From: Hyphomonadaceae bacterium | Lineage (GTDB): Bacteria; Pseudomonadota; Alphaproteobacteria; Caulobacterales; Hyphomonadaceae | Direction of reading: 5' to 3' | Assembly (NCBI GenBank): GCA_030697555.1 | Contig: JAUYPV010000017.1 | Span: 62,001-126,000 of the forward strand | Length of the DNA stretch: 64,000 nt | Shown here: one piece after another, positions 1 to 64,000 of the stretch | Layout of the letters: each line of letters opens with the position of its first letter | Numbering within the stretch: the first letter of the stretch is position 1 | Notes under the pieces: generated by a model | The model's input: only the letters and a program-made list of their open reading frames with translations | Told to the model about the DNA's origin: nothing | The model's database searches: none | Translations under genes and position numbers: made by a program

Positions 1-765
1 TTCGGCCGGCGCGAAGTTGGCGGCGCGCGCCGCCGGGTCTGCGAAGTTCGGGTCTGGTTCGGAAACTCCGATCTCCTGGACGACAAAGGGATAATCGATA
101 AAACCGCTATCGCTGAGATAGCCAAGCGTCCCCCGGATCGCGAACTTGTCGCCGAGCGCCTTGTTGAAGGTGAAGCCGACGTCGTAACTTGCGTCGCTGG
201 CCTCCGAATATCCGTAGACCGAGCTGCGCAGTTCCAGCGTGTCGCCGGTCGTGTCCGGCTTCCTCGGGATATAGCGAATGGCGCCGCCCAGCGTGCCGGC
301 GCCATAGAGCGTGCCTTGCGGTCCCAGCAGGACCTCGACGCGTTCGAGATCCTCCAGCTTCAGGTCGATGTAGACGGGAATCTCGCCGACATAGGTGGCG
401 ACCGTGCCCCCGCCATCGGACACACCTTCCTCGGCGCCGATCGGATCAGCGTTGAGACCGCGAACAATGATCGGGTTACCCGCGCGAGGTCCCTGGTCGA
501 CCACGGTGAGGCCCGGGATCACCGCCGCCAGATCCGACAACTCGACAAGGCCTTCTTCCTCGATCTCCGCGCCGCCGACGGCGGCAATGTTGATCGGCGT
601 GTCCTGCACGCTCTCGTCTCGTCGCGTGCCGGTGACGATGATGATCTCGCGCTTGTCGTCGTCCGCCTGCGGCGCGGTCTGGGCGTGGGCAATGCCAAGG
701 CATGGCGCTGTGGCAAGCGCGACGATGGCCGCGCTGGACGTCTGCATGAGTCGACGCTTGTTCAT
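1..765 (-). CDS. TonB-dependent receptor, N-terminal part (cut by window edge)
   Basis: The minus strand reads open from an ATG at 765 to the window edge, 255 codons, so only the N-terminal part is present. The product starts with a signal peptide (MNKRR, then a hydrophobic stretch ending near AHAQ), followed by a plug domain: residues VTGTRR, the segment around IPGLTVVDQGPRAGNPIIVRG, and LLGPQGTLYGAGTLGGAIRY, which is the standard plug signature. Such receptors sit in the outer membrane and import ligands using TonB energy. The substrate cannot be told. It is transcribed away from a TPR-sulfotransferase gene, a pairing common in Caulobacterales and sphingomonads. The 766-880 gap must hold both promoters; I could not assign them. 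Confidence 0.9.
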   Translation of the reverse strand, partial: MNKRRLMQTSSAAIVALATAPCLGIAHAQTAPQADDDKREIIIVTGTRRDESVQDTPINIAAVGGAEIEEEGLVELSDLAAVIPGLTVVDQGPRAGNPIIVRGLNADPIGAEEGVSDGGGTVATYVGEIPVYIDLKLEDLERVEVLLGPQGTLYGAGTLGGAIRYIPRKPDTTGDTLELRSSVYGYSEASDASYDVGFTFNKALGDKFAIRGTLGYLSDSGFIDYPFVVQEIGVSEPDPNFADPAARAANFAPAE

Positions 766-880
766 TTTCGTTATCCCCTTCCCGAGGATGAGTTCTGACC
801 TTGCGGGAAGTGGAGCGGAGCCGCTTCATGCCCGACAACCAGAAAACTCACCGGACTCAGCTTTTCTAACCTGCTGATGC

Positions 881-2488
881 ATGTTGAATCAACGAATGCC
901 CAATCGCGCGCCACCTGTGACGGACGAGATTTCCGGCCAGCTTGCGGTTGCGGCGCAACATCTCGAAGCGCGCCGTTACGAAGACGCGCATCGCCTATGC
1001 CTCGACGTGCTGAAAGCGGCGCCCGCCACAGGTGAAGCCTTCCAGCTTTTGGCCGTGATCGCGGCCGATCATGCCAATCACGCTAGGGCAACTGACCTCT
1101 TGGACAAGGCGATCGCCAACGGCGCTGGCGCGGCGCGGTCCCTGGCGCTGAAGGCGCGCAGCCTGATCGCCCTCAATCGCCGCGCCGAGGCCATCAGCGC
1201 GGCCGAAGACTCAGCCGCACTCGCTCCCAAGGACGCGTTCACGCTCGACACTTTGGGGGTAACGTTCAGCCGCGCCGGTCTCCACGGGCGAGCGCCGGAT
1301 TTCTACCGCCGCGCAGCAGCGGTAGGCGGAACAGCCGGCCAGTACTACAATCTCGGAGCTTCCCTGCAATTCCTCGGCGCGTTCGACGACGCCCGCGCCG
1401 CCTATCGCGCCTGTCTCGCCCGCGACCCGCACCACGCCCGCGCATGGTCGAGCCTGACGCAGATCACGCGCGCGACCACGGACAGCAACGACATCCCAGC
1501 GCTCACCGCCGCGTTCGAGGCGCGCCAACACGACTCCGACGACACGCTCAATCTTGGCCACGCGCTCGCCAAAGCGCACGAAGATCTCGGCGACCCCCCG
1601 GCCGCCATGGACTGGCTTGCGAAGGCAAAAGCCAGCAAGCGCGCCGCCCAGCCCTACGATCCTGACTTCGACGACAGGCTCTTTGCCGCAGCCACAAGAT
1701 CGGCGATCCTGCCTTCATCGCGGGGCTTCACCGGCGCCGCGCCGATCTTCATCGTCGGCATGCCCCGTACCGGCACCACACTGATCGACCGCATCCTCTC
1801 AAGCCACAGCCAGGTCACGTCCGCCGGCGAGCTCACCGACTTCGCATTGGCAATGAAACGGATGACCGCCAGCTCAGGCCCCTACGTTCTGGACGATGCA
1901 ACACTCGACAACGCGCCGCTGCTCGATCCGACACAGCTCGGCGAGGCCTATATTGCTTCCGTGCACTCTACGCTCGGCCTCGCCGGCCGCTTCACCGACA
2001 AGATGCCGCTTAACTTCTTCCTTGCGCCACACATCCTGCGCGCCCTGCCCAACGCGCGTATCATCTGCCTGCGCCGCAATCCTGCCGACACCGTTCTCGC
2101 CAACTACCGACAGCTCTTCGCCACGAGCTTCTCATACTATGCCTACGCCAACGCGCTGGAGAGCACGGCGGACTATTTCGTGAAGTTCGACACGCTGATG
2201 AAGCGCTTCTCTGAAATGCTGCCGAAAGACCGTTTCTGCGAGGTCCGCTACGAGGAAGTGGTCGAGGATTTCGAGCCGCAGGTTCGTCGCCTGCTCGATT
2301 TCTGCGACCTGCCATTCGAACCGGCCTGTCTCGATTTTCATGAAAACGTCGCCCCGGTCGCCACCGCGAGCGCTGCACAAGTGCGCCAGCCGCTCTACCG
2401 CTCGGCCCTGAACCGCTGGAAACGCTACCGTCCCGCCCTGGATTCCGCGCTCGATATCCTCGCAGCGGCGGGACTGCATCGACAATAG
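881..2488 (+). CDS. TPR-repeat sulfotransferase family protein
   Basis: The 535-residue product has TPR-like helical repeats over roughly residues 15-260 (alanine-rich pairs of helices) and a sulfotransferase domain from about residue 285. The PAPS-binding loop is visible as FIVGMPRTGTTLIDRIL, and later DKMPLNF and ICLRRNPADT fit the 3'-phosphate-binding segment. The family transfers sulfate from PAPS to an unknown acceptor; the TPR part probably binds a partner protein. No signal peptide is seen. A second in-frame ATG at 896 is possible. It diverges from the TonB receptor at 1-765, which suggests related function, but that is inference. Confidence 0.85.
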   Translation: MLNQRMPNRAPPVTDEISGQLAVAAQHLEARRYEDAHRLCLDVLKAAPATGEAFQLLAVIAADHANHARATDLLDKAIANGAGAARSLALKARSLIALNRRAEAISAAEDSAALAPKDAFTLDTLGVTFSRAGLHGRAPDFYRRAAAVGGTAGQYYNLGASLQFLGAFDDARAAYRACLARDPHHARAWSSLTQITRATTDSNDIPALTAAFEARQHDSDDTLNLGHALAKAHEDLGDPPAAMDWLAKAKASKRAAQPYDPDFDDRLFAAATRSAILPSSRGFTGAAPIFIVGMPRTGTTLIDRILSSHSQVTSAGELTDFALAMKRMTASSGPYVLDDATLDNAPLLDPTQLGEAYIASVHSTLGLAGRFTDKMPLNFFLAPHILRALPNARIICLRRNPADTVLANYRQLFATSFSYYAYANALESTADYFVKFDTLMKRFSEMLPKDRFCEVRYEEVVEDFEPQVRRLLDFCDLPFEPACLDFHENVAPVATASAAQVRQPLYRSALNRWKRYRPALDSALDILAAAGLHRQ

Positions 2489-2617
2489 CCGGCTGCGGCG
2501 CCCGCATTTTGCTCGGCGGCGGCGCGGTCAGCCCAATATGCCATCGCCGCAAGGGGTTGCGCTGCCGGGGCCTACAGTCAGAGTACAGATGCGGCGAAGC
2601 GTGGGAAACTCGGCAGA

Positions 2618-5600
2618 ATGTCGATCAAGGCCAGCATCTATCACCTGACGCACTACAAATACGACCGGCTGGTGACGCTGGGGCCGCAGGTTATCCGGCT
2701 GAAACCCGCGCCGCATTCGCGAACCCGCGTGATCTCGCACTCGCTGAAAGTCACTCCGGACAAGCATTTCGTGAACCTGCAGCAGGACCCCTACGGGAAC
2801 TGGCTGGCCCGCTTCGTTTTCCCTGAGCCCGTTCGTGAACTGAACATCGAGGTCGACCTCGTCGCCGACATGACAGTCTACAACCCGTTCGACTTCTTCG
2901 TAGAGGAAACGGCCGAGACTTGGCCGTTCGAGTATCCCACAGACATCGCAGACGATCTTGCGATCTATCTGAAACCCGAACCGCTCGGCCCGCGCCTCAA
3001 GAAGTTTCTGGCGAGAGTTCCGAAGGATCGCCTGCGCACGGTCGACTTCATCGTCAACCTCAACGCCATGGTCTCGAAGGAGATCAACTACCTCATCCGC
3101 ATGGAGCCTGGCGTCCAGACGCCGGAGGAGACGTTCGAGAAGGCCTCCGGCTCGTGCCGGGATTCAAGCTGGCTGCTGGTAAACGCCCTGCGCCATCTCG
3201 GCCTCGCCGCGCGGTTCGTCTCCGGCTACCTGATCCAGCTCAAGCCCGACCTCGTCGCGCTCGACGGCCCGCCCGGAACCAGCGTCGACTTCACTGACCT
3301 GCACGCCTGGTGTGAGGTCTACTTGCCCGGCGCCGGTTGGATCGGTCTCGACCCGACATCGGGCCTGCTGACTGGCGAGAGCCACATCCCGCTGGCCGCG
3401 ACGCCGCATTATCGCAACGCCGCGCCGATATCGGGCGTCGCCAGCGCCGCCACCGTCGACTTTGCGTTCGACATGAAGGTCATCCGCGTCGCCGAACATC
3501 CGCGCATTACCAAGCCGTTCTCGGATGACTCCTGGGTCGCGCTCAACGCACTGGGCGAGAAGGTAGATGCCGAGCTGGAAGCCGGAGACGTCCGCCTCAC
3601 CATGGGCGGCGAGCCGACCTTCGTGTCGATCGACGACTTCGAAGGCGCCGAATGGAACACCGGCGCCGACGGCCCCACAAAGCGCATCCTCGCCGACAAG
3701 CTGATCCGCCGCTTGCGAGACCGCTTCGCCCCCGGCGGCTTCCTGCACTACGGTCAGGGCAAGTGGTATCCGGGCGAAACCCTCCCGCGCTGGACTTTCT
3801 CACTCTTTTGGCGGCGTGACGCCAAGCCGATCTGGACCAACCCCGACCTCGTCGCCGGCGAAGGCAAGGACTCCGGCGCCACCAAGAAACACGCCGAACA
3901 ACTGCTGCAGACCATGGCGGAAGAACTCGGCGTCGGCGCCGAGATGGTGATCCCCGCCTATGAAGACCCGGCGAGCTGGATCCTGAAGGAAGGCAATCTC
4001 CCGGAAAACGTCACACCCGAAAATTCCAAGCTGAAAGATCCGGAGGAGCGCAATCGCATCGCCAAGGTGTTCGGCCGAGGCCTCACCGAACCATCCGGTT
4101 ACGTGCTTCCGATCCAGCGGTGGCAGGCGAAGGCGTCTACATCGAAACGCTGGAAATCTGAGAAGTGGAAGCTGCGCCGCGGACACATGTTCCTCGCGCC
4201 GGGTGACAGCGCCGTCGGCTATCGCCTGCCGCTGGAATCCCTGCCTCATATCCCGCCGGCGAAGTATCCCTTCATCAATCCAGCCGACCCAAGTGAGGAG
4301 CGAGGTCTGCTGCCCGACTTCACGCCTCGGGCACAGGCCACGCAGGCCCGTGCATCCTTCACGGCCTCCGAAGGCGGACAACAGGAGCGGCAGGAGCAAT
4401 CCTTTTCCGAAGTCGCCGGCACGGTCCGCACGGCGATGACGGTCGAAGCGCGAGACGGCCGCCTCTGCGTGTTCATGCCGCCTGTCGAACGGATCGAGGA
4501 CTATCTCGAACTGGTCTCAGCCGCCGAGACAGCGGCAGCCGCCATCGGCCTGCCGGTGCATATCGAAGGCTATTCGCCTCCGCACGATCCGCGAATGAAC
4601 GTCATCCGCGTTGCGCCCGACCCGGGCGTCATTGAGGTTAACATCCATCCAGCGTCTAGCTGGAAGGAATGCGTCGCCACCACCGAGGCGATCTATGAGG
4701 AAGCGAGGCAATGCCGCCTCGGCGCCGACAAGTTCATGATCGACGGCCGTCACACCGGCACGGGCGGCGGCAACCACGTCGTCGTCGGCGGAGCGACGCC
4801 GATGGACTCGCCCTTCCTGCGCCGGCCCGACTTGCTCAAGAGCCTGCTCCTGCTCTGGCAACGCCGCCCATCGCTCTCTTATCTGTTCTCCGGCATGTTC
4901 ATCGGGCCGACCTCGCAGGCGCCGCGCATCGACGAAGCGCGTCACGACAGTCTCTATGAACTCGAGATCGCGCTCAGCCAGATCCACGCCCCCGGCGCAG
5001 GACCCGAAACACCGCCCTGGCTGATCGACCGTCTGTTGCGCAACCTGCTGATCGATGTCTCCGGCAACACCCACCGCACCGAGATCTGCATCGACAAACT
5101 GTTCTCGCCCGACGGGCCCACCGGGCGGCTCGGCCTTGTGGAGTTCCGCGGCTTCGAAATGCCACCCGATCCGCGCATGAGCCTCGCGCAACAGGTGCTG
5201 ATCCGTGCCCTCATTGCCCGCATGTGGAAGTCGCCGCTCAACGGCAATCCTGTTCGCTGGGGCACGGCTCTGCACGACCGCTTCATGCTGCCGCACTATG
5301 TCTGGGAAGATTTCCTCGATGTGCTGCGCGATCTCTCGGCGCACGGCTTCGAGCTACGGCCGGAGTGGTATGAAGCGCAGTGCGAGTTCCGCTTCCCGTT
5401 CTGCGGCGAGGTCGAGTCGGAAGGCGTCCACCTCGAAGTGCGCCAGGCGCTGGAGCCGTGGCACGTGCTGGGCGAGACCGGAGCGATCGGCGGCACGGTG
5501 CGCTTTGCGGATTCGTCCGCCGAACGCGTGCAGGTGAAGCTCACCGCTACGAACGCCGAACGCTACACTGTCGCCTGCAACCGCCGCCGCGTGCCGCTGC

Positions 5601-5938
5601 AACCAACCGGCTCGGGCTCGGCCGTGGCTGGCGTGCGCTACAAGGCCTGGAAGCCGCCTGAATCGCTGCACCCGGTCCTGCCGGTAAACGCGCCGCTCAC
5701 GTTCGACATCTTCGATACTTGGACAGGCCGCGCGCTGGGCGGATGCGTCTACCACGTCGCGCATCCCGGCGGGCGCAACTACGAGACCTTCCCTGTGAAC
5801 GGAAACGAGGCCGAAGCCAGGCGGCTGGCGCGTTTCGAGCCGCATGGCCATACTCCGGGGATGTATCAGCTTGCGCCTGAGTCGGTGCACCCCGAGTTTC
5901 CTTTTACGCTGGACCTGAGACGGCCGGCGGGTATCTGA
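2618..5938 (+). CDS. Transglutaminase-like protein with C-terminal DUF2126 domain
   Basis: This is a 1106-residue protein. Residues 1-90 are the bacterial transglutaminase N-terminal beta domain, and about 150-260 the transglutaminase-like core with the catalytic triad in place: Cys180 (GSCRDSSW), His229 (LHAWCEVY) and Asp245 (LDPTSG). The remaining ~800 residues match the DUF2126 module (GGEPTFVS, then [13 protein letters not shown]). It opens a three-gene cluster with the ATP-grasp/alpha-E fusion and a second transglutaminase. Clusters of this kind have been proposed to make or ligate peptide-like molecules, but no product is established. It appears cytoplasmic. The length is normal for the fused form. 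Confidence 0.9.
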
Positions 5939-5969
5939 ACCGCTTCTGCTCCGTAACAAGGTCCCCGAC

Positions 5970-8372
5970 GTGTCTGCGATAAATCAGCCGCAGCCTGATC
6001 CCACCGCCAGCCTGCTGGCGGGCTATCAGCCCCTGCCCAGTGTCGCCGACGAGCTGCTGGATCCCGGCGGCAATCTCCGGCCCGTCTGGCGCAGCTTCAT
6101 CGACGGGCTGGCCAGTCTCCCGGCTGACGAACTCACCCGCCGCTTCGAACAGGGCGACCAGTACCTGCGCGACGCCGGCGTCTTCTTCCGCCAGTATGGT
6201 GAGAAAGATGCAACCGATCGCGCTTGGCCACTCGCTCACGTCCCTGTCCTGATCCACGATAGCGAGTGGACGCAGATTTCCGAAGGCCTGATCCAGCGCG
6301 CCGAATTGCTCGAAACCGTCTGCGCCGATCTCTATGGCGAGGCGCGCCTCGTGCGGGAAGGCCACCTGCCTGCCTCGCTCATTGCAATGAGCCCCGAATG
6401 GTTGCGCCCGATGGTTGGCGTGCGGCCGCGCTCGGGACACTTTCTCAACTTCATCGCCTTCGAGATCGGCCGTGGACCGGACGGGCAATGGTGGGTTCTC
6501 GGCGATCGCGTGCAGGCGCCCTCTGGCGCCGGATTCGCTCTCGAGAACCGCGTCGCCACGGCGCGCGTCTTTCCCGACCTCTACGCCAACTCCAACGTCC
6601 ATCGCCTCGCCGGCTTCTTCCGCGCCTTCCGCGATGCGCTCAACGATCTGCGCGGAGACAGCGAGAGCCGCGTCGGCATCCTGACGCCGGGCCGCCTCAA
6701 CGACACCTATTTCGAGCACGCCTACATCGCCCGTTATCTCGGCTTCATGCTGCTGGAGGGCGAAGACCTAACTGTCGAGAACGGGCAGGTGATGGTGCGC
6801 ACGATTGCGGGCCTGTCTCCTGTCAGCGTCCTCTGGCGCCGGATCGACGCGAGCTATGCCGATCCGCTTGAGCTCAACGAGACTTCGCGCCTCGGCACGC
6901 CCGGCCTCGTCGAGGCGATCCGGCGCGGCAAGCTTGCCATGGTCAACGCATTGGGCTCGGGCATTCTCGAAACGCGCGCCATGCTCGCTTTTCTGCCGCG
7001 CATCTGCCAGGCCATGCTGCAGGAGCCGCTGAAGATGCCCAACATCGCCACCTGGTGGTGCGGGCAGGAGTCGGAGCGTGCGCATGTGCAGGCCAATGCG
7101 CATCGCATGATGATCGGCTCGGCGCTCTCCACCCGCATGCCGTTCGATCCGGAAGGCTCGACAGTGCTCGGCTCCAGCCTGCAGACCGGCCCCGGCGGCA
7201 TTGTCGACACGCTGCTTGATGCCGAGGCGCGGCTTCTGGTGGGACAGGAAGCCGTGACGCTCTCGACGACGCCCGCCTATGTCGACGGCAAGCTCGTGCC
7301 GCGCCCGATGAGCCTGCGTGTCTTCCTCGCGCGCACCTCGCGCGGATGGAAAGTAATGCCCGGCGGCTATGGCCGTATCGGCCGCACGCAGGATGCCGCC
7401 GCCATCGCCCTGCAGCGCGGCGGCTCTGTGTCGGATGTCTGGGTCGTCAGCGACAAGGCCGTACGCAACGAAACCATGCTGCCGTCGCCAACCTCGCCCT
7501 ATGTCCGCTCACAGCTCAGTGTGCTGCCCAGCCGCGCCGCGGACAACCTCTTCTGGATGGGCCGCTATGTGGAGCGGGCCGAAGGTCTCATCCGCTTGTT
7601 GCGCGCTCTCAACATCCGCCTCGCCGAGTCCGGGCGCGCCGACACCGACCTGCTCAACTATGCGAGCGAATTCCCCGGCCTGCTCGGCGCCGACCCAACC
7701 GCCGGCGTGCCGCAAGACCTTTTCGACGCCATAGCTTCAGCCACAGTCAGCGCCACGGTCGTGCGCGACCGCTTCTCCGTCGACGGCTGGGCCGCGCTCA
7801 ACGAACTCGCCGCCAGCGCCCGAGACGACCTTGAGTCCATCGCGCCCGGCAACGCCTCCGCCCGCGCGCTCGGAACATTGCTCCGCCAGATCACCGGCTT
7901 CTCCGGCCTCGTCCACGACAACATGTACCGCTTTGCTGGCTGGCGCTTCCTGTCCATCGGACGCTCGCTCGAACGCGCCAGCGCCATGGCGCAACTGCTC
8001 TCATGGTTCGCCGCACCGGATGCACCGGAAGGCGCGCTGGACCTCGTCGTCGAAGTCGGCGACAGCGTCCTCTCCCACCGTCGCCTCTATGCCGTCGCCA
8101 CCACGCGGCCCACGGTCATCGACCTGCTCGCCTGCGACGCCAACAACCCGCGTTCGATCCACTATCACCTGGCCGAAATCCACGGCCAGGTCGGCTTCCT
8201 GCCCGGCGCCAAGGAAGGCAAGCAGCTATCGCCCTTGGCCAGCACCACCTTCAAGATGCACGCAGACCTTGCCGTAAAGAAGCCCGAGCAACTCGACTCG
8301 AACGGCCTGCTGCAGATCCGGTCGGAGCTTGGCGGCCTCTCGGATCTCCTCACCTCGACCTATCTGCGCTGA
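5970..8372 (+). CDS. Circularly permuted ATP-grasp / alpha-E domain fusion protein
   Basis: The 800-residue product starts at a GTG codon 31 bases after the upstream stop. Residues ~1-500 match the circularly permuted type 2 ATP-grasp family (DUF404/DUF407 region, with segments such as RYLGFMLLEGEDL and MPGGYGRIG). Residues ~513-800 form the alpha-E (DUF403) helical domain, beginning near LPSRAADNLFWMGRYVERAE. In many genomes these are two separate neighbouring genes, so this is the fused version. ATP-grasp enzymes ligate carboxylates to amines, so the cluster is thought to build a small peptide or amide with the adjacent transglutaminases. The actual reaction is unknown. Confidence 0.9.
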   Translation: MSAINQPQPDPTASLLAGYQPLPSVADELLDPGGNLRPVWRSFIDGLASLPADELTRRFEQGDQYLRDAGVFFRQYGEKDATDRAWPLAHVPVLIHDSEWTQISEGLIQRAELLETVCADLYGEARLVREGHLPASLIAMSPEWLRPMVGVRPRSGHFLNFIAFEIGRGPDGQWWVLGDRVQAPSGAGFALENRVATARVFPDLYANSNVHRLAGFFRAFRDALNDLRGDSESRVGILTPGRLNDTYFEHAYIARYLGFMLLEGEDLTVENGQVMVRTIAGLSPVSVLWRRIDASYADPLELNETSRLGTPGLVEAIRRGKLAMVNALGSGILETRAMLAFLPRICQAMLQEPLKMPNIATWWCGQESERAHVQANAHRMMIGSALSTRMPFDPEGSTVLGSSLQTGPGGIVDTLLDAEARLLVGQEAVTLSTTPAYVDGKLVPRPMSLRVFLARTSRGWKVMPGGYGRIGRTQDAAAIALQRGGSVSDVWVVSDKAVRNETMLPSPTSPYVRSQLSVLPSRAADNLFWMGRYVERAEGLIRLLRALNIRLAESGRADTDLLNYASEFPGLLGADPTAGVPQDLFDAIASATVSATVVRDRFSVDGWAALNELAASARDDLESIAPGNASARALGTLLRQITGFSGLVHDNMYRFAGWRFLSIGRSLERASAMAQLLSWFAAPDAPEGALDLVVEVGDSVLSHRRLYAVATTRPTVIDLLACDANNPRSIHYHLAEIHGQVGFLPGAKEGKQLSPLASTTFKMHADLAVKKPEQLDSNGLLQIRSELGGLSDLLTSTYLR

Positions 8373-8375
8373 CGC

Positions 8376-9254
8376 ATGCTCTACGACATTGGCCTCCGCA
8401 TCGCTTACACTTACGCCAGCCCCGCCGTCGGCAGTCGCCATGTCCTCTACCTGACGCCGGCCGACCTGCCCGGTCGCCAGCGCGCGATCACATCGCTGCT
8501 GGAAATCACGCCTTCACCCGACGAGCGCATTGCCCGCTCCGACTTCTTCAACAACACGCTGGTCGAAGCCGTCTTCCGCGCTTCCCACGCCGAGATCGTC
8601 TTCCGCTTGCGCTCCCGCGTCGAACGCCTGCCCGATACGCGCACGAGCGATCCGTCACCGCTCCTGCCCGGCCTCGCCAGTGAGATCGCATCGAACCGCT
8701 CACTGGCGCCGGATGCCCCGCACCATTTCATCGCGGACTCGCCGCGTGTCCGCGCCCTACCGGAATTCGGCGCCTACGCCCGCAGCCACATCGCGCCGGA
8801 CATGACCGTGCTCCGCATCGTTGAAACTATCGGCCAGGCGCTCGATCGCGACATGAAATTCGATCCCGACGCCACAGACGTGAGCACGCCGCCGGAGGAA
8901 GCTTTCGCCAGCCGTCACGGCGTCTGCCAGGATTTCACGCACATCATGATCGGCTGCCTGCGCGCCATCGGCATACCGGCCGGCTATGTCAGCGGCTTCC
9001 TGCGCACCAATCCGCCGCCCGGAAAACCGCGCCTCGAGGGCGCCGACGCGATGCATGCCTGGGTGCGGGCATGGTGCGGCGCTGAAACCGGCTGGGTCGA
9101 ATACGACCCCACCAACGGCATCTTCGTCGGCGTCGACCACATCGTCGTCGCACACGGCCGCGACTATGGCGACGTCGCCCCCGTTCGCGGCGTGGTGCGC
9201 ACCGCCGGCGCCCAGGACAGCACTCAGGCGGTGGACGTCGTCCCGCTCGCCTGA
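8376..9254 (+). CDS. Transglutaminase family protein
   Basis: This 292-residue protein begins 3 bases after the ATP-grasp gene stop, so it is almost certainly cotranscribed. The N-terminal beta domain (residues 1-110) is followed by a transglutaminase core with Cys184 (GVCQDFTHIM), His227 (MHAWVRAW) and Asp244 (YDPTNG), giving a complete papain-like triad. It lacks the DUF2126 extension of the first cluster member. Such cores act as proteases or amide hydrolases as often as crosslinkers. No signal peptide is visible, so it probably works in the cytoplasm with its two upstream partners. Confidence 0.9.
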   Translation: MLYDIGLRIAYTYASPAVGSRHVLYLTPADLPGRQRAITSLLEITPSPDERIARSDFFNNTLVEAVFRASHAEIVFRLRSRVERLPDTRTSDPSPLLPGLASEIASNRSLAPDAPHHFIADSPRVRALPEFGAYARSHIAPDMTVLRIVETIGQALDRDMKFDPDATDVSTPPEEAFASRHGVCQDFTHIMIGCLRAIGIPAGYVSGFLRTNPPPGKPRLEGADAMHAWVRAWCGAETGWVEYDPTNGIFVGVDHIVVAHGRDYGDVAPVRGVVRTAGAQDSTQAVDVVPLA

Positions 9255-9443
9255 CTAGCTACCGGAGAAAGAGCCACACGCGTCTCAAGAAGGTCTGGCT
9301 AGGGCCCGTGCGAAAACCGAACCTTCCTCGCAAGCAGGAATTCCCCTGCCGACAATCGGATCCTCCCCGGCTTGCCTCCGCCCCGAAGATGCGACAGTCA
9401 TTTCCCCAACCGGTGGACTTCCTGTTGCCGAGGTAACGTCCCG

Positions 9444-11267
9444 ATGCGCCAAAAGCTAACCTCTGTTGTGTTCGCGTGCGTGGCCTTCCTGTTTGCAGGG
9501 GCCTTTCCTACGGCCATGGCGCAGTCCGCCCCGCCGAATAGCTGGCACAATGACCTGACGCCGATTTCGGCGAAGGACTGGAACGCTGAGAAAGCCGCGC
9601 ACCTGTTGGAGCGCGCGGGCTTCGGCGGGACGCCAGAAGACATCGCCAGGCTGGCCGCAATGAGTCCGGTCGAGGCCGTGCGCAGCCTCGTCTACTTCGG
9701 CAAGGCCGATAACAGTCATCTTGCCCCCTTCGAGCACTCCGGCATCCATGATCCCGGCCTTGAACCTTTCCCGGAGAGCCGCCCCGCCGCGACCGATCGC
9801 GCGAAGGAAACCGGCGAGTCGATGGGCGTGAAGGTGAAGCCGGCGGGCAACCGGCGCATCCAGCCGGTCGCCAACAAGTTCTTCTATTGGCTGCGCGCCA
9901 GCGTGCTGGAAACCAACCGCGTCAGCTACTGGTGGGCGAACCGGATGCTGACGAGCAATGCGCCACTGCAGGAAAAGATGGCGCTGTTCTGGCACGGCCA
10001 CTTCGCGAACAATGAAGACAAGGTGCGCGACTATCGCAAGCTGCTCAACCAGCTCGAGCTTTTCCAGAGCAAGGGGACCGGCAGTTTCCGCGACCTCACC
10101 GTCGCCGTGGCGCAGGACCCGGCAATGCTGACCTTCCTCGATGCCGGCAAGAACGTCAAAGGCGCGCCAAACGAGAACTTCGCCCGCGAGATCATGGAAC
10201 TCTTCACCATGGGCGTCGGCAACTACACGGAGAAGGATGTCCGCGAAGCAGCGCGCGCCTTCACCGGCTGGAACTATGTCGACACGAAATTCGTCATCAA
10301 CACCGACCAGCACGATACGGGATCGAAGACGTTCCTCGGCAAGACGGGGAACTTCGACGGCGTGCAGATCATCGACATCATCATGGAACAGCCGGTGACG
10401 GCCAACTACATGGCCGGCAAGCTCTATCGCTTCTTCGTGCGGGAGGATCTCGACCCCAAGCTGCAGACAAAGCTCGGCGATATCCTGCGCAAGAACAAGT
10501 ACGAGATCGCGCCCTTCCTTGAGGCGGTTTTCCTGTCGAGGGATTTCTATAGCCCCGCCTCCGCCGGCGCACAGATTCAGAGCCCGGTGCAGCTCGCCGT
10601 GTCGACGTACAAGAAGCTGGGACTGAAGGCGGTCCCGGGCGTGCCCGATTTCAACGCCGCCACCGGCGCACTCGGACAGAGACTGTTTGCGCCGCCGACC
10701 GTCGCCGGCTGGGCGCAGGGGCGGAGCTGGATCACGCCGGGCCTTCTGCTCGAGCGCGGCAATTTCGCGCGCGACGTGCTGTTCCCGGACATCAACTTCA
10801 TCCCGCCCGACCGCTACAACTTCGCGCCCGACATCCGCCAGGTTTCGACGCGTATCCGGGACGGCGCGGACATCACAGCGGCCACCAGCCAGGCGGAGGG
10901 CGTGGTCGTTGCGGAGTCCAACATGGCCGCCGACCGCGATGAAGACTTCAACACGCGCTACGCCAGCTATCGCGGCTGGCAGATGGCGATCCAGAAAGTG
11001 AAGCCTATTCCGCGTGATACGGCGCAGCTCGACCTCAGCGCGATGGTGCGGGCGAAGGGCCTGCGCACGACGCCGGAGGTGGTCGACTATTTCCTGGCCC
11101 GCTTCATGCGCGTCCAGCCCGGCGCGGATGCGCGGACAAAGCTGATCAAGTTTCTCGACGGGGAACTTGGCACAACCGACTTGAAGGCGGCCGACACCTA
11201 CATGGAAGACTCACTGAGGCTGCTGACGCACCTCATCATGAGCCTGCCGGAATACCAGCTGGATTGA
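9444..11267 (+). CDS. DUF1800 domain-containing exported protein
   Basis: The protein is 607 residues long from the ATG at 9444. That start is preferred over the upstream ATG at 9372 because it gives a clean signal peptide (MRQK, a hydrophobic core, then AMAQ). The mature part carries DUF1800 features: AAHLLERAGFGGTPEDI near the start, MALFWHGHFA, and NENFAREIMELFTMGVGNY in the middle. DUF1800 genes nearly always sit beside a DUF1501 gene, as here with a 6-base gap. The pair is exported and of unknown biochemical role. Sequence between 9255 and 9443 holds no gene I can support. Confidence 0.9.
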   Translation: MRQKLTSVVFACVAFLFAGAFPTAMAQSAPPNSWHNDLTPISAKDWNAEKAAHLLERAGFGGTPEDIARLAAMSPVEAVRSLVYFGKADNSHLAPFEHSGIHDPGLEPFPESRPAATDRAKETGESMGVKVKPAGNRRIQPVANKFFYWLRASVLETNRVSYWWANRMLTSNAPLQEKMALFWHGHFANNEDKVRDYRKLLNQLELFQSKGTGSFRDLTVAVAQDPAMLTFLDAGKNVKGAPNENFAREIMELFTMGVGNYTEKDVREAARAFTGWNYVDTKFVINTDQHDTGSKTFLGKTGNFDGVQIIDIIMEQPVTANYMAGKLYRFFVREDLDPKLQTKLGDILRKNKYEIAPFLEAVFLSRDFYSPASAGAQIQSPVQLAVSTYKKLGLKAVPGVPDFNAATGALGQRLFAPPTVAGWAQGRSWITPGLLLERGNFARDVLFPDINFIPPDRYNFAPDIRQVSTRIRDGADITAATSQAEGVVVAESNMAADRDEDFNTRYASYRGWQMAIQKVKPIPRDTAQLDLSAMVRAKGLRTTPEVVDYFLARFMRVQPGADARTKLIKFLDGELGTTDLKAADTYMEDSLRLLTHLIMSLPEYQLD

Positions 11268-11273
11268 ACGGCG

Positions 11274-12500
11274 ATGACAAAGCACACTCATCTCGATCTC
11301 GCACTGACGCGGCGCGGCCTGCTGAACACCGGCATAGCCGCCGGTCTTGTTGCTCCGCCCCTGATGTTCGGCCCGTCAGCCGAAGCACAGACCGCGCAGG
11401 CGTCGAAGGGGCGCATCCTCGTCGTGCTGGAACTTTCCGGCGGCAATGATGGGCTCAACACTGTCGTGCCGTATGGCGATGACGCCTACTACCGGCATCG
11501 GCCGCAGATTGGCATCCGCAAGGAACGGCTGCGCAAGCTCGACGACCATTTCGGACTCAATGCCGGCATGGTCGGAATGGAGAAGCTGTTCAAGGACGGC
11601 AAGCTCGCGATCGTTCACGGCTGCGGCTATGCGGACCCGTCCTTCTCGCACTTCACGTCGATGGCTTACTGGCACACGGCCGCGCCGAACAGCGGCGAGC
11701 AGTTCGGATGGGTCGGACGGCTGGCCGACGCGATGGCGCCCCAGGCGCCACCGAACTTCCTGATCAACATCGGCGCGAGCCAGTCGCTGGCCGTCCGCGC
11801 ACACAAGCACGTGCCGGTTGTCTTCAACAATCCAGACAACTTCGCGCGCGAAATGTTTTTCGAGGAGAAGGAAGCGCTGGCGAGCCTGCCGGACCCCGGC
11901 AAGGTGACGAACCCGTCGCGGCGCTACCTGCTCGACATTGCGAAGAGCGCAAACGACGCCTCCGCCATGGTGCGCAAGGCGTGGTCCGACTATCGCTCGC
12001 CGATCGACTACGGCATCGTGGATCTCGGCCTGCGCCGTGTGGCGGCCATGATCAGCGCAGGGCTGCCGGCGCGGCTCTACTACACCTCGTACGCAAACAA
12101 CGCTTTCGACACCCACGTCACGCAGAATGATCTGCATGGGCGGCTGCTCACCTACACGTCCGACGCGCTCTCCGGCTTCATGCAGGACATGGAGCGCATC
12201 GGCCGAGCCGACGATGTGACAGTGATGCTCTTCTCCGAATTCGGCCGCCGCGTGCCGGAAAACACCAGCCTCGGCACGGACCATGGCGCGGCCAACGTGA
12301 TGTTCGTCGCCGGCAAACAGGTGAAAGGCGGCCACTATGGCGAGCTGCCGAGCCTCACCAAGCTCGACGCCGGAGACAACCTGATGTTCACGACGGACTT
12401 CCGCCGTGTCTACGCCACCATGACCGAAGGCTGGCTGAAGCAGAAAACGACGCCAGACCTGCTCAACGGAAACTTCAAGCCGTTCGACATCTTCGCCTAA
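11274..12500 (+). CDS. DUF1501 domain-containing Tat-exported protein
   Basis: This 408-residue product starts with a twin-arginine signal (LTRRGLLNTGIAAGL, then a cleavage-like AEAQ). The mature protein has the DUF1501 landmarks VVLELSGGNDGLNTVVPY near the start and EFGRRVPEN with DHGAANVMF near the end, which place it in the alkaline-phosphatase/sulfatase-like fold. Tat export implies folding, perhaps metal loading, in the cytoplasm. It follows the DUF1800 gene by 6 bases and is probably its functional partner in the periplasm. The substrate is unknown. Confidence 0.9.
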   Translation: MTKHTHLDLALTRRGLLNTGIAAGLVAPPLMFGPSAEAQTAQASKGRILVVLELSGGNDGLNTVVPYGDDAYYRHRPQIGIRKERLRKLDDHFGLNAGMVGMEKLFKDGKLAIVHGCGYADPSFSHFTSMAYWHTAAPNSGEQFGWVGRLADAMAPQAPPNFLINIGASQSLAVRAHKHVPVVFNNPDNFAREMFFEEKEALASLPDPGKVTNPSRRYLLDIAKSANDASAMVRKAWSDYRSPIDYGIVDLGLRRVAAMISAGLPARLYYTSYANNAFDTHVTQNDLHGRLLTYTSDALSGFMQDMERIGRADDVTVMLFSEFGRRVPENTSLGTDHGAANVMFVAGKQVKGGHYGELPSLTKLDAGDNLMFTTDFRRVYATMTEGWLKQKTTPDLLNGNFKPFDIFA

Positions 12501-12523
12501 GCGCCCGAGGGTTCCTCGGGTGC
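12501..12523 (+). terminator. Hairpin directly after the DUF1501 stop
   Basis: Immediately after the stop codon lie GCGCCCGAGG and CCTCGGGTGC separated by GTT: a 10-pair stem with one G-T pair. There is no T-run after it, so this is a terminator candidate of the hairpin-only kind. The rest of the gap to 12808 holds no gene that I can support. Confidence 0.5.
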
Positions 12524-12808
12524 GAAGCGGCCGTCGGGTCCAAGCGCAGTTCACTTTGATGCGCGTCGGCGAGAATCCGGATGCCGCCGTGCTTGTCTTC
12601 ACGTCGAGACGCGCGATCGAACTCAGCGGGTCACGCTAGCGCCGATCAATCCAGGAGACCAACTCGCGCGAGGTCGACCAAGGATATGTGGCGCGCCAAG
12701 CCGGATGAGCACCACTACTCAGCGGCCGAAGCCTAACGGTCGCTCCCGTATCCGCCCAAGCGATGCACTCGATGGTAGCAGAAGCGGTACATCCAGACCG
12801 AAGAGCCG

Positions 12809-13600
12809 TCAGGCCGCCCGCGCAGCATGGCGGCTGTAGAGGAAATCGAGCACCTTCTGGCGATACTGATTGAAACGTGGCTCCTCGAGCATTGCCACCC
12901 GGCAGCGCGGGCGCGGCAACACGATGTCGAGAATCTCGCCGATGATCGCAGCAGGACCGTTGGTCATCATAACGATGCGGTCGGAGAGGAAAACGGCTTC
13001 GTCGACATCGTGAGTGATCATCAAGATGGTGCAACCGACCCTCGCGTGGATTTCGGAGACCGCTTCCTGCAGGCTTGCGCGCGTCAGCGCATCGAGCGCG
13101 CCGAACGGTTCGTCGAGCAGCAGGACCTTCGGCTCCATCGCCAGCGCGCGGGCGATGCCGACGCGCTGCTTCATGCCGCCGGAGATCTCGCCCGGCCGTT
13201 TCGCGGCGGCATGGGTCATCTGCACCAGCTGGAGGTTGTGCATCGTCCAATCATGGCGTTCGGCGCGCGACTTCGTACGGCCGAACACCTTGTCCACCGC
13301 GAGGCGGACATTCTCGTAGCAGGACAGCCAGGGCAGCAGGCTGTGGTTCTGGAAAACGATCGCCCGCTCCGGTCCTGGCCCGGCCACTTCCCGGCGGTCG
13401 AGGATCACGCCGCCTGAAACCGGCGCTACGAGTCCTCCGACGACATTGAGCAGGGTGGACTTCCCGCAGCCCGAATGCCCGATGATGGAGACGTATTCGC
13501 CCTGCTCGATCGCCAGCGAGATGCTTCGCAGGACATCCGAGACGACGCCCGCGCGCTGGAAGGTGACAGACACGTTCTCGATGGAGAGATAGCTGGACAT
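12809..13600 (-). CDS. nrtD: Nitrate/nitrite ABC transporter ATP-binding protein (NrtD/SsuB-like)
   Basis: The 263-residue ATPase has a Walker A loop (GHSGCGKSTLLN), the signature ISGGMKQRVGIA, Walker B VLLLDEPFGALD and the H-loop ITHDVDEAVFL. The family (NrtD, SsuB, TauB) energises uptake of nitrate, sulfonates or taurine. The neighbouring CmpA/NrtA-type binding protein points to nitrate or nitrite. It is the last gene of a four-gene minus-strand unit, 12 bases after the permease. No nitrate or nitrite reductase gene follows, so assimilation enzymes must lie elsewhere. Confidence 0.88.
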   Translation of the reverse strand: MSSYLSIENVSVTFQRAGVVSDVLRSISLAIEQGEYVSIIGHSGCGKSTLLNVVGGLVAPVSGGVILDRREVAGPGPERAIVFQNHSLLPWLSCYENVRLAVDKVFGRTKSRAERHDWTMHNLQLVQMTHAAAKRPGEISGGMKQRVGIARALAMEPKVLLLDEPFGALDALTRASLQEAVSEIHARVGCTILMITHDVDEAVFLSDRIVMMTNGPAAIIGEILDIVLPRPRCRVAMLEEPRFNQYRQKVLDFLYSRHAARAA

Positions 13601-13612
13601 GGTTGCGCTTTC

Positions 13613-14521
13613 CTAGCTCGCGGCCGTTCCGCGCGAGGCGAAACGTCCCAGAAGGGCGACGAAGCGATCCAGCGCGTAGCCGACGAGGCCGACCCAGATC
13701 AGGGCGACGATGATGTCGGAGATGCGGCTGGCGTTGTACTGGTCCCAGATGAAGAACCCGATGCCGACCCCGCCCAGCAACATCTCGGACGCAACGATCG
13801 CCAGCCAGCTCATGCCGATCCCGATGCGCAAGCCGGTGAAGATGTAGGGCGTCGCCGCCGGCGCCATGATGCGGAAGAACATCTCGGCGGACGACAGCCG
13901 CAACACTCGGCCGACGTTGAGATAGTCCTGCGGCAGGTTCCGGATGCCTACTGCCGTGTTGATGATCACCGGCCAGATCGATGTGATGAAGATCACGAAC
14001 AGCGCGGAAGGCTGCGCTTCCCGGAACAGCGCCAGAGAGATCGGCAGCCATGCAAGCGGCGGGACGGTGCGCAGCACCTGGAAAACCGGATCGAATGCCC
14101 GCAGCGCCCACTTGTTGGCGCCGATCCAGACACCGAGGAGCACGCCGGCCAGAGCGGCCATGCTGAAGCCGATCGCCACCCGCGAGAGCGACGTCGACAC
14201 ATGCCAGAACAGCCCCTTATCAACGCCGCCCCGATTGAAGAACGGATCGACGATCAGCTCGCGTGACTGCTCCCAGATCGACAGCGGCCCCGGAAACAGC
14301 GACGCGGGATCGCCGCAAGCAATCTGCCAGACAATAAGGATCAGGGTGATGACAAGCAGCGGCGGCACGACCGAAGCGAGCACCTGGCCTGCAAACGCCG
14401 GATGGCGGCCGGGGCGCCTTTTTGGTTGGGGCAGTTTCACGATTGCCGCGCTGGATTGGGAGGCAACCTCGGGGAGGGCGTCGGATTTCACGGCGGCGAG
14501 CACTGTCATGGCCGTCTTCAC
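13613..14521 (-). CDS. nrtB: Nitrate/nitrite ABC transporter permease
   Basis: The 302-residue membrane protein has about six predicted segments, starting with VVPPLLVITLILIVWQIAC. The binding-protein-dependent permease core includes the EAA-type stretch MLLGGVGIGFFIWDQYNA. The start ATG at 14521 overlaps the stop of the binding-protein gene by four bases, indicating translational coupling. It would form the inner-membrane channel for the NrtA-like protein and the NrtD-like ATPase. Confidence 0.88.
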   Translation of the reverse strand: MKTAMTVLAAVKSDALPEVASQSSAAIVKLPQPKRRPGRHPAFAGQVLASVVPPLLVITLILIVWQIACGDPASLFPGPLSIWEQSRELIVDPFFNRGGVDKGLFWHVSTSLSRVAIGFSMAALAGVLLGVWIGANKWALRAFDPVFQVLRTVPPLAWLPISLALFREAQPSALFVIFITSIWPVIINTAVGIRNLPQDYLNVGRVLRLSSAEMFFRIMAPAATPYIFTGLRIGIGMSWLAIVASEMLLGGVGIGFFIWDQYNASRISDIIVALIWVGLVGYALDRFVALLGRFASRGTAAS

Positions 14522-15804
14522 GCGATCCGTTTGATTGAGAGCGAGGCGAGATAGGCTTCAGGGTTAGCCGGATCGAACGTCTTCCCGTCGAAGAATTTCT
14601 CGACGCCGCGGCTGTCGAATGCAGGCGCCGCAACCTTCAGCGTGGACGCGGCGGTGCGCCACATGTCCGACCGGTTCACTTTGTCCACGGTCGCGTTGAT
14701 GTCGGTTCCGGCGGGGATGTTTCCCCAGCGGATGTTCTCAGCGAGGAACCATTTGTCGTGCGACTTCCACGGGAAACTCGCGTCATCCGCCCAGAACTTC
14801 ATGATGTGCGGCGACTTCTCGACGACGCGACCCGGGTCGTAGGCGATCTTGCCGGTGAGGCGCGGCAGGATGTCATTGAGCGGCACGTTGATGTATTGCC
14901 GCCCCGCCACGATCGAGCACATGGCCGGCCGGTTCTTCATGTCATCGCACCAGCGCTGCGCCTCCATCACTGCGGTAAGAAGCGCCTGCGCGGCGCGCGG
15001 ATATTTCGCCACCCAGTCGGCCCGCATGCCGAGGGCTTTCTCGGGATGATTCATCCACATCTCGGACGTTGTCGTCGCGGTGGCTCCGAGCTTCTGGCTG
15101 ACTAGCTGCGCGTTCCAAGGCTCGCCGACGCAGAAGGCATCCTGCGTGCCGGCGCGCATGTTCGCCACCATCTGCGGCGGCGGGATCACGATGGTCTCGC
15201 AATCGGCGTCGGGGTTCACTCCGCCTGCAGCGAGCCAGTAGCGTAACCATAGATCGTGCGTTCCTCCCCGGAACGTCATGGCGACCTTTGCGGTCTTGCC
15301 TGCCTTCTTCATGTCCGCGAAGCGCGCCTTCAGCGCCGAGGCATCGAGTTTCACGCCCGACGTGTGCAGCGCGTTTGAAACCGAAATCGCCTGCCCGTTT
15401 ATGTTGAGACGGCAGAGGATGTTCATCGGCACAGGTTGGCCGCCGCTGATGGTTCCCAGCGTCATCAGGTAGGGCATGGGCGTAAGGATGTGCGCCCCGT
15501 CGATTCCACCGGCGCCGGAGCCCAGCACGAGGTTGTCGCGCGTCGAGGCCCATGAAGCCTGCTTCAGCACTTCCACGTCAGGCAGGCCGTACTTGTCGAA
15601 CAGCCCGCGCTCCTTCGCGATGATCAGCGGCGAGCAGTCAGTCAGCGCGATGAAGCCGAGCTTGGCTTTAGTGATCTCCGGCCCCTTGCCCTGAGCGAAA
15701 GCGCCGTCGGGAAACGCCAGCCTGGCGGCGAGCACGGTTGCGGCTGCGCCTGTCAGGGCGGCGCGACGGCTCAAACCCTTCTTCTTCTCAGAAACGTTGG
15801 TCAT
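14518..15804 (-). CDS. nrtA: Nitrate ABC transporter substrate-binding protein (CmpA/NrtA family)
   Basis: This 428-residue protein starts with a twin-arginine signal (LSRRAALTGAAATVLAARL). The mature part shows family hallmarks: LGFIALTDCSPLIIAKERGLF near the start, the central VGEPWNAQLVSQK, and NIPAGTDINATVDKVNRSDM near the end. CmpA/NrtA proteins bind nitrate, nitrite or bicarbonate. The attached permease and ATPase and the leader structures upstream favour nitrate/nitrite. It lies 27 bases downstream of the porin gene in the same unit. Confidence 0.9.
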   Translation of the reverse strand: MTNVSEKKKGLSRRAALTGAAATVLAARLAFPDGAFAQGKGPEITKAKLGFIALTDCSPLIIAKERGLFDKYGLPDVEVLKQASWASTRDNLVLGSGAGGIDGAHILTPMPYLMTLGTISGGQPVPMNILCRLNINGQAISVSNALHTSGVKLDASALKARFADMKKAGKTAKVAMTFRGGTHDLWLRYWLAAGGVNPDADCETIVIPPPQMVANMRAGTQDAFCVGEPWNAQLVSQKLGATATTTSEMWMNHPEKALGMRADWVAKYPRAAQALLTAVMEAQRWCDDMKNRPAMCSIVAGRQYINVPLNDILPRLTGKIAYDPGRVVEKSPHIMKFWADDASFPWKSHDKWFLAENIRWGNIPAGTDINATVDKVNRSDMWRTAASTLKVAAPAFDSRGVEKFFDGKTFDPANPEAYLASLSIKRIA

Positions 15805-15831
15805 GCGGTGTCCTCTTCTTCGGCGAGCGCG

Positions 15832-17127
15832 CTAGAGTTTCCATTCGAAGCCGAACCACACCTTGGTGCGGTCCGCCGGAGCAGGCGCGACGCCCGGCCC
15901 GTCATAGTCGGCAAACTTGAGGAGCCAGGAGAGGCGCGGCGTGATCGCGCCCGTCGCCTGGAGGTTCCATTCGGAGCCGAGATCGGCGCCTGTCCGCTCC
16001 GCTTCGAAGTCGTGGTAGCGGGCGAGGAAGGCGAGGTTGAAGAGGTAGTCCCACTTCCAGCGCGGGCTCCACGTGACGGTGGCGTTGAGATCGTTGATCC
16101 CGTCGACCGTGGTCTTCACACCGTTGACGATAAAGGCGTCGGACCATCCCTGGAAAGCGTGCAGCGTCGCCAGCGGCGTCGAAAAACCTCGCGCGCCATT
16201 GCCCTCCAGCGTCTCGTAGCTGATGCGGCCGGAGAATTCCTCCAGCGTCGCCGTGACCTCGGCGCTGGCCATGTCGAGATCGTAGTCCAGCAGGCTCTCG
16301 CCATGGTCGCTCTGGGTGGCGTAGCTGGCGGCATAGGCCACGTTGACGGCGCCGAACCACTGCTTGCCTGACGCTTTCACACCATAGGTGAGGTTCGATT
16401 GGTTGCGCACCCCGGGTGTCGTCGGCTTGGTGAAGTCCAGCGCATAGACGAACGCCGCAACCTTCAGCGGATCGGCGAAGGCGTAGCTGAAATTGGCGAT
16501 GTGACTGTTCGAGTCCCAGTCCTGCGCTTCGGCGAAAATGCGGTTTACGTGGGCGATATACGCGTAGGTGACGTCGAACCGCCCCAGATCCGCGTCGAAC
16601 CTCGCCGCATCGAAGGTCTGCTCGTCCTGGCGCCACGCAACGCCGCCAATGAAGCGCTGATCGTCCAGATTGATGCGCTGGCGCCCCAGGGTGGCAGTGA
16701 AACGGCTGTCCGGCGTCCACACGACCTGCAGCCGGTTCAGCTCGGTAACATCGGGATCGAACACCTGCGCGAACGTCGTCTTGCCGTTGACGTTGGTGTC
16801 GTAGTTCTCCTCGCCGAGCTGACGGACATCCTCGAATTCGATCGTGGCCTGCAGGTTGTTCCACCTGGCTGTCTGCCAGCCCAGCCGCGTGCGGGCAGTG
16901 AAAGCCTCGGCATCGATCCGGCCGGTCTGGTCGACGAGTTCGAGCCGCGGCCGGAATTCGAGGATCGGTGTTCCTTTCTGAATCGCGGCGCCGATATCCA
17001 GCGGCGGATCCGCCGCCTGCGCATACGCGCCGCCGGCGGTTATCATCGCGATACTCGCCGCGCCCCCGAGCGCGGCTATGCCTCTGATTGTCGTTGTCCC
17101 CCGCACTGCTTTACCGCCGTCCGCCAT
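15832..17127 (-). CDS. Outer-membrane beta-barrel porin (alginate-export-like) of the nitrate operon
   Basis: The product is 431 residues from the ATG at 17127, chosen because AGAGGA sits 7 bases upstream and a signal peptide follows (ending near GAYAQ). The rest alternates short beta strands, with typical repeats such as RTRLGWQTARWNNLQ and FTATLGRQRINLDDQRF, and ends in WFGFEWKL with an aromatic near the C-terminus. This is an outer-membrane porin of the alginate-export/porin type. As first gene of the porin-nrtABD unit it probably lets nitrate or nitrite enter the periplasm. A possible longer open frame upstream would run through the leader terminator and is not credible. Confidence 0.85.
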   Translation of the reverse strand: MADGGKAVRGTTTIRGIAALGGAASIAMITAGGAYAQAADPPLDIGAAIQKGTPILEFRPRLELVDQTGRIDAEAFTARTRLGWQTARWNNLQATIEFEDVRQLGEENYDTNVNGKTTFAQVFDPDVTELNRLQVVWTPDSRFTATLGRQRINLDDQRFIGGVAWRQDEQTFDAARFDADLGRFDVTYAYIAHVNRIFAEAQDWDSNSHIANFSYAFADPLKVAAFVYALDFTKPTTPGVRNQSNLTYGVKASGKQWFGAVNVAYAASYATQSDHGESLLDYDLDMASAEVTATLEEFSGRISYETLEGNGARGFSTPLATLHAFQGWSDAFIVNGVKTTVDGINDLNATVTWSPRWKWDYLFNLAFLARYHDFEAERTGADLGSEWNLQATGAITPRLSWLLKFADYDGPGVAPAPADRTKVWFGFEWKL

Positions 17128-17151
17128 GTGGTCCTCTGTTGGCCTTTGGCC

Positions 17152-17196
17152 AAAAAAAAAAAACGCCCGCGCGGCGCCGATGAGGCCGCACGGACG
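17152..17196 (-). terminator. Leader terminator (attenuator) of the porin-nrtABD operon
   Basis: On the minus strand CGTCCGTGCGGC (17196-17185) pairs with GCCGCGCGGGCG (17175-17164) across a 9-base loop, a 12-pair stem with two G-T pairs. It is followed at once by twelve T (17163-17152). This is a strong intrinsic terminator placed only 24 bases before the porin ATG, so full expression of the operon requires antitermination. Confidence 0.9.
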
Positions 17197-17255
17197 TCGT
17201 TGTCCGAACTTGATGTGGGCGCAGCGATGCGCCAACCGGAACGCCATTGCCCCGG
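17191..17255 (-). promoter_or_regulatory. ANTAR-type antiterminator: three hexaloop hairpins before the attenuator
   Basis: Three consecutive minus-strand hairpins each have a six-base loop with A at position 1 and G at position 4. Hairpin A (17255-17236): CCGGGGC, loop AATGGC, GTTCCGG. Hairpin B (17233-17218): GGCGC, loop ATCGCT, GCGCC. Hairpin C (17206-17191): CGGAC, loop AACGAC, GTCCG. Hairpin C uses bases 17196-17191 of the terminator's 5' arm, so the two cannot coexist. ANTAR proteins (NasR, NasT, EutV) are known to bind such paired hexaloop hairpins and prevent termination, and nitrate assimilation operons are classic targets. The regulator gene is not in this window. Confidence 0.82.
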
Positions 17256-17532
17256 CAAGTGAGCGAGTGGTGCCGGCTCTAGTGCAGCGCAGCAAGCCTC
17301 ATATTCGCGGAAGCGCAAGATTTGCGGTCATCGGCGCTAGGGCGCCTTCGCCTTGTGCTGCGTTGCACGCTGAATGCACAAACGTGAAGCCGACGCGACA
17401 GTACGTCGGCATGCAGAAGTCGCGTCGCAACGTCTGCGCTCGCCCATCACCTCCCGACGGATTGCTCAGTTAAACCAGATCCTGCTCGCCCTGCGCGTCG
17501 ACTTCCTCCTCAAGAATGGGCGTTCGTGATTA

Positions 17533-17565
17533 GACTTCTCAGCGACTGGAACTCGCTGAGAAGTC
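17533..17565 (-). terminator. 13-pair hairpin after the two-component operon
   Basis: GACTTCTCAGCGA and TCGCTGAGAAGTC form a perfect 13-pair stem with a 7-base loop, eight bases downstream of the histidine kinase stop on the minus strand. There is no T-run, but the position fits a transcript end. Confidence 0.6.
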
Positions 17566-17573
17566 GGCGTCCG

Positions 17574-18953
17574 TCATGATGATGCAGGAGCTGATATCGG
17601 TGAGCCGCCGCTCTTCAGCGAGACGTGCGCACAAACGCCTCCACCCGGCCGGTTCGCAAGCTTGAAAATGCCGCCATGGCTCTCGGTCAGCGCCTTGACG
17701 ATGGCGAGACCCAGTCCGGAGCCCCCCTCCTCGCGACCGCGAGACGGTTCCAGTCGCTCGAACGGGGCGAGAATGCGATCGATTTCGGCATCGGGTATGC
17801 CCGGACCGCGATCGGCGACTTCGATGATGACCCAGCCGGGCTCAAGCGACACGGCAAGTTCGGCAGCGGCGCCGTAGCGCAGCGCGTTGTCAGTGAGGTT
17901 CGCCAGGATTCGCCGCAACGCAACTGGGTCGACGACCGCCTGCGCTGCTGGCGCCGTGGGAGGAGCGAAGATCACCGCCTCACCAAGCTCTTTCCGCGCC
18001 GCAGCGAACGCAATCGTTTCGGCGACAACGTCCGCGCGGGCCTGCCTTTCGTCGCGTTTCTCCGTGGTGCGCGCAAACAGCAGCGTGTCGCCGATCAGCT
18101 CGCTCATCTCCTCGATGTCGCGTTCCGCGCGTTCGCGCTGCGAGGCGTCAGCAATGAACTCGGCGCGCATCCGCAGGCGCGTCAGGTAAGTGCGAAGATC
18201 GTGGGCGATCGCCGCGACCAATCGCGTGCGTTCCTGCACCAGGAGGCGGATGCGCCTCTTCATGTCGTTGAAGGAGGACGCCAGTTCGCGGAGCTCTTTT
18301 GGGCCTTTGGTTTCAAGATCGGGAGCATCGAGCCGCTCGGCGAACATGCGGGCAGTTGCGGCCAGCTTCTCGATCGGCCGCGCAGTCTGGCGGACGGCGA
18401 TCACCAGCAACACGATCACGATGAGGCCGACGAGACCGACGATAGCGAGCCCGCGGCCGAGCACCCCGCGCAGTAGAACCGAACGCATCGGCTCCATCGC
18501 GACCCAGGGGCCGTCTCGCAAACGCACATAGAGTCGCACGGGCCGCCACTCCTCGTCTCGCCGGTTCCGGAACCCCTGAAACCCGCCTCGCCGCTGCAGG
18601 TCGACATGGACGTCCCGGCTGGCGAAAGCCTCGTCATAGCTGTCCAGAAAGCGGGTCAGGATGGGCGCGGATGTCCCGTCGGCCGCGGTGGCCGGAATCA
18701 CATCGACGAGGCGGACGGACATCGACGCGGAGTTGAGCGCATCCAGCAGGCGGGGCCTGGCTTTCGGGCTGGCCGCCTCGAGCACTTCGACAATGGCCGC
18801 TGCTTGCGCAGGCAGCGGCAGGCGTTCCGCCGACGCCCGGTCACGCCCGATCGGCGCAAAGAAAGCCACCGCCATGGCAAGATTGAACAGCACGACCGCG
18901 CCAAGCAGGAAGCCAACAAGCCGCAGCGATATAGAGTTTGCCAGAGGCGCCAT
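17574..18953 (-). CDS. Sensor histidine kinase (EnvZ-like architecture)
   Basis: The protein is 459 residues from an ATG one base past the response-regulator stop, so the pair is tightly coupled. It has a membrane segment at about 9-31, a periplasmic sensor region to about 165, a second membrane segment at 167-188, a HAMP linker, the H-box with His251 (AIAHDLRTYLTRLRMR), N-box LANLTDNALRYG, and ATP-lid motifs ADRGPGIPD and GSGLGLAIVKAL. The H-box normally reads HDLRTPLT; here Tyr256 replaces the near-invariant proline, which may alter kinase or phosphatase balance. The signal is unknown. The likely targets are the divergent exported genes at 19874 and 20471. Confidence 0.9.
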   Translation of the reverse strand: MAPLANSISLRLVGFLLGAVVLFNLAMAVAFFAPIGRDRASAERLPLPAQAAAIVEVLEAASPKARPRLLDALNSASMSVRLVDVIPATAADGTSAPILTRFLDSYDEAFASRDVHVDLQRRGGFQGFRNRRDEEWRPVRLYVRLRDGPWVAMEPMRSVLLRGVLGRGLAIVGLVGLIVIVLLVIAVRQTARPIEKLAATARMFAERLDAPDLETKGPKELRELASSFNDMKRRIRLLVQERTRLVAAIAHDLRTYLTRLRMRAEFIADASQRERAERDIEEMSELIGDTLLFARTTEKRDERQARADVVAETIAFAAARKELGEAVIFAPPTAPAAQAVVDPVALRRILANLTDNALRYGAAAELAVSLEPGWVIIEVADRGPGIPDAEIDRILAPFERLEPSRGREEGGSGLGLAIVKALTESHGGIFKLANRPGGGVCAHVSLKSGGSPISAPASS

Positions 18954-18954
18954 G

Positions 18955-19686
18955 TCAGGACCGGCTGACCGCCACGGCGAACAGATAGCCGCCATTGCGC
19001 ACTGTCCTGATGAAGCGAGGCGCTGCGGAGTCATCGCCCAGCTTGCGGCGCAGCCGGGACATCATGACATCGACCGACCGGTCGAACGCGGTGGCCTCGC
19101 GGCCCTTCGTCCAGTCCATCAGGAAGTCGCGGCTCAACACGCGCTGGGGGTGCTTAACGAAGGCCATCAACAGGTCGTACTCGCCAGCGGACAGCTCGAT
19201 CGCTTCGCCGCCGGGGTTGGTAAAACTCCGCGAAGCCGCGTCCAGATTCCATCCTTCGAAACTATAGATTTCGGCATCGGCACTGATCAATTGGCGTGAT
19301 GCAGAGTCAGCGGGCGCCCGGGCGCGTCGCAGAACCGAACGGGCGCGAGCGATCAACTCGCGCGGATTGAAAGGCTTCGGAAGATAGTCGTCGGCGCCGA
19401 TTTCGAGACCGATGATGCGGTCGATATCCTCCCCGCGCGCGGTTACCAAGATTACCGGAGGTCCATTGTTGGCGGCGAGCCGGCGGCACACCGACAAGCC
19501 GTCCTCTCCCGGCATCATGACGTCCATGACGATCAGCGCCGGCCGGGTGCGGGCCAAAAGCGCGTCGAGGGCGCGTGCGTTCTCGCACGGGGCTGCCTCG
19601 AATCCCTCCCGCCGGAACAGGGCGACGGCCAGATCCCGGATTTCTGGATCATCCTCAACAATGGCGACGAGATCGAGCGGTGTCAT
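18955..19686 (-). CDS. OmpR-family response regulator
   Basis: This 243-residue regulator has a receiver domain (acidic pair EDD at residues 11-13, phosphoacceptor Asp55 in IVMDVMMPGEDG, LVTARGE, and Lys in DDYLPKPFNP) and a winged-helix DNA-binding domain ending VDVMMSRLRRKLGDD and RTVRNGGYLFA. The ATG at 19686 is preferred to a TTG five codons upstream. No strong ribosome-binding site is visible. It is the first gene of the regulator-kinase unit and is transcribed away from the small exported gene at 19874; the 187-base gap between them may hold its binding sites. Confidence 0.9.
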   Translation of the reverse strand: MTPLDLVAIVEDDPEIRDLAVALFRREGFEAAPCENARALDALLARTRPALIVMDVMMPGEDGLSVCRRLAANNGPPVILVTARGEDIDRIIGLEIGADDYLPKPFNPRELIARARSVLRRARAPADSASRQLISADAEIYSFEGWNLDAASRSFTNPGGEAIELSAGEYDLLMAFVKHPQRVLSRDFLMDWTKGREATAFDRSVDVMMSRLRRKLGDDSAAPRFIRTVRNGGYLFAVAVSRS

Positions 19687-19873
19687 TTTGGTACTGTACA
19701 ACGAGGTTGGTTGAATGTCCGTTCATGCATGTGACCCTGTGTAACCGGCGGCCGCACTTCCGCCGCCCGTATGAAACACAGTGAGTGTCGGCAGACATCT
19801 CCCGGTTTCATCCCCCCCTCAGTCTGGCTGAGTTGAGCCGGCGTCGGGCCGGGCCTGAAACAGGAGATTCGTT

Positions 19874-20395
19874 ATGAAACACGCTACCCTCATCGCCAGC
19901 CTGATCGCCTTGGGTGCATTTACCATCCAGACCGCCGAAGCCCAGCGCGTCGGCCGCGGCGCAGGCCGAACCGCTTCGGGCGGCGTCGTCGCCGGTCAGG
20001 TCCACGACCGGGAAGGTCCCAATGGCGGAACGCTCCGCGGCGCGCGCGGCGTTGCAAGCGACGGCCAGGGCAATGTGATCGCCGGCAGCGCCAACTGCGC
20101 AGACGGCGCCGCTGGCCGCGCCTGTCGCGCCGGCGTCACCGAGCGCACGGCGGACGGCGCAGTGACCCATGAAAGCGGCATCAAGATCGACGGCGCCAAT
20201 GGCGGCACGCTCGCGAGCCAGGGCGGCTTTGCCAAGGACGCCGACGGCAATGTGGTCCGCGACCGCACTACCGAGGCGAGCAACCAGAATGGCTCGGTCG
20301 CCGTGGACAGCGCCTACACTTCGGAGACCGGCGGCAGCCGTACTGTGACCTGCGCCAACGCAGCGGGCGAAATCGTTACTTGCCCGACGCGCTAG
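19874..20395 (+). CDS. Small exported Gly/Ala-rich protein of unknown function
   Basis: The 173-residue product has a signal peptide (MKHATLIASLIALGA, cleavage near AEAQ) and a low-complexity mature part rich in Gly, Ala, Asn and Asp. Two related blocks each carry an NGGT motif (REGPNGGTLRGARG and DGANGGTLASQGG), each followed by a DGQGN or DADGN turn, suggesting internal duplication. Two Cys pairs, CADGAAGRAC and CANAAGEIVTC, could form disulfides. I do not recognise a family. It shares its upstream gap with the OmpR-type regulator and is probably under its control. The EF-hand gene follows 75 bases later. Confidence 0.75.
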   Translation: MKHATLIASLIALGAFTIQTAEAQRVGRGAGRTASGGVVAGQVHDREGPNGGTLRGARGVASDGQGNVIAGSANCADGAAGRACRAGVTERTADGAVTHESGIKIDGANGGTLASQGGFAKDADGNVVRDRTTEASNQNGSVAVDSAYTSETGGSRTVTCANAAGEIVTCPTR

Positions 20396-20404
20396 AGCAG
20401 CCGC

Positions 20405-20435
20405 GCCGGCCCCCGGTCGAAACGCCGGGGCCGGC
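20405..20435 (+). terminator. GC-rich hairpin between the two exported genes
   Basis: GCCGGCCCC and GGGGCCGGC form a perfect 9-pair stem with a 13-base loop, ten bases after the stop of the 173-residue gene. No T-run follows, so it may be a partial terminator or a stabiliser of the upstream message. Confidence 0.5.
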
Positions 20436-20470
20436 GATGGCGTGCACATACAGGACAATCGAGCAGCAAC

Positions 20471-20887
20471 ATGAAACTCCTCCCCATCGTCCTCTTCCTC
20501 TCCGCCTGCGCTCCGGCGGCCGCCCAGTCGCACGACGGATCGCGCATCTTGCAGCAACTTGAAAAAGCCGACTCGAACGGCGACGGCGCCGTCAGCCGCT
20601 CGGAATTCACCACCTTCCGCCAGAAGCAATTCGCGCGGATGGACCGCAACGGCGACGGCTACATGACTGAAAGCGACATACCGCGCCTTGTCGCCAGCCG
20701 GCTTCCTGCCGGCATGCAGGCCGACCAACTGGTGCGCGAGTTCGACGCCGATGGCGACAAGAAGGTAAGCCGCGACGAGTTCGGCGGCGGACCGACTGTC
20801 GTGTTCGATCGTGTCGACGTCGATCATGACGGCATCGCGACCAAAGCCGAGCTCGGGGCGGCCCAGGCCGCGCTCGCAGCGCGCTAG
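20471..20887 (+). CDS. Exported four-EF-hand calcium-binding protein
   Basis: The 138-residue protein has a signal peptide (MKLLPIVLFLSACAPAAAQ). The Cys in LSAC could instead mark a lipoprotein, although the run after it favours cleavage at AAAQ. Four EF-hand loops follow: DSNGDGAVSRSEF, DRNGDGYMTESDI, DADGDKKVSRDEF and DVDHDGIATKAEL. All have acidic residues at positions 1 and 3 and most at 12; the last lacks an acidic residue at position 5 as usual. It should bind Ca2+ in the periplasm. The location next to a two-component pair suggests a cell-envelope response, but that is inference. Confidence 0.85.
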   Translation: MKLLPIVLFLSACAPAAAQSHDGSRILQQLEKADSNGDGAVSRSEFTTFRQKQFARMDRNGDGYMTESDIPRLVASRLPAGMQADQLVREFDADGDKKVSRDEFGGGPTVVFDRVDVDHDGIATKAELGAAQAALAAR

Positions 20888-21533
20888 AGGCAGGCATGGA
20901 AACACTGCCGCGATCCCCCTGGCTGCTGGCGGTGGTCCGATGTTGCTCTGCAACGTCACTCCCTGCCCCTCCGCTGACCCCGATATTGTTTCTGAAGGAT
21001 TCGATCCGTCCCCAATTCGAGAGACAGAAACACATTCGACGTTTGGCCGCGCGCCAGCGACCTCGATGGGAAACCGGTCTCTCGAATTCTGCGGTGTCCG
21101 AGAAACTCCATTTCTTGCGCGATGCCAGAGACGCGCTCGCGGAAACGGCCCAATGGCGCGCCTACCGCGAACTCACATCGGGTCTCTGTGTGATTTCTCT
21201 GCGGCCAAGTCCCGGAGAGTAGACCTCTATTCAGAGGCTCCGTGTCGACCACCCCGGAGACCGGGGCTCCCTGGCTGTGTGGCGACCGCAATGGAGCAGT
21301 AGCTCTCCGAATTCCCTGGTTGCAGGGAATTTTCCCTGATTTTGCGACCGCTCTCGAAGGCAGACCGCGCGCAAGGACCGGCAACTACCGAAAATTTTCC
21401 ATTTTCGGCCGCGTCTCCGGATGAAAAGAGCAGGGAATTTTCAGACGGAGTGCAGGGAATTCTGGAACGGCTAGCAGGGAATTTTTCCGATTTGGCTGGC
21501 GCAGCGGGCGGCAGTCGAGCGAAGCCTCCCGAC
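20888..21533. other. Non-coding stretch with short repeats
   Basis: I see no credible gene over about 645 bases. Frames here lack signal, family resemblance or ribosome-binding sites. The second half is AT-richer than its surroundings and holds the GCAGGGAATT repeats annotated separately. It may be the scar of an old insertion next to the DUF5681 gene. Confidence 0.5.
21311..21486. repeat. GCAGGGAATT(T/C)T direct repeats with one inverted copy
   Basis: GCAGGGAATT occurs at about 21322, 21430, 21452 and 21474, three of the copies continuing as TTTT or TTTC. ATTCCCTG at 21311-21318 with CAGGGAAT at 21323-21330 forms an 8-pair inverted repeat around the first copy. Spacing (108, 22, 22) is irregular, so this is not CRISPR. 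It looks like a relic of mobile-element ends or a protein-binding cluster. Confidence 0.6.
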
Positions 21534-21995
21534 ATGAATGACCGAACCGGACCAAACTCTAGCTCGATGGAGGCAAATCTGGACACCGGCCACTCCCGGA
21601 TACCGGTTCACTCGCGTTGGAAACCCGGCCAATCGGGCAATCCGCGAGGTCGGCGTCCAAAGCATCCGGCGGTCGCTTCGGACCAGCCGACCTCAGGCCC
21701 ACCAGCTGAGAGCAAAGTCGGTTATGGCCAGCCTCCCCGCCATTCGCGTTGGAAGCCAGGCCAATCCGGCAACCCGCGCGGCGGCCGCCCACGCGACATC
21801 TTACAGGAAGTCCTGCTTTCGCCGTTTCCGGTGAAAATCGGCGCGCGAACCGAGATGGTACCTGCGCTGGACGTCATGCTGCTCCGTATTCGAGCTCAAG
21901 CATTGGAAGGCGATCAAAAGGTCATCCGTAGCCTCATCGAACATTTCGGTAGTGAGTCTTTCGAACGTTCGCCTTTGCGCCGGAGTATCAAATAG
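21534..21995 (+). CDS. DUF5681 domain protein with tandem motif
   Basis: The product is 153 residues from the ATG at 21534. The DUF5681 core motif occurs twice: SRWKPGQSGNPRGRRP near residue 27 and SRWKPGQSGNPRGGRP near residue 68, so the N-terminal unit is duplicated. The C-terminal part (LQEVLLSPFPVKI and LEGDQKVIRSLIEHF) is typical of the family, in which it helps recognise the single helical unit. Function is unknown; such genes are frequent in accessory regions of alphaproteobacteria. The frame stays open upstream, but the repeat-rich DNA there makes the ATG at 21534 the best start. Confidence 0.75.
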   Translation: MNDRTGPNSSSMEANLDTGHSRIPVHSRWKPGQSGNPRGRRPKHPAVASDQPTSGPPAESKVGYGQPPRHSRWKPGQSGNPRGGRPRDILQEVLLSPFPVKIGARTEMVPALDVMLLRIRAQALEGDQKVIRSLIEHFGSESFERSPLRRSIK

Positions 21996-22196
21996 CAGTC
22001 GATGACCGAATTGGATGGGTGATCTCAACTGATCAGCGCCGTCCCTCGTCGTTCGACATGAAGTTAGAAGTTCGCGAGTCGCTAAAGCCGCACATCGCCC
22101 CTGGGACGGTCAATGACCCCCCGTGACGGTCGGCCATCGGGATCGGTGCTGCCGTTGCTCCAGGCTCGACTGTCGCGTCGCGAAAAGGCCCGACAA

Positions 22197-26634
<4,438 letters not shown>

Positions 26635-26638
<4 letters not shown>

Positions 26639-27912
26639 CGAGACAACTCCCGTTCCGGCGCAGCGCCGGAATATGCGCCCGTGAGACGGGCGAGCGCCGC
26701 GCGGGCGCGATGATAGGAACCAAGGGCGGAATTGCGCTGCAGCCGCGCCTCCACGAGAACGCGCTGGGCGTCGAGCACGTCGAGATAGGAAAAGGCGCCG
26801 GCGGCATACCCTTCCCTCGCCCGTTCAAGTGCCTGCTGGGCGGCCGGAAGCAACCGCGCGTCGATCGCCTCGATCTCGGAGCGGGCGATATCGACCTGCG
26901 CAGCGGCAGAGGCCACTTCGCGTGCGATGTTGCGGCGCAGAGCCTCGGTCTCAAGCCGCAGCTTCGACCGTTCGGCCTCCGCGCGGTCGACCGCGCCCGA
27001 ATTGTTGTCCCACCAGGTCAGCGGGATCGTCACGCCGACCACCAGCGCCGCCTCGTCATACTCGTGGAAATAGCGCACGCCTGCGGACACTATGGGGTCT
27101 GGGTGTGACCTGGCACGCTCCACCGCTATGACGCCGCTTGCGCGCTCTTCCTCCACGCGCGCCCGCGCGATCTCAGGACTTGCCGCCGCGCCGGCCAGCG
27201 TGCCCAAGCTTGGTGCGAGGGTATTGAAGCCAGACAGGTCCACGGCGAAGGCAGCATCGCCGTCCCAGTAGCTTGCCAGCTGACGCCGCGCCGCTTCTGC
27301 GGAAAGCTGTGTGCTCGTGACGGCGATCTCGGCGTCCGCCAGCAGCGCTTGCGATCGGGACGCCGCCATCAGCGGATCGCGCGCCGCCTGAACGCGCCGG
27401 TCCACTGTGGCGACAATCTCCTTCGCCACGGCGAGCCGGTCATTGGCCACAACGAGATTGGCCGCTGCAACCTGGGCCGCGACGTAGGCGGTCTCGACCG
27501 CAAACAGCAAATCTCGCCGCCGCAGGGCACCGTCTGCTTGAGCGGCCCTGACGCCGGTCCCAGCCAACTGTGTCCGAGCCGCGCGGTCACCCCCCATCTC
27601 GAGCGTCTGGCTGAAGAACAGCGTCGTCTCCGCACGGTCGACCCCTTGATAGGTGCTCCGGCCGCCAAGGTTTTCGGCGCCGAGCTCAATGGTCGGGTTG
27701 ACCGCGCGATCGGCCTGACGAACGCCAGCCTCTGCCGCCCGGCTGGCCTGCTCCGATGCCCGGAGAGTGGGCGCATCCTCCAGTGCGCGAGAGAAAGCGT
27801 CCTCCAGTCGCAGGGCGGGCGCATCGGCTTCCTGCGCCGTAGCGGGCCACGCCGTCAGTGCGACGGCGAAGGCGACAGCCGAAAATCCGGCCGCCAATGA
27901 TCGAAATGACAA
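26635..27912 (-). CDS. czcC: CzcC-type outer-membrane factor (TolC family)
   Basis: The 425-residue protein starts with a signal peptide (AVALTAWPATAQ) and shows two outer-membrane-efflux repeats: long amphipathic helices with EDAFSRALEDAPTLRASEQA in the first half and DRAEAERSKLRLETEALRRN in the second. It provides the outer-membrane duct of the CzcCBA pump. It is second in the unit, 61 bases after the small His-rich gene. Confidence 0.9.
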
Positions 27913-27973
27913 GGAAAGCTCCTCTGTCGCAAAGCGTCATAAGCCCGCCCGAAAGGCGGACACGAACTTCGGA

Positions 27974-28390
27974 TCAGAGGATGGTGCGAGGGGGTTTGCG
28001 CGGCGGAGAGGAGCTGACTGAGTTCAGCGCCGACCCGATTTCGAACCAGATCGCGGCGGTCGTCGGCCCGACACTGGAAACGTGCAGTTCTTCGTTCACG
28101 GTCGCGGCGTGAGAACATCCATGCGCATGCAGGACGGGTTCACCGGGCTCCCCTCCGGAGGGTGTGCCTCCGCCGGACGCGCTGTCGTCGTGGGCCGCAT
28201 CCGCCTCGGCGTGGTCGTGTCCATGAGCGTCAACGCCATGGATATCGTGAGCGTCCTCCGCAATCATATGCAGAAGCAACGATTGCGAGGCGTCCATGGC
28301 ATGGGCGTGCAGGGGCGCCGCCGCCGCCACGCCGAACCAGGCGACCAGCGAGGCCATCAGCACGGAAAAAGACCTTCGTGCGACGCGCAT
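27974..28390 (-). CDS. Small exported His-rich protein preceding czcCBA (CzcI-like position)
   Basis: The product is 138 residues from the ATG at 28390. It begins with a signal peptide (MRVARRSFSVLMASLVAWF) and has a His/Asp-rich middle (HDIHGVDAHGHDHAEAD) that would bind Zn2+-class metals, and ends NSVSSSPPRKPPRTIL. Its place before czcC matches CzcI, a small periplasmic regulator in Cupriavidus, but I cannot show homology. The tail resembles that of the 111-residue protein before the cus genes. A weak promoter, TGGACC-N16-CTATAG, may lie just upstream. Confidence 0.7.
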   Translation of the reverse strand: MRVARRSFSVLMASLVAWFGVAAAAPLHAHAMDASQSLLLHMIAEDAHDIHGVDAHGHDHAEADAAHDDSASGGGTPSGGEPGEPVLHAHGCSHAATVNEELHVSSVGPTTAAIWFEIGSALNSVSSSPPRKPPRTIL

Positions 28391-28862
28391 GACGAGACCT
28401 ATAGAGCCCCCGGCCTTTACGGTCCATGAAGCGAGGCAGCCGCGCGAGTTCTCGCCACCGACTTCCCGAAATCGGCGACCTGAAGCGCTTGGAGCGCAAA
28501 CTTTCGATGGTGGTCGGGCATGCGGCCAAGGCGATCTCCCTGACTGCCCCCCTGATCGACGCATTGTCAGATGGGTCTGGCCGACAGAGCGAGCAAAGCG
28601 CCTTCGCCCATCGTGCTTGAGCTCATTCACGGTCGGACGGATGCGTTTTGCCTCTTGGCCGCCTGCGAGAGTCCGGAGCGGTTCGACATGCGGTCTCAGG
28701 CCGGCCCAAGCATGCGCCGACCGTTACCGGGCCTGCCAGCGATTGCTGCACGCGCCGTCACTCAATGCTCCTTTCTCAGGTTCGCACGCTTCATTGTCCT
28801 CGGATCAATCCGCTCAAGCAACGTTCCGCCGTCGCTGCTGTTGCAAGCGACGGCGATCGATC
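28391..28862. other. Intergenic stretch between czc and cus units
   Basis: About 470 bases without a gene that I can support. It holds the likely promoter of the His-rich czc gene near 28391-28430 and a hairpin near the cus end (28827-28855). A 64-codon frame at 28426-28620 has no recognisable feature. Confidence 0.5.
28827..28855 (-). terminator. Hairpin after the cus operon
   Basis: On the minus strand CGCCGTCGCT pairs perfectly with AGCGACGGCG across a 9-base loop, starting 7 bases after the cusF stop. No T-run follows. It fits the end of the cus transcript. Confidence 0.55.
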
Positions 28863-29249
28863 TCATTGCTTCTGTATCCTGACGATGATGGTTTTCTCCA
28901 CCGCGCTTTTGAGCTCGAACGAGACCGCATCACCGACCTTCAGATCCTTGAGCATCATCGGGTCGGCCGCCGCGAACGCCATCGTCATGGCATCCCAGTT
29001 CACCGCAGGAATTGGGCCATGGTCGAGCGTAACGGCGCCAGAGGCGGCATCGATTGCCGTGATCTTGCCAACGGCAGTGATTGGTCCAGCCGGGACGGTT
29101 GTCGCATCCGTCTTCGAGACGTCGTCCATTTTCATATCGCCCATCGAGGTCGAGGGCTCGGTCTTCGGCTCCTCCGTCTTCGGCGAACACGCGACTACAC
29201 CAAGAGCGAACGCGCTCAGACCCGCAAACAACAATACTGTCTTCTGCAT
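28863..29249 (-). CDS. cusF: CusF-like periplasmic copper chaperone (lipoprotein)
   Basis: The protein is 128 residues from the ATG at 29249, which has AGGAG 7 bases upstream inside the cusA end. It carries a lipoprotein signal (FALGVVACSPK), a Met/acidic linker, and a CusF domain with the copper-binding set His (DHGPIP), then Trp and two Met in NWDAMTMAF, with the same spacing as CusF (His+8 Trp, Trp+3 Met, +2 Met). CusF delivers Cu+ or Ag+ to CusB. It is the last gene of the cus unit, one base after the cusA stop. Confidence 0.9.
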   Translation of the reverse strand: MQKTVLLFAGLSAFALGVVACSPKTEEPKTEPSTSMGDMKMDDVSKTDATTVPAGPITAVGKITAIDAASGAVTLDHGPIPAVNWDAMTMAFAAADPMMLKDLKVGDAVSFELKSAVEKTIIVRIQKQ

Positions 29250-29250
29250 C

Positions 29251-32200
29251 TCAAACTCCTGCTTCGCTGATCCGGTTTTCATTGGATGCTTGACGCATCC
29301 CGCCGCGGCGGCGGATCAGTAAGAACGCCGCAGGAATGACAAAGAGAGAAAGAAGCGGAGCGCTCAGCATACCGCCGACGAGCGGCGCTGCAATCCGGCG
29401 CATGACCTCGCCGCCGGTTCCGCCGGTAAAGAGGATGGGCAACAGGCCGGCCAGCACGACGGCGACGGTCATCGCCTTCGGGCGGAGCCGCAACAGCGCG
29501 CCTTCGCGAACCGCCTCGGCGACCGTGGCAGGCGTGATCGCCTCACCGCGATCGACGCGCTCCTGCAGTGCATTGCGGAGATAGACCAGCATCACCACGC
29601 CGAATTCGGCGGCGAGACCCGCCAGCGCGATGAACCCCACCGCGACCGCCACCGAAAACTCATAGCCCATCAGATAGATGAGCCAGACCCCGCCGGTGAG
29701 CGCGAACGGCAGGCTGGCCATCACAAGCATGGCTTCGTCCGCCCGCCGGAAGGTCATGTAGAGGAGAAGGAAGATGATCACGATTGTTGCAGGGCCCACC
29801 AGCGCGAGACGTTGCGCGGCCCGCTCGAGATATTCAAACTGCCCGGAATAGGAGACCGTCACGCCCTCCGGCAGCGAGGTCGCTGCAACGGCGGCCTGGA
29901 TATCGCCGACGACCGAGGCGAGATCGCGGCCCCGCACATCGACGAACACGAACGACGCCAGCCGCCCATTCTCGCTGCGGATCATGGCCGGGCCGTCGGC
30001 CACGGAAACCCTGGCGACTTCGCCGAGCGTCAGAATGAGGCCCGCCTCGGTGACAATCGGCAGGGCCGTTAGCCGATCGGTCGTGTCGCGGAACTCGCGC
30101 GGATAGCGCAGGCTGATCGGGTAGCGGGCGCGGCCGTCGATGAATTCGCCGATCTGCTCTCCGCCGATGGCGCCCGACACCACCTCCTGGACGTCGGCGA
30201 CGTTGAGGCCGTAGCGGCTGGCGGCGAAGCGGTCGATGTCGATGTCGACATAGCGGCCATTGGCCAACCGCTCGGCGGCGGATGACGAAACGCCCTCCAC
30301 GCCCCTGGCCGCCTGTTCGATCGTGGTCGCCGCGCTTTGGATGGTGGCGAGATCAGGCCCGCTCACCTTGACGCCGATCGGACTCTTGACCCCTGTCGCC
30401 AGCATGTCGATGCGGTTGCGAATCGGCGGGACCCAGACGTTGGTGAGGCCCGGCACGCGCACGGCCGCGTCGAGCTGCTCGATAATACGCTCGGGTGTCA
30501 TGCCAGGCCGCCAGTCTGCTCGTGGCTTGAGACGGATCGTGGTCTCGAACATTTCGAGCGGGGCTGGATCGGTTGCGGTCTCGGCGCGGCCGGCCTTGCC
30601 GAACACGCTCTCAACCTCCGGCACCGTCTTGATCATCCGATCTGTCTGCTGGAGCAGTTCAGAGGCCTCCGACGCTGAAAGGCCTGGCAAGGCTGTCGGC
30701 ATGTAGAGCAGATCGCCCTCGTCCATCATCGGCATGAACTCGGCCCCGAGACGTGAGATTGGCCAGGCCGTGCTCGCCAGCGCCATCAAGGCGATAACGA
30801 TCACGACGACAGGTTGTTTCAGGGTAAAGCCGATCGCCGGCCGATAGATCGTCGACAGCACGCGATTGATCGGGTTCGCGGTCTCGGACGGAACGCGACC
30901 GCGAATCCAGAACCCCATCAGAACAGGCGTCAGCGTGACCGAGAGCGCCGCCGCGGCTGCCATGGCGTAGGTCTTGGTGAAGGCGAGCGGCGCGAACAGC
31001 CGGCCCTCCTGCGCCTGCAGTGTGAATACCGGCAGGAATGAAAGCGTGATGATGATGAGGCTGAAGAACAGCGCCGGGCCGACTTCGATCGAGGCCTGCG
31101 CGATGACCCACCAGTGGGCCTCGCCCTTCGGCATGGCGCCGCCATTGTCATCGCGCCAGCGCTCCAGCTTCTTGTGGGCGTTCTCGACCATCACGATGGC
31201 GGCGTCCACCATCGCGCCGATAGCGATGGCGATGCCCGAGAGCGACATGATATTGGCCTCGACGCCCTGCACCCGCATCACCAGGAACGCCGTCGCGATC
31301 CCGAGCGGCAGGGTGACGATAGCGACCAGCGCCGAGCGCAGATGGAAGAGGAAAAGCGCGCACACCAGGGCGACGACAACGAACTCTTCGGTCAGCTTGT
31401 GGGTAAGGTTCTCGATCGCGCGATCGATCAAGGGTGCGCGATCATAGGTGGTGACAATCTCGACGCCGGCTGGCAGGCGCGGCGCAACCGCCTTGAGGCG
31501 CTCCTTGACTGCGGCGATGACCTCGCGCGCATTCGCTCCGGCGCGCATCACGATGACGCCGCCGGCGACCTCGCCCTGCCCGTTAAGTTCGGCAATCCCG
31601 CGCCGCATCTGGGGACCGATTTCGATCCAGGCGATGTCGCCCAGCGTTACCGGGACACCGCCTGCGGCAAGCTTCAGCGGGATGGCGCGGAAGTCATCAT
31701 CGTTGCGCAAATAGCCCGAGGCGCGAACAACGTGCTCCGCCTCCCCAATCTCGATCGAGGCGCCGCCGGCCTCAGAATTGGCGCGGCGGACTGCCTCGGC
31801 GACCATGGCCTGCGTCACGCCGTAGGTCGCCATCTTCTGAGGATCGAGCACGATCTGATGCTGGCGCACCATGCCGCCGACAGCTGCGACCTCGGCAACG
31901 CCCGGCACGGACTTCAATTCGAACGACAAGAGCCAGTCCTGCAGTGCACGCAGCTCGCCGAGGTCCTGGCCGCCTAATCTGTCGACCAGCGCATACTCAT
32001 AGACCCAGCCGACGCCGGTGGCGTCCGGCCCCATGCTGGTTCTGGCGCCTGCGGGCAGCCGCGCCTGTGCCTGGGTCAGGTATTCGAGCACGCGCGAACG
32101 CGCCCAATAGAGATCGACCCCGTCATTGAAGATCACATAGACGAATGAGTCCCCGAAGAAGGAGAAGCCCCGCACGCTTCGGGCGCCCGGAACCGAGAGC

Positions 32201-32418
32201 ATCGTCGCGGTCAAGGGATAGGTGACCTGGTCTTCGACGATCTGCGGCGCCTGTCCCGGATAAGTCGTCCGGATCACCACCTGCACGTCGGAAAGATCAG
32301 GCAAAGCATCGACCGGTGTCGACCTGATCGCGATGCCGCCCGCGACCGCTAGCGCCAGCGCGGCCACAACGACAAGGAAGCGGTTGGCGATCGACCAGCG
32401 GATCAATGCCGCAATCAT
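29251..32418 (-). CDS. cusA: CusA-type copper/silver RND efflux pump
   Basis: The 1055-residue pump starts at the ATG at 32418. It has the HME4 motif [20 protein letters not shown] near residue 400, and the three methionines known to bind Cu+/Ag+ in CusA are conserved in context: DLLYMP, PLEMFE and RIDMLATG. This points clearly to copper and silver. Its start overlaps the cusB stop by four bases. Together with the czc unit the cell has two separate RND pumps with complementary metal range. Confidence 0.93.
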
Positions 32419-33893
32419 CGCCCGCCCCCGACGCGCTCGATCGTCTCGATCACGTAGCCGCCGCCGGCCTTTCGGAAGGTGAACGTCACCTCGTCGCCGA
32501 CGGCGATGTTTTTCATGCCGCCCGGACCCCACGCGAACTGCATGGTCATGGCGGGCCAGTTGAGCCGCGCCACCGGCGCGTGGGAGAGCGTGATCCCCTT
32601 GTCGTCGATCGCGGTCACGCGCCCGGTCGTGGCGTAGGGTGCATCCTGCGCGGCTGGCGGACTCGCCTGCAGCCGCGCCATGACGCCCGTGAGGCTTGCT
32701 TCGGAATCGATCAGGAACTGGCCGGAGGCGACAACCTTCTGTCCCTCGCTCAGACCCGAAATAATCTCGGTGCGATCGCCGGATGTCGGGCCCGTGTCGA
32801 CCTCGGTCGGCGCGAATCGGCCATCCTCCAGAACCGCGATGACAACCGTCCGGCGGCCGGTGCGGATCACCGCCTCCGAGGGCACGACCAGCGCCTCGCG
32901 CGGCGCCGCATCGGAAAGGTCCGCCTCGCCTGTCATGCCCGGCCGCAGCCGGCCGTCAGGATTGGCGAGCGCCACGCGGACCTCGATCGCGCGCGACGCC
33001 GCGTTGGCCGCCGGGAGAATAGCCTCGATTTTTCCGGTGAACGCTTCTCCGGGATAGGCGGGAAACCTGGCGGACGCGCGCCCGCCGGGTTTGAGCGGCC
33101 CGGCCGCTCCCTGCGGCGCCGAAACCATCAGCCAGACAGGCGATAGTCCGTTGATGCTGGCGATTGCGGCGCCAGGTTCAACTGTCATGCCTTCCCGCAC
33201 ATCGAGCGAGGTAAGCGCACCCGTGATCGGCGCCCGGATGATGAACACCGACGGCGCGACTGCGCTCGCCTCCGCCTCGCGTGTCGCGTCCGCCGGAACA
33301 CCAAGCATGGCCAGCCTCTTTCGGGCGGCGGCGGCGAGCGCCGCATCGGCACCTTTGGAAAGCGCCAGATATTCCGCCAGCGCTCCGGTCCATTCCGGCA
33401 CGCGCAGATCAACAAGAGCATCGCCTGCCCGTACGATATCTCCGATGGCGCGACGGTGGCTCCGCTCGACGAACCCACCCTGCTTGGCTTGAACGATGGC
33501 CACATCGCGCTCATTGAAGGCGATCACGCCGGAGGCGGTGATGGAGGCCTTCACCGGCTCCTTCACGGCGACCGCGAAACGTACGCCGAGATTCTGGGCG
33601 ACGCCGGGATCGATGCGCACGCCCGGCGCAGCTTCCGGTTCGCCTGCGTAGCGAGGAACCAGCTGCATATCCATGAAGGGCGACTTGCCGGGCTGGTCGA
33701 AATGCTGGTCCGGGACCATCGGATCGTACCAGTAGAGGACTCGGCCGCCGTCCGCTGTGGTCTGCCCGGCCATGTCCATCGAGGGACGCTGCGCCAGCCA
33801 GAAACCGATCCCGACGCCGGCGGCGACCAGCGACAGTCCGACGACGGATGCGATGGCTACCCGTCTCAAGTCGAATTTCCTGCTGGCGCTCAT
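32415..33893 (-). CDS. cusB: CusB-type adaptor with fused C-terminal CusF domain
   Basis: This 492-residue adaptor has an N-terminal membrane anchor (about 12-34) and then a heavy-metal-binding segment ([19 protein letters not shown] with Met-rich FMDMQLVP). The fusion-protein core includes [15 protein letters not shown] and [19 protein letters not shown]. Residues ~415-492 are a CusF domain with His in SHAPVAR and Trp/Met/Met in NWPAMTMQF at CusF spacing. The fusion puts a copper donor on the adaptor itself, in addition to the free CusF encoded two genes later. Confidence 0.92.
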
Positions 33894-35122
33894 GGCGCGA
33901 CCTCGCCGTATTCGAGACTGAGGACGGCGTCGAGCCTGTTCAACCGATGCTCGAGATCGATGCGTTCCAGCTCCGCTTCCCGGGCCTCGCGGCGGATGGC
34001 GATGAGATCGGCGAGCGGTAGCGTGCCGGCCTCATGGGCCGCCGCCGCCACGGCTTCGCGTTGCCGTGCGAGCGGCAGGACCACATCGCGCGCCCGCATC
34101 AGGCGTTCGCCGAGCGAAGCATGTTCCGCCAAGCGCGCCTCAAGCATGGCGCGGTGCTCCCTGACCATCGCCTCGCGCTCGGCGTCTGCCCGGCGGATAT
34201 CCGCTCGCCTGGCGTCGATCGTCGGGGACTGCCGCGTCGACTGGAAGAGCGGCAGGCTGAATTTGAGGCCGAAGGACACCATGTCGCCGAAGTCGGGATC
34301 GCGCCGGCCATACATCAGCGACCACGACCAATCCGGCTGCTTGCCAGCGCGCGCAATCTCGTACTCGGACCTCGCGCGCTGAATCTCGGCTGACGACCCG
34401 GCCAGCTGCACATGGTTTTCCAGGTGGCCGCGCAGATGTTCCGGATCGATCGCGAAGACAGGAGCGGCGGGCCCGGGCAGATCGTCGCCGATCGGGCCGA
34501 CCCAACGCTCCAGCTCGGCACGCGCAGAGGCGGTCATGAATTTTACTTCCGCCAGACGATCGGCGATCTGCGCTAAGTCCATGCGCGTCTTCAGGGCTGC
34601 ATCGGCCGGCGCCGCGCCGGAGGACAGGCTCGCAGTCGACGCTTCGCTCAGCGTTGCGACATCTTCGGCGAGTTGCCGAAGCACCCTTTCCCGCGCCGAG
34701 GCGAAGTAGGCGTCAATCCACGCCGTTGCGACGGCAAGCCGTGCTTCCAGCCGGGAGACCTCAAGCGCTGCTCCAGCGAGGCCCGCGTCCGCAGTCGCAA
34801 GGCCTGAACGCGCACGCCGGAGCGCGTCGCTGGGCACGTCCTGCATGACGCCGACGCTCAGCATGGTCATTTCGTCTCGGTTGAGACGAAAGCGATCCGC
34901 GCCCGTGACGGGGAAGTTATCCAATCCCAGCGCCAATTGCGGATCTGGCAGCTCGCCGGCAGGCCGGATGGAAAGGCGCGCCGTCTCCACCGCGGCCTTT
35001 CGCGCGGCGATGCTGGGTCCATCGGCGCTCGCGCGGGCGATGGCCTCGGCGAATGTCAGCGGATCGGCCGCAGCTGACGGCGCCAGGCCGACGGCGCAGC
35101 ACAAAAGCCATGCGTAACGCAT
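33890..35122 (-). CDS. cusC: CusC-type outer-membrane factor (TolC family)
   Basis: The 410-residue product has a signal peptide (LLCCAVGLAPSAAAD) and two outer-membrane-efflux repeats made of long helices, e.g. ADAGLAGAALEVSRLEARLA and RADAEREAMVREHRAMLEA. It supplies the outer-membrane channel of the Cus pump and overlaps cusB by four bases. It follows the small Cys-rich gene by 73 bases. Similarity in role to czcC at 26635 is expected; the two differ widely in sequence. Confidence 0.85.
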   Translation of the reverse strand: MRYAWLLCCAVGLAPSAAADPLTFAEAIARASADGPSIAARKAAVETARLSIRPAGELPDPQLALGLDNFPVTGADRFRLNRDEMTMLSVGVMQDVPSDALRRARSGLATADAGLAGAALEVSRLEARLAVATAWIDAYFASARERVLRQLAEDVATLSEASTASLSSGAAPADAALKTRMDLAQIADRLAEVKFMTASARAELERWVGPIGDDLPGPAAPVFAIDPEHLRGHLENHVQLAGSSAEIQRARSEYEIARAGKQPDWSWSLMYGRRDPDFGDMVSFGLKFSLPLFQSTRQSPTIDARRADIRRADAEREAMVREHRAMLEARLAEHASLGERLMRARDVVLPLARQREAVAAAAHEAGTLPLADLIAIRREAREAELERIDLEHRLNRLDAVLSLEYGEVAP

Positions 35123-35195
35123 GCTGAGGCTCCGGATTGTCCTTATGGAAAGATGCGAGCACGCGCCGAAACGCGCGGCCCACGGCTCCTAAAGG

Positions 35196-35531
35196 TCAAA
35201 CCGTCCTAGGAGGTCGCCAGAAGGAGAAAACGAGCGCTAGCAGAGGCTCAGCGGCGCTGAACGCCGGCCTGGCTTGGTCAAGCTTGATCACTGCAACCTT
35301 GAGTGAAGGCAAGGTGGGCGCCACCGCAACCGAACCGCGGCACGCCTGTCCCAATTGGCAGTCCACCGGCTTCTTGGGGTGATGGTCGCCATTCATGTCG
35401 GCCATTGCGCCATCCGGGCAGCAGTCGTGCGACGCCGCCTTATAGGGACAGTCCTGAGCGGCCCAAGCGCTCGCTGCCCCGCCGACGATGAGGGAGAGAG
35501 TCAGAAGAATTGTGAGCCAAATCCGGCGCAT
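35196..35531 (-). CDS. Small exported Cys/His protein preceding the cus genes
   Basis: The protein is 111 residues from the ATG at 35531, with a signal peptide (TILLTLSLIVGGAASAWA). The mature part has DCPYKAASHDCCPDG, then MADMNGDHHPKKPVDCQLGQAC, giving five Cys and several His/Met that could hold copper. It ends FSFWRPPRTV, similar to the PPRTIL tail of the His-rich protein before czcC. This suggests two paralogous accessory proteins, one per pump, with metal-binding parts tuned to the pump (His for zinc class, Cys/Met for copper). No function is established. Confidence 0.7.
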   Translation of the reverse strand: MRRIWLTILLTLSLIVGGAASAWAAQDCPYKAASHDCCPDGAMADMNGDHHPKKPVDCQLGQACRGSVAVAPTLPSLKVAVIKLDQARPAFSAAEPLLALVFSFWRPPRTV

Positions 35532-35734
35532 AGGTCGATCATCGTGCAGCAAGAGTAAAATTGCGTCAACGCCCACACGGAAGTTTGAGAGATGAATGGG
35601 CGCTGGCGGAGTGAAGCGTTGAACAGTTGGCGCGCCCCGCTGGATTGTTCGCTCTCGCCAATCTGTCCGTTCGAACGCAAACCTCATCTTCACCAAGCCA
35701 GGAAAGTCCCGCGGCGTCACGGCTGCGCGAATGA

Positions 35735-35778
35735 CCGACCGGTCGGCTGAAAAGAAAAGGCGTCGGTTGCCCGACGCC
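35735..35778 (-). terminator. Intrinsic terminator of the TetR gene, next to a 12-bp palindrome
   Basis: On the minus strand GGCGTCGG and CCGACGCC form a perfect 8-pair stem (35778-35759) with a 4-base loop, followed by TTTTCTTTTC: a good intrinsic terminator about 100 bases past the TetR stop. Just beyond it CCGACCGGTCGG (35735-35746) is a perfect palindrome of unknown role. The 35532-35876 gap holds no credible gene. Confidence 0.8.
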
Positions 35779-35876
35779 TATTCGATACCGCAGCCCTAAG
35801 TTGGGGGGACGGGCCTTGGTCCGGCACAAATTGCAAAGCGCGTGCCCGGCGTCAACGTCGCCAGACGCTACTCGGC

Positions 35877-36476
35877 TCACGTCGCCAGCACGCGGAACAA
35901 GCGATCAGCTTCCTGCGCTGACGGTTTGGCGCCGCGCTCGAGCCACCACGTCAGGACACCGAGCAAGGCGCCGGTATAATACGCGACCGCGCTGGGGGAT
36001 GCGCGTCCGCGGCGCGCGAGGTCGGCCTTGACGAGATCGCTGATCACCGCCTGCAGCGCTTCCTGCGCAATCCCGCCGCCCCGGGTGCCGGCGAGAGCGC
36101 GGTGCTGCCCGTGATGTGCAGCGGCATGCTCGAAGAGCGCGCGACTGAAAGCAAAGGGCTGCTGGCCACCGTCGCTTGCCTCGACCGCTGCGGCCAGCTG
36201 GTGCTTCATGCCCAGCATGCCTTTGCGCTTCAGGTCGGCCTTGTCTTTGAAGTGCGCATAGAAGGTGGCGCGGCTGACGCCCGCCTTTGCGCAGATCTGG
36301 CGCACGCTGACGGCGTCGTAGCCTTCGGAGACGATGAGCGCGAGGAAGGCGCGCTGCAGCGCCTCCCGGCTGCGCTGCGCACGTCGATCGAGGCGCGGCA
36401 CGGAGGCCCGTTCCGGTTGGGCTCGCGGCGTTGCCGGACGTTTAGGGCGATGTGTCCGGGAAAACGTGTTGGACAT
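35877..36476 (-). CDS. TetR-family transcriptional regulator
   Basis: The 199-residue regulator has a basic N-terminal tail and a TetR helix-turn-helix at about residues 30-80 (LQRAFLALIVSEGYDAVSVRQICAKAGVSRATFYAHFKDKADL is the usual layout; key residues are VRQIC, AGVSRATFY, HF). The C-terminal ligand domain is variable. It is transcribed away from a two-gene membrane unit, and a 15-base palindrome spans its own start codon, so it probably represses itself and perhaps that unit. No link to the metal pumps can be shown. Confidence 0.88.
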   Translation of the reverse strand: MSNTFSRTHRPKRPATPRAQPERASVPRLDRRAQRSREALQRAFLALIVSEGYDAVSVRQICAKAGVSRATFYAHFKDKADLKRKGMLGMKHQLAAAVEASDGGQQPFAFSRALFEHAAAHHGQHRALAGTRGGGIAQEALQAVISDLVKADLARRGRASPSAVAYYTGALLGVLTWWLERGAKPSAQEADRLFRVLAT

Positions 36477-36484
36477 GGTGTCCA
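36470..36484. promoter_or_regulatory. Probable TetR operator
   Basis: TGGACA-TGG-TGTCCA is a perfect inverted repeat that covers the TetR ATG (complement of 36474-36476) and lies 40 bases before the divergent small gene. Size and position fit an autoregulatory operator. Confidence 0.6.
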
Positions 36485-36523
36485 GTATCTTAGGCTCGTC
36501 TCAGCCAGAGCGCGAGACCAGAT

Positions 36524-36661
36524 ATGGACGACCCCTCTCCTAGACCGAAGCCGCCGCCCGTGCCCGGGTGGGTGAAGCTGTTCGCGCTTGTCGGCGCCCT
36601 CCTCGCGATTGCTTTCATCGGCCTTCACCTTGCCGGGCGCGGTTTCGGGCATGGACCATGA
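36524..36661 (+). CDS. Small single-pass membrane protein (45 residues)
   Basis: The product starts MDDPSPRPKPPPVPGW, a proline-rich cytoplasmic tail, followed by one hydrophobic helix (VKLFALVGALLAIAFIGLHLA) and a short GRGFGHGP tail. Its stop TGA overlaps the ATG of the next gene as ATGA, strong evidence of a real coupled gene. It is too short to be found by most gene callers. Role unknown; probably a partner of the downstream membrane protein. Confidence 0.72.
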   Translation: MDDPSPRPKPPPVPGWVKLFALVGALLAIAFIGLHLAGRGFGHGP

Positions 36662-37152
36662 CACTCGCACCGTCTGCCCGGCGCTTCGTCATCGTCTGTC
36701 ATGTCTTGGCCTCCGCCGGCTGGGCCGGCGCGGTTGCGGTCTTCTTGGTGCTGGCGATCGCGGGGTTATCGGACGGAGAGCCGCTGACGCTCCGGGCGGT
36801 CTATGTTGCGATGGATCTGGCGACGGCGTGGATCATCGTGCCGCTGAGTTTCGCCGCGCCGCTCACAGGTCTCGTGCTCGGCCTCGGCACGCGCTGGGGG
36901 CTGTTCCGGCACTACTGGGTCGCGATCAAACTCGTAATGACCCTCCCCTCGACCGGCTTTCTTCTGATGCACACCGGCCCCATTGGCGCGGCGGCGAGCT
37001 TCTCGGCAGGCGGGTCCTTGCCCCAAGAAGCCGCGGCCCTGCGCCTTCAGCTTGTGGTTGATGCCGGCGCGGCCCTTGCGGTGCTCGTAGTGGCGACCTG
37101 CCTCGCCGTTTACAAACCCGCCGGCGTCACACCGTTCCGGATGAAGGACTAG
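36658..37152 (+). CDS. Integral membrane protein (DUF2269-like)
   Basis: The protein is 164 residues from the ATG at 36658, which overlaps the preceding small gene by four bases. It has four membrane helices (e.g. FVIVCHVLASAGWAGAVAVFL, then WIIVPLSFAAPLTGLVLGLG, HYWVAIKLVMTLPSTGFLLM and ALAVLVVATCLAVY). Conserved His in VCHVLA and in the HYWV segment recall DUF2269-type proteins, some of which bind haem, but this is weak. It faces away from TetR and may be its target. Its stop codon overlaps that of the DUF305 remnant on the other strand. Confidence 0.65.
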   Translation: MTLAPSARRFVIVCHVLASAGWAGAVAVFLVLAIAGLSDGEPLTLRAVYVAMDLATAWIIVPLSFAAPLTGLVLGLGTRWGLFRHYWVAIKLVMTLPSTGFLLMHTGPIGAAASFSAGGSLPQEAAALRLQLVVDAGAALAVLVVATCLAVYKPAGVTPFRMKD

Positions 37153-37235
37153 GGCTTGGCCAGCAGCGCCTGCATTTCGGCGATCTCTTGCTTCTGAGAC
37201 GCCACGATCTTGGCAAAGGCTCCGCCCGACTTCAT
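37149..37235 (-). pseudogene. Remnant of a DUF305-like gene (C-terminal end)
   Basis: A 28-codon minus-strand frame reads MKSGGAFAKIVASQKQEIA and then EMQALLAKP before TAG. The pattern IVxxQxxEIAEMxxxL is the characteristic last helix of DUF305 proteins, which are exported, Met/His-rich and common in copper islands. An in-frame TGA lies six codons upstream of the ATG, and nothing resembling the rest of the protein precedes it, so this looks like a deletion scar. Confidence 0.55.
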
Positions 37236-37296
37236 GTGTTGGCGCTGCGGTCAAGCAAGGAGGGAGCACCCGGCAGATTTTCTTAGGGCACGCTGA

Positions 37297-37321
37297 GGGT
37301 TACTGAACGCCGCTGCGTATT
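37297..37321 (+). promoter_or_regulatory. Candidate ECF promoter (island motif) for the methyltransferase
   Basis: GGGTTA, 13 bases, CGTATT; ends 45 bases before the GTG start. One of twelve sites of the form GGGNNN-N13-CGTAWN in the copper island. Confidence 0.6.
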
Positions 37322-37366
37322 TCTTTCAGGCCTCGGACTTCGGCGGGAGGCCAGAAGAGGTGCGGG

Positions 37367-38389
37367 GTGGGCGACCTGACCGACTTCCTGCAAAGCCCGG
37401 TCACAGGCCGCGGGCTGCACTGGACACCGGATAACCGCCTCGCCACTGACGGTGGGCCATCTTATGCGTTCCGCGATGGCGTTGCATGCCTGTTGCCTGA
37501 AGCCGGCGGCGGCGTCGCGGCGAGCGACGCCAGCCAAACGGTTCGCGACTTCTATGAAACCGAGGGATGGGCTGAGGACGACGAGGGGTTGTTCGGCGAC
37601 ACCAAGGCGTTTGTCGATACGCGTGCGGTCTCGCTCGCCTTCACGCGCAAGTGCATGGCCCGGCTCAGCAGACATTTCAGCAAGGGCGGACGATACCTGC
37701 TCGACGCCGGCAGCGGCGCAATCCCGCACAAGGAAGTGTTGGCCTATGGAGACCAGTATGAACAGCGCGTCTGCGTCGATCTTGCGACGTCGGCCCTGCG
37801 GAGTGCGCGATCAAAGCTCGGCGAGCGGGGAATATACGTGCAAGGAGACTTGACCAACCTGCCGTTCAAGACCGGGTCGTTCTATGCGGTTACGTGCAAT
37901 CATGTGATTTACCAGATTCCTCTCGAGCATCAGCCGGCCGCTTTCCGCGAACTCTGGCGGGTTCTGAAGCCGCGCGGCTTCGGCGTCGTCGTTTACTTGT
38001 GGTCCTACGTGCCGCTGGCGCGGCGCCTCGAACGGCTCGCGCGGCTATTCATGGGCAAACGCGTCATGGACTTGGTCGAAACAGCAAAGCCGTCCGAGCC
38101 TCTGCCCGAACTCTCTCATCACCCTCAACGGCGATCCTGGTTCGAGGCGCAGGATTGGCCCTTCCGCTACACATTCGACACGTTTCGCATTGTCGACAAC
38201 GCCTTCCTGTGCAGCCACATTAGCGATGACTGGCGCGGCCGCGCATTTCTGAGAGCACTTTTCGCGTCACAGCAGCTCGCCCCGGGTTTTTGCGGGAGAT
38301 ACGGCGCATTCCCGGCGATCATCATTCGCAAGCCACGCACCGCCGCCTGGCGATCTATCGTCGAAACACCGCTAACAGTTCCTCGATGA
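37367..38389 (+). CDS. SAM-dependent methyltransferase (class I)
   Basis: This 340-residue enzyme starts at GTG, with AGAAGAGG about 7 bases upstream. Residues 1-45 resemble a Trm112-like N-terminal module (FLQSPVTGRGLHW, then YAFRDGVACLLPE). The Rossmann fold has motif I LLDAGSGAIPHKEV, motif II acidic CVDLATSALR, and GDLTNLPFKTGSF with NHVIYQI. The substrate is unknown; similar proteins modify quinones, lipids or small molecules. It is preceded by a copy of the island promoter motif, and its last 35 bases overlap the csoR 3' end on the other strand. Confidence 0.8.
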   Translation: MGDLTDFLQSPVTGRGLHWTPDNRLATDGGPSYAFRDGVACLLPEAGGGVAASDASQTVRDFYETEGWAEDDEGLFGDTKAFVDTRAVSLAFTRKCMARLSRHFSKGGRYLLDAGSGAIPHKEVLAYGDQYEQRVCVDLATSALRSARSKLGERGIYVQGDLTNLPFKTGSFYAVTCNHVIYQIPLEHQPAAFRELWRVLKPRGFGVVVYLWSYVPLARRLERLARLFMGKRVMDLVETAKPSEPLPELSHHPQRRSWFEAQDWPFRYTFDTFRIVDNAFLCSHISDDWRGRAFLRALFASQQLAPGFCGRYGAFPAIIIRKPRTAAWRSIVETPLTVPR

Positions 38390-38621
38390 CCTTTTCCTGC
38401 TCCGCCACGTTCTTCGATTTCATCGCGCGGTGAACGCAGTGACCAAGATGCTGGCGCAAAAGATCGCTTTCAACGCGCGTCAGCGCAGCACGGGCCGCTT
38501 GGATCTGAGTCACGACATCGATACAATAGCGGTCCTCCTCCACCATCCTGGCGATGCCGCGAATCTGCCCTTCAACACGATTGAGGTTCTTCAGCGCTTT
38601 TTCGGATGCCGCTCTTTCCAT
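38355..38621 (-). CDS. csoR: CsoR-family copper-sensing repressor
   Basis: The 88-residue all-helical regulator has the Cu+ ligands of CsoR at the exact spacing: Cys33 (RYCID), His58 and Cys62 (HLGHC), i.e. +25 and +4. The Asn and Arg at NLNRVEGQIRG form the DNA-binding face. In the family, Cu+ binding releases the repressor. It is divergent from the copper ATPase gene, and two matching operators lie between them, so it should control that pump and itself. The end overlaps the convergent methyltransferase gene by 35 bases. Confidence 0.93.
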   Translation of the reverse strand: MERAASEKALKNLNRVEGQIRGIARMVEEDRYCIDVVTQIQAARAALTRVESDLLRQHLGHCVHRAMKSKNVAEQEKVIEELLAVFRR

Positions 38622-38624
38622 AGA

Positions 38625-38669
38625 TACCCCTCCAGGGTACTTGAATACATACCCCTATAGGGTATATAA
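38625..38669. promoter_or_regulatory. Two CsoR operators and the copA promoter
   Basis: TACCC-CTCCA-GGGTA (38625-38639) and ATACCC-CTATA-GGGTAT (38649-38665) are inverted repeats with the same 5-base centre. The second lies between a -35 TTGAAT (38641-38646) and a -10 ATATAA (38664-38669) with 17-base spacing, so a bound repressor would block the copA promoter directly. The first lies 4 bases upstream of the csoR start codon and would serve autoregulation. Confidence 0.85.
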
Positions 38670-38702
38670 GACCACGTAGGATTACAAGCCCCGGAGGACG
38701 CG

Positions 38703-41171
38703 ATGGCCGACCATCATCACGCAGACAGCCCGCAAAAGGACCCGGTCTGCGGCATGACGGTGAAGGCCGACACGCCGCACCGGCTTATGCATGAAGGCCG
38801 AGAGGTTTTGTTCTGCAGCGCCGGTTGCCGCACCAAATTCCAAGCTGAGCCGGCGCGCTATGCGAAACGGGCGTCGCCAAAAGATCATGCCTGCTGCTCG
38901 CCAGCCGAAGTGAAGCCCGACCACCTTCACCACCGTGATGATGGTCATCATCGCGATCACAGCAAGGTCGCTGCCGTCGGAGCTGCGCCTCCAGGCGCGA
39001 AATGGACCTGCCCGATGCACCCCGAGATCATGCGCGACGGGCCCGGCTCCTGCCCGATCTGCGGCATGGCGCTTGAGCCGATGATGCCGACGGCGGACGC
39101 CGGGCCGAACCCGGAGCTTCGCGACATATCGCGGCGCTTCTGGATCGGCGTCGTGCTGACTCTGCCCGTCCTTGCGCTGGAAATGGGCCGCCACCTCTTC
39201 AATGTCGATGCGCTCGTGCCGCCGTACATCAACGGCTGGGTTCAATTCGCGTTGGCGACGCCGGTCGTGATCTGGGCCGGCTGGCCCTTCTTCGAGCGCG
39301 CCTTCGCCTCGCTGGTGTCGCGCAATCTCAACATGTTCACGCTGATCGCCCTCGGGACGGGCGTGGCCTGGACTTATAGCGTCGTTGCGACGCTGTTGCC
39401 GGCGGCGTTTCCGCCCGAATTCCACGGCGAGCATGGCGAGGTCGCCGTCTACTTTGAGGCTGCAGCCGTCATCACCGTCCTGGTGCTGCTCGGCCAGGTG
39501 CTGGAGCTGCGCGCCCGCGAGCGCACCGGCGGCGCGATCCGCGCCTTGCTCGGTCTTGCGCCCAAAACCGCACGCCGCATCGAGAACGGCGACGAGGCGG
39601 AAGTACCGGTCGATGCCATCGCTGTTGGCGACCGGCTCCGCGTGCGTCCCGGAGAGAAAACACCGGTTGATGGCGTCGTTGTCGACGGCCGTTCGACCCT
39701 CGACGAATCCATGGTCACGGGCGAATCCATGCCTGTCACCCGCACAGTCGGCGATGCGGTCATTGCCGGGACGCTCAATCAGACTGGCGCTCTGGTGATC
39801 GAGGCGACGCGCGTCGGGCGCGACACTATGCTTTCGCAGATCGTACAGCTGGTCGCTGAAGCGCAGCGCAGCCGGGCCCCGATCCAGCGCCTGGCCGACA
39901 AGGTGTCCGGCTGGTTCGTGCCTGCGGTCATCGGTGTAGCCCTTCTCGCCTTCTTCGGCTGGTGGGCGTTCGGTCCGGAGCCATCCTTCACCTACGGCCT
40001 CATCGCCGCCGTGTCGGTTCTCATCATCGCCTGCCCCTGTGCGCTGGGCCTCGCGACGCCGATGTCGATCATGGCCGGAGTGGGCCGCGCGGCGCGCCAG
40101 GGCGTTCTCATCCGCAACGCGGAAGCGCTCGAACGCCTCGAGAAGGTCAACACGCTGGTGCTCGACAAGACCGGCACGCTGACCGAAGGCAAGCCCGGCG
40201 TCGTCGCCATCAATACAGTCGACGGAATCGCCGAATCCGATCTCATCCGCCTCGCCGCCAGCCTAGAGCAGCGCAGCGAGCATCCGCTAGCGCTCGCCAT
40301 CGTGGCGGCCGCCAAGGAACGGACAATCGGTCTCATCGAGCCGACCGAGTTCGACTCGCCGACCGGCAAGGGCGTCATCGGCCAGGTCGAGGGCCGTCGG
40401 CTTGCGATTGGCGCCGAACGCTATCTCGATGAACTGGGTATTCCGACCGCGACACTCAGGGCTGAAGCCGAACGCCTTCGCGCCGACGGCGTCACGGCGA
40501 TCTTCGTTGCGATCGACGGTAAGCTGGCCGGCGTTCTTGGTATCGCCGACCGGATAAAGGCGACGACACCAGAGTCGCTCAAGGCGCTCCGCGCCCAGGG
40601 CATCGAGCTCGTCATGCTGACGGGCGACAACCGCACCACGGCGGAAGCGGTCGGCCGCATGCTCGGCATCACCAACGTCGAAGCCGAGGTTCTGCCCGAG
40701 GACAAGTCGCGCATTGTCGAAAGGCTAAAGCGCGTAGGTCGCATCGTCGCCATGGCGGGAGACGGCGTTAACGACGCGCCGGCGCTCGCCGCCGCTGATG
40801 TTGGCATCGCCATGGGCACCGGGACCGACGTTGCGATCGAAAGCGCCGCCGGCACGCTGCTGCGCGGCGATCTCGCCGGCGTCGTCAAGGGACGCGCGGT
40901 CTCGCGCGCGACCATGGCGAACATCCGCCAGAACCTCATCTTTGCCTTCGGCTACAACGCCGCCGGCATTCCGATCGCGGCAGGCCTGCTTTACCCACTC
41001 ACGGGGCAACTGCTTTCACCAATGCTGGCGGCGGCGGCGATGGCGCTGTCCTCGGTGTCGGTCATCGTGAACTCCCTGCGGCTCGGCGCCGCAGAGCCTG
41101 CCGAAACGAAGCAACCCGTGTCCCTTCCGCCCCTGCCCGCAGCCCGGGCTTCCAGCGGCGGTTGCCACTAG
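38703..41171 (+). CDS. copA: Copper-exporting P1B-type ATPase with YHS and metal-binding N-terminus
   Basis: This 822-residue pump has an N-terminal YHS/TRASH domain ([12 protein letters not shown], then [10 protein letters not shown]), a His-rich linker ([14 protein letters not shown]) and a heavy-metal-binding domain ([26 protein letters not shown]) instead of CxxC HMA domains. The membrane metal site is CPC ([13 protein letters not shown]), the phosphorylation site DKTGTLTEG, and the hinge [23 protein letters not shown] and CsoR control indicate Cu+ export from the cytoplasm. The C-terminal SSGGCH may add a ligand. It is followed by copC-copD after 110 bases. Confidence 0.93.
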
Positions 41172-41197
41172 ACAATCGTCCGGCGCCAATCGCATGA

Positions 41198-41222
41198 GGG
41201 GTCGACCACGGCGCTGCGTATA
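41198..41222 (+). promoter_or_regulatory. Candidate ECF promoter for copC-copD
   Basis: GGGGTC, 13 bases, CGTATA; ends 59 bases before the copC ATG and 27 bases after the copA stop, so copCD can be expressed apart from the CsoR-controlled pump. Confidence 0.65.
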
Positions 41223-41281
41223 ATAGGTGACACCCCTCCCCCTGCTGCACTGGAGCGGCGGCCGAACCCAGGAGACGACAG

Positions 41282-41638
41282 ATGAAGACTCGCCTGCTCG
41301 CAGCACTTTTCGCCGCGGCCATGCTCAGCGCAATGCCGGCTTTCGCCCATGGCGGCATGGTCGAAACCAGCATTCATGACAACGCCAAACTCCCGCAGGC
41401 GCCCGTGGACTTTAAGGTGACCTTTGAGCACCCGAGCGCCATTACCAGCATGATGCTGATGACGGCCGACAAAAAAATGATCGGCCTCGACTTCAAACCG
41501 TCGAAAGCTCTCGGTACGGAATTCACGATCCCGCTGCCGCAGCTCGGCAAGGGAAGCTACACCCTGTCGTGGAAGTCGATGGCCAAGGACGGCCATGCCA
41601 TGCCGGGCGCTGTGCGGTTCACTGTTACCGGCAACTGA
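41282..41638 (+). CDS. copC: CopC-like periplasmic copper-binding protein
   Basis: The 118-residue protein has a signal peptide (LFAAAMLSAMPAFA) that would leave His as the first mature residue (HGGMVETS). A DGH motif occurs near the end (SMAKDGHAMPGAVRF). An N-terminal His with a DxH site is the Cu2+ site of CopC. The fold is a single beta-sandwich. It lies 4 bases before copD and probably hands copper to it. Confidence 0.88.
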   Translation: MKTRLLAALFAAAMLSAMPAFAHGGMVETSIHDNAKLPQAPVDFKVTFEHPSAITSMMLMTADKKMIGLDFKPSKALGTEFTIPLPQLGKGSYTLSWKSMAKDGHAMPGAVRFTVTGN

Positions 41639-41642
41639 CCAC

Positions 41643-42494
41643 GTGACGGGGGACGCGCTGTCGCTTCTCTTATTCGCCGACCGGATCGGCCTGAACGTCG
41701 CAGCGCTCCTCGCCATCGGCTTCGCGCTCCATGCCGCCTTCGGCGTTGTGGAGCGCGATGGGTTTAAGCGCCTGCGTTGGCTCCCTCTTGCGACGGCTGC
41801 CGGAGTCATCGTTTTTGCAGCCGCGCGGCTTCTGATCCTCAATGCCCAAATGGGCGACGGGACATCTATCTTTGACCCGGAACTGTTCCCGCTGAGCTGG
41901 ACGGCGCTCGGGCCGTCCACAACAGCGCTCGTTGGCGGGGCTATGCTTGCCACGGTCGCGCTTTGGGTTGGATCGCGCGTGCTGGCGGCGGTCGGCGCCG
42001 TGGTGCTTTCCATGGGTTTCGGTCTCACCGGCCACACGCAGGGGCTGACCGAGCCCGGCGTCATACCGACCATGCTGGCCTCGCATGTGTTCATTGCGGG
42101 CTTATGGGTCGCGGCCCCCGTCACACTCTATCCCGGCACTGCCATCAGCGACGCGGCGCTAGTCGCGCGCCTGAAACGCTTCAGCGCCATTGCGATTGCC
42201 GCAATCCCATTGCTGATCGTCCTTGGCATATGGCTGGCCTGGGTGCTGGCCGGCGGCTTTGAGCCGCTTGTCGGGTCGGCCTATGGCCGCCTTCTGCTGC
42301 TGAAATTGGCGGTAGGACTCGCGGCCATGGGGCTCGGCGCTGTTAACAAGCAAATGGTGACAGCCCGCATTGTGGCCGACCCGGCGAAGGGCCGTCGGTG
42401 GCTCCGCCTGACGCTCACCTTCGAAACGATCCTCTTTGCCGTGGCGATTCTGGCGGTCTCGGCCGCCACGACCATCGCCGCACCGGATGAATGA
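41643..42494 (+). CDS. copD: CopD-family inner-membrane copper protein
   Basis: The protein is 283 residues from GTG at 41643, 4 bases after the copC stop; an ATG at 41595 would overlap copC by 44 bases and is less likely. About eight membrane helices are present, with the family pattern ADRIGLNVAALLAIGFALHAAFG at the start, PGVIPTMLASHVFIAGLWVAAP in the middle and LLLLKLAVGLAAMGLGAVNK near the end. The His in ALHAAF and in ASHVF are the likely metal ligands. CopD is thought to move copper across the inner membrane with CopC. Confidence 0.85.
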   Translation: MTGDALSLLLFADRIGLNVAALLAIGFALHAAFGVVERDGFKRLRWLPLATAAGVIVFAAARLLILNAQMGDGTSIFDPELFPLSWTALGPSTTALVGGAMLATVALWVGSRVLAAVGAVVLSMGFGLTGHTQGLTEPGVIPTMLASHVFIAGLWVAAPVTLYPGTAISDAALVARLKRFSAIAIAAIPLLIVLGIWLAWVLAGGFEPLVGSAYGRLLLLKLAVGLAAMGLGAVNKQMVTARIVADPAKGRRWLRLTLTFETILFAVAILAVSAATTIAAPDE

Positions 42495-42513
42495 GCCCAT
42501 GCGCAGAACCTGC

Positions 42514-42538
42514 GTGAATTCCGCCGGCGGCGCGTATA
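42514..42538 (+). promoter_or_regulatory. Candidate ECF promoter for the cnrYXH-like operon
   Basis: GTGAAT, 13 bases, CGTATA; ends 32 bases before the first gene. The -35 deviates from GGG at one base. Presence here would make the sigma factor self-activating. Confidence 0.55.
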
Positions 42539-42570
42539 GATGGCAGGGACGGCCTTTACGGGAGATCGGC

Positions 42571-42849
42571 ATGCCGCGAGCACTTGAACACCTGCTGACC
42601 AAACTTCAGCGCCAACCGCTTGACCGCTCGCTTGACGGCGTGGCCGACGATGTGAGCCAACGGCTCGCCGAGACCGCCGCCGCAAATGCCGATACGTGGC
42701 GTCTGCGCGCTGTCGCAGTATTGCTCGTGGCCGTAGGCGGCGCGGCCGCGAGCGGATCGATGGCGGCAGTTGCAACGCCTAAATCCGCCTCGCCTTTTGA
42801 AGTCTGGTCGAACCTCGCGCCCTCGACCCTCTTGGAGTCGGCTGAGTGA
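42571..42849 (+). CDS. CnrY-like membrane anti-sigma factor
   Basis: The 92-residue product has a cytoplasmic helical part (LDGVADDVSQRLAETAAAN), one membrane helix (AVAVLLVAVGGAAASGSMA) and a periplasmic tail with ATPKSASPFEVW. Position, size and topology match CnrY of the Cupriavidus cnrYXH system, which holds the sigma factor at the membrane; the ASPF tail also recalls CnrY/NccY. It overlaps the sensor gene by four bases (GTGA). Without database comparison the family call rests on synteny and layout. Confidence 0.72.
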   Translation: MPRALEHLLTKLQRQPLDRSLDGVADDVSQRLAETAAANADTWRLRAVAVLLVAVGGAAASGSMAAVATPKSASPFEVWSNLAPSTLLESAE

Positions 42850-43289
42850 AGGTCTCGGTCAAAAGCGCGCTTATCACCATCACCCTTGCGATCGCCGCCG
42901 GCATCCTCGGCGTCTGGCTCGGCGGACAGATCCTGCCAAAGGGCGCGGATCCCGGCACGTCGCTCCACGCGATGGTGCACGAAGAGCTTTCCCTCTCGCC
43001 GCAACAGGAGAGCGACCTGCACGCAATTGAGCAGTCCTTTGCCGAACGGCGGCACAAGCTCGAGGCCGAGATGCGCAAGGCCAACGCCGAACTCGCGGTG
43101 GCTATTCGCGCGAGCGAGTCAGCGGGGCCGGATGTCGAGGCGGCGGTTCATCATTTCCATGACGCCATGGGGGCGCTTCAGACCGAGACCATTGAACACG
43201 TCTTCGCGATGCGGAAGGTGTTGACGGCGGAACAACGCAGGCGTTTCGACGACAAGATCGCGCAGGCGCTGACCTCCGACACCGAATGA
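42846..43289 (+). CDS. CnrX-like periplasmic metal sensor
   Basis: This 147-residue protein has an N-terminal anchor (ALITITLAIAAGILGVWLGG) and a helical-hairpin sensor domain. CnrX binds Co2+/Ni2+ through His42, His46, Glu63, His119 and Met123. Here His41, His45, Glu62, His118 and Met122 (LHAMVHEEL, IEQSF, EHVFAM) keep all spacings exactly. It should sense a transition metal in the periplasm and trigger release of the sigma factor from the CnrY-like protein. It starts at GTG inside the upstream stop and overlaps the sigma gene by four bases. Confidence 0.88.
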   Translation: MKVSVKSALITITLAIAAGILGVWLGGQILPKGADPGTSLHAMVHEELSLSPQQESDLHAIEQSFAERRHKLEAEMRKANAELAVAIRASESAGPDVEAAVHHFHDAMGALQTETIEHVFAMRKVLTAEQRRRFDDKIAQALTSDTE

Positions 43290-43867
43290 CGCGGGGTGGC
43301 CCGAGCGACAGCGATGCCGTGCTCGCCGCGCTTGCGGTCAAGGGCGACCGCCAGGCTTTCAACCGCATCGTCCAGCGCCACCAGGAACCGCTCTACCAGT
43401 TCATTCGGCGCTATGTCGGCGATGCCGACGAAGCTTATGACCTCTTGCAGGAGACCTTCGTCTCGGCCTGGCAGGCGATCGGACGCTACGATCCAGCGCG
43501 TTCGGCTGCGACCTGGCTGCGCCGCATCGCGCTCAACAAGTGCCGCGATTGGGGACGGCGTCGCGCCGTGCGCCGCTTCTTCTACGGCGCGGCCTCGCTG
43601 GAATCGGCGGACAGCGGGCCGGTCGCCGTGGTCGAAGGCGATACGGATGAAGCGGCCTTGGCGCGGCTCGATCGCGCGGTCGCGGATTTGCCAGGCCAGC
43701 TGAAGGAGCCGCTGCTGCTGACCGCATTCGAAGGGCTGTCGCAGGAAGCAGCCGGCAAGGCGCTTGGCATCACGGCAAAGGCGGTCGAGACGCGAGTCTA
43801 TCGAGCGCGCAAGCTATTGACGGCGGCGCTGGCCGCCGACGGCGTAACCGGTGACGAGAGTCAGTAG
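43286..43867 (+). CDS. ECF RNA polymerase sigma factor (CnrH-like)
   Basis: The 193-residue sigma factor has region 2 (RRYVGDADEAYDLLQETFVS with AWQAIGRYDP) and region 4 (LPGQLKEPLLLTAFEGLSQE, then AAGKALGITAKAVETRVYRA). It is the last gene of a fully overlapping Y-X-H unit, as in cnrYXH. I infer that it reads the GGGNNN-N13-CGTAWN elements found before twelve units in this island, including its own. In Cupriavidus the target is a nickel/cobalt pump; no such pump adjoins it here, and copper genes flank it on both sides. Confidence 0.92.
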   Translation: MTRGGPSDSDAVLAALAVKGDRQAFNRIVQRHQEPLYQFIRRYVGDADEAYDLLQETFVSAWQAIGRYDPARSAATWLRRIALNKCRDWGRRRAVRRFFYGAASLESADSGPVAVVEGDTDEAALARLDRAVADLPGQLKEPLLLTAFEGLSQEAAGKALGITAKAVETRVYRARKLLTAALAADGVTGDESQ

Positions 43868-43908
43868 TTGCGGTGTGCGGGCATGCAGGGCGCTGCGTGT
43901 GTACCGGT

Positions 43909-44400
43909 CTATTTTGCGGCTCGGGAAGACCAGTGGATATGGACGATCCGCCAGTCGCCTCCCTCCTTTTTCAGTACCATCGACTCGGTTGAGAAGCTGT
44001 CGACCGCCTTGTCCTTGTAGCGTCCGGTCGTCCGGCTTTCGCTCGCGATCCATGCCGTCTCGCCAGTCGCGACGCCTGACCGCCGCATCAGCGTGGAAGG
44101 CACGGCTGAGGCAAAGGCCGCATCGGCGCCCAGATGATGCGAGGCGTACTCGGACTTCGAGCGTTCGACATAGCCGCCCTCAAAGATAAGGACGCTATCA
44201 GAGAGCAGCGCGAGCGCACCGTTCGTATCGCCCTTGGCCAATGCGGCATGGAACGCTTCCACCACTTTAGCCGCGTCAGCGGCTTCGGGCGATACAGCGT
44301 TGGCCGTTGATGCCGCTGGCGTCACTTGAGCTACCGCCGGCGCGAGTGTCGCGGCAAGCAGCGCAGCACACAGTATCCCTACGCGAGTGCGGATCATCAT
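43909..44400 (-). CDS. Exported NTF2-like (DUF4440/SnoaL-type) protein
   Basis: The 163-residue product starts at one of two adjacent ATGs (44400 or 44397). It has a signal peptide (GILCAALLAATLAPAVAQ), then an NTF2-like fold: AAKVVEAFHAALAKGDTNGAL, LLSDSVLIFEGG, and C-terminal GGDWRIVHIHWSSR. Such proteins are frequent after pcoA/pcoB in alphaproteobacteria, where the role is unknown. It is the third gene of the MCO-copB unit, separated by 55 bases that contain a hairpin. Confidence 0.75.
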   Translation of the reverse strand: MMIRTRVGILCAALLAATLAPAVAQVTPAASTANAVSPEAADAAKVVEAFHAALAKGDTNGALALLSDSVLIFEGGYVERSKSEYASHHLGADAAFASAVPSTLMRRSGVATGETAWIASESRTTGRYKDKAVDSFSTESMVLKKEGGDWRIVHIHWSSRAAK

Positions 44401-44432
44401 GCGGTCCCTTCGGAGCTCAAGTGGTTTGCCAT

Positions 44433-44449
44433 CCCGCCGCGTAGGCGGG
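44433..44449 (-). terminator. Small hairpin between copB and the NTF2-like gene
   Basis: CCCGCC and GGCGGG pair perfectly across GCGTA. It may lower expression of the downstream gene or protect the copB message. There is no T-run in the minus direction. Confidence 0.4.
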
Positions 44450-44455
44450 CTTTCG

Positions 44456-45454
44456 TCAATACCAGGCGCGCAGGCCGACGACAAAACTCGTCGTCTCGGC
44501 GCGTTCCCCGGCGGTGTGCGCATAGTCAGCAGTGTCGCCAAAGCTGCGCTCCCACGAAATCCCCACATAGGGCGCGAACTCGCGCTGGATTTCGTAGCGG
44601 AGGCGCAGACCAAGCTCGGCGTCCGACAACCCCGAACCAACGCCCGTCGCCGCATCGTCTTTGGCGGCGAGGTTAATCTCAGCGCGCGGTTGCAGCACGA
44701 GGCGCTGGGTCAGTTGAAAGTCATAGCTGCCTTCAAGACGCCCCAGCACCTGTCCGCGCTCGCCGACGAACAACGCCGCGTCGGCCTCGAACCAATAGGG
44801 CAGCAGCGCTTCGACGCCGAACGCCAGAAATGTGCGTGACGGGTTGGGCTCGATGTCATGGCGAAGCCCGACCTGGACATCGGTGTAGGGGCCTATGGCG
44901 CGCGAATAAAGCGCTTGCACTTCGGCTTCCTCGATATCGTCGCTCCCCTCGCCTTCGCTCTTGAGAACGAAACGGTCGAGGTCGCCGCCGAACCAGGCCT
45001 CGCCCTCCCAGCGGTAGCCGTCCTCGCCATTCTGGCTCTGGTATTCGAGGAGGTTCGCCATGATCTTCGATTGCAGCGTTCCGCCATGCTCGTTGTCGAG
45101 GATGCCTCGGGCGCGGTCCATGTCAGCCTTCGGGAAGAACTGATCGGCGGCGAAGTCGGCAGGCGCATCCGGCGGAATGTCATTGCCGGCCTCGGGTGGC
45201 GGGACGGCCGCATCCATGACGTGGCCGTCGTGCGGTTCTGCGACCGGCGCCGCTGGCGCCGTATCGTGCTTCTGATGGTCGTCCGGGGCGACTGCCGGCT
45301 GCTTGGGCTGCGCCGCGGGCGGCTGCTTCGGCTCGGCTGCGACCGGCGGCTTGGGCGCAGGCGTGACCGGGGGCGCCTCGTGCTCGACGTGCTGGGCGAA
45401 GGCCGGGCCGCTGAGACCGAAGGAGAGCGCGGCGAGAAGGACGAGGCGGTTCAC
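44456..45454 (-). CDS. copB: CopB/PcoB outer-membrane copper resistance protein
   Basis: The 332-residue protein has a signal peptide (LLAALSFGLSGPAFAQ), a Pro/Ala/His-rich linker (HVEHEAPPVTPAPK to HDGHVMDAA) and a C-terminal beta-barrel (ANLLEYQSQNGEDGYRWEG, QVGLRHDIEPNPSRTFLAFG, YVGISWERSFGDTADYAH). It ends in tyrosine (LRAWY), as outer-membrane barrels usually end in an aromatic. It works with the multicopper oxidase, whose stop it overlaps by four bases. Confidence 0.9.
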   Translation of the reverse strand: MNRLVLLAALSFGLSGPAFAQHVEHEAPPVTPAPKPPVAAEPKQPPAAQPKQPAVAPDDHQKHDTAPAAPVAEPHDGHVMDAAVPPPEAGNDIPPDAPADFAADQFFPKADMDRARGILDNEHGGTLQSKIMANLLEYQSQNGEDGYRWEGEAWFGGDLDRFVLKSEGEGSDDIEEAEVQALYSRAIGPYTDVQVGLRHDIEPNPSRTFLAFGVEALLPYWFEADAALFVGERGQVLGRLEGSYDFQLTQRLVLQPRAEINLAAKDDAATGVGSGLSDAELGLRLRYEIQREFAPYVGISWERSFGDTADYAHTAGERAETTSFVVGLRAWY

Positions 45455-47283
45455 GCGGCGCCTCCCGCGAACGGTCGCACCCTGAACACCTGAAACATGC
45501 CGGCGTGCATGTGATAAAGCATATGGCAGTGGAAAGCCCAGTCGCCGGGTTCAGCGGTGAAGTCGAACTGCACGATCCCGCCCGGGGCGACGATGACAGT
45601 GTGCTTGCGCGGCATGTGTCCGACCGGCGCGTCCTGGGCCAGCTCGAAGAAATGCCCGTGCAGGTGGATGGGGTGCGCCATCATCGTGTCGTTGACCATG
45701 CTGACGCGCACGCGCTCATCCTTGCGGAAGGCGTAGGGCTCGGGCTTGTCGCTGAATTTCTTGCCGTCGAAGCCCCACATGAACCGCTCCATGTTGCCGG
45801 TGAGGCGGATCTCAAGCTTGCGCGAGGGCGCGCGGGTGTCGCGGTTGGGCTCCAGCGCGACGAGATCTCTGTAGACCAGCACGCGGTGGCCGACGCTCTC
45901 CAGCCCCTGCCCGGTCTCACCGGTGCGGTCCTTGGGCATCGGCGCAAGCATCTGAACGCCGGGTCCCATCTTGACCTGGGGCGCGTTCATCCAGTTGCGC
46001 ATCGACATGTCCATGCCTTCCATCGCGGACATGTCGCCCATGACGTCGGAGCCTCGTACCCGCGGCGGCGCTGCGCCCGGAACCGGCATGGCCATGGCGT
46101 CACCCGTCTTGGTGTGGTCCATGCCGGCCGTCGCTCCGTCCTTGTGCATGGAACTCATGTCCATGCCCATGTCCTTCATCGTGGCGAGCGGACGTTCACG
46201 CAGCGGCGGTATGTCCGCCGACATCCCCGCGCGCGGCGCCAGCGTCGCCCTGCCCATTCCCGACCGGTCGACGGCTTCGGAGACGATAGTAAAGGCCCGA
46301 TCCTCTTTCGGCTCGACGATCACGTCATAAGTCTCGGCGTTGCCGATCTGGAATTCGTCGACCACGACGGGTCGGACATTCAGCCCGTCCGCAGCGACGA
46401 CAGTCAGATTGAGCCCCGGGATGCGGACGTTGAAGATGGTCTGCGTGGCAGCGTTGATGAAGCGAAGGCGCACGCGTTCGCCGGGCTTGAAGAGGCCGGT
46501 CCAGTTGTCGCCCGGTCCATGGCCGTTGACGAGGTAGGTGTAGACCGCCCCGGTGATGTCGGAGATGTCGGTCGGGTCCATCCGCATCTTGGCCCATTCC
46601 GTCCGCTCGGCGAGCGTCTGGTCCCTACCCGCAAGAAGGCCGGCCATGGTCTGCTTCTGGTAGTTGAAGACCCCGCCCTCCTGTTTGAGCTTCTGGAACA
46701 AGCGGTGCGGGTGGATGAAGCTGAAATCGGAAAGCACAATGACATGCTCCCGGTCGTAGGCGACGGGATCGGGGCCGGCAGGATCGATAATGATCGGGGC
46801 ATAGTGACCCTCCTGCTCCTGCAGTCCCGAATGGCTGTGGTACCAATAGGTGCCGGACTGCCTGACCGGGAACTCATAAACGAAGGTCTCCCCGGGGCGG
46901 ATGCCGGGGAAGGAGACGCCGGGCACGCCATCCATCTGCACGGGAACCAGGACGCCGTGCCAATGGATCGAGGTGTCCTCGGCGAGCGTGTTGGTGACGC
47001 TAAGCCGAACGGTCTGACCTTCCTTCAAACGGATGATCGGACCGGGCACGGTTCCGTTGATCGCGATAGCATGACCAACGCGGCCGTCGATGCTCAGGTC
47101 GGAATGGCCGATCGTCAGCCGGATGTCCTCTCCCGACAGGAACTTCCCCTCGGGAATGACGCCCGACGATACGTTTTGCGCCCAGGCGGGGAAAAGAGAG
47201 TTCAGCGCGGCGCCGGCTGTCAGGAGCGCAGCGCCGCGCAGGATGCGACGCCGATCAGGATGGAAGCCGTCACCACAACGCAT
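45451..47283 (-). CDS. pcoA: Copper-resistance multicopper oxidase (PcoA/CopA type), Tat-exported
   Basis: The product is 610 residues from the ATG at 47283, which has GAGGAG upstream. It opens with a twin-arginine signal (RRRILRGAALLTAG). Cupredoxin copper motifs are intact: SIHWHGVLV, YWYHSHSG, HPIHLHGHFFEL and HCHMLYHMHAGM with the type 1 Met. A Met-rich insertion at about residues 365-440 (MKDMGMDMSSMHK, MGDMSAMEGMDMSMRNWM) should bind Cu+. The enzyme oxidises Cu+ in the periplasm. The usual symbol is copA or pcoA; pcoA is used to avoid confusion with the ATPase. Confidence 0.93.
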   Translation of the reverse strand: MRCGDGFHPDRRRILRGAALLTAGAALNSLFPAWAQNVSSGVIPEGKFLSGEDIRLTIGHSDLSIDGRVGHAIAINGTVPGPIIRLKEGQTVRLSVTNTLAEDTSIHWHGVLVPVQMDGVPGVSFPGIRPGETFVYEFPVRQSGTYWYHSHSGLQEQEGHYAPIIIDPAGPDPVAYDREHVIVLSDFSFIHPHRLFQKLKQEGGVFNYQKQTMAGLLAGRDQTLAERTEWAKMRMDPTDISDITGAVYTYLVNGHGPGDNWTGLFKPGERVRLRFINAATQTIFNVRIPGLNLTVVAADGLNVRPVVVDEFQIGNAETYDVIVEPKEDRAFTIVSEAVDRSGMGRATLAPRAGMSADIPPLRERPLATMKDMGMDMSSMHKDGATAGMDHTKTGDAMAMPVPGAAPPRVRGSDVMGDMSAMEGMDMSMRNWMNAPQVKMGPGVQMLAPMPKDRTGETGQGLESVGHRVLVYRDLVALEPNRDTRAPSRKLEIRLTGNMERFMWGFDGKKFSDKPEPYAFRKDERVRVSMVNDTMMAHPIHLHGHFFELAQDAPVGHMPRKHTVIVAPGGIVQFDFTAEPGDWAFHCHMLYHMHAGMFQVFRVRPFAGGAA

Positions 47284-47348
47284 AAGACACTCCTCGTTGC
47301 CGGCCCCAAGCCCAAACCCGGTAGTCTGGTGGATTGATTGCTGAAACA

Positions 47349-47373
47349 AATACGCATGCGGCCATCTAATCCC
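47349..47373 (-). promoter_or_regulatory. Candidate ECF promoter for the pcoA-copB unit
   Basis: Minus strand GGGATT, 13 bases, CGTATT; ends 65 bases before the pcoA ATG. Confidence 0.65.
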
Positions 47374-47553
47374 TCAAGCGCCGGAGGCAATTTCTCCAGC
47401 GCTCGATCGCACTAAAAAAACTGCATCTCGGAAACATCTCGCAATAGAGCCTGGCCCCTCCCTCAGCGCGGAGCATATGGAATCCGCGGCAAGTCATCGT
47501 CGGCCCCACACGGGCCGCGAATGCGTCCGGAACCGCAGTCCCGTTGACGTCCG

Positions 47554-49920
47554 TCACGCGACGCGTGCCGAAGCTTGCGACGCGCCGACGACGGAGACTT
47601 GCTTGGCCGGCGCCTGCGGCTCGAGCCGCGTGCGTTTGAGCAGCAGAGCGTTTACGGCCACGATTACCGAACTTCCGGACATCGAGAGAGCCGCGACCTC
47701 GGGGCTCAGCAGGAACGGATAGAACACACCCGCGGCCAGCGGGAAGGCCAGCACGTTGTAGCCGGCGGCCCACCAAAGATTCTGGTGCATCTTGGCCAAC
47801 GTCGCGCGGGAAAGCTCAATGGCGCGCACAACGTCATAGGGATCGTCGCGCATCAGCACCACGTCGGCACTCTCCATCGCCACGTCGGTGCCGGCGCCGA
47901 TGGCGAACCCGACATCGGCCTGCATGAGCGCCGGGGCGTCGTTGACCCCGTCGCCCACCATCCCGACCTTTTTGCCGCTTGCCTGAAGTTCCTTGACCTT
48001 GCTTGCTTTTGCGCCAGGCAGCACCTCGGCGAGCACGGTATCGATCCCGAGCTGGTCCGCGATGCGCCGCGCCGTCGCCTGGTTGTCGCCGGTGATCATG
48101 GCGACTTCCACGCCGCGGCTCTTGAGCCGTGCGACCGCAGCGGCGGCGGTCGGGCGGGCAGCGTCTGCTATTGCAATGAGCCCTATGACCGCGCCGTATT
48201 GCGCGATGTGAGCGACCGTGCGGCCTGAGTCCTGAAGCCGCTCTGACTCGCTCGCGAGCGCGCCCAGGTCGATTCCATTGTCCTCCATAAGCATCCGATT
48301 GCCGGAAAAGATCGTGCGCCCGCCGATCACCGCGCGAACGCCCTTGCCCTCGAACGAGGTGAAGTCCGTGGCCTGCGGCAGCGCCATCCCCTTGGCCCGT
48401 TCCAACACAGCAGTCGCAATATGATGCTCGGAGCCCTGCTCGATAGCGGCGGCTGTGGCGATGATCGTCGCTTCGTCAAAGCCCGGACCGGCAACCACCT
48501 GCTCGACCTTGGGCGCACCCATGGTCAGCGTTCCGGTCTTGTCGAAGATGACGACATCGAGCTTCGCCGATTCTTCGAGTGCGATGGCGTCCTTGATAAG
48601 GATGCCGTGACGCGCGCCGATCCCGGTTCCCACCATGATGGCCATCGGCGTGGCGAGCCCCAGCGCATCGGGACATGCAATGACAAGCACTGTAATCGAC
48701 AGCGTCAGCGCGAACAGCATGGGCTGGCCGAACACAACCAACCAGACGAGAAAGGTGGTCACACTTATGGCGATGGCGGCGATCACGAGCCACTGCGAGG
48801 CGCGGTCGGCGAGCAGCTGAGCGGGCGCCTTGGAGTTCTGGGCCTCCTGCACGAGCTTGACGATCTGGGCGAGGGCTGTGTCCGCGCCAACCTTGGTGGC
48901 GCGGTAGCGAATCATCCCGGTCTTGTTGATCGTGCCGCCGACTACCTGATCATTCACAGTCTTGCTAACCGGCATCGACTCGCCCGTGAGCATGGATTCG
49001 TCGATGTCCGAACGTCCTTCGGCTACAACGCCGTCGACGGGAACCTTTCCGCCGGGTCGCACAACGATCACGTCGCCGACAAGGACTTCGGCGGTGGGCA
49101 TTTCACGTTCGACGCCATCCCGCACAACGGTCGCCTTCGGCGGCGCGAGATCCATCAGCCGGCGAATAGCATCGGACGCGCCGGCGCGGGCGCGCATTTC
49201 GAGCCAGTGGCCGAGCAGGATGAAGACGAGCAGGACGGCGGCCGCTTCGTAGAATTGCGCCCCGCCCCAGACGAATGTGGCGCCGAGCGAAAAGAAATAG
49301 CCCGCGCCGACGCTCAACAGCACGAGCACCGCCATGTTGAAGACGCCGCGGCGGAGGGCGCGGACCGCCGCTGTGAAGAACGGCCAGCCGGGATAGATGA
49401 TCGCGCCGGTTGCCAGGAAGAACAGCGTTAAATCGCGGTCGAGGCCGAAGGGCGGGTCCATGCGGATCGCCTCGAAGCCCATCGGCGCCAGCAGAAAGAT
49501 GGGAATGGCGAAGACGAGCGCGACCAGGAAGCGGTTGCGCATGTCGCGCGTCATCTCCGCCATGTCCATGCCGCCGCCATGACCCATCTCATGGGCCATC
49601 TCGTCATGCGCGGCGCCATGTTTGCGGCGCTTGCCAGCGGCGGGCGTCCCGTGCTCGTGAGCCGCTGGCGGCGCGCCGGATTCACGCGGACAGAGATGGG
49701 ACGGCAGGGCAACGCTACGGCAATGGAACCCACAAGCGCTCACGGCCTCACGCAGAGCTGCCACGTTCGTCTTGCCCGGATCAAATGTGACGGTGACGGT
49801 TCCGGAGCCAAAGGTCGCGCGCGCCTTCGCTACGCCAGGAATGTCCTTCAACGCCTTCTCGATCACGAGCGGATCGAGCGGCGTCACCACGTCTTCCAAT
49901 GCAAGCGTCTCGGTTTTCAT
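47554..49920 (-). CDS. P1B-type ATPase with CPD metal site and degenerate N-terminal HMA domain
   Basis: The pump is 788 residues from the ATG at 49920. Residues 1-70 fold like an HMA domain ([20 protein letters not shown], then VSACGFHC) but the CxxC loop is replaced by VVTPLDP. A His/Met-rich linker follows ([29 protein letters not shown]). The membrane site is CPD ([13 protein letters not shown]) rather than CPC, CPH or [12 protein letters not shown] and [20 protein letters not shown] are intact, so it should be active. Metal is probably copper from context, with uncertain specificity. The 47284-47553 gap holds only the pcoA leader. Confidence 0.88.
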
Positions 49921-49981
49921 GCAGAATCTCCGGCGTTCGGCCAAGCCATAGATGCCAGCCGCAATGGGCCCCGTGCCTAGC

Positions 49982-50006
49982 ATTACGCGCCTCGCGCAAT
50001 TTCCCC
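49982..50006 (-). promoter_or_regulatory. Candidate ECF promoter for the CPD-type ATPase
   Basis: Minus strand GGGGAA, 13 bases, CGTAAT; ends 61 bases before the ATG, in the gap after the acetate kinase stop. Confidence 0.6.
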
Positions 50007-50024
50007 GTATTCTATGGGATGGGC

Positions 50025-51272
50025 TCAGGGGCCGGGAACCGCCCCTTCGGCGAGCGTGTGCCGGACATGCCGAGCGATCATTTGCTCTTCATCGGTTTCC
50101 ATGGCCTCGACCGGCACTCGGGATTCGTCCGCGGAAATCAGCCTTTCGCCGGCAAGGTTGCGACGCTCGCACAAGCGGACGCCCAGGTGATCGAGGTCCG
50201 AGCAGATTCGCGCGCGCACGGCGGAGGCGTGGGCGCCGATTCCGCCGGTGAACACTAGCCGATCCAAACCGCCCAGAACCGCCGCAAGGCCTCCAATCTG
50301 CCGCCGCGCCTGATAGCAGAAGAAATCGATGGCTTCTTCGGCAGCGCGATCACCTTGGCGTGCAAGCAGGTCGCGCATGTCAGCGCTCTCGCCGCTCAAC
50401 CCAACGAGACCGGACTCCTCATAGAGCGTGTGCTGAAGCTGCTCCAAGCTGAGTCCGTCCTCGCTCAAGAGATAGAGCAGCACCCCTGGGTCAATGTCTC
50501 CACAGCGAGATCCCATCGGCAAACCCGACAGCGTGGAAAAACCCATCGTGGTCTCGACGCTGCGCCCGCCTTTGAGCGCACACATGGACGCGCCGGCGCC
50601 CAAATGCGCCGCTACAATCCGCTCTCGAGACAGATTGACACCGGAGCGGGCCAGCGTTTCGAGCACATATTCATAGGAAAGACCGTGGAAGCCGTAGCGT
50701 CGAACACCGGCGTCAAAATACCTTCTAGGCAGAGCGAGCAGCGCGGCGTTACGCGGCAGACCGGCGTGAAACATGGTGTCGAAACAGGCGATCTGCGGCA
50801 GGTTGGGCCAGGCGCTGCGCGCCGCCGCGATCCCTTTGAGATTCTGCGGCATGTGAAGCGGCGCCAACGGGATCAATCGACGCAGCCGCGTGTCCGCCGC
50901 TTCATCGACGAGAAGGGGCGTGCTGAACTCGGCGGCTCCATGCACCACGCGATGTCCGACGGCGGCGAGACCATCGGTTGGAATTTGGCGCGTGGCGCTC
51001 TCCAACAGAAGGCTCAGGGCAACGTCGTGATCGCCAATCGCCCGCACCTCACGGGTCGCAGAGCCGTCGCGCAACGAACTCCACACCCGCCCGTCCGGGA
51101 GGCCGATGCGCTCGACCGCACCTGACCAGAACCGCTGGGGGTCCGCGCCGTCAAAGATCGCCGCCTTGATGCTGGACGATCCGCTATTAAGGACGAGAAC
51201 GGCGCCCTTCGCGGTCGAAGGCAGTACTGACGCGGGCCTGCTCACGACGACGCGCCGCGGGCGGGCGGCCAC
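50025..51272 (-). CDS. ackA: Acetate/propionate kinase
   Basis: The 415-residue enzyme shows the family motifs [73 protein letters not shown] with [18 protein letters not shown], and [10 protein letters not shown]. It interconverts acetyl phosphate and acetate with ATP. About 20 residues at the N-terminus precede the usual start. Its first 31 bases overlap a truncated DUF3141-like gene; in related genomes a phosphate acetyltransferase gene lies between these two, but none is present here. Confidence 0.92.
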
Positions 51273-51568
51273 GCATACATTTCAAACACTCGCCTAACGC
51301 CAGCGCATCCGTGTTCGAGCATGTTGGTCGCGCGCTCGCACAAAATGTCCCAGAACAGGATCGTCCGTTCAAGAACATCGCGCTGACGGGCGAGCACAGC
51401 GCGTGCTTGAAGCGCTGGCGTTGCTTTTTCCGGAGACAGGTTTTCGCTCTGACTCGGCTGTTTGCCGGTGTCGTTCGCGACTGACGCCGTTTCGAGTGAC
51501 GCGCCCACGCCGCCAGGCGCTGCGCACCGCTGAAGGGATGTCGCCACGTGCCGTTCCACCTGAACCAT
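51242..51568 (-). pseudogene. Truncated DUF3141-like gene (N-terminal part)
   Basis: The frame encodes 108 residues from an ATG with a strong GGAGGGAGG site. The segment RQRDVLERTILFWDILCERA, then NMLEHGCAG, resembles the N-terminal part of DUF3141 proteins (PHA-synthase-like hydrolases), where LFWD and a YLEH/NMLEH pattern precede PPVL and the catalytic domain. Here the sequence leaves the pattern after AGV and ends in the ackA start. The whole hydrolase domain, several hundred residues, is missing. I read this as a deletion joining DUF3141 to ackA; a short functional protein cannot be excluded. Confidence 0.6.
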
Positions 51569-51632
51569 TTCCTCCCTCCAAACAAATGTCAGCAGCCGGC
51601 GCGGTCGACTGCGCGCGGCAATCTCTACGCCC

Positions 51633-51657
51633 AATACGCATCTGCGTGCGGCGCCCC
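51633..51657 (-). promoter_or_regulatory. Candidate ECF promoter for the DUF3141 remnant-ackA unit
   Basis: Minus strand GGGGCG, 13 bases, CGTATT; ends 64 bases before the ATG at 51568. Confidence 0.6.
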
Positions 51658-51707
51658 TTGCCGGAGGAGCACGCGCTAGCGCAGCACGCACCGTCTGCTT
51701 CAGAGAG

Positions 51708-52781
51708 TCATGGTTTTGGGTTTGGGAGACGCCTCGCTGACCGTGCTCCGGAAAGGGGCATTTCGAGGGCTTCGTTGGTCTTGCGGATCGAGGCTGCGGG
51801 GTCCCGCTCGGCGCCGGTCACGGCACGAATCGCGTCGATGGTCTCCGGGATCACGATCGCCTGATTGTCGACCATGTAGGCAAAGAACATCTCCTCGCCC
51901 TGGACGGTCAGCATGTCTTCCCAGATCGCCACCTCATAGAGATCGCCGCGAGGACGCCCGAAATCTGTCATCCATTCCTTCACCACATTGATTGCCTCCA
52001 GGCCGTCGTCCATCCTGATCAGCAAGATGCGGGACGAGGCCGCCAACGCTTCCAGCACTTCGGCCTTCGTTGCGGGCCGCGTCAGCTGCACTGACCAATA
52101 ATGTAGGTGACCGAGAGTCTCGGGGACTTTCACCGCCATCGTGACCACGTCCAGTTCGGGATCGACCGATTGCGCGTCGGGGCCTTGATGGCTTGGAATC
52201 TTCGCCTCCGGGACGAGCGTATTCATGATTCCGCCGAAGTGGCTCTCCCACGGATCGGTCGCCCGCCGCAGCAATGTTCCGCGCGCCTTCTTAAGCAGCC
52301 CGGCGCGCTTCAGCGCGCCGAGCGTGCGTACGATCGAAGTCGTGTTGCAAGAGACGACGCGCGTGCATTCGCGTCCGACCGCGCCAGCGTAGGACGCTTC
52401 CGCGACAAAGGAATGGCCGGTGGTCTCGTGCTTCTCTCCGCCCTGCAGGATAAACTTCCTGCCCGCGCACCGGTATGCCGCCACATTCAGCGTCGCAACT
52501 TTCTTTGGCGTGCAGTCCACGATGACGTCGGCCGCCTCCAGCAGATCCACGAGATCGCCCGCGACCTCGATTCCAGCACTGCGCATTGCGGCTACGCGGC
52601 CCGCCTCTGGGCTAAACACGCGAAAGCCGCGCTGGACGGCCGCATGCATGCGCCAGTCCGCCACGACATCCGCGATCCCGACCAATTCCATGTCGACTTG
52701 ACGGGCGACTGCATCCGCCACGCGCTTGCCGATCACGCCATAGCCGTTGACGCCAACCCGAATGGTTCTCGATTCCGTCAT
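51708..52781 (-). CDS. Type II (archaeal-type) glyceraldehyde-3-phosphate dehydrogenase
   Basis: This 357-residue enzyme starts at the ATG at 52781. The nucleotide fold begins VGVNGYGVIGKRVADAV, followed by DCTPKKV and the catalytic cysteine in SCNTTSIVR, then HYWSVQLTRP. These are features of the class II GAPDH of archaea (NADP- or NAD-dependent, phosphorylating), not of the usual bacterial GapA. In some bacteria this type occurs in accessory sugar or phosphoketolase clusters. Here it is next to a D-lactate-type dehydrogenase and acetate kinase, suggesting a fermentative by-pass. Confidence 0.85.
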   Translation of the reverse strand: MTESRTIRVGVNGYGVIGKRVADAVARQVDMELVGIADVVADWRMHAAVQRGFRVFSPEAGRVAAMRSAGIEVAGDLVDLLEAADVIVDCTPKKVATLNVAAYRCAGRKFILQGGEKHETTGHSFVAEASYAGAVGRECTRVVSCNTTSIVRTLGALKRAGLLKKARGTLLRRATDPWESHFGGIMNTLVPEAKIPSHQGPDAQSVDPELDVVTMAVKVPETLGHLHYWSVQLTRPATKAEVLEALAASSRILLIRMDDGLEAINVVKEWMTDFGRPRGDLYEVAIWEDMLTVQGEEMFFAYMVDNQAIVIPETIDAIRAVTGAERDPAASIRKTNEALEMPLSGARSARRLPNPKP

Positions 52782-52890
52782 CGCAGTCTCATCACGCAGC
52801 AAAGCAAGCCCAGCTACGGTCCGAACGTCTTGTCGACCGACAGAGTTCCGGTCACGTTGATCGAGGTCAATCCTACGGGTCTCGCGCTCA

Positions 52891-52915
52891 GGGCGCCTTT
52901 TGCCCTGTACGTAAG
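52891..52915 (+). promoter_or_regulatory. Candidate ECF promoter for the 2-hydroxyacid dehydrogenase
   Basis: GGGCGC, 13 bases, CGTAAG; ends 47 bases before the ATG. Confidence 0.55.
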
Positions 52916-52962
52916 ATCCATGAGCCTCGCTGGATTTCCAACGCGCATTCAGGGCGTTCAAT

Positions 52963-53967
52963 ATGAAAGTCGCCATTTTCGAGACCGAGCAATGGGAACA
53001 CGAAGCCTGCCTCAGTCTGGAGCCCCGGCACCGCGTCTCCTGCACACATGCCACGCTCACCGAGCAGGCAGCGCATCTTCACGCCGACGCTGAGGTCGTA
53101 AGCCCCTTCGTCTATTCCAAGCTGAGCCAAGCCGTGCTGGCTCAATTCGATAACCTCAAGCTCGTGGCGACGCGCTCGACCGGTTACGATCACATCGACA
53201 CGGACTATTGCCGCGCGCGAGGCATCGCCGTCTGCAACGTGCCCGACTACGGCGATTCCACCGTGGCCGAGCATGTCTTCGCCCTGCTCCTGGGCATCGC
53301 CAGAAACCTTCCGGAATCCCTTGAACGGACCCGGCGCGGCAATTTTACCCAATCCGACCTGCGAGGTTTCGAGCTTCGCGGCAAGACGCTCGCCGTGATC
53401 GGAACTGGGCGGATCGGCAAGCGCGTCATAGAGATCGCCAACGGCCTCGCCATGTCGGTGATCGCCGTCGATAGGCAGCCTGACGACGCTGCCGCGCAGC
53501 GCCTCGGTTTCCGCTACGCCCCGCTGAACGAGGCGCTCGCGTGCGCCGACATCGTCACGCTGCACGTGCCGGCCTCCACGGAGACGGCCCACCTGATCTC
53601 CGACCGGGAGTTCGCCACGATGAAGCCCGGCGCCGTCCTCATCAACACGGCGCGCGGTTCCGTGGTGGACGTTGCGGCGCTTGTGCGCGCGCTTGCAGAG
53701 GGCAAGATCAAGGCGGCCGGGTTGGATGTGCTTCCGCTGGAACCCGCCCTTCGAGATGAGGCCGAAATCTTCAGAAGCGCCACGAAGCCGTCGGACCAAG
53801 ATCTAAAGGCCCTCGTGGCGAATCACGTCCTGCTGCGCTTTCCGAATGTCTTCGTCACGCCGCACAACGCCTACAACACGACCGAGGCGGTCGGCAGAAT
53901 CATCGGGACGACCATGGAAAACATCGAGGCGTTCGCCCGCGGCGAGCCGCGCAATGTGGTGGCGTAA
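52963..53967 (+). CDS. D-2-hydroxyacid dehydrogenase (D-lactate dehydrogenase-like)
   Basis: The 334-residue enzyme has the NAD-binding VIGTGRIGKRVIE, catalytic Arg in INTARGSVVD, Glu in DVLPLEP and His in VTPHNAYNT. Overall resemblance, including RSTGYDHIDTDYCRARGI near the start, is to D-lactate dehydrogenases that reduce pyruvate to D-lactate. It is divergent from the type II GAPDH and has its own copy of the island promoter. The lipoprotein gene follows by about 100 bases with another copy. Confidence 0.88.
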   Translation: MKVAIFETEQWEHEACLSLEPRHRVSCTHATLTEQAAHLHADAEVVSPFVYSKLSQAVLAQFDNLKLVATRSTGYDHIDTDYCRARGIAVCNVPDYGDSTVAEHVFALLLGIARNLPESLERTRRGNFTQSDLRGFELRGKTLAVIGTGRIGKRVIEIANGLAMSVIAVDRQPDDAAAQRLGFRYAPLNEALACADIVTLHVPASTETAHLISDREFATMKPGAVLINTARGSVVDVAALVRALAEGKIKAAGLDVLPLEPALRDEAEIFRSATKPSDQDLKALVANHVLLRFPNVFVTPHNAYNTTEAVGRIIGTTMENIEAFARGEPRNVVA

Positions 53968-54009
53968 GATAGTTGAGACGAGCCACTGCGGCGGAGCGCC
54001 GCATCATCA

Positions 54010-54034
54010 GGAGAGTCACCTCAGCGCGCGTAAA
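54010..54034 (+). promoter_or_regulatory. Candidate ECF promoter for the small lipoprotein
   Basis: GGAGAG, 13 bases, CGTAAA; ends 36 bases before the ATG. The -35 deviates at its third base. Confidence 0.45.
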
Positions 54035-54070
54035 AACAACTGCGGGCGCGATGTCCGTTGGAGATTCCAC

Positions 54071-54343
54071 ATGATCAGATTCAATACATTGGCGGCGGTC
54101 GCCTCGCTCGGTCTCTTCGCTTCTGTCGGCGCATGCACAACTGTCGATGACGGCTTGCATCAGCATGGCCCGCGCGGCGAGCCCATGCGAGATTCCGCTA
54201 TGGCGACACCTGGAGCCAACTGTCCGGGACAAGGCGATGGTGCGCATCCGATGCCGGGCCCGCGTGGTGGAACCATGCCGGACGCCGCCCATCCGGGCTG
54301 CACATCGCCAACCGCCAAAGGCACGCAGCCGAGCCCAAATTAG
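54071..54343 (+). CDS. Small lipoprotein, Gly/Pro/Met/His-rich
   Basis: The product is 90 residues. A lipoprotein signal (LGLFASVGACTT) is followed by two related blocks, HQHGPRGEPMRDSAMATPGA and HPMPGPRGGTMPDAAHPG, each with HxHG or HPMPG and PRGxxM. His and Met suggest metal binding in the periplasm. No family is recognised. Two Cys (NCPGQ and GCTSP) may form a disulfide. Confidence 0.7.
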   Translation: MIRFNTLAAVASLGLFASVGACTTVDDGLHQHGPRGEPMRDSAMATPGANCPGQGDGAHPMPGPRGGTMPDAAHPGCTSPTAKGTQPSPN

Positions 54344-54393
54344 ATCCTTGCGCCGGCCCGGTGGAAGCCAGCCGGGCGATCCCTCAATTGGGA

Positions 54394-54422
54394 GGCCGGT
54401 TCGCGTTGTATGCGGACCGGCC
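54394..54422. terminator. Bidirectional hairpin between convergent genes
   Basis: GGCCGGT and ACCGGCC form a 7-pair stem with a 15-base loop, 50 bases past the lipoprotein stop and 22 bases past the stop of the membrane-protein gene on the other strand. Confidence 0.45.
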
Positions 54423-54444
54423 CGGCCGGCGCTCTAGCAAATAC

Positions 54445-54810
54445 TCAACCGGACTCCGGGACCGCGAGCGCCTTGGGCGGTGAGCGCCATTTACGAAAAA
54501 TCATGAAGACAAGGTAGAGCGACATGAGGGCGCCGCCCATGCAGAACACTAATATGTAGGCGAACGAAAAGAAGAGATACGTGACGGCCAGAACGGCGAA
54601 GACTAGCACACCGAAAACTCTCGCATCGCCGTCCGTCGACAGCAGTAGCGGTGCAATAACGAACACGATGTAGATCGCGTAGGTGGCTTCCCGCGCGACC
54701 AGCGCATCGAGCAGCTCGATATCGGAATATTGCACCGCGAAGTCGAGAAAGGTCGTTGTCAGCCAGCCTTGATGCGCAAAGCAGGGAATGTACTGCAGGC
54801 CGCCCAACAT
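54445..54810 (-). CDS. Membrane protein, DUF6629-like C-terminal part
   Basis: The product is 121 residues from the ATG at 54810 (MLGGLQYIPCFAHQ); the frame also stays open to a TTG at 54864. Hydrophobic segments AIYIVFVIAPLLLS and RVFGVLVFAVLAVTYLFFSF, then VFCMGGALMSLYLVF, resemble the C-terminal half of DUF6629 membrane proteins, which are usually longer, so the gene may be N-terminally truncated. The candidate promoter at 54879-54903 leaves a 68-base leader for the ATG but only 14 bases for the TTG, favouring the ATG. Confidence 0.55.
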   Translation of the reverse strand: MLGGLQYIPCFAHQGWLTTTFLDFAVQYSDIELLDALVAREATYAIYIVFVIAPLLLSTDGDARVFGVLVFAVLAVTYLFFSFAYILVFCMGGALMSLYLVFMIFRKWRSPPKALAVPESG

Positions 54811-54878
54811 CGCCCCGCCGATCGCAAATCCCAGGAAGAGTGGCTTCCGGGCCGCAACCGCCAAGCGCCTATGTTGGA

Positions 54879-54903
54879 TTTACGCGTCGCGGCCGCCTTC
54901 CCC
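54879..54903 (-). promoter_or_regulatory. Candidate ECF promoter for the DUF6629-like gene
   Basis: Minus strand GGGGAA, 13 bases, CGTAAA; ends 68 bases before the ATG at 54810. Confidence 0.5.
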
Positions 54904-54964
54904 TGGGGCGCCGAAGCCGAATTCAGATTCAGGGCGTGATCGCGGTGCCTTCAACACGGACACA

Positions 54965-54989
54965 GGGGGAGGCGCCCGCCGCGCGTATC
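54965..54989 (+). promoter_or_regulatory. Candidate ECF promoter for the 55124-56227 unit
   Basis: GGGGGA, 13 bases, CGTATC; 134 bases before the first ATG, longer than at most other sites. Confidence 0.5.
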
Positions 54990-55123
54990 TATTAGTGAGC
55001 GCGCCAACCCAAGCGCCCCGCTCCCTGCCGAGTGCAGCGCCTGGAGGAGCGCGCTCAACGCGCACTGTCGAGCGCTTGGCTCAGCCGCGGCGCACTCAGT
55101 TTTTGCAATCTGGGAGACGGCAA

Positions 55124-55351
55124 ATGGACTGGCTCGCAAGCAACTGGATCTGGATCGCGCTGGTGATCGGCATGATTGCCATGCATGCCTTTGGGCACGG
55201 CCACGGCGGGCATCGCCATCAGCGCCGGACGCAGGAAGACGATGGCGCGGCGCGCCATGCCCACGCCCCTTCCACCGCGACGACGGCGATCAACGCACCC
55301 AACGCCAGCGATCAGAATCAAGGCCATCGGCGTCACCGTCACGGGTGCTGA
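55124..55351 (+). CDS. Small His-rich membrane-anchored protein (DUF2933-like)
   Basis: The 75-residue product has one membrane helix (WIWIALVIGMIAMHAFG) followed by a His/Gly-rich stretch (HGHGGHRHQ) and a second His cluster at the C-terminus (GHRRHRHGC). The layout of helix then HGHGGH is that of DUF2933 proteins, common in copper and mercury islands. It may store or buffer metal at the membrane. First gene of a probable unit with the CopC-like and DUF5676 genes. Confidence 0.65.
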   Translation: MDWLASNWIWIALVIGMIAMHAFGHGHGGHRHQRRTQEDDGAARHAHAPSTATTAINAPNASDQNQGHRRHRHGC

Positions 55352-55434
55352 TCGAAGCTTGGAAGGCGCGCCACATGAAATACCGGAGCATCCGCATGAC
55401 CGCCGCGGCTCCGAGTTCGACTAGGGAGAGCAAC

Positions 55435-55821
55435 ATGAGACGACTGTTCTTTGCACTGGCGATGAGCGCGACCTTCCTCGCTCCGGCTGCTGCGCAAGTC
55501 TATGATCATACCACGCACATACCGGGCATGAACCATGCGATGCTCGCTTCTTCCAGCCCGGCGGACGGCGCGATTCTTGATCAGGCGCCGCGAGCCCTGA
55601 CCCTCACCTTCATCCACGCCGTGAAGCTGCAGACGCTGACCGTCACGAACGCCAATGGGGTCGCCGTCCCCGTCACCTGGGACCGTCCCACGCATCCCAT
55701 CCCCACCCACAGAATCGCCCTTCCTGCGCTCGCCAGCGGGGCATACCGGGTTTCGTTCACTGCCACCGGGACGGGTGGAATCGACACCATGCCAGGCGTT
55801 GTCCGCTTCACCGTTCGCTAG
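55435..55821 (+). CDS. CopC-domain protein with altered copper site
   Basis: The protein is 128 residues from the ATG at 55435, with a signal peptide (MRRLFFALAMSATFLAPAAAQ). The mature start is YDHTTHIPGMNHAMLASSSP, with several His and Met, then a CopC beta-sandwich (SPADGAILDQAPRALTLTF, ending MPGVVRFTV). The DGH motif of CopC is replaced by GGIDT, so the usual Cu2+ site is incomplete and the His/Met-rich N-terminus may take over. It differs clearly from copC at 41282. Confidence 0.8.
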   Translation: MRRLFFALAMSATFLAPAAAQVYDHTTHIPGMNHAMLASSSPADGAILDQAPRALTLTFIHAVKLQTLTVTNANGVAVPVTWDRPTHPIPTHRIALPALASGAYRVSFTATGTGGIDTMPGVVRFTVR

Positions 55822-55909
55822 CATCACCAAGGAGGCCGGCCCTCGCCATCGCGCACGTGACGCTCAAACAGCCTTGTTCGTTCAGCCCAAAGAAAACAGA
55901 GGAAACGCC

Positions 55910-56227
55910 ATGTCATCCAACGCCGCCCAAGCCGGCAATCCCTCGCCCGGCCAATCCGCCCACCCCACGCATCGCCATGGGATTCGCCTCGTGCCGCTCG
56001 GACTTAGCCTGTCGACCTTCCTCGCGATCAGTTTCGCGCTCTGTGCGGTCGCCAACCTGATCCCAGCGCTGGAGAGCATCCACGTGTTATCGGCCCTCTA
56101 TCCCGCCATAGACTGGACCCAGCCGGCGCCGCTGATCGCAGGCGTCTTCTGGGCATTCGGAACGGGTTGGTACGTGGCCCTGGTCTTCGGCTCGCTCTAC
56201 AATTTGTTCGGCGGCGCGCGGAAATAG
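55910..56227 (+). CDS. DUF5676 family membrane protein
   Basis: The protein is 105 residues from the ATG at 55910, with AGAGGA upstream. A His-containing N-terminus (HPTHRHGI) leads to two membrane helices (LSLSTFLAISFALCAVANLI and APLIAGVFWAFGTGWYVALVFG) and ends SLYNLFGGARK. The GWYVALVFxxLYNxF ending is diagnostic for DUF5676, a family of unknown role found in metal-resistance islands. Confidence 0.78.
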   Translation: MSSNAAQAGNPSPGQSAHPTHRHGIRLVPLGLSLSTFLAISFALCAVANLIPALESIHVLSALYPAIDWTQPAPLIAGVFWAFGTGWYVALVFGSLYNLFGGARK

Positions 56228-56589
56228 AGCTGCGGCCCCCCTGCACGAGACAGCGACAGGCTTCGCTGTCGGCTCTGTCGCCCCTTGCCGCGCCGCGATG
56301 CTCCTGAGATCGCTGGCCGTTCTGGTCGCGGACTCCCTAGCCTGGGAGGCCTTAAATCGAGATCGTCGCCCTCATCGATAACACGTGCCTTGACTGACCC
56401 GGGTGAAGTTCGCCCGGCTCGGCGCCGAGAGAGCGCCTCAGCCATGCGCGTGCGCCTCGTCAGGGGGCCGGCTCCTCCGCACGTATTATCTTTCGAGCGC
56501 GCGAAGTCGGAGTGCTTTCGCCCTTTCCCCGCCTATGGGGGCAAGCGACGAAGCGCGCTCGACCGGGCCGCCATCAGGAGGAGTGCCAA
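56228..56589. other. Upstream region of the ABC exporter unit
   Basis: No gene is supported in these 360 bases. It contains the candidate ECF promoter at 56463-56487 and a strong ribosome-binding site just before 56590. Confidence 0.5.
56463..56487 (+). promoter_or_regulatory. Candidate ECF promoter for the DUF2933-methyltransferase-ABC exporter unit
   Basis: GGGGGC, 13 bases, CGTATT; ends 102 bases before the ATG at 56590. Confidence 0.6.
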
Positions 56590-56873
56590 ATGACAGCGCA
56601 TGACGCGCACCACGGCGAAGACCGCCCGCCGGAACGCCGCAGGGATCCGACTGACTCGGGCACGTCCTGGCTGTCCGCATTCTGATGTTCGCGCTGCTGG
56701 CGGTTGGCGGCTACTACGTCATCGCCGAGCACGGCGCGCATCTCTGGGCATCCTGGCCGCTTCTCATCCTGCTGGCCTGCCCGCTCATGCATTTCATGCA
56801 CGGCGGGCATGGCGGGCATGGCAGCCACGCCAAACGCTCCGACGGCGACACCACGGGAGATCGCAATGGCTGA
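56590..56873 (+). pseudogene. DUF2933-like gene, probably frameshifted
   Basis: An ATG at 56590 with GGAGGAG upstream opens a 31-codon frame (MTAHDAHHGEDRPPERRR, ending SWLSAF) that stops at TGA 56683-56685. The next frame starts at the ATG at 56685 (MFALLAVGGYYVIAEHGAHL, then LLACPLMHFMHGGHGGHG). Together they make one DUF2933 protein: charged His-containing N-terminus, membrane helix, HGGHGGHG. A one-base shift near 56670-56685 separates the halves. Alternatively the TGATG overlap couples two small proteins. Resequencing would distinguish a sequencing error. Confidence 0.6.
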
Positions 56874-57549
56874 GCACTCTGATTTTTCGGGCTATGGCCT
56901 GTGGCTACTGGTCATCGTCAACTCCATCTTCTTCAGCGTCTTCGCGTTCAGCTTCGCCAAACCTAGCTCGGGCAGGGATTGGCGCAGTCTCGGCGCATTC
57001 TCCGCTTTCATCGTCGCGCTATTCACGGAGATGTATGGTTTTCCGCTGACGCTTTACCTGCTGGCGCCATGGCTCCAGACTTTCCTGCCCGGCGTCGATC
57101 TGCTGACACACAATGCGGGGCATTTCTGGCCTACCCTGCTTGGCTGGAAAGGGGATCCCCATTTCACCCCGATCCATTGGCTGAGCGATGGCCTCATCAT
57201 CGGCGGCCTTTGGCTGCTGGTCGAATCCTGGACGGTTCTGCACCGCGCCCAAGCCAATGGGGCCCTCGCGGTCAAGGGCCCCTACAAGGTCGTTCGCCAT
57301 CCGCAGTACGTCGCGTTCATCCTGGTGATGACCGGCTTCCTCGTGCAGTGGCCGACGATCCTGACGGCGGTCATGTTCCCGATCCTGGTCTATATGTATC
57401 TCCGGCTCGCCAAGAGCGAAGAGCGCGAGGCCACGGCTCAATTCGGCGAGCAATGGCGCGCCTACGCATCTCGCACGCCGGGTTTCGTGCCGCGCTTCGG
57501 CCGAGGGGTCTCGAGGGTCGCCAAACCTCCGGCGAAGCAAGCACAATGA
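56866..57549 (+). CDS. Membrane methyltransferase (isoprenylcysteine methyltransferase/PEMT family)
   Basis: The 227-residue protein has about five membrane helices (YGLWLLVIVNSIFFSVFAF at the start) and the family signature near residue 145: GPYKVVRHPQYVAFILVMTG, followed by AKSEEREATAQFGEQWRAY. Those His, Arg, Glu and Tyr positions bind SAM and substrate in this family. It overlaps the DUF2933-like gene by eight bases and the HlyD gene by four. The substrate is unknown; such genes recur in metal islands. Confidence 0.82.
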   Translation: MAEHSDFSGYGLWLLVIVNSIFFSVFAFSFAKPSSGRDWRSLGAFSAFIVALFTEMYGFPLTLYLLAPWLQTFLPGVDLLTHNAGHFWPTLLGWKGDPHFTPIHWLSDGLIIGGLWLLVESWTVLHRAQANGALAVKGPYKVVRHPQYVAFILVMTGFLVQWPTILTAVMFPILVYMYLRLAKSEEREATAQFGEQWRAYASRTPGFVPRFGRGVSRVAKPPAKQAQ

Positions 57550-58517
57550 AAGTATCGCCCAAATCGGTCGTTGCGATGGTCGCCATCGGCCTGGTCGCCA
57601 TCGTTGTCGCCTCAATGTTCGCCTACTGGAGCCTGCGTCCACAGCCGGTGCCGCAACAGGTCATCTATGGCAGCGGCCGCATTGAGGCCGACGAAGTCCG
57701 CATTGGCGTCGAGGTTGCCGGCAGGCTGCTGGAAGTGAACGCGGTCGAGGGTGCGTCAATCGAAAAAGGCGCGCTTGTGGCCCGGATCGATGAGGGTGAC
57801 TACACCCTTCAGGCCGAACAGGCGGCCGCGCAGCGAACCGCGGCACAGCGGGCCGCGTCCAAACTCGCGCCTCAAATCGATGTCGCCAAACATCACGCGG
57901 AGACCGCGAAGACGGATCTGCGACGGTTTGAGAGTTTGGAAACGCAGGGTGCGGTCTCAGTCCGGGAGGCGGATCTCCAGCGCAACGCCAACCAGACGGC
58001 GCTCAATCAGGTGCGCACGCTGCAGGAACAGCAGGCCGAGGCGCGGGCGCAGGCGGAAGTCGCATCGAGAAGCCTGGCGCTCGCACAGTCGCGCATCGGC
58101 AAGACGCAGATTTACGCGCCAATCTCGGGCGCCATTCTGCAACGGCTCGCCCAGCCCGGAGAAGTCGTTGCGCCGGGTCAGGCGGTGGCGATCATGGCGG
58201 ACCTTTCAATCGCAAAGCTCAAGGTCTTCATCAGCGAGCGCGATCTCGGCAAGGTTCGGCTGGGCGCTCCGGCGCGCATCCGTGTCGACGCCTTCCCTGG
58301 CCGCGACTTCCCGGCCCGTCTTGCGCGAGTGGACGCCCAGGCGCAGTTCACACCGCGCGATGTCCATATGGAGGACGAGCGCAGCCGCACTGTCTTCGGC
58401 GTCACGCTGGAAGCGTCCAATCCCGAGGGCCTGCTCAAGCCTGGGATGCCAGCGGATGCGTGGATCCTTTGGGATGAAAAATCGGCCTGGCCGGACCGGC
58501 TTCAGGTTCCAGAGTAG
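57546..58517 (+). CDS. HlyD-family periplasmic adaptor (YbhG-like)
   Basis: The protein is 323 residues from the ATG at 57546, overlapping the methyltransferase by four bases. It has an N-terminal anchor (VVAMVAIGLVAIVVASMFAY), biotinyl-lipoyl halves GRLLEVNAVEGASIEKGAL and APISGAILQRLAQPGEVV, a coiled-coil of about 100 residues between them (QAAAQRTAAQRAASKLA to QQAEARAQAEVASR), and a beta-barrel. It links an ABC-2 exporter to the outer membrane, as YbhG does for YbhFSR. Confidence 0.88.
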   Translation: MKVSPKSVVAMVAIGLVAIVVASMFAYWSLRPQPVPQQVIYGSGRIEADEVRIGVEVAGRLLEVNAVEGASIEKGALVARIDEGDYTLQAEQAAAQRTAAQRAASKLAPQIDVAKHHAETAKTDLRRFESLETQGAVSVREADLQRNANQTALNQVRTLQEQQAEARAQAEVASRSLALAQSRIGKTQIYAPISGAILQRLAQPGEVVAPGQAVAIMADLSIAKLKVFISERDLGKVRLGAPARIRVDAFPGRDFPARLARVDAQAQFTPRDVHMEDERSRTVFGVTLEASNPEGLLKPGMPADAWILWDEKSAWPDRLQVPE

Positions 58518-58521
58518 ACGC

Positions 58522-60222
58522 GTGCCGCTCCCCCTGGTCATTGAAGCGGAAGGACTGGGCCGCCGTTTCGGCGCGCGAACCGTCTTGGAGGGCGTGAGCA
58601 TCGGCGTCCGGCAAGGCGAGGTCTTCGGGGTCGTCGGCCCGGACGGGGCGGGGAAGACCACCTTGCTACAAATTCTAGCTGGAATCCTGCGCCCGAGCTT
58701 TGGGGCATGCCGGGTGCTGGGCGAGGATGTGCGCCGACGCGCGGACCGCGTCCAGGCCAAGGTCGGTTACATGTCGCAGGGCTTCTCACTCTATGACCAG
58801 CTCACCGTCGCAGAGAACATCTCCTTCGCCGCCGGCATTCGCGACGTGCCCAAGGCGGCCTTCGCCGCGCGCAAGACACAGCTGCTGAACATGGCGGGTT
58901 TGGAGCGATTTGAAGCCCGGCGGGAAGGCGCGCTCTCTGGCGGCATGCGCAAGAAACTCGCCCTTTGCGCCAACCTCATTCACGAACCGCCCCTGTTGAT
59001 CCTGGATGAACCGAGCCTGGGCGTCGATCCGCTATCACGGCGCGAACTCTGGCGCATGCTGGAAGGCGCCAAGGCGGCAGGACGCTCCATCATTTTCGCC
59101 ACCTCCTACATGGATGAGGCTGACGGCAGCGACCGGGTGCTCCTGTTGCGAGATGGCCGGCCCCTGGCGATTGGGTCTCCCGCCGAGCTTCGCACATCGG
59201 CTCGCCAGCGGGTCTATCGCGTCACGACCGCCGACCCCACAGCGCTGGAAAACCAGCTGACGGACTCCGCCGCGGTGCTCAGCTTCCAGAAGCGGACGCT
59301 CGGCGAATACAGGGTGCAGCTCTCGGAGGCCGCGCAGCCGCATTTTCCGGCAGCCAAGACGGCCGAGATCGCCGAGCCCACCATGGAGGATGTTTTTACC
59401 GTCGCCTCGGCCCCGCTTGGGCGTTCGTCGTCTCCATCCGCTGCTTCGCAGAACCGGGCGCCATCTTCGGAAATCCTCGTAGCGGCGCAGGCAATCACCC
59501 AGAGGTTCGGCGACTTCGTCGCGGTCGACGACGTCAGTCTCGAGATCAAGGCCGGGGAAGTCCTAGGGCTCTTGGGACCCAATGGCGCGGGCAAAACGAC
59601 GCTCATCCGGATTCTCTGCGGACTGCTCTCGCCGACCGAGGGGCGCGCACAAGTCGCCGGCTTCGACGTCGCCCGCCAGAGCGACCAGGTGCGGGCGACT
59701 ATCGGCTACGTCTCACAGAAGTTCTCACTGTTCACTGACCTGACGTCGCAGGAAAACTTGAGTTTCTTTACGCGCGCCTACGGGGTGGCGCCCGCCGAGG
59801 TGACGTCGCGCATCGCCTGGGCCTGCGAGCGCGCCGGATTCCACCTTGGAGAGGAGGGCCTGGTCCGCAACCTCTCCAGCGCCCTCAGACAGCGTCTCGC
59901 GCTGGCCTGCGCCATCGTTCACCGGCCGCGCGTGCTGTTTCTCGACGAGCCCACGTCGGGTGTCGACCCGCTTTCGCGATTCCGGTTCTGGCGGCTCATA
60001 TCGACGTTGGCCGCGGAGGGCGTGGCGGTGATCGTCTCCACCCACTATCTCGAAGAAGCCACCTATTGCGATCGGCTGGGCCTGATGATGGATGGCCGCA
60101 TGATCGCATTGGGTTCGCTGGCTATGCTGGAAGCGGAACTGGGACTCAAGGGCGCGCGCGTCGAAGACGTGTTCATGGGCTTCATTGATCGCGAACGAAA
60201 AAAACTGACGAGGGCGGCATGA
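58522..60222 (+). CDS. Tandem ABC ATPase of the exporter (YbhF-like), asymmetric sites
   Basis: The protein is 566 residues from GTG at 58522, 4 bases after the adaptor stop. Two nucleotide-binding domains are fused: NBD1 (about 1-300) with GPDGAGKTTLL, LSGGMRKKL and LLILDEPSLGVDP, and NBD2 (about 325-566) with GPNGAGKTTLI, VLFLDEPTSGVDP and STHYLEEA. NBD1 has ATSY instead of the H-loop STHY, so its catalytic His is missing. NBD2 has LSSALRQRL instead of LSGG. One composite site is therefore degenerate and the other normal. It powers the two permeases that follow. Confidence 0.88.
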   Translation: MPLPLVIEAEGLGRRFGARTVLEGVSIGVRQGEVFGVVGPDGAGKTTLLQILAGILRPSFGACRVLGEDVRRRADRVQAKVGYMSQGFSLYDQLTVAENISFAAGIRDVPKAAFAARKTQLLNMAGLERFEARREGALSGGMRKKLALCANLIHEPPLLILDEPSLGVDPLSRRELWRMLEGAKAAGRSIIFATSYMDEADGSDRVLLLRDGRPLAIGSPAELRTSARQRVYRVTTADPTALENQLTDSAAVLSFQKRTLGEYRVQLSEAAQPHFPAAKTAEIAEPTMEDVFTVASAPLGRSSSPSAASQNRAPSSEILVAAQAITQRFGDFVAVDDVSLEIKAGEVLGLLGPNGAGKTTLIRILCGLLSPTEGRAQVAGFDVARQSDQVRATIGYVSQKFSLFTDLTSQENLSFFTRAYGVAPAEVTSRIAWACERAGFHLGEEGLVRNLSSALRQRLALACAIVHRPRVLFLDEPTSGVDPLSRFRFWRLISTLAAEGVAVIVSTHYLEEATYCDRLGLMMDGRMIALGSLAMLEAELGLKGARVEDVFMGFIDRERKKLTRAA

Positions 60223-61316
60223 AGCCTGCTCGCATGTTCGCCTTCGCACGCAAAGAGGTTCTGGAGATCATCCGCGATCCGATCACGGTCTGGATCGCTC
60301 TCTTCATGCCGCTGATGATGTTGTTCCTGTTCGGGGTCGCGCTGTCGTTCGACGTGAAGGATGCGCCCCTGGTCATCGTTGACCACGACAAGAGCGCGGC
60401 CAGCCGCGCGCTGTCGGCGCAATTTCTCAACACCGGCTATTTCCGTCTTGCCGACGCGCCGGAGGACGAGCGTGTAGCCGAGCATGCCCTGATGCAAGGC
60501 AAGGCCCGAGCGGTCCTGGTCATTCCGCCTAACTTCGGTCGCCGGTTGACCCAGGGCGAGACCGCCCCTGTCCAGTTCTTGGTGGACGGAACCTACGCCA
60601 GCACGGCAGCCATCGTCTCGGCCTATGGCCGTGCGATCATGCACGCTTTTCCAAAGGGAACACTCGATCTGCCGATCCAGCCGCAGGTGCGAGTCTGGTA
60701 CAACCCCCAGCTCCGAAGCCGCGATTTCATCGTGCCAGGCCTGTTCGCCGTGATCCTGATGGCCTTCCCACCGCTTCTGACGGCCCTCGCCGTGACGCGC
60801 GAAAAGGAACTCGGCACCATCGCCCAGATCTACGCCTCGCCGCTGACCAAAGCCGAGTTCGTCATTGCCAAGCTGTTGCCGTATGCGGCTATCGCCTTCC
60901 TCCAGCTGCTGATCGTGCTGGCCGGCGGCTTCCTGCTATTCCAGGTCCCGATGCACGGCAGCCTGGCGCTCCTGATAGCGCTCGGGCTGATCTACGTCCT
61001 CACCACGGTCTCGATCGGCCTGTTGGTCTCGACCCTCGTGCGCACCCAGGTCGCGGCCATGCTGGTGACCCTGATCCTGACGCTGATGCCCTCGTTCCTG
61101 TTTTCAGGGTTCATCTATCCCATCTTCACCATGCCGACGTTCTTTCAGGGCTACTCGGCGCGGATTCCGACGATGTATTTCGTGAACATCTCGCGCGGGA
61201 TCGTGATGCGCGGCGCCGGCCTCCCTGAGCTGTGGACCAACGTCGCCGTGCTGGTGGTCTACACAGCGGTCGTCCTGATCCTCGCCACCTTGCTCCTGAA
61301 GAAACGGATCGCCTGA
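60219..61316 (+). CDS. ABC-2 type exporter permease (YbhS-like)
   Basis: The 365-residue protein has an N-terminal helix (DPITVWIALFMPLMMLFLFG), a large periplasmic domain (residues ~45-170), and five C-terminal helices including FIVPGLFAVILMAFPPLLTAL and the ABC-2 coupling stretch VTREKELGTIAQIYASPLTK. It pairs with the second permease and the tandem ATPase. Start overlaps the ATPase stop by four bases. Confidence 0.88.
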   Translation: MKPARMFAFARKEVLEIIRDPITVWIALFMPLMMLFLFGVALSFDVKDAPLVIVDHDKSAASRALSAQFLNTGYFRLADAPEDERVAEHALMQGKARAVLVIPPNFGRRLTQGETAPVQFLVDGTYASTAAIVSAYGRAIMHAFPKGTLDLPIQPQVRVWYNPQLRSRDFIVPGLFAVILMAFPPLLTALAVTREKELGTIAQIYASPLTKAEFVIAKLLPYAAIAFLQLLIVLAGGFLLFQVPMHGSLALLIALGLIYVLTTVSIGLLVSTLVRTQVAAMLVTLILTLMPSFLFSGFIYPIFTMPTFFQGYSARIPTMYFVNISRGIVMRGAGLPELWTNVAVLVVYTAVVLILATLLLKKRIA

Positions 61317-61318
61317 CC

Positions 61319-62422
61319 ATGCTGGGGCGCATCGCTGGACTGGTCGGCAAGGAGTTCTCGCAGATGCTGCGCGACCCTGTGATGCTGTTCCTGATCTTCT
61401 GGCTGACCACGGCTGAGGTCGCCATGTGCACCATGGCGGTGGGCATGGACGTCAAGAACCTGAAGCTTGGCTTGATCGACAACGATCGCACCGAGATCAG
61501 CCGCGCCTTCACCCGGGAGCTGATATCGGCGGACACCTTCATCCAGTCGGGCGCCTTTGCCTCCGAACGCGAAGCGGAGGCCGGACTGCGCAAGGGGGTC
61601 CTCGACGCAGTGGTCGAGATCCCGCCCGACTTCGGCGCCCGGGTCGCGGCCGGCCGTCAGACCTCTGTCGGCGTTGTGGTCGACGGCTCGAACGCCGACG
61701 TGGCCTCGCGCGCGCGCGCCTACATTATCGAGATGACCTCCCGCTTTGCCGGTGAGCGGAGCATGGGCTCGATGCCGATGCGCGCCGGCGTGCAGCCGGC
61801 GGTGCGCGTCTGGTACAACCCAAGCCTCACCAATACGAATTTCATCGCGCTCGCCATGATCGCCCAGGCCGGCTTCATGCTGGCCGTCATATTGCCGGCG
61901 GCCGGCATGGTCCGCGAAAAGCAGAACGGCACCCTGGAGCAGATCCGCGTCACACCCATCCGGGCCCACGAGATGTTCATCGGCAAGATCCTGCCGCCTG
62001 TCATCATCAGCACCGGGGCGATGCTTCCCTCGCTCCTGGTGGCTCGAGTGCTGAACGTGCCGGTCAGTGGCAGCGTAGTGACCTTTCTCGCGCTCAATCT
62101 GGTGTTCCTTCTGAGCGCCGTCTCGATCGGGGTGTTCGTGGCGACGGTCACCAGCACGCTTCAGCAGGCGCTGCTGACGAGCTTCTTCGGTCTTTTCCCG
62201 CTGCTTTTTCTCTCCGGCAGCGTCACGCCCATCGAGAGCATGCCCCAATGGCTGCAGATCGGGGCTGAGGCGAGCCCGCTTCGCCACGGTATTGCGATCG
62301 TCACGGGGCTTTTCCTGAAGGGCGCGGGCATGGACGAGCTTTGGCCTCACGCAGCCGCGCTGGCCGCAATCGGCGTCCCGTTGTTTGCTCTTAGTTGGTT
62401 TCTGTTCCGACGGCAGTGGTGA
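61319..62422 (+). CDS. ABC-2 type exporter permease (YbhR-like)
   Basis: The protein is 367 residues from the ATG at 61319, 2 bases after the first permease. Same layout: N-terminal helix with RDPVMLFLIFWLTTAEVAMC, periplasmic domain, then helices including MIAQAGFMLAVILPAAG and the coupling stretch VREKQNGTLEQIRVTPIRAH. Paralogous to its neighbour. Completes a YbhGFSR-type exporter; the substrate may be drugs, dyes or a metal chelate, undecidable from sequence. Confidence 0.88.
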   Translation: MLGRIAGLVGKEFSQMLRDPVMLFLIFWLTTAEVAMCTMAVGMDVKNLKLGLIDNDRTEISRAFTRELISADTFIQSGAFASEREAEAGLRKGVLDAVVEIPPDFGARVAAGRQTSVGVVVDGSNADVASRARAYIIEMTSRFAGERSMGSMPMRAGVQPAVRVWYNPSLTNTNFIALAMIAQAGFMLAVILPAAGMVREKQNGTLEQIRVTPIRAHEMFIGKILPPVIISTGAMLPSLLVARVLNVPVSGSVVTFLALNLVFLLSAVSIGVFVATVTSTLQQALLTSFFGLFPLLFLSGSVTPIESMPQWLQIGAEASPLRHGIAIVTGLFLKGAGMDELWPHAAALAAIGVPLFALSWFLFRRQW

Positions 62423-62522
62423 CGTCGGACATGTGAACCGCGATCCGGATGCGCGGCCTCGTTATTTCGACCTGACCGGACGCTGCAAGCGAAGTCGAGC
62501 TCATCGAGCGCAAGGGGAAAGG

Positions 62523-62711
62523 GTCATCCAGATACGACGTACGCGTGTCTTTCGTCTGCTGTCTGGGTATCGTGATCGCGCGCCTGCCCGTCTCCACTCG
62601 ATCACGGCCGCCCTGGTGGCGCTCTCGGACCTGGTCGTCGATTTTCCCGAGGTCGAAGATCTCGACATCAACCCCCTGCTGGCCGATGCGGACGGCGTCC
62701 TGCCGATCATT
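62523..62711 (+). pseudogene. Remnant of an ADP-forming acetyl-CoA synthetase (C-terminal end)
   Basis: One frame reads RTRVFRLLSGYRDRAPARL, then LVALSDLVVDFPEVEDLDIN and PLLADADGVLPI. The pattern of an arginine-rich RxxRLLxGYRDRxPA helix followed by LSxLVxDFPEVxELDINPLLAD is the C-terminal end of the ATP-grasp subunit of acetate-CoA ligases (ADP-forming), including Pat-type fusions. Nothing upstream matches the other ~600 residues, and the frame runs on into unrelated sequence overlapping the cytochrome gene. Confidence 0.65.
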
Positions 62712-63195
62712 TCGGTGGGACAAACGTGCCGTCTGGTTTCAAAAAGGGGCCATAGTACTTCTCGTGGCAGTCCGTGCAGACTTGATACAAGTCCGCGCCC
62801 GCCTTGAACATCCTGTCGGCGTCGCGCTTGACTGTAGCCGCCTTTACCGCAAGCGCCGCGCGAGTAAGATCACGCGCATACCTCGCCCAGTCATTGTCGG
62901 ACGCTGCCAACTTCAGTCCGCGACCCGGTAGCAGCAGGAGATTGCCGCCTTCCGCAACGATGGCGGCCTCGCGTTCTGCCGCCGCCCAGTCTTCTTCCGT
63001 TTCCGGAGTGAGATAGACTGTTCCGTTCTCTGTTTCCATGGTCCCGGCGCGCCCCCACAAAGCGATAGCGGCCGGGTCGATGACGTGCTTCATCACCTGT
63101 TGCGTCGAAAGCGTTGTGTCGAACTGACCGCCACCGTCGCTTCGGGAGCAGGATGCGGCGAGCAAGGCGCAAATGACCAGCCATTCGCCACGCAT
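62707..63195 (-). CDS. Lipoprotein c-type cytochrome
   Basis: The 162-residue protein has a lipoprotein signal (VICALLAASCSRS) and one haem-binding motif near the C-terminus (VCTDCHEKYYGPF). A single C-terminal CxxCH on a helical protein is like cytochrome c-prime and related four-helix cytochromes. The region RAGTMETENGTVYLTPETEE precedes it. It would act in periplasmic electron transfer or gas/metal binding. It may share a transcript with the Met-rich lipoprotein gene 163 bases upstream. Confidence 0.82.
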   Translation of the reverse strand: MRGEWLVICALLAASCSRSDGGGQFDTTLSTQQVMKHVIDPAAIALWGRAGTMETENGTVYLTPETEEDWAAAEREAAIVAEGGNLLLLPGRGLKLAASDNDWARYARDLTRAALAVKAATVKRDADRMFKAGADLYQVCTDCHEKYYGPFLKPDGTFVPPK

Positions 63196-63358
63196 GAGTC
63201 ACCTTTCAGCGCCGAGGAGGGCGAGCCAATCACCGTCGAACGATTGGTCTCTGGGAATGCCTGCGTTCGACGGCGCCAGCTACCGGTATCCAAAACTTTG
63301 AGCCCACATTCGATTGCGCCGTGCAGCTCGGGATCAGGAACACTGGACACAGCGCAGA

Positions 63359-63691
63359 TCAGTGCGACGTATCCATCTTCATCATGGCGGAATGCTTCTC
63401 CATCATTGCCGCGCAGGCCTGATCCTTCATCATGTCCTCCTGCGGCATCTTCATGCACGACATCATCTTGGACATGTCGGCCTCCGACATGTTCATCTTC
63501 TTCATCATGTCAGCGCATCCCTGGTTCTTCATCATGTCGTTGCGCGACATGGACATGCACGAACCCATCATTCCCCCGCCTGTTGCGGGCGTCTTCATAT
63601 CCGACGAGGGTGGCGGCGCGTAGGAGCAGCCCGCGGCGGCGAGGGCGGCGGCGGCGGCGACACCAATTGCCGTCAGTTTCGAGACGTTCAT
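63359..63691 (-). CDS. Met/Cys-rich lipoprotein, probable periplasmic copper buffer
   Basis: The protein is 110 residues from the ATG at 63691. Lipoprotein signal (AAAAALAAAGCSYAPP), then a mature part with about 25 Met, several in MM pairs, and regularly placed Cys (GSCMSM, NQGCADMM, MSCMKM, DQACAAMM). Two related blocks, MSRNDMMKNQGCADMMKKMN and MPQEDMMKDQACAAMMEKHS, indicate a duplication. Met and Cys at this density favour Cu+ binding. No known family is assigned. It has its own island promoter motif. Confidence 0.78.
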   Translation of the reverse strand: MNVSKLTAIGVAAAAALAAAGCSYAPPPSSDMKTPATGGGMMGSCMSMSRNDMMKNQGCADMMKKMNMSEADMSKMMSCMKMPQEDMMKDQACAAMMEKHSAMMKMDTSH

Positions 63692-63760
63692 GTGCGATCT
63701 CCTGCAATTGGGGAATAAAGCGCCGTCGGCGACACACCTTTTAGTTTCCCCTCTCCCACC

Positions 63761-63785
63761 AATACGCACGCCAAGCGAATTGCCC
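63761..63785 (-). promoter_or_regulatory. Candidate ECF promoter for the Met-rich lipoprotein
   Basis: Minus strand GGGCAA, 13 bases, CGTATT; ends 69 bases before the ATG. Confidence 0.6.
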
Positions 63786-64000
63786 CGGACCCTATTCTCT
63801 CGTTTTGGCAGCTATCACGCGAACCAGGCCCCGCGCGAGAACCGCTCACCGCCAGGACGGGTCAGCTCAGAAGTGTCTTGACTGCCTCCAGCAGGGCCAT
63901 CGGATCGTGCTGGCCCTTGTACGTGGAGATGGATGTCGATCGAGACAGGCAGCCCGTAGACCGCCATCTGAGCGGACCTCACTGAGTATTCGACTCTGAA
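63786..64000. other. Window end without an assignable gene
   Basis: No supported gene. On the minus strand, codons STYKGQHDP then MALLEAVKTLLS end in TGA near 63869, like the last helix of a small alpha/beta protein, but an in-frame stop lies about 110 bases upstream, so at most a fragment is present. Confidence 0.3.

Follow-up and report, generated by a model that had tools for sequence, protein, structure and literature searches.

A putative NasT-controlled attenuator with three hexaloop hairpins before a porin-nrtABC nitrate uptake operon in a Hyphomonadaceae bacterium

How a single ANTAR dimer uses two hexaloops, and what part the spacing between them plays, is still argued. The locus described here, in the window (the whole 64,000-nucleotide stretch of a Hyphomonadaceae contig that was analysed), raises the question in an unusual form: three hairpins with readable ANTAR-type hexaloops stand before an intrinsic terminator, and the role of the middle one has to be explained. 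The operon behind the terminator lies on the minus strand. Its first gene (15832-17127, ATG at 17127) encodes an outer-membrane porin (Pfam Alginate_exp PF13372, 37 bits; cut-off 25.2) and is followed by genes for a nitrate-binding protein resembling NrtA that probably carries a Tat signal (14518-15804; Pfam NMT1_2, 344.8 bits; 74% identity to a Caulobacter homologue), the nitrate ABC transporter permease nrtB (13613-14521; TIGR01183 ntrB, 311.9 bits; cut-off 209) and the ATPase nrtC/D (12809-13600; TIGR01184 ntrCD, 331.8 bits; cut-off 291.8). With the nrtB and nrtC models above their NCBIfam cut-offs, the operon is by sequence similarity one for porin-nrtABC nitrate uptake.

In the predicted RNA fold of the leader, the first hairpin, H1 or P1 (17256-17235, minus strand; GCCGGGGC-AATGGC-GTTCCGGT), has a stem of 8 bp, 3 of them G.U, and a hexaloop AAUGGC with A at position 1 (A1), G at position 4 (G4) and a C:G closing pair. 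A gap of 1 nt separates it from the middle hairpin, H2 (17233-17218, minus; GGCGC-ATCGCT-GCGCC), whose stem of 5-6 bp carries either the loop AUCGCU, with A1, G4 and C:G closure, or a UCGC tetraloop. The tetraloop, in which A17228 pairs with U17223 (pair probability 0.76), is the minimum-energy form (-9.3 against -8.6 kcal/mol for the hexaloop, a difference of 0.7). An unpaired spacer of 11 nt (17217-17207, minus) leads to the antiterminator hairpin, H3 or P2 (17206-17191, minus; CGGAC-AACGAC-GTCCG; 5 bp), which like H1 and H2 has a C:G closing pair. P1 and P2 are 28 nt apart, and 12 nt of this gap remain unpaired once H2 has folded. The stem of the intrinsic terminator (17198-17162, minus) and its U12 tract (17163-17152, minus) follow, and 24 nt separate the end of the tract from the porin ATG. 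Thus the three A1/G4 hexaloops (AATGGC, ATCGCT, AACGAC), the T12 terminator 24 bases before the porin and the nitrate operon are all present as an earlier, sequence-only reading of this DNA had described them (minus strand, 17256-17152). Its spacing of 2 bases between hairpins is 1 nt in the case of H1 and H2, and the six bases that it let H3 share with the terminator hold if only 12 pairs are counted, whereas the predicted 5' arm overlaps the last 8 nt of H3 (17198-17191). The either/or switch that it proposed is borne out by folding: the closing pair of H3 has a probability of 0.997 in the absence of the terminator, falling to 0.0 in its presence, and the two structures are mutually exclusive in the predicted folds. 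Directly 3' of the U-tract and before the porin ATG lies an inverted repeat, TTGGCCAAAGGCCAA (17156-17137, minus); at its place the Caulobacter-type relatives have a GGCC...GGC hairpin with a likely ribosome-binding site in the loop. A perfect 13-bp inverted repeat without a T-run, GACTTCTCAGCGA...TCGCTGAGAAGTC (about 17535-17568), is found just past a histidine-kinase gene (17574-19034).

The fold of leader and terminator scored z = -2.4 and that of the plus strand of the same region was ordinary (z = -0.5), which places the feature on the minus strand. A1/G4 hexaloop hairpins (stem of at least 5, with at least 4 GC pairs) were counted on both strands of the 64-kb window. There were 12 and 17 on the two strands; the cluster of three was unique on either strand, and its members formed the only pairs within 60 nt. 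An Rfam scan of the region yielded no family at its gathering score; the best match, at only E = 0.72, was a resemblance of the terminator to plasmid ctRNA and was rejected. A sigma-54-type promoter pattern gave 16 matches, below chance, none of them at a useful position ahead of the leader on the same strand. Searched with a covariance model of the leader, the genome returned this leader as the single match; a P2-core pattern matched 32 times in it (21 in the control), and no other match had an A1/G4 hairpin of at least 5 bp upstream.

The host genome (4.98 Mb, 99% complete) encodes a single ANTAR protein (PF03861, 71.9 bits; cut-off 27.3), a NasT of 216 aa, and a NasS-type NMT1_2 gene adjoins nasT downstream. 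A nitrate/nitrite-type MFS transporter gene and then nirB, both named by sequence resemblance, lie 3' of nasT-nasS. NasT aligns with EutV (PDB 6wsh, E = 5e-16), Rv1626, NasR and AmiR, and its R161, K162, K168, Y183 and M191 align with Arg142, Lys143, Lys149, Tyr164 and Met172 of EutV, the hexaloop contacts in the EutV-RNA structure (PMC8934654). The nasTS genes are on a contig other than that of the leader. In both congeners nasT-nasS is divergent and adjoins the leader. Most Caulobacter-type relatives have nasT and nasS within about 5 kb, and in these relatives nasT-nasS, the porin-nrt genes and the MFS gene mostly fall within a few kb.

Homologous leaders were gathered from Caulobacter, Phenylobacterium and relatives through porin and NrtA searches. 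P1 is homologous in all 11 aligned leaders, with both sides changed in 5 of its 8 pairs, and P2 is almost invariant; the closing C:G, A1 and G4 of both hairpins are the same in 11/11. The leader covariance model found matches in 19 of 398 Caulobacterales genomes, and an ANTAR gene is present in all 19 of these as compared with 76/398 overall. The sequence-only reading had staked its claim of ANTAR control on an ANTAR gene beside nasS and on covariation among related leaders; the sole ANTAR gene of the genome does adjoin nasS, and the compensatory changes in P1 supply the covariation. In congener G091 (L129 / L003), P1, P2 and the terminator stem are kept and the U-tract is missing (GGCGGGATGCATTCG); this attenuator may be decayed or may work differently. 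In Asticcacaulis solisilvae the MFS nitrate transporter gene, not the porin operon, is preceded by an ANTAR leader (L035:7679) that is complete in P1, P2 and terminator and has a 45-nt linker.

The type of switch is already known. Judging from the accessible text of the papers, the nas/nos leaders of Paracoccus and Bradyrhizobium are alike in nitrate-released NasT, hairpins before nitrate genes and antitermination, but that text describes two or an unspecified number of hairpins and no middle hexaloop (PMC3795266, PMC5424462, PMC6759348). In the Klebsiella oxytoca nasF leader the hexaloops of P1 and P2 have A1, G4 and C:G closure, and P2 overlaps the terminator; this leader differs in its one-component regulator NasR and in having two hairpins only (PMC3369936, PMC7496416). 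The eut leaders of Enterococcus faecalis likewise combine a dual hexaloop with a terminator, and Tyr164 of EutV contacts G4 (PMC3369931, PMC8934654), but their linkers measure 5-12 nt (PMC3369931), while the gap between P1 and P2 here holds a hairpin. Activity of eut leaders was lost with a 14-nt or +20-nt linker (PMC3369931, PMC8934654). Actinobacterial ANTAR RNAs share the dual hexaloop motif. Their curation admitted linkers of 2-25 nt (PMC8164766), a range that would overlook long folded ones; linker length may vary in the general model of Ramesh et al. The present leader has several features that characterize dual-hexaloop ANTAR targets, namely AAUGGC in H1 and AACGAC in H3, C:G closure, overlap of P2 with the terminator and an ANTAR gene. 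Its H1-H3 distance of 28 nt is outside both the 5-12 and the 2-25 nt ranges, and the H2-H3 distance is 11 nt. That known targets normally have two hairpins, as the sequence-only reading stated, agrees with the literature, which describes two hairpins and short linkers. In the openly readable main texts that were searched, no leader combining three hexaloops with a long linker was described, and within that scope the layout is apparently new to the literature.

For the middle hairpin, nasT neighbourhoods were also surveyed in 289 alphaproteobacterial genomes and further sets. The pooled set, from which a few doubtful leaders had been taken out by hand ahead of the count, comprised 64 alphaproteobacterial leaders, 53 of them with linkers of at least 25 nt; reversed sequences gave zero leader matches. 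The hairpin tested was the last before P2, picked by energy alone, and shuffles served as the null because a first-hairpin control was confounded by GNRA tetraloops and by a Sphingobium GAUGAC hairpin. G4 was present in 36/53 of these hairpins (shuffles 13.6, max 24), G4 together with a C:G closing pair in 32/53 (shuffles 5.1, max 13) and a RAYG loop in 23/53 (shuffles 1.5, max 5). An R1-G4 hexaloop with C:G closure no more than 14 nt from P2 was found in 24/53 (shuffles 0.8, max 4) and, with one leader per sequence cluster, in 11/29 (shuffles 0.37, max 3), clusters and shuffles correcting for shared ancestry only in part. Three G4 hexaloops occur in leaders from the family of genome G451, and three clean A1/G4 hexaloops in L187 (AAUGGC, AAAGGC, AAAGGC; upstream of a nirB-like gene), L222 (AAUGGC, AAUGAC, AAAGGC) and L213 (AAUGGC, AACGGC, AAGGGC), as well as in L196, where the middle stem is 4 bp. 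Other leaders of this family have G1 in the middle loop, e.g. GACGAC or GAUGGC. The hairpin nearest P2 also has G4 in Caulobacter (GAUGUA, GAUGCA, GACGCA, GACGGG) and in Inquilinus (GAUGCU, GACGCU); no G4 middle hexaloop was seen in Phenylobacterium-like leaders, in some leaders from the order of G430 and in others. By this comparison the third G4 hexaloop is a recurrent, non-universal part of alphaproteobacterial NasT leaders, and its recurrence indicates that the third site is a real architecture. The survey suggests that a third, middle site is common, yet undescribed, in such switches.

What these observations mean for H2 of the present leader can be weighed against the other readings of the locus. 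Its G4, C:G closure and position 11 nt before P2 (class range 2-14 nt) fit the proposed three-hexaloop class, and with its stem, C:G pair, A1 and G4 it conforms to the consensus found by NasR SELEX (C:G pair, A1, G4; PMC7496416). On the other side, its AUCG misses the RAYG pattern common in middle loops, and the loop departs from the consensus at positions 2 and 6, with U in place of A2 and a U6 that can pair with A1; Met172 of EutV has been proposed to exclude a tetraloop (PMC8934654). The two congeners have not kept a middle hexaloop and show a GAUGACA heptaloop and a GCGAG pentaloop at this place. The suggestion of a third site, made in the sequence-only reading, therefore gains from the other alphaproteobacterial leaders and loses in this copy, and from its sequence the chances that NasT would use H2 here are about even. 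The main rival takes H1 and H3 as the sole NasT sites and H2 as a spacer hairpin with a coincidental A1/G4, which would leave 12 unpaired nt of the 28 as the effective distance between P1 and P2; we consider it quite possible, if somewhat short of an even bet. H2 first looked like such a spacer, because no leader in the first set of near relatives except that of the window had an A1/G4 linker hexaloop, most of their linker hairpins being capped by GNRA tetraloops or by other loops without A1/G4. These near-relative linkers of 28-61 nt fold into 1-2 hairpins, and in 29 leaders their stability exceeded that of dinucleotide shuffles (mean z -2.8; 28/29 negative, values that cannot be combined as independent because the leader sequences are related). 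A chance rate of about 6% A1/G4 among hexaloop hairpins of the window and the preference of H2 for the tetraloop point the same way. With the linkers folded, the median number of unpaired nt is 9, near the eut linker range of 5-12 nt (PMC3369931), but it is 7.5 in folded shuffles, and unpaired length was dropped as evidence of shortening. Nor does a pure spacer account for G4, C:G closure and RAYG beside P2 far above shuffles across the class, or for the leaders with three clean A1/G4 hexaloops.

A pairing of H2 with H3 as the canonical ANTAR pair, with H1 as an accessory recruitment hairpin, would have the 5-12 nt spacing of eut leaders, and in the G451 family 4-11 nt separate the middle hexaloop from P2, some members having only two hexaloops, 6-18 nt apart. 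It is H1, not H2, that is strongly conserved in Caulobacterales, by covariation and by a near-invariant loop consensus, and we regard this arrangement as improbable. An ordinary terminator after unrelated hairpins, with no ANTAR control, could draw on the ready folding of GC-rich sequence and on the z of only -0.94 for the hairpins without the terminator; against the constant company of an ANTAR gene, the compensatory changes in P1, the invariant loop bases and the lack of matches in reversed sequence, it is hardly credible.

The reading that we prefer, with an even chance of being right as a whole, is a NasT-controlled, nitrate-responsive attenuator of porin-nrtABC with three hexaloop hairpins, in which H2 is a relay site. 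When nitrate is absent, NasT would be held by NasS and the nascent leader would form the terminator, which consumes P2, and transcription would end at the U12 tract. Nitrate frees NasT from NasS (PMC3795266). Free NasT would then bind P1 as it emerges, pass along the leader and keep P2 folded long enough for the polymerase to read through. In the successive-binding model, which arose from the EutV structure, the dimer binds P1 first and shifts to the emerging P2, for which closeness is needed, and a linker lengthened by 20 nt abolishes EutV antitermination (PMC8934654); a 28-nt gap thus needs folding or a relay. Most of this gap would be folded away in H2, whose G4 hexaloop, 11 nt ahead of P2, would give NasT a weaker landing site between the far P1 and P2. 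A folded linker with a middle hexaloop near P2 would provide the closeness by folding and, we infer, by relay. A relay agrees better with published spacing than the second dimer or graded control that the sequence-only reading had suggested for the third hairpin. The wider proposal, that many alphaproteobacterial NasT leaders are three-site, with NasT moving from a distant P1 to a middle G4 hexaloop and from there holding P2, is held a little more tentatively, at just under an even chance. If it is true, the rule of two hairpins and a short linker for ANTAR targets would be revised. Natural leaders in which P1 is far off and a middle G4 hexaloop stands beside P2 offer a ready-made, direct test of successive binding. 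Alphaproteobacterial ANTAR regulons may also be under-counted, since the published linker limits (2-25 nt) make searches miss long linkers.

A further element was noticed in the gap that separates nasS from the MFS transporter gene. At L133:2505-2770 (minus), this gap contains a conserved single hexaloop, AAYGGC, with C:G closure, lacking both a P1 upstream and a U-tract, and with a covarying hairpin and a GGCG/CGCC element downstream. The same hexaloop is conserved in the nasS-MFS gap of L165 and L166 and, in L034, L036, L037, L041, L042 and L097, before the MFS gene. In the host genome, the loop and 3' arm in this gap (AACGGCGTCT) could form a perfect duplex with AGACGCCGTT, some 50 nt downstream. 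The element resembles an ANTAR target that has one hexaloop and lacks an intrinsic terminator.

Follow-up and report, generated by a model that had tools for sequence, protein, structure and literature searches.

Which metal does a CnrYXH-like signalling unit answer to, and which genes does it control, when it lies among copper genes? In the CnrYXH system, binding of metal to X frees H from Y (reviewed in PMC7689651). A unit of this kind has been found in the window, the 64,000-nucleotide stretch of Hyphomonadaceae DNA analysed here (Table 1). A sequence-only reading of this DNA left two answers standing: a sensor of another metal such as copper, which is now well supported, and nickel or cobalt stress switching on copper genes, which the present results disfavour. 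We read the YXH unit, with a probability of roughly 0.8, as a copper-responsive branch of the CnrYXH family that controls periplasmic copper detoxification. This reading is favoured because of the conserved copper context, the presence of promoter sites at copper operons but not at a CnrA-like pump, and the separate, HxxM-bearing clade to which the sensor belongs. At the level of sequence the regulon is well supported, and copper would be the likeliest inducing signal since the regulon here is a copper regulon.

Table 1. Features of the window relevant to the YXH unit, with positions counted from the first letter of the window.
Feature	Position	Strand	Remarks
Y, putative single-TM anti-sigma factor	42571..42849	+	92 aa; C-terminal SPF...LAPSTLL tail
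X, periplasmic metal sensor	42846..43289	+	147 aa; GTG start; TM 5-29; five CnrX ligands and HxxM (H105, M108)
H, CnrH-like ECF sigma factor	43286..43867	+	193 aa; 42% identity to CnrH
Predicted H-dependent promoter of YXH (autoregulation)	42510..42538	+	PWM 21.5
Predicted H-dependent promoter of copC-copD	41194..41222	+	PWM 27.8
Predicted H-dependent promoter of pcoA-copB	47349..47377	-	PWM 29.3, best in window
Predicted H-dependent promoter of methyltransferase gene	37293..37321	+	PWM 24.8
Borderline site before second P1B ATPase	49982..50010	-	PWM 17.6
copC, periplasmic copper-binding protein	41282..41638	+	Pfam CopC 3e-16
copD, copper membrane protein	41595..42494	+	Longest ORF; Pfam CopD 2e-18
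pcoA/copA multicopper oxidase	45451..47349	-	Longest ORF, from TTG; Pfam Cu-oxidase domains
copB, outer-membrane copper protein	44456..45454	-	Pfam CopB 3e-88
DUF4440/SnoaL-like exported protein	43909..44655	-	Place conserved in sister loci
SAM-dependent methyltransferase	37367..38389	+	Pfam Methyltransf_11
Second P1B ATPase	47554..49983	-	CPD motif in place of CPC/CPH/SPC
CsoR-type repressor, divergent from copA ATPase	38355..38621	-	No H-type site (best 6.4)
copA-type P1B ATPase	38703..41171	+	No H-type site (best 6.7)
CnrA/CzcA-class divalent-metal HME-RND pump operon	22197..27912	-	About 15 kb from unit
CusA-class Cu/Ag RND pump operon	29251..35122	-	Assigned by TM4 motif

Translation of the three genes bears out their positions and their Y-X-H order as first described, with four bases shared at both the Y/X and the X/H junction, an arrangement that is translationally coupled; the 4-bp Y-X overlap is present in 83 of 88 loci. 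The unit had been called a complete CnrYXH-like one, which holds for X and H, while Y lies outside the CnrY/NccY family model. NCBI annotation of the parts is generic, with names such as "periplasmic heavy metal sensor" and "RNA polymerase sigma factor". The closest relative of H in the PDB is CnrH (4cxf, 1e-32), followed at a distance by the next one (3e-19). Expression of a multicopper oxidase is likewise linked to CorE of Myxococcus xanthus, a copper-dependent ECF sigma factor that detects copper on its own by means of a Cys-rich domain at the C-terminus and a CxC in the linker (PMC8999054, PMC10141476). In contrast, H has a single cysteine (C86), no C-terminal extension and membrane partners instead, and its assignment to the CorE type was rejected on these grounds. 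A single membrane stretch is predicted in Y, the tail of which reads SPF...LAPSTLLE, and a small transmembrane protein with a conserved SPF/LAPSTLL tail precedes X in nearly all of the 88 loci. Only the SPF part of this tail is common to CnrY; the CnrY/NccY model (NF033790, NCBI) gave no match to Y even at E 10, and profile comparison with CnrY returned a weak match of 36% probability. The protein is therefore CnrY-like in place, size and terminal SPF motif only, with a weak kinship to CnrY, and may act as the anti-sigma factor of the unit.

The sensor X scores above the gathering thresholds of Pfam Metal_resist (PF13801, 75.4 bits) and LTXXQ (PF07813, 35.2 bits), and its best PDB sequence match is NccX (4clv, 7e-17), with CnrX (2y39 and others) at about 1e-15. 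The PDB alignment places H41, H45, E62, H118 and M122 on CnrX H42, H46, E63, H119 and M123, so that all five CnrX ligands are indeed kept at CnrX spacing. A comparison of predicted structure with CnrX had been suggested as a check; an AlphaFold model built with 33 related sequences (mean pLDDT 89) has a CnrX-type helical bundle and a transmembrane helix at residues 5-29, and finds its best structural match in CnrX (Z 12.5, rmsd 1.9 Å over 104 residues), with CnrX/NccX structures at the head of both structure comparisons. CnrX has also been crystallised with copper (3epv), though Cupriavidus uses it for nickel and cobalt, and copper binding alone is therefore no proof of sensing.

X differs from CnrX in a conserved HxxM (H105, M108). 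In the samples drawn free of any motif pattern, 51 X proteins are not of the Cnr type, and 49 of these have it. In the X proteins linked to cnrCBA or ncc, of which there are five distinct ones (CnrX, NccX, L239, L240 and L202/L203), these positions are Glu and Ala without exception. The scan by which relatives were initially collected used a pattern containing HxxMG, and HxxM as an artefact of that pattern was considered and rejected on the profile search made without it (49/51 against 0/5 of the Cnr type). All five CnrX ligands are kept in 41 of the 51. In L188, L190, L191, L192 and L194, H118 and/or M122 have been lost, whereas HxxM, sigma-type sites and copper outputs are kept; HxxM is suspected for this reason to matter for copper, and may take part in its recognition, although proof is lacking. 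Helix geometry puts H105/M108 some 20 Å away from H118/M122 on the same predicted helix, which would make them a second site or a shifted one. The cnrCBA/ncc-linked X proteins constitute one clade (SH-aLRT 100, branch 1.88) that excludes the X of the window, and because copper- and Cnr-linked X proteins split at one deep branch, the HxxM correlation amounts effectively to one evolutionary event. It can be proposed only tentatively that membrane-borne copper-type CnrX sensors, governing periplasmic copper detoxification by way of an ECF sigma factor, are widespread and owe their copper specificity to an added His-x-x-Met (H105/M108, third helix), kept in some members while H118/M122 are lost.

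The copper genes said to flank the unit are those of copC-copD upstream and of copB-pcoA downstream on the other strand. Translation of copD probably begins at GTG 41643, and that of pcoA must begin downstream of its promoter, probably at ATG 47283 before a twin-arginine leader. The DUF4440 gene is likely to be the last of the pcoA-copB operon. This setting had been presented as if it were rare, which does not agree with the census of related loci. When 84,980 species genomes were scanned with the HxxMG-containing pattern, 375 encoded relatives were obtained; among 87 loci examined, pco/cop genes lie within 10 kb in 74, some copper gene is present in 82, and pcoA, on the same strand, comes directly after X-H in 40. 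Because of the HxxMG in the pattern, the census was repeated by a pattern-free profile search of whole genomes, which found a match in 105 of 299 genomes of the window's order. Among 43 loci found in this way, mostly from that order, pco/cop genes lie within 10 kb in 35, X-H runs into pcoA in 18, and two are true Cnr units that run into cnrCBA. A further nine copper-linked loci and two of the Cnr type came from sampling across the phylum. The copper setting as a one-off island is thereby rejected, and copper genes (74/87, 35/43) are the usual surroundings of this branch in Alphaproteobacteria.

De novo motif search in the regions upstream of Y from 39 non-redundant loci gave GAGGG-N16-CGTA as the top dyad, present in 19 of the 39 as compared to 4-5 in shuffles. 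Refinement led to a bipartite promoter matrix, TGAGGGAT-N14-GCGTAT(A), found in 38 of the 39 loci, in which TGAGGG and CGTA are separated by 16-17 bp. Four sites in the window reach a PWM score of at least 20 (21-29), with none in 100 window shuffles, and those of pcoA, copC and the methyltransferase gene lay outside the PWM training set. When applied to the Cupriavidus cnr locus (L117), the matrix learnt from copper loci matches at 251 (9.1) and at 1625 (15.9, the best of the locus). The mapped transcription starts of cnrY and cnrC lie 24 and 25 bp ahead of the respective genes (PMC9045368), and both matches end 7 bp before these starts, which supports the motif as the promoter of a CnrH-like sigma factor; H would be the factor that recognises it here.

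Counted over all loci, sites lie 5' of pcoA in 40/77, 15/37 and 6/11 cases, of copA ATPases in 1/67 and of CnrC-type genes in 0/26. The methyltransferase gene is a likely member of the regulon: its site recurs in L019 and weakly in L058, with none in L018 or L020, and the copper clusters of Sphingobium likewise have a methyltransferase gene behind copC-copD. The second P1B ATPase is a possible member. A sequencing error is an unlikely source of its CPD form, since this recurs in copper-cluster homologues from Brevundimonas (L054) and the MAG L091. Genome-wide, where the search was made with the strict pattern only, 11 occurrences were found against 2 for the reversed control, three of them within the window. 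The best strict-pattern site outside the window is a near-perfect one at C33:1508, before the twin-arginine leader of a multicopper-oxidase-like gene (C33:1508-1700, L204) that seems to end after about 35 codons and looks like the remnant of another pcoA.

The nature of the outputs bears on the possibility that the unit responds to some other soft metal or to mixed stress (Ag, Au, Zn, envelope damage), with the copper genes serving as a general periplasmic metal defence. CpxP/Spy-type periplasmic stress proteins have the same fold as X, and CusCBA-type operons bear sites in some relatives; both points speak for this explanation. The outputs are nonetheless almost only copper genes, CopC, CopD, PcoA and CopB being copper-dedicated families, and a His/Met set conserved this strictly is indicative of a metal; we consider this explanation improbable. 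Within the present genome, the CusA-like operon has no H-type site (best PWM score -0.4). In its CusB-like adaptor (32415-33893, minus strand), the C-terminus consists of a fused CusF-like copper-binding domain (residues 408-478).

Another explanation, that the sensor still detects nickel or cobalt and that stress by these metals cross-induces the copper genes, draws on the closeness of X to CnrX/NccX in fold and among solved structures, and on its retention of the very five ligands that sense nickel and cobalt in Cupriavidus. The unit had been described as not beside a Ni/Co pump, which is accurate for its immediate neighbours; the same window, however, contains an RND pump with 48% identity to CnrA over 1,076 residues and with the TM4 motif. 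The genome has no other CnrA-class pump, and the PWM found no H-type site at its operon (best -0.4). The pump was accordingly rejected as the true target, and a Cnr-type pump elsewhere in the genome that holds the only functional sites, which had been named as a refutation, was not found. No CnrC-type gene in the copper-type loci has a site either, true Cnr units from this order and phylum lead into cnrCBA and have other residues at 105/108, and some copper-linked X proteins have lost H118/M122 yet keep HxxM and copper outputs. Taken against these points, sensing of nickel or cobalt is quite improbable. That YXH is a non-functional relic left by chance in a copper island is most improbable: the -35 element of the Y promoter is slightly divergent (TGCGTG for TGAGGG), but this variant is conserved in the sister Hyphomonadaceae loci L014, L019 and L020, and the frames are intact, the ligands invariant, the genes joined by four-base overlaps and the target promoters matching.

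A second Y-X pair with a divergent CnrH-like sigma gene (L003 7876-9465; contig C148, about 133.9-135.5 kb) was observed 8-10 kb past the end of the window. In its X the first ligand His is replaced by Asp and HxxM is kept, and its Y is preceded by a site with a 17-bp spacer (PWM 17.1). No pump or copper gene adjoins this pair, which has an ATP-grasp-like ORF and a phosphoketolase among its neighbours.

Under the copper-responsive reading, X would be held in the inner membrane, its four-helix sensor domain facing the periplasm, and together with the small membrane protein Y would keep the sigma factor H inactive. A rise in periplasmic copper would lead to copper binding by X, upon which the X-Y complex would free H. 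The sigma factor would then direct RNA polymerase to TGAGGGAT-N14-GCGTAT promoters and so drive copC-copD, pcoA-copB with the DUF4440 gene, the methyltransferase gene and YXH itself, the last constituting a positive feedback. Cytoplasmic Cu(I) and the copA ATPase would belong to a separate CsoR circuit.

When compared to CnrYXH of Cupriavidus metallidurans (pMOL28; Ni/Co, cnrCBA), the unit shares the gene order, the overlaps, the fold and five ligands of X, the CnrH-like sigma factor, a related promoter class (AGGGG-N17-CCGTATA) and a two-promoter layout comprising the own operon and the output. It differs in that its output is copCD, pcoA-copB and the methyltransferase gene rather than an RND pump, its promoter spacer is usually 16 bp instead of 17 bp, and X has HxxM where CnrX has E/A and Q54, Q130 and F134 where CnrX has E, H and Y; Y falls outside the CnrY/NccY model and X outside the Cnr/Ncc sensor clade. 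The same likenesses and differences apply to NccYXH (Ni/Co/Cd), whose NccX is the top PDB sequence match of X; in both systems an adjacent cnrCBA or nccCBA pump is under a CnrH promoter, whereas no pump adjoins the unit here.

A search of the open literature, conducted outside the main ECF re-classification, returned CorE and Caulobacter SigF as copper-linked ECF sigma factors and no CnrYXH-type copper system. In Caulobacter crescentus, a member of the same order, SigF/NrsF responds to Cu, Cr and Cd stress as a copper-induced ECF sigma factor with an anti-sigma partner (PMC8224329), a pairing similar to that proposed here. NrsF is, however, a different membrane anti-sigma factor, and the SigF regulon consists of sulfoxide reductase and DUF692 clusters, with pcoAB not listed. 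The CopRS, PcoRS and CusRS systems share with the present proposal a periplasmic copper input and control of copABCD/pcoABCD, but they rely on a histidine kinase and a response regulator, whose place next to pcoA and copC would here be taken by the sigma route.

If the copper-responsive reading is true, a transmembrane CnrYXH-type copper circuit would be present in about a third of the sampled genomes of this order, and would explain the regulation of pcoAB and copCD in many alphaproteobacteria without an adjoining CopRS. The circuit would come with a promoter code that is defined and a His/Met signature specific to the subtype. Sister sensors for Ni/Co and putatively for Cu, built on one fold, would together offer a natural pair for testing how a periplasmic site chooses its metal.
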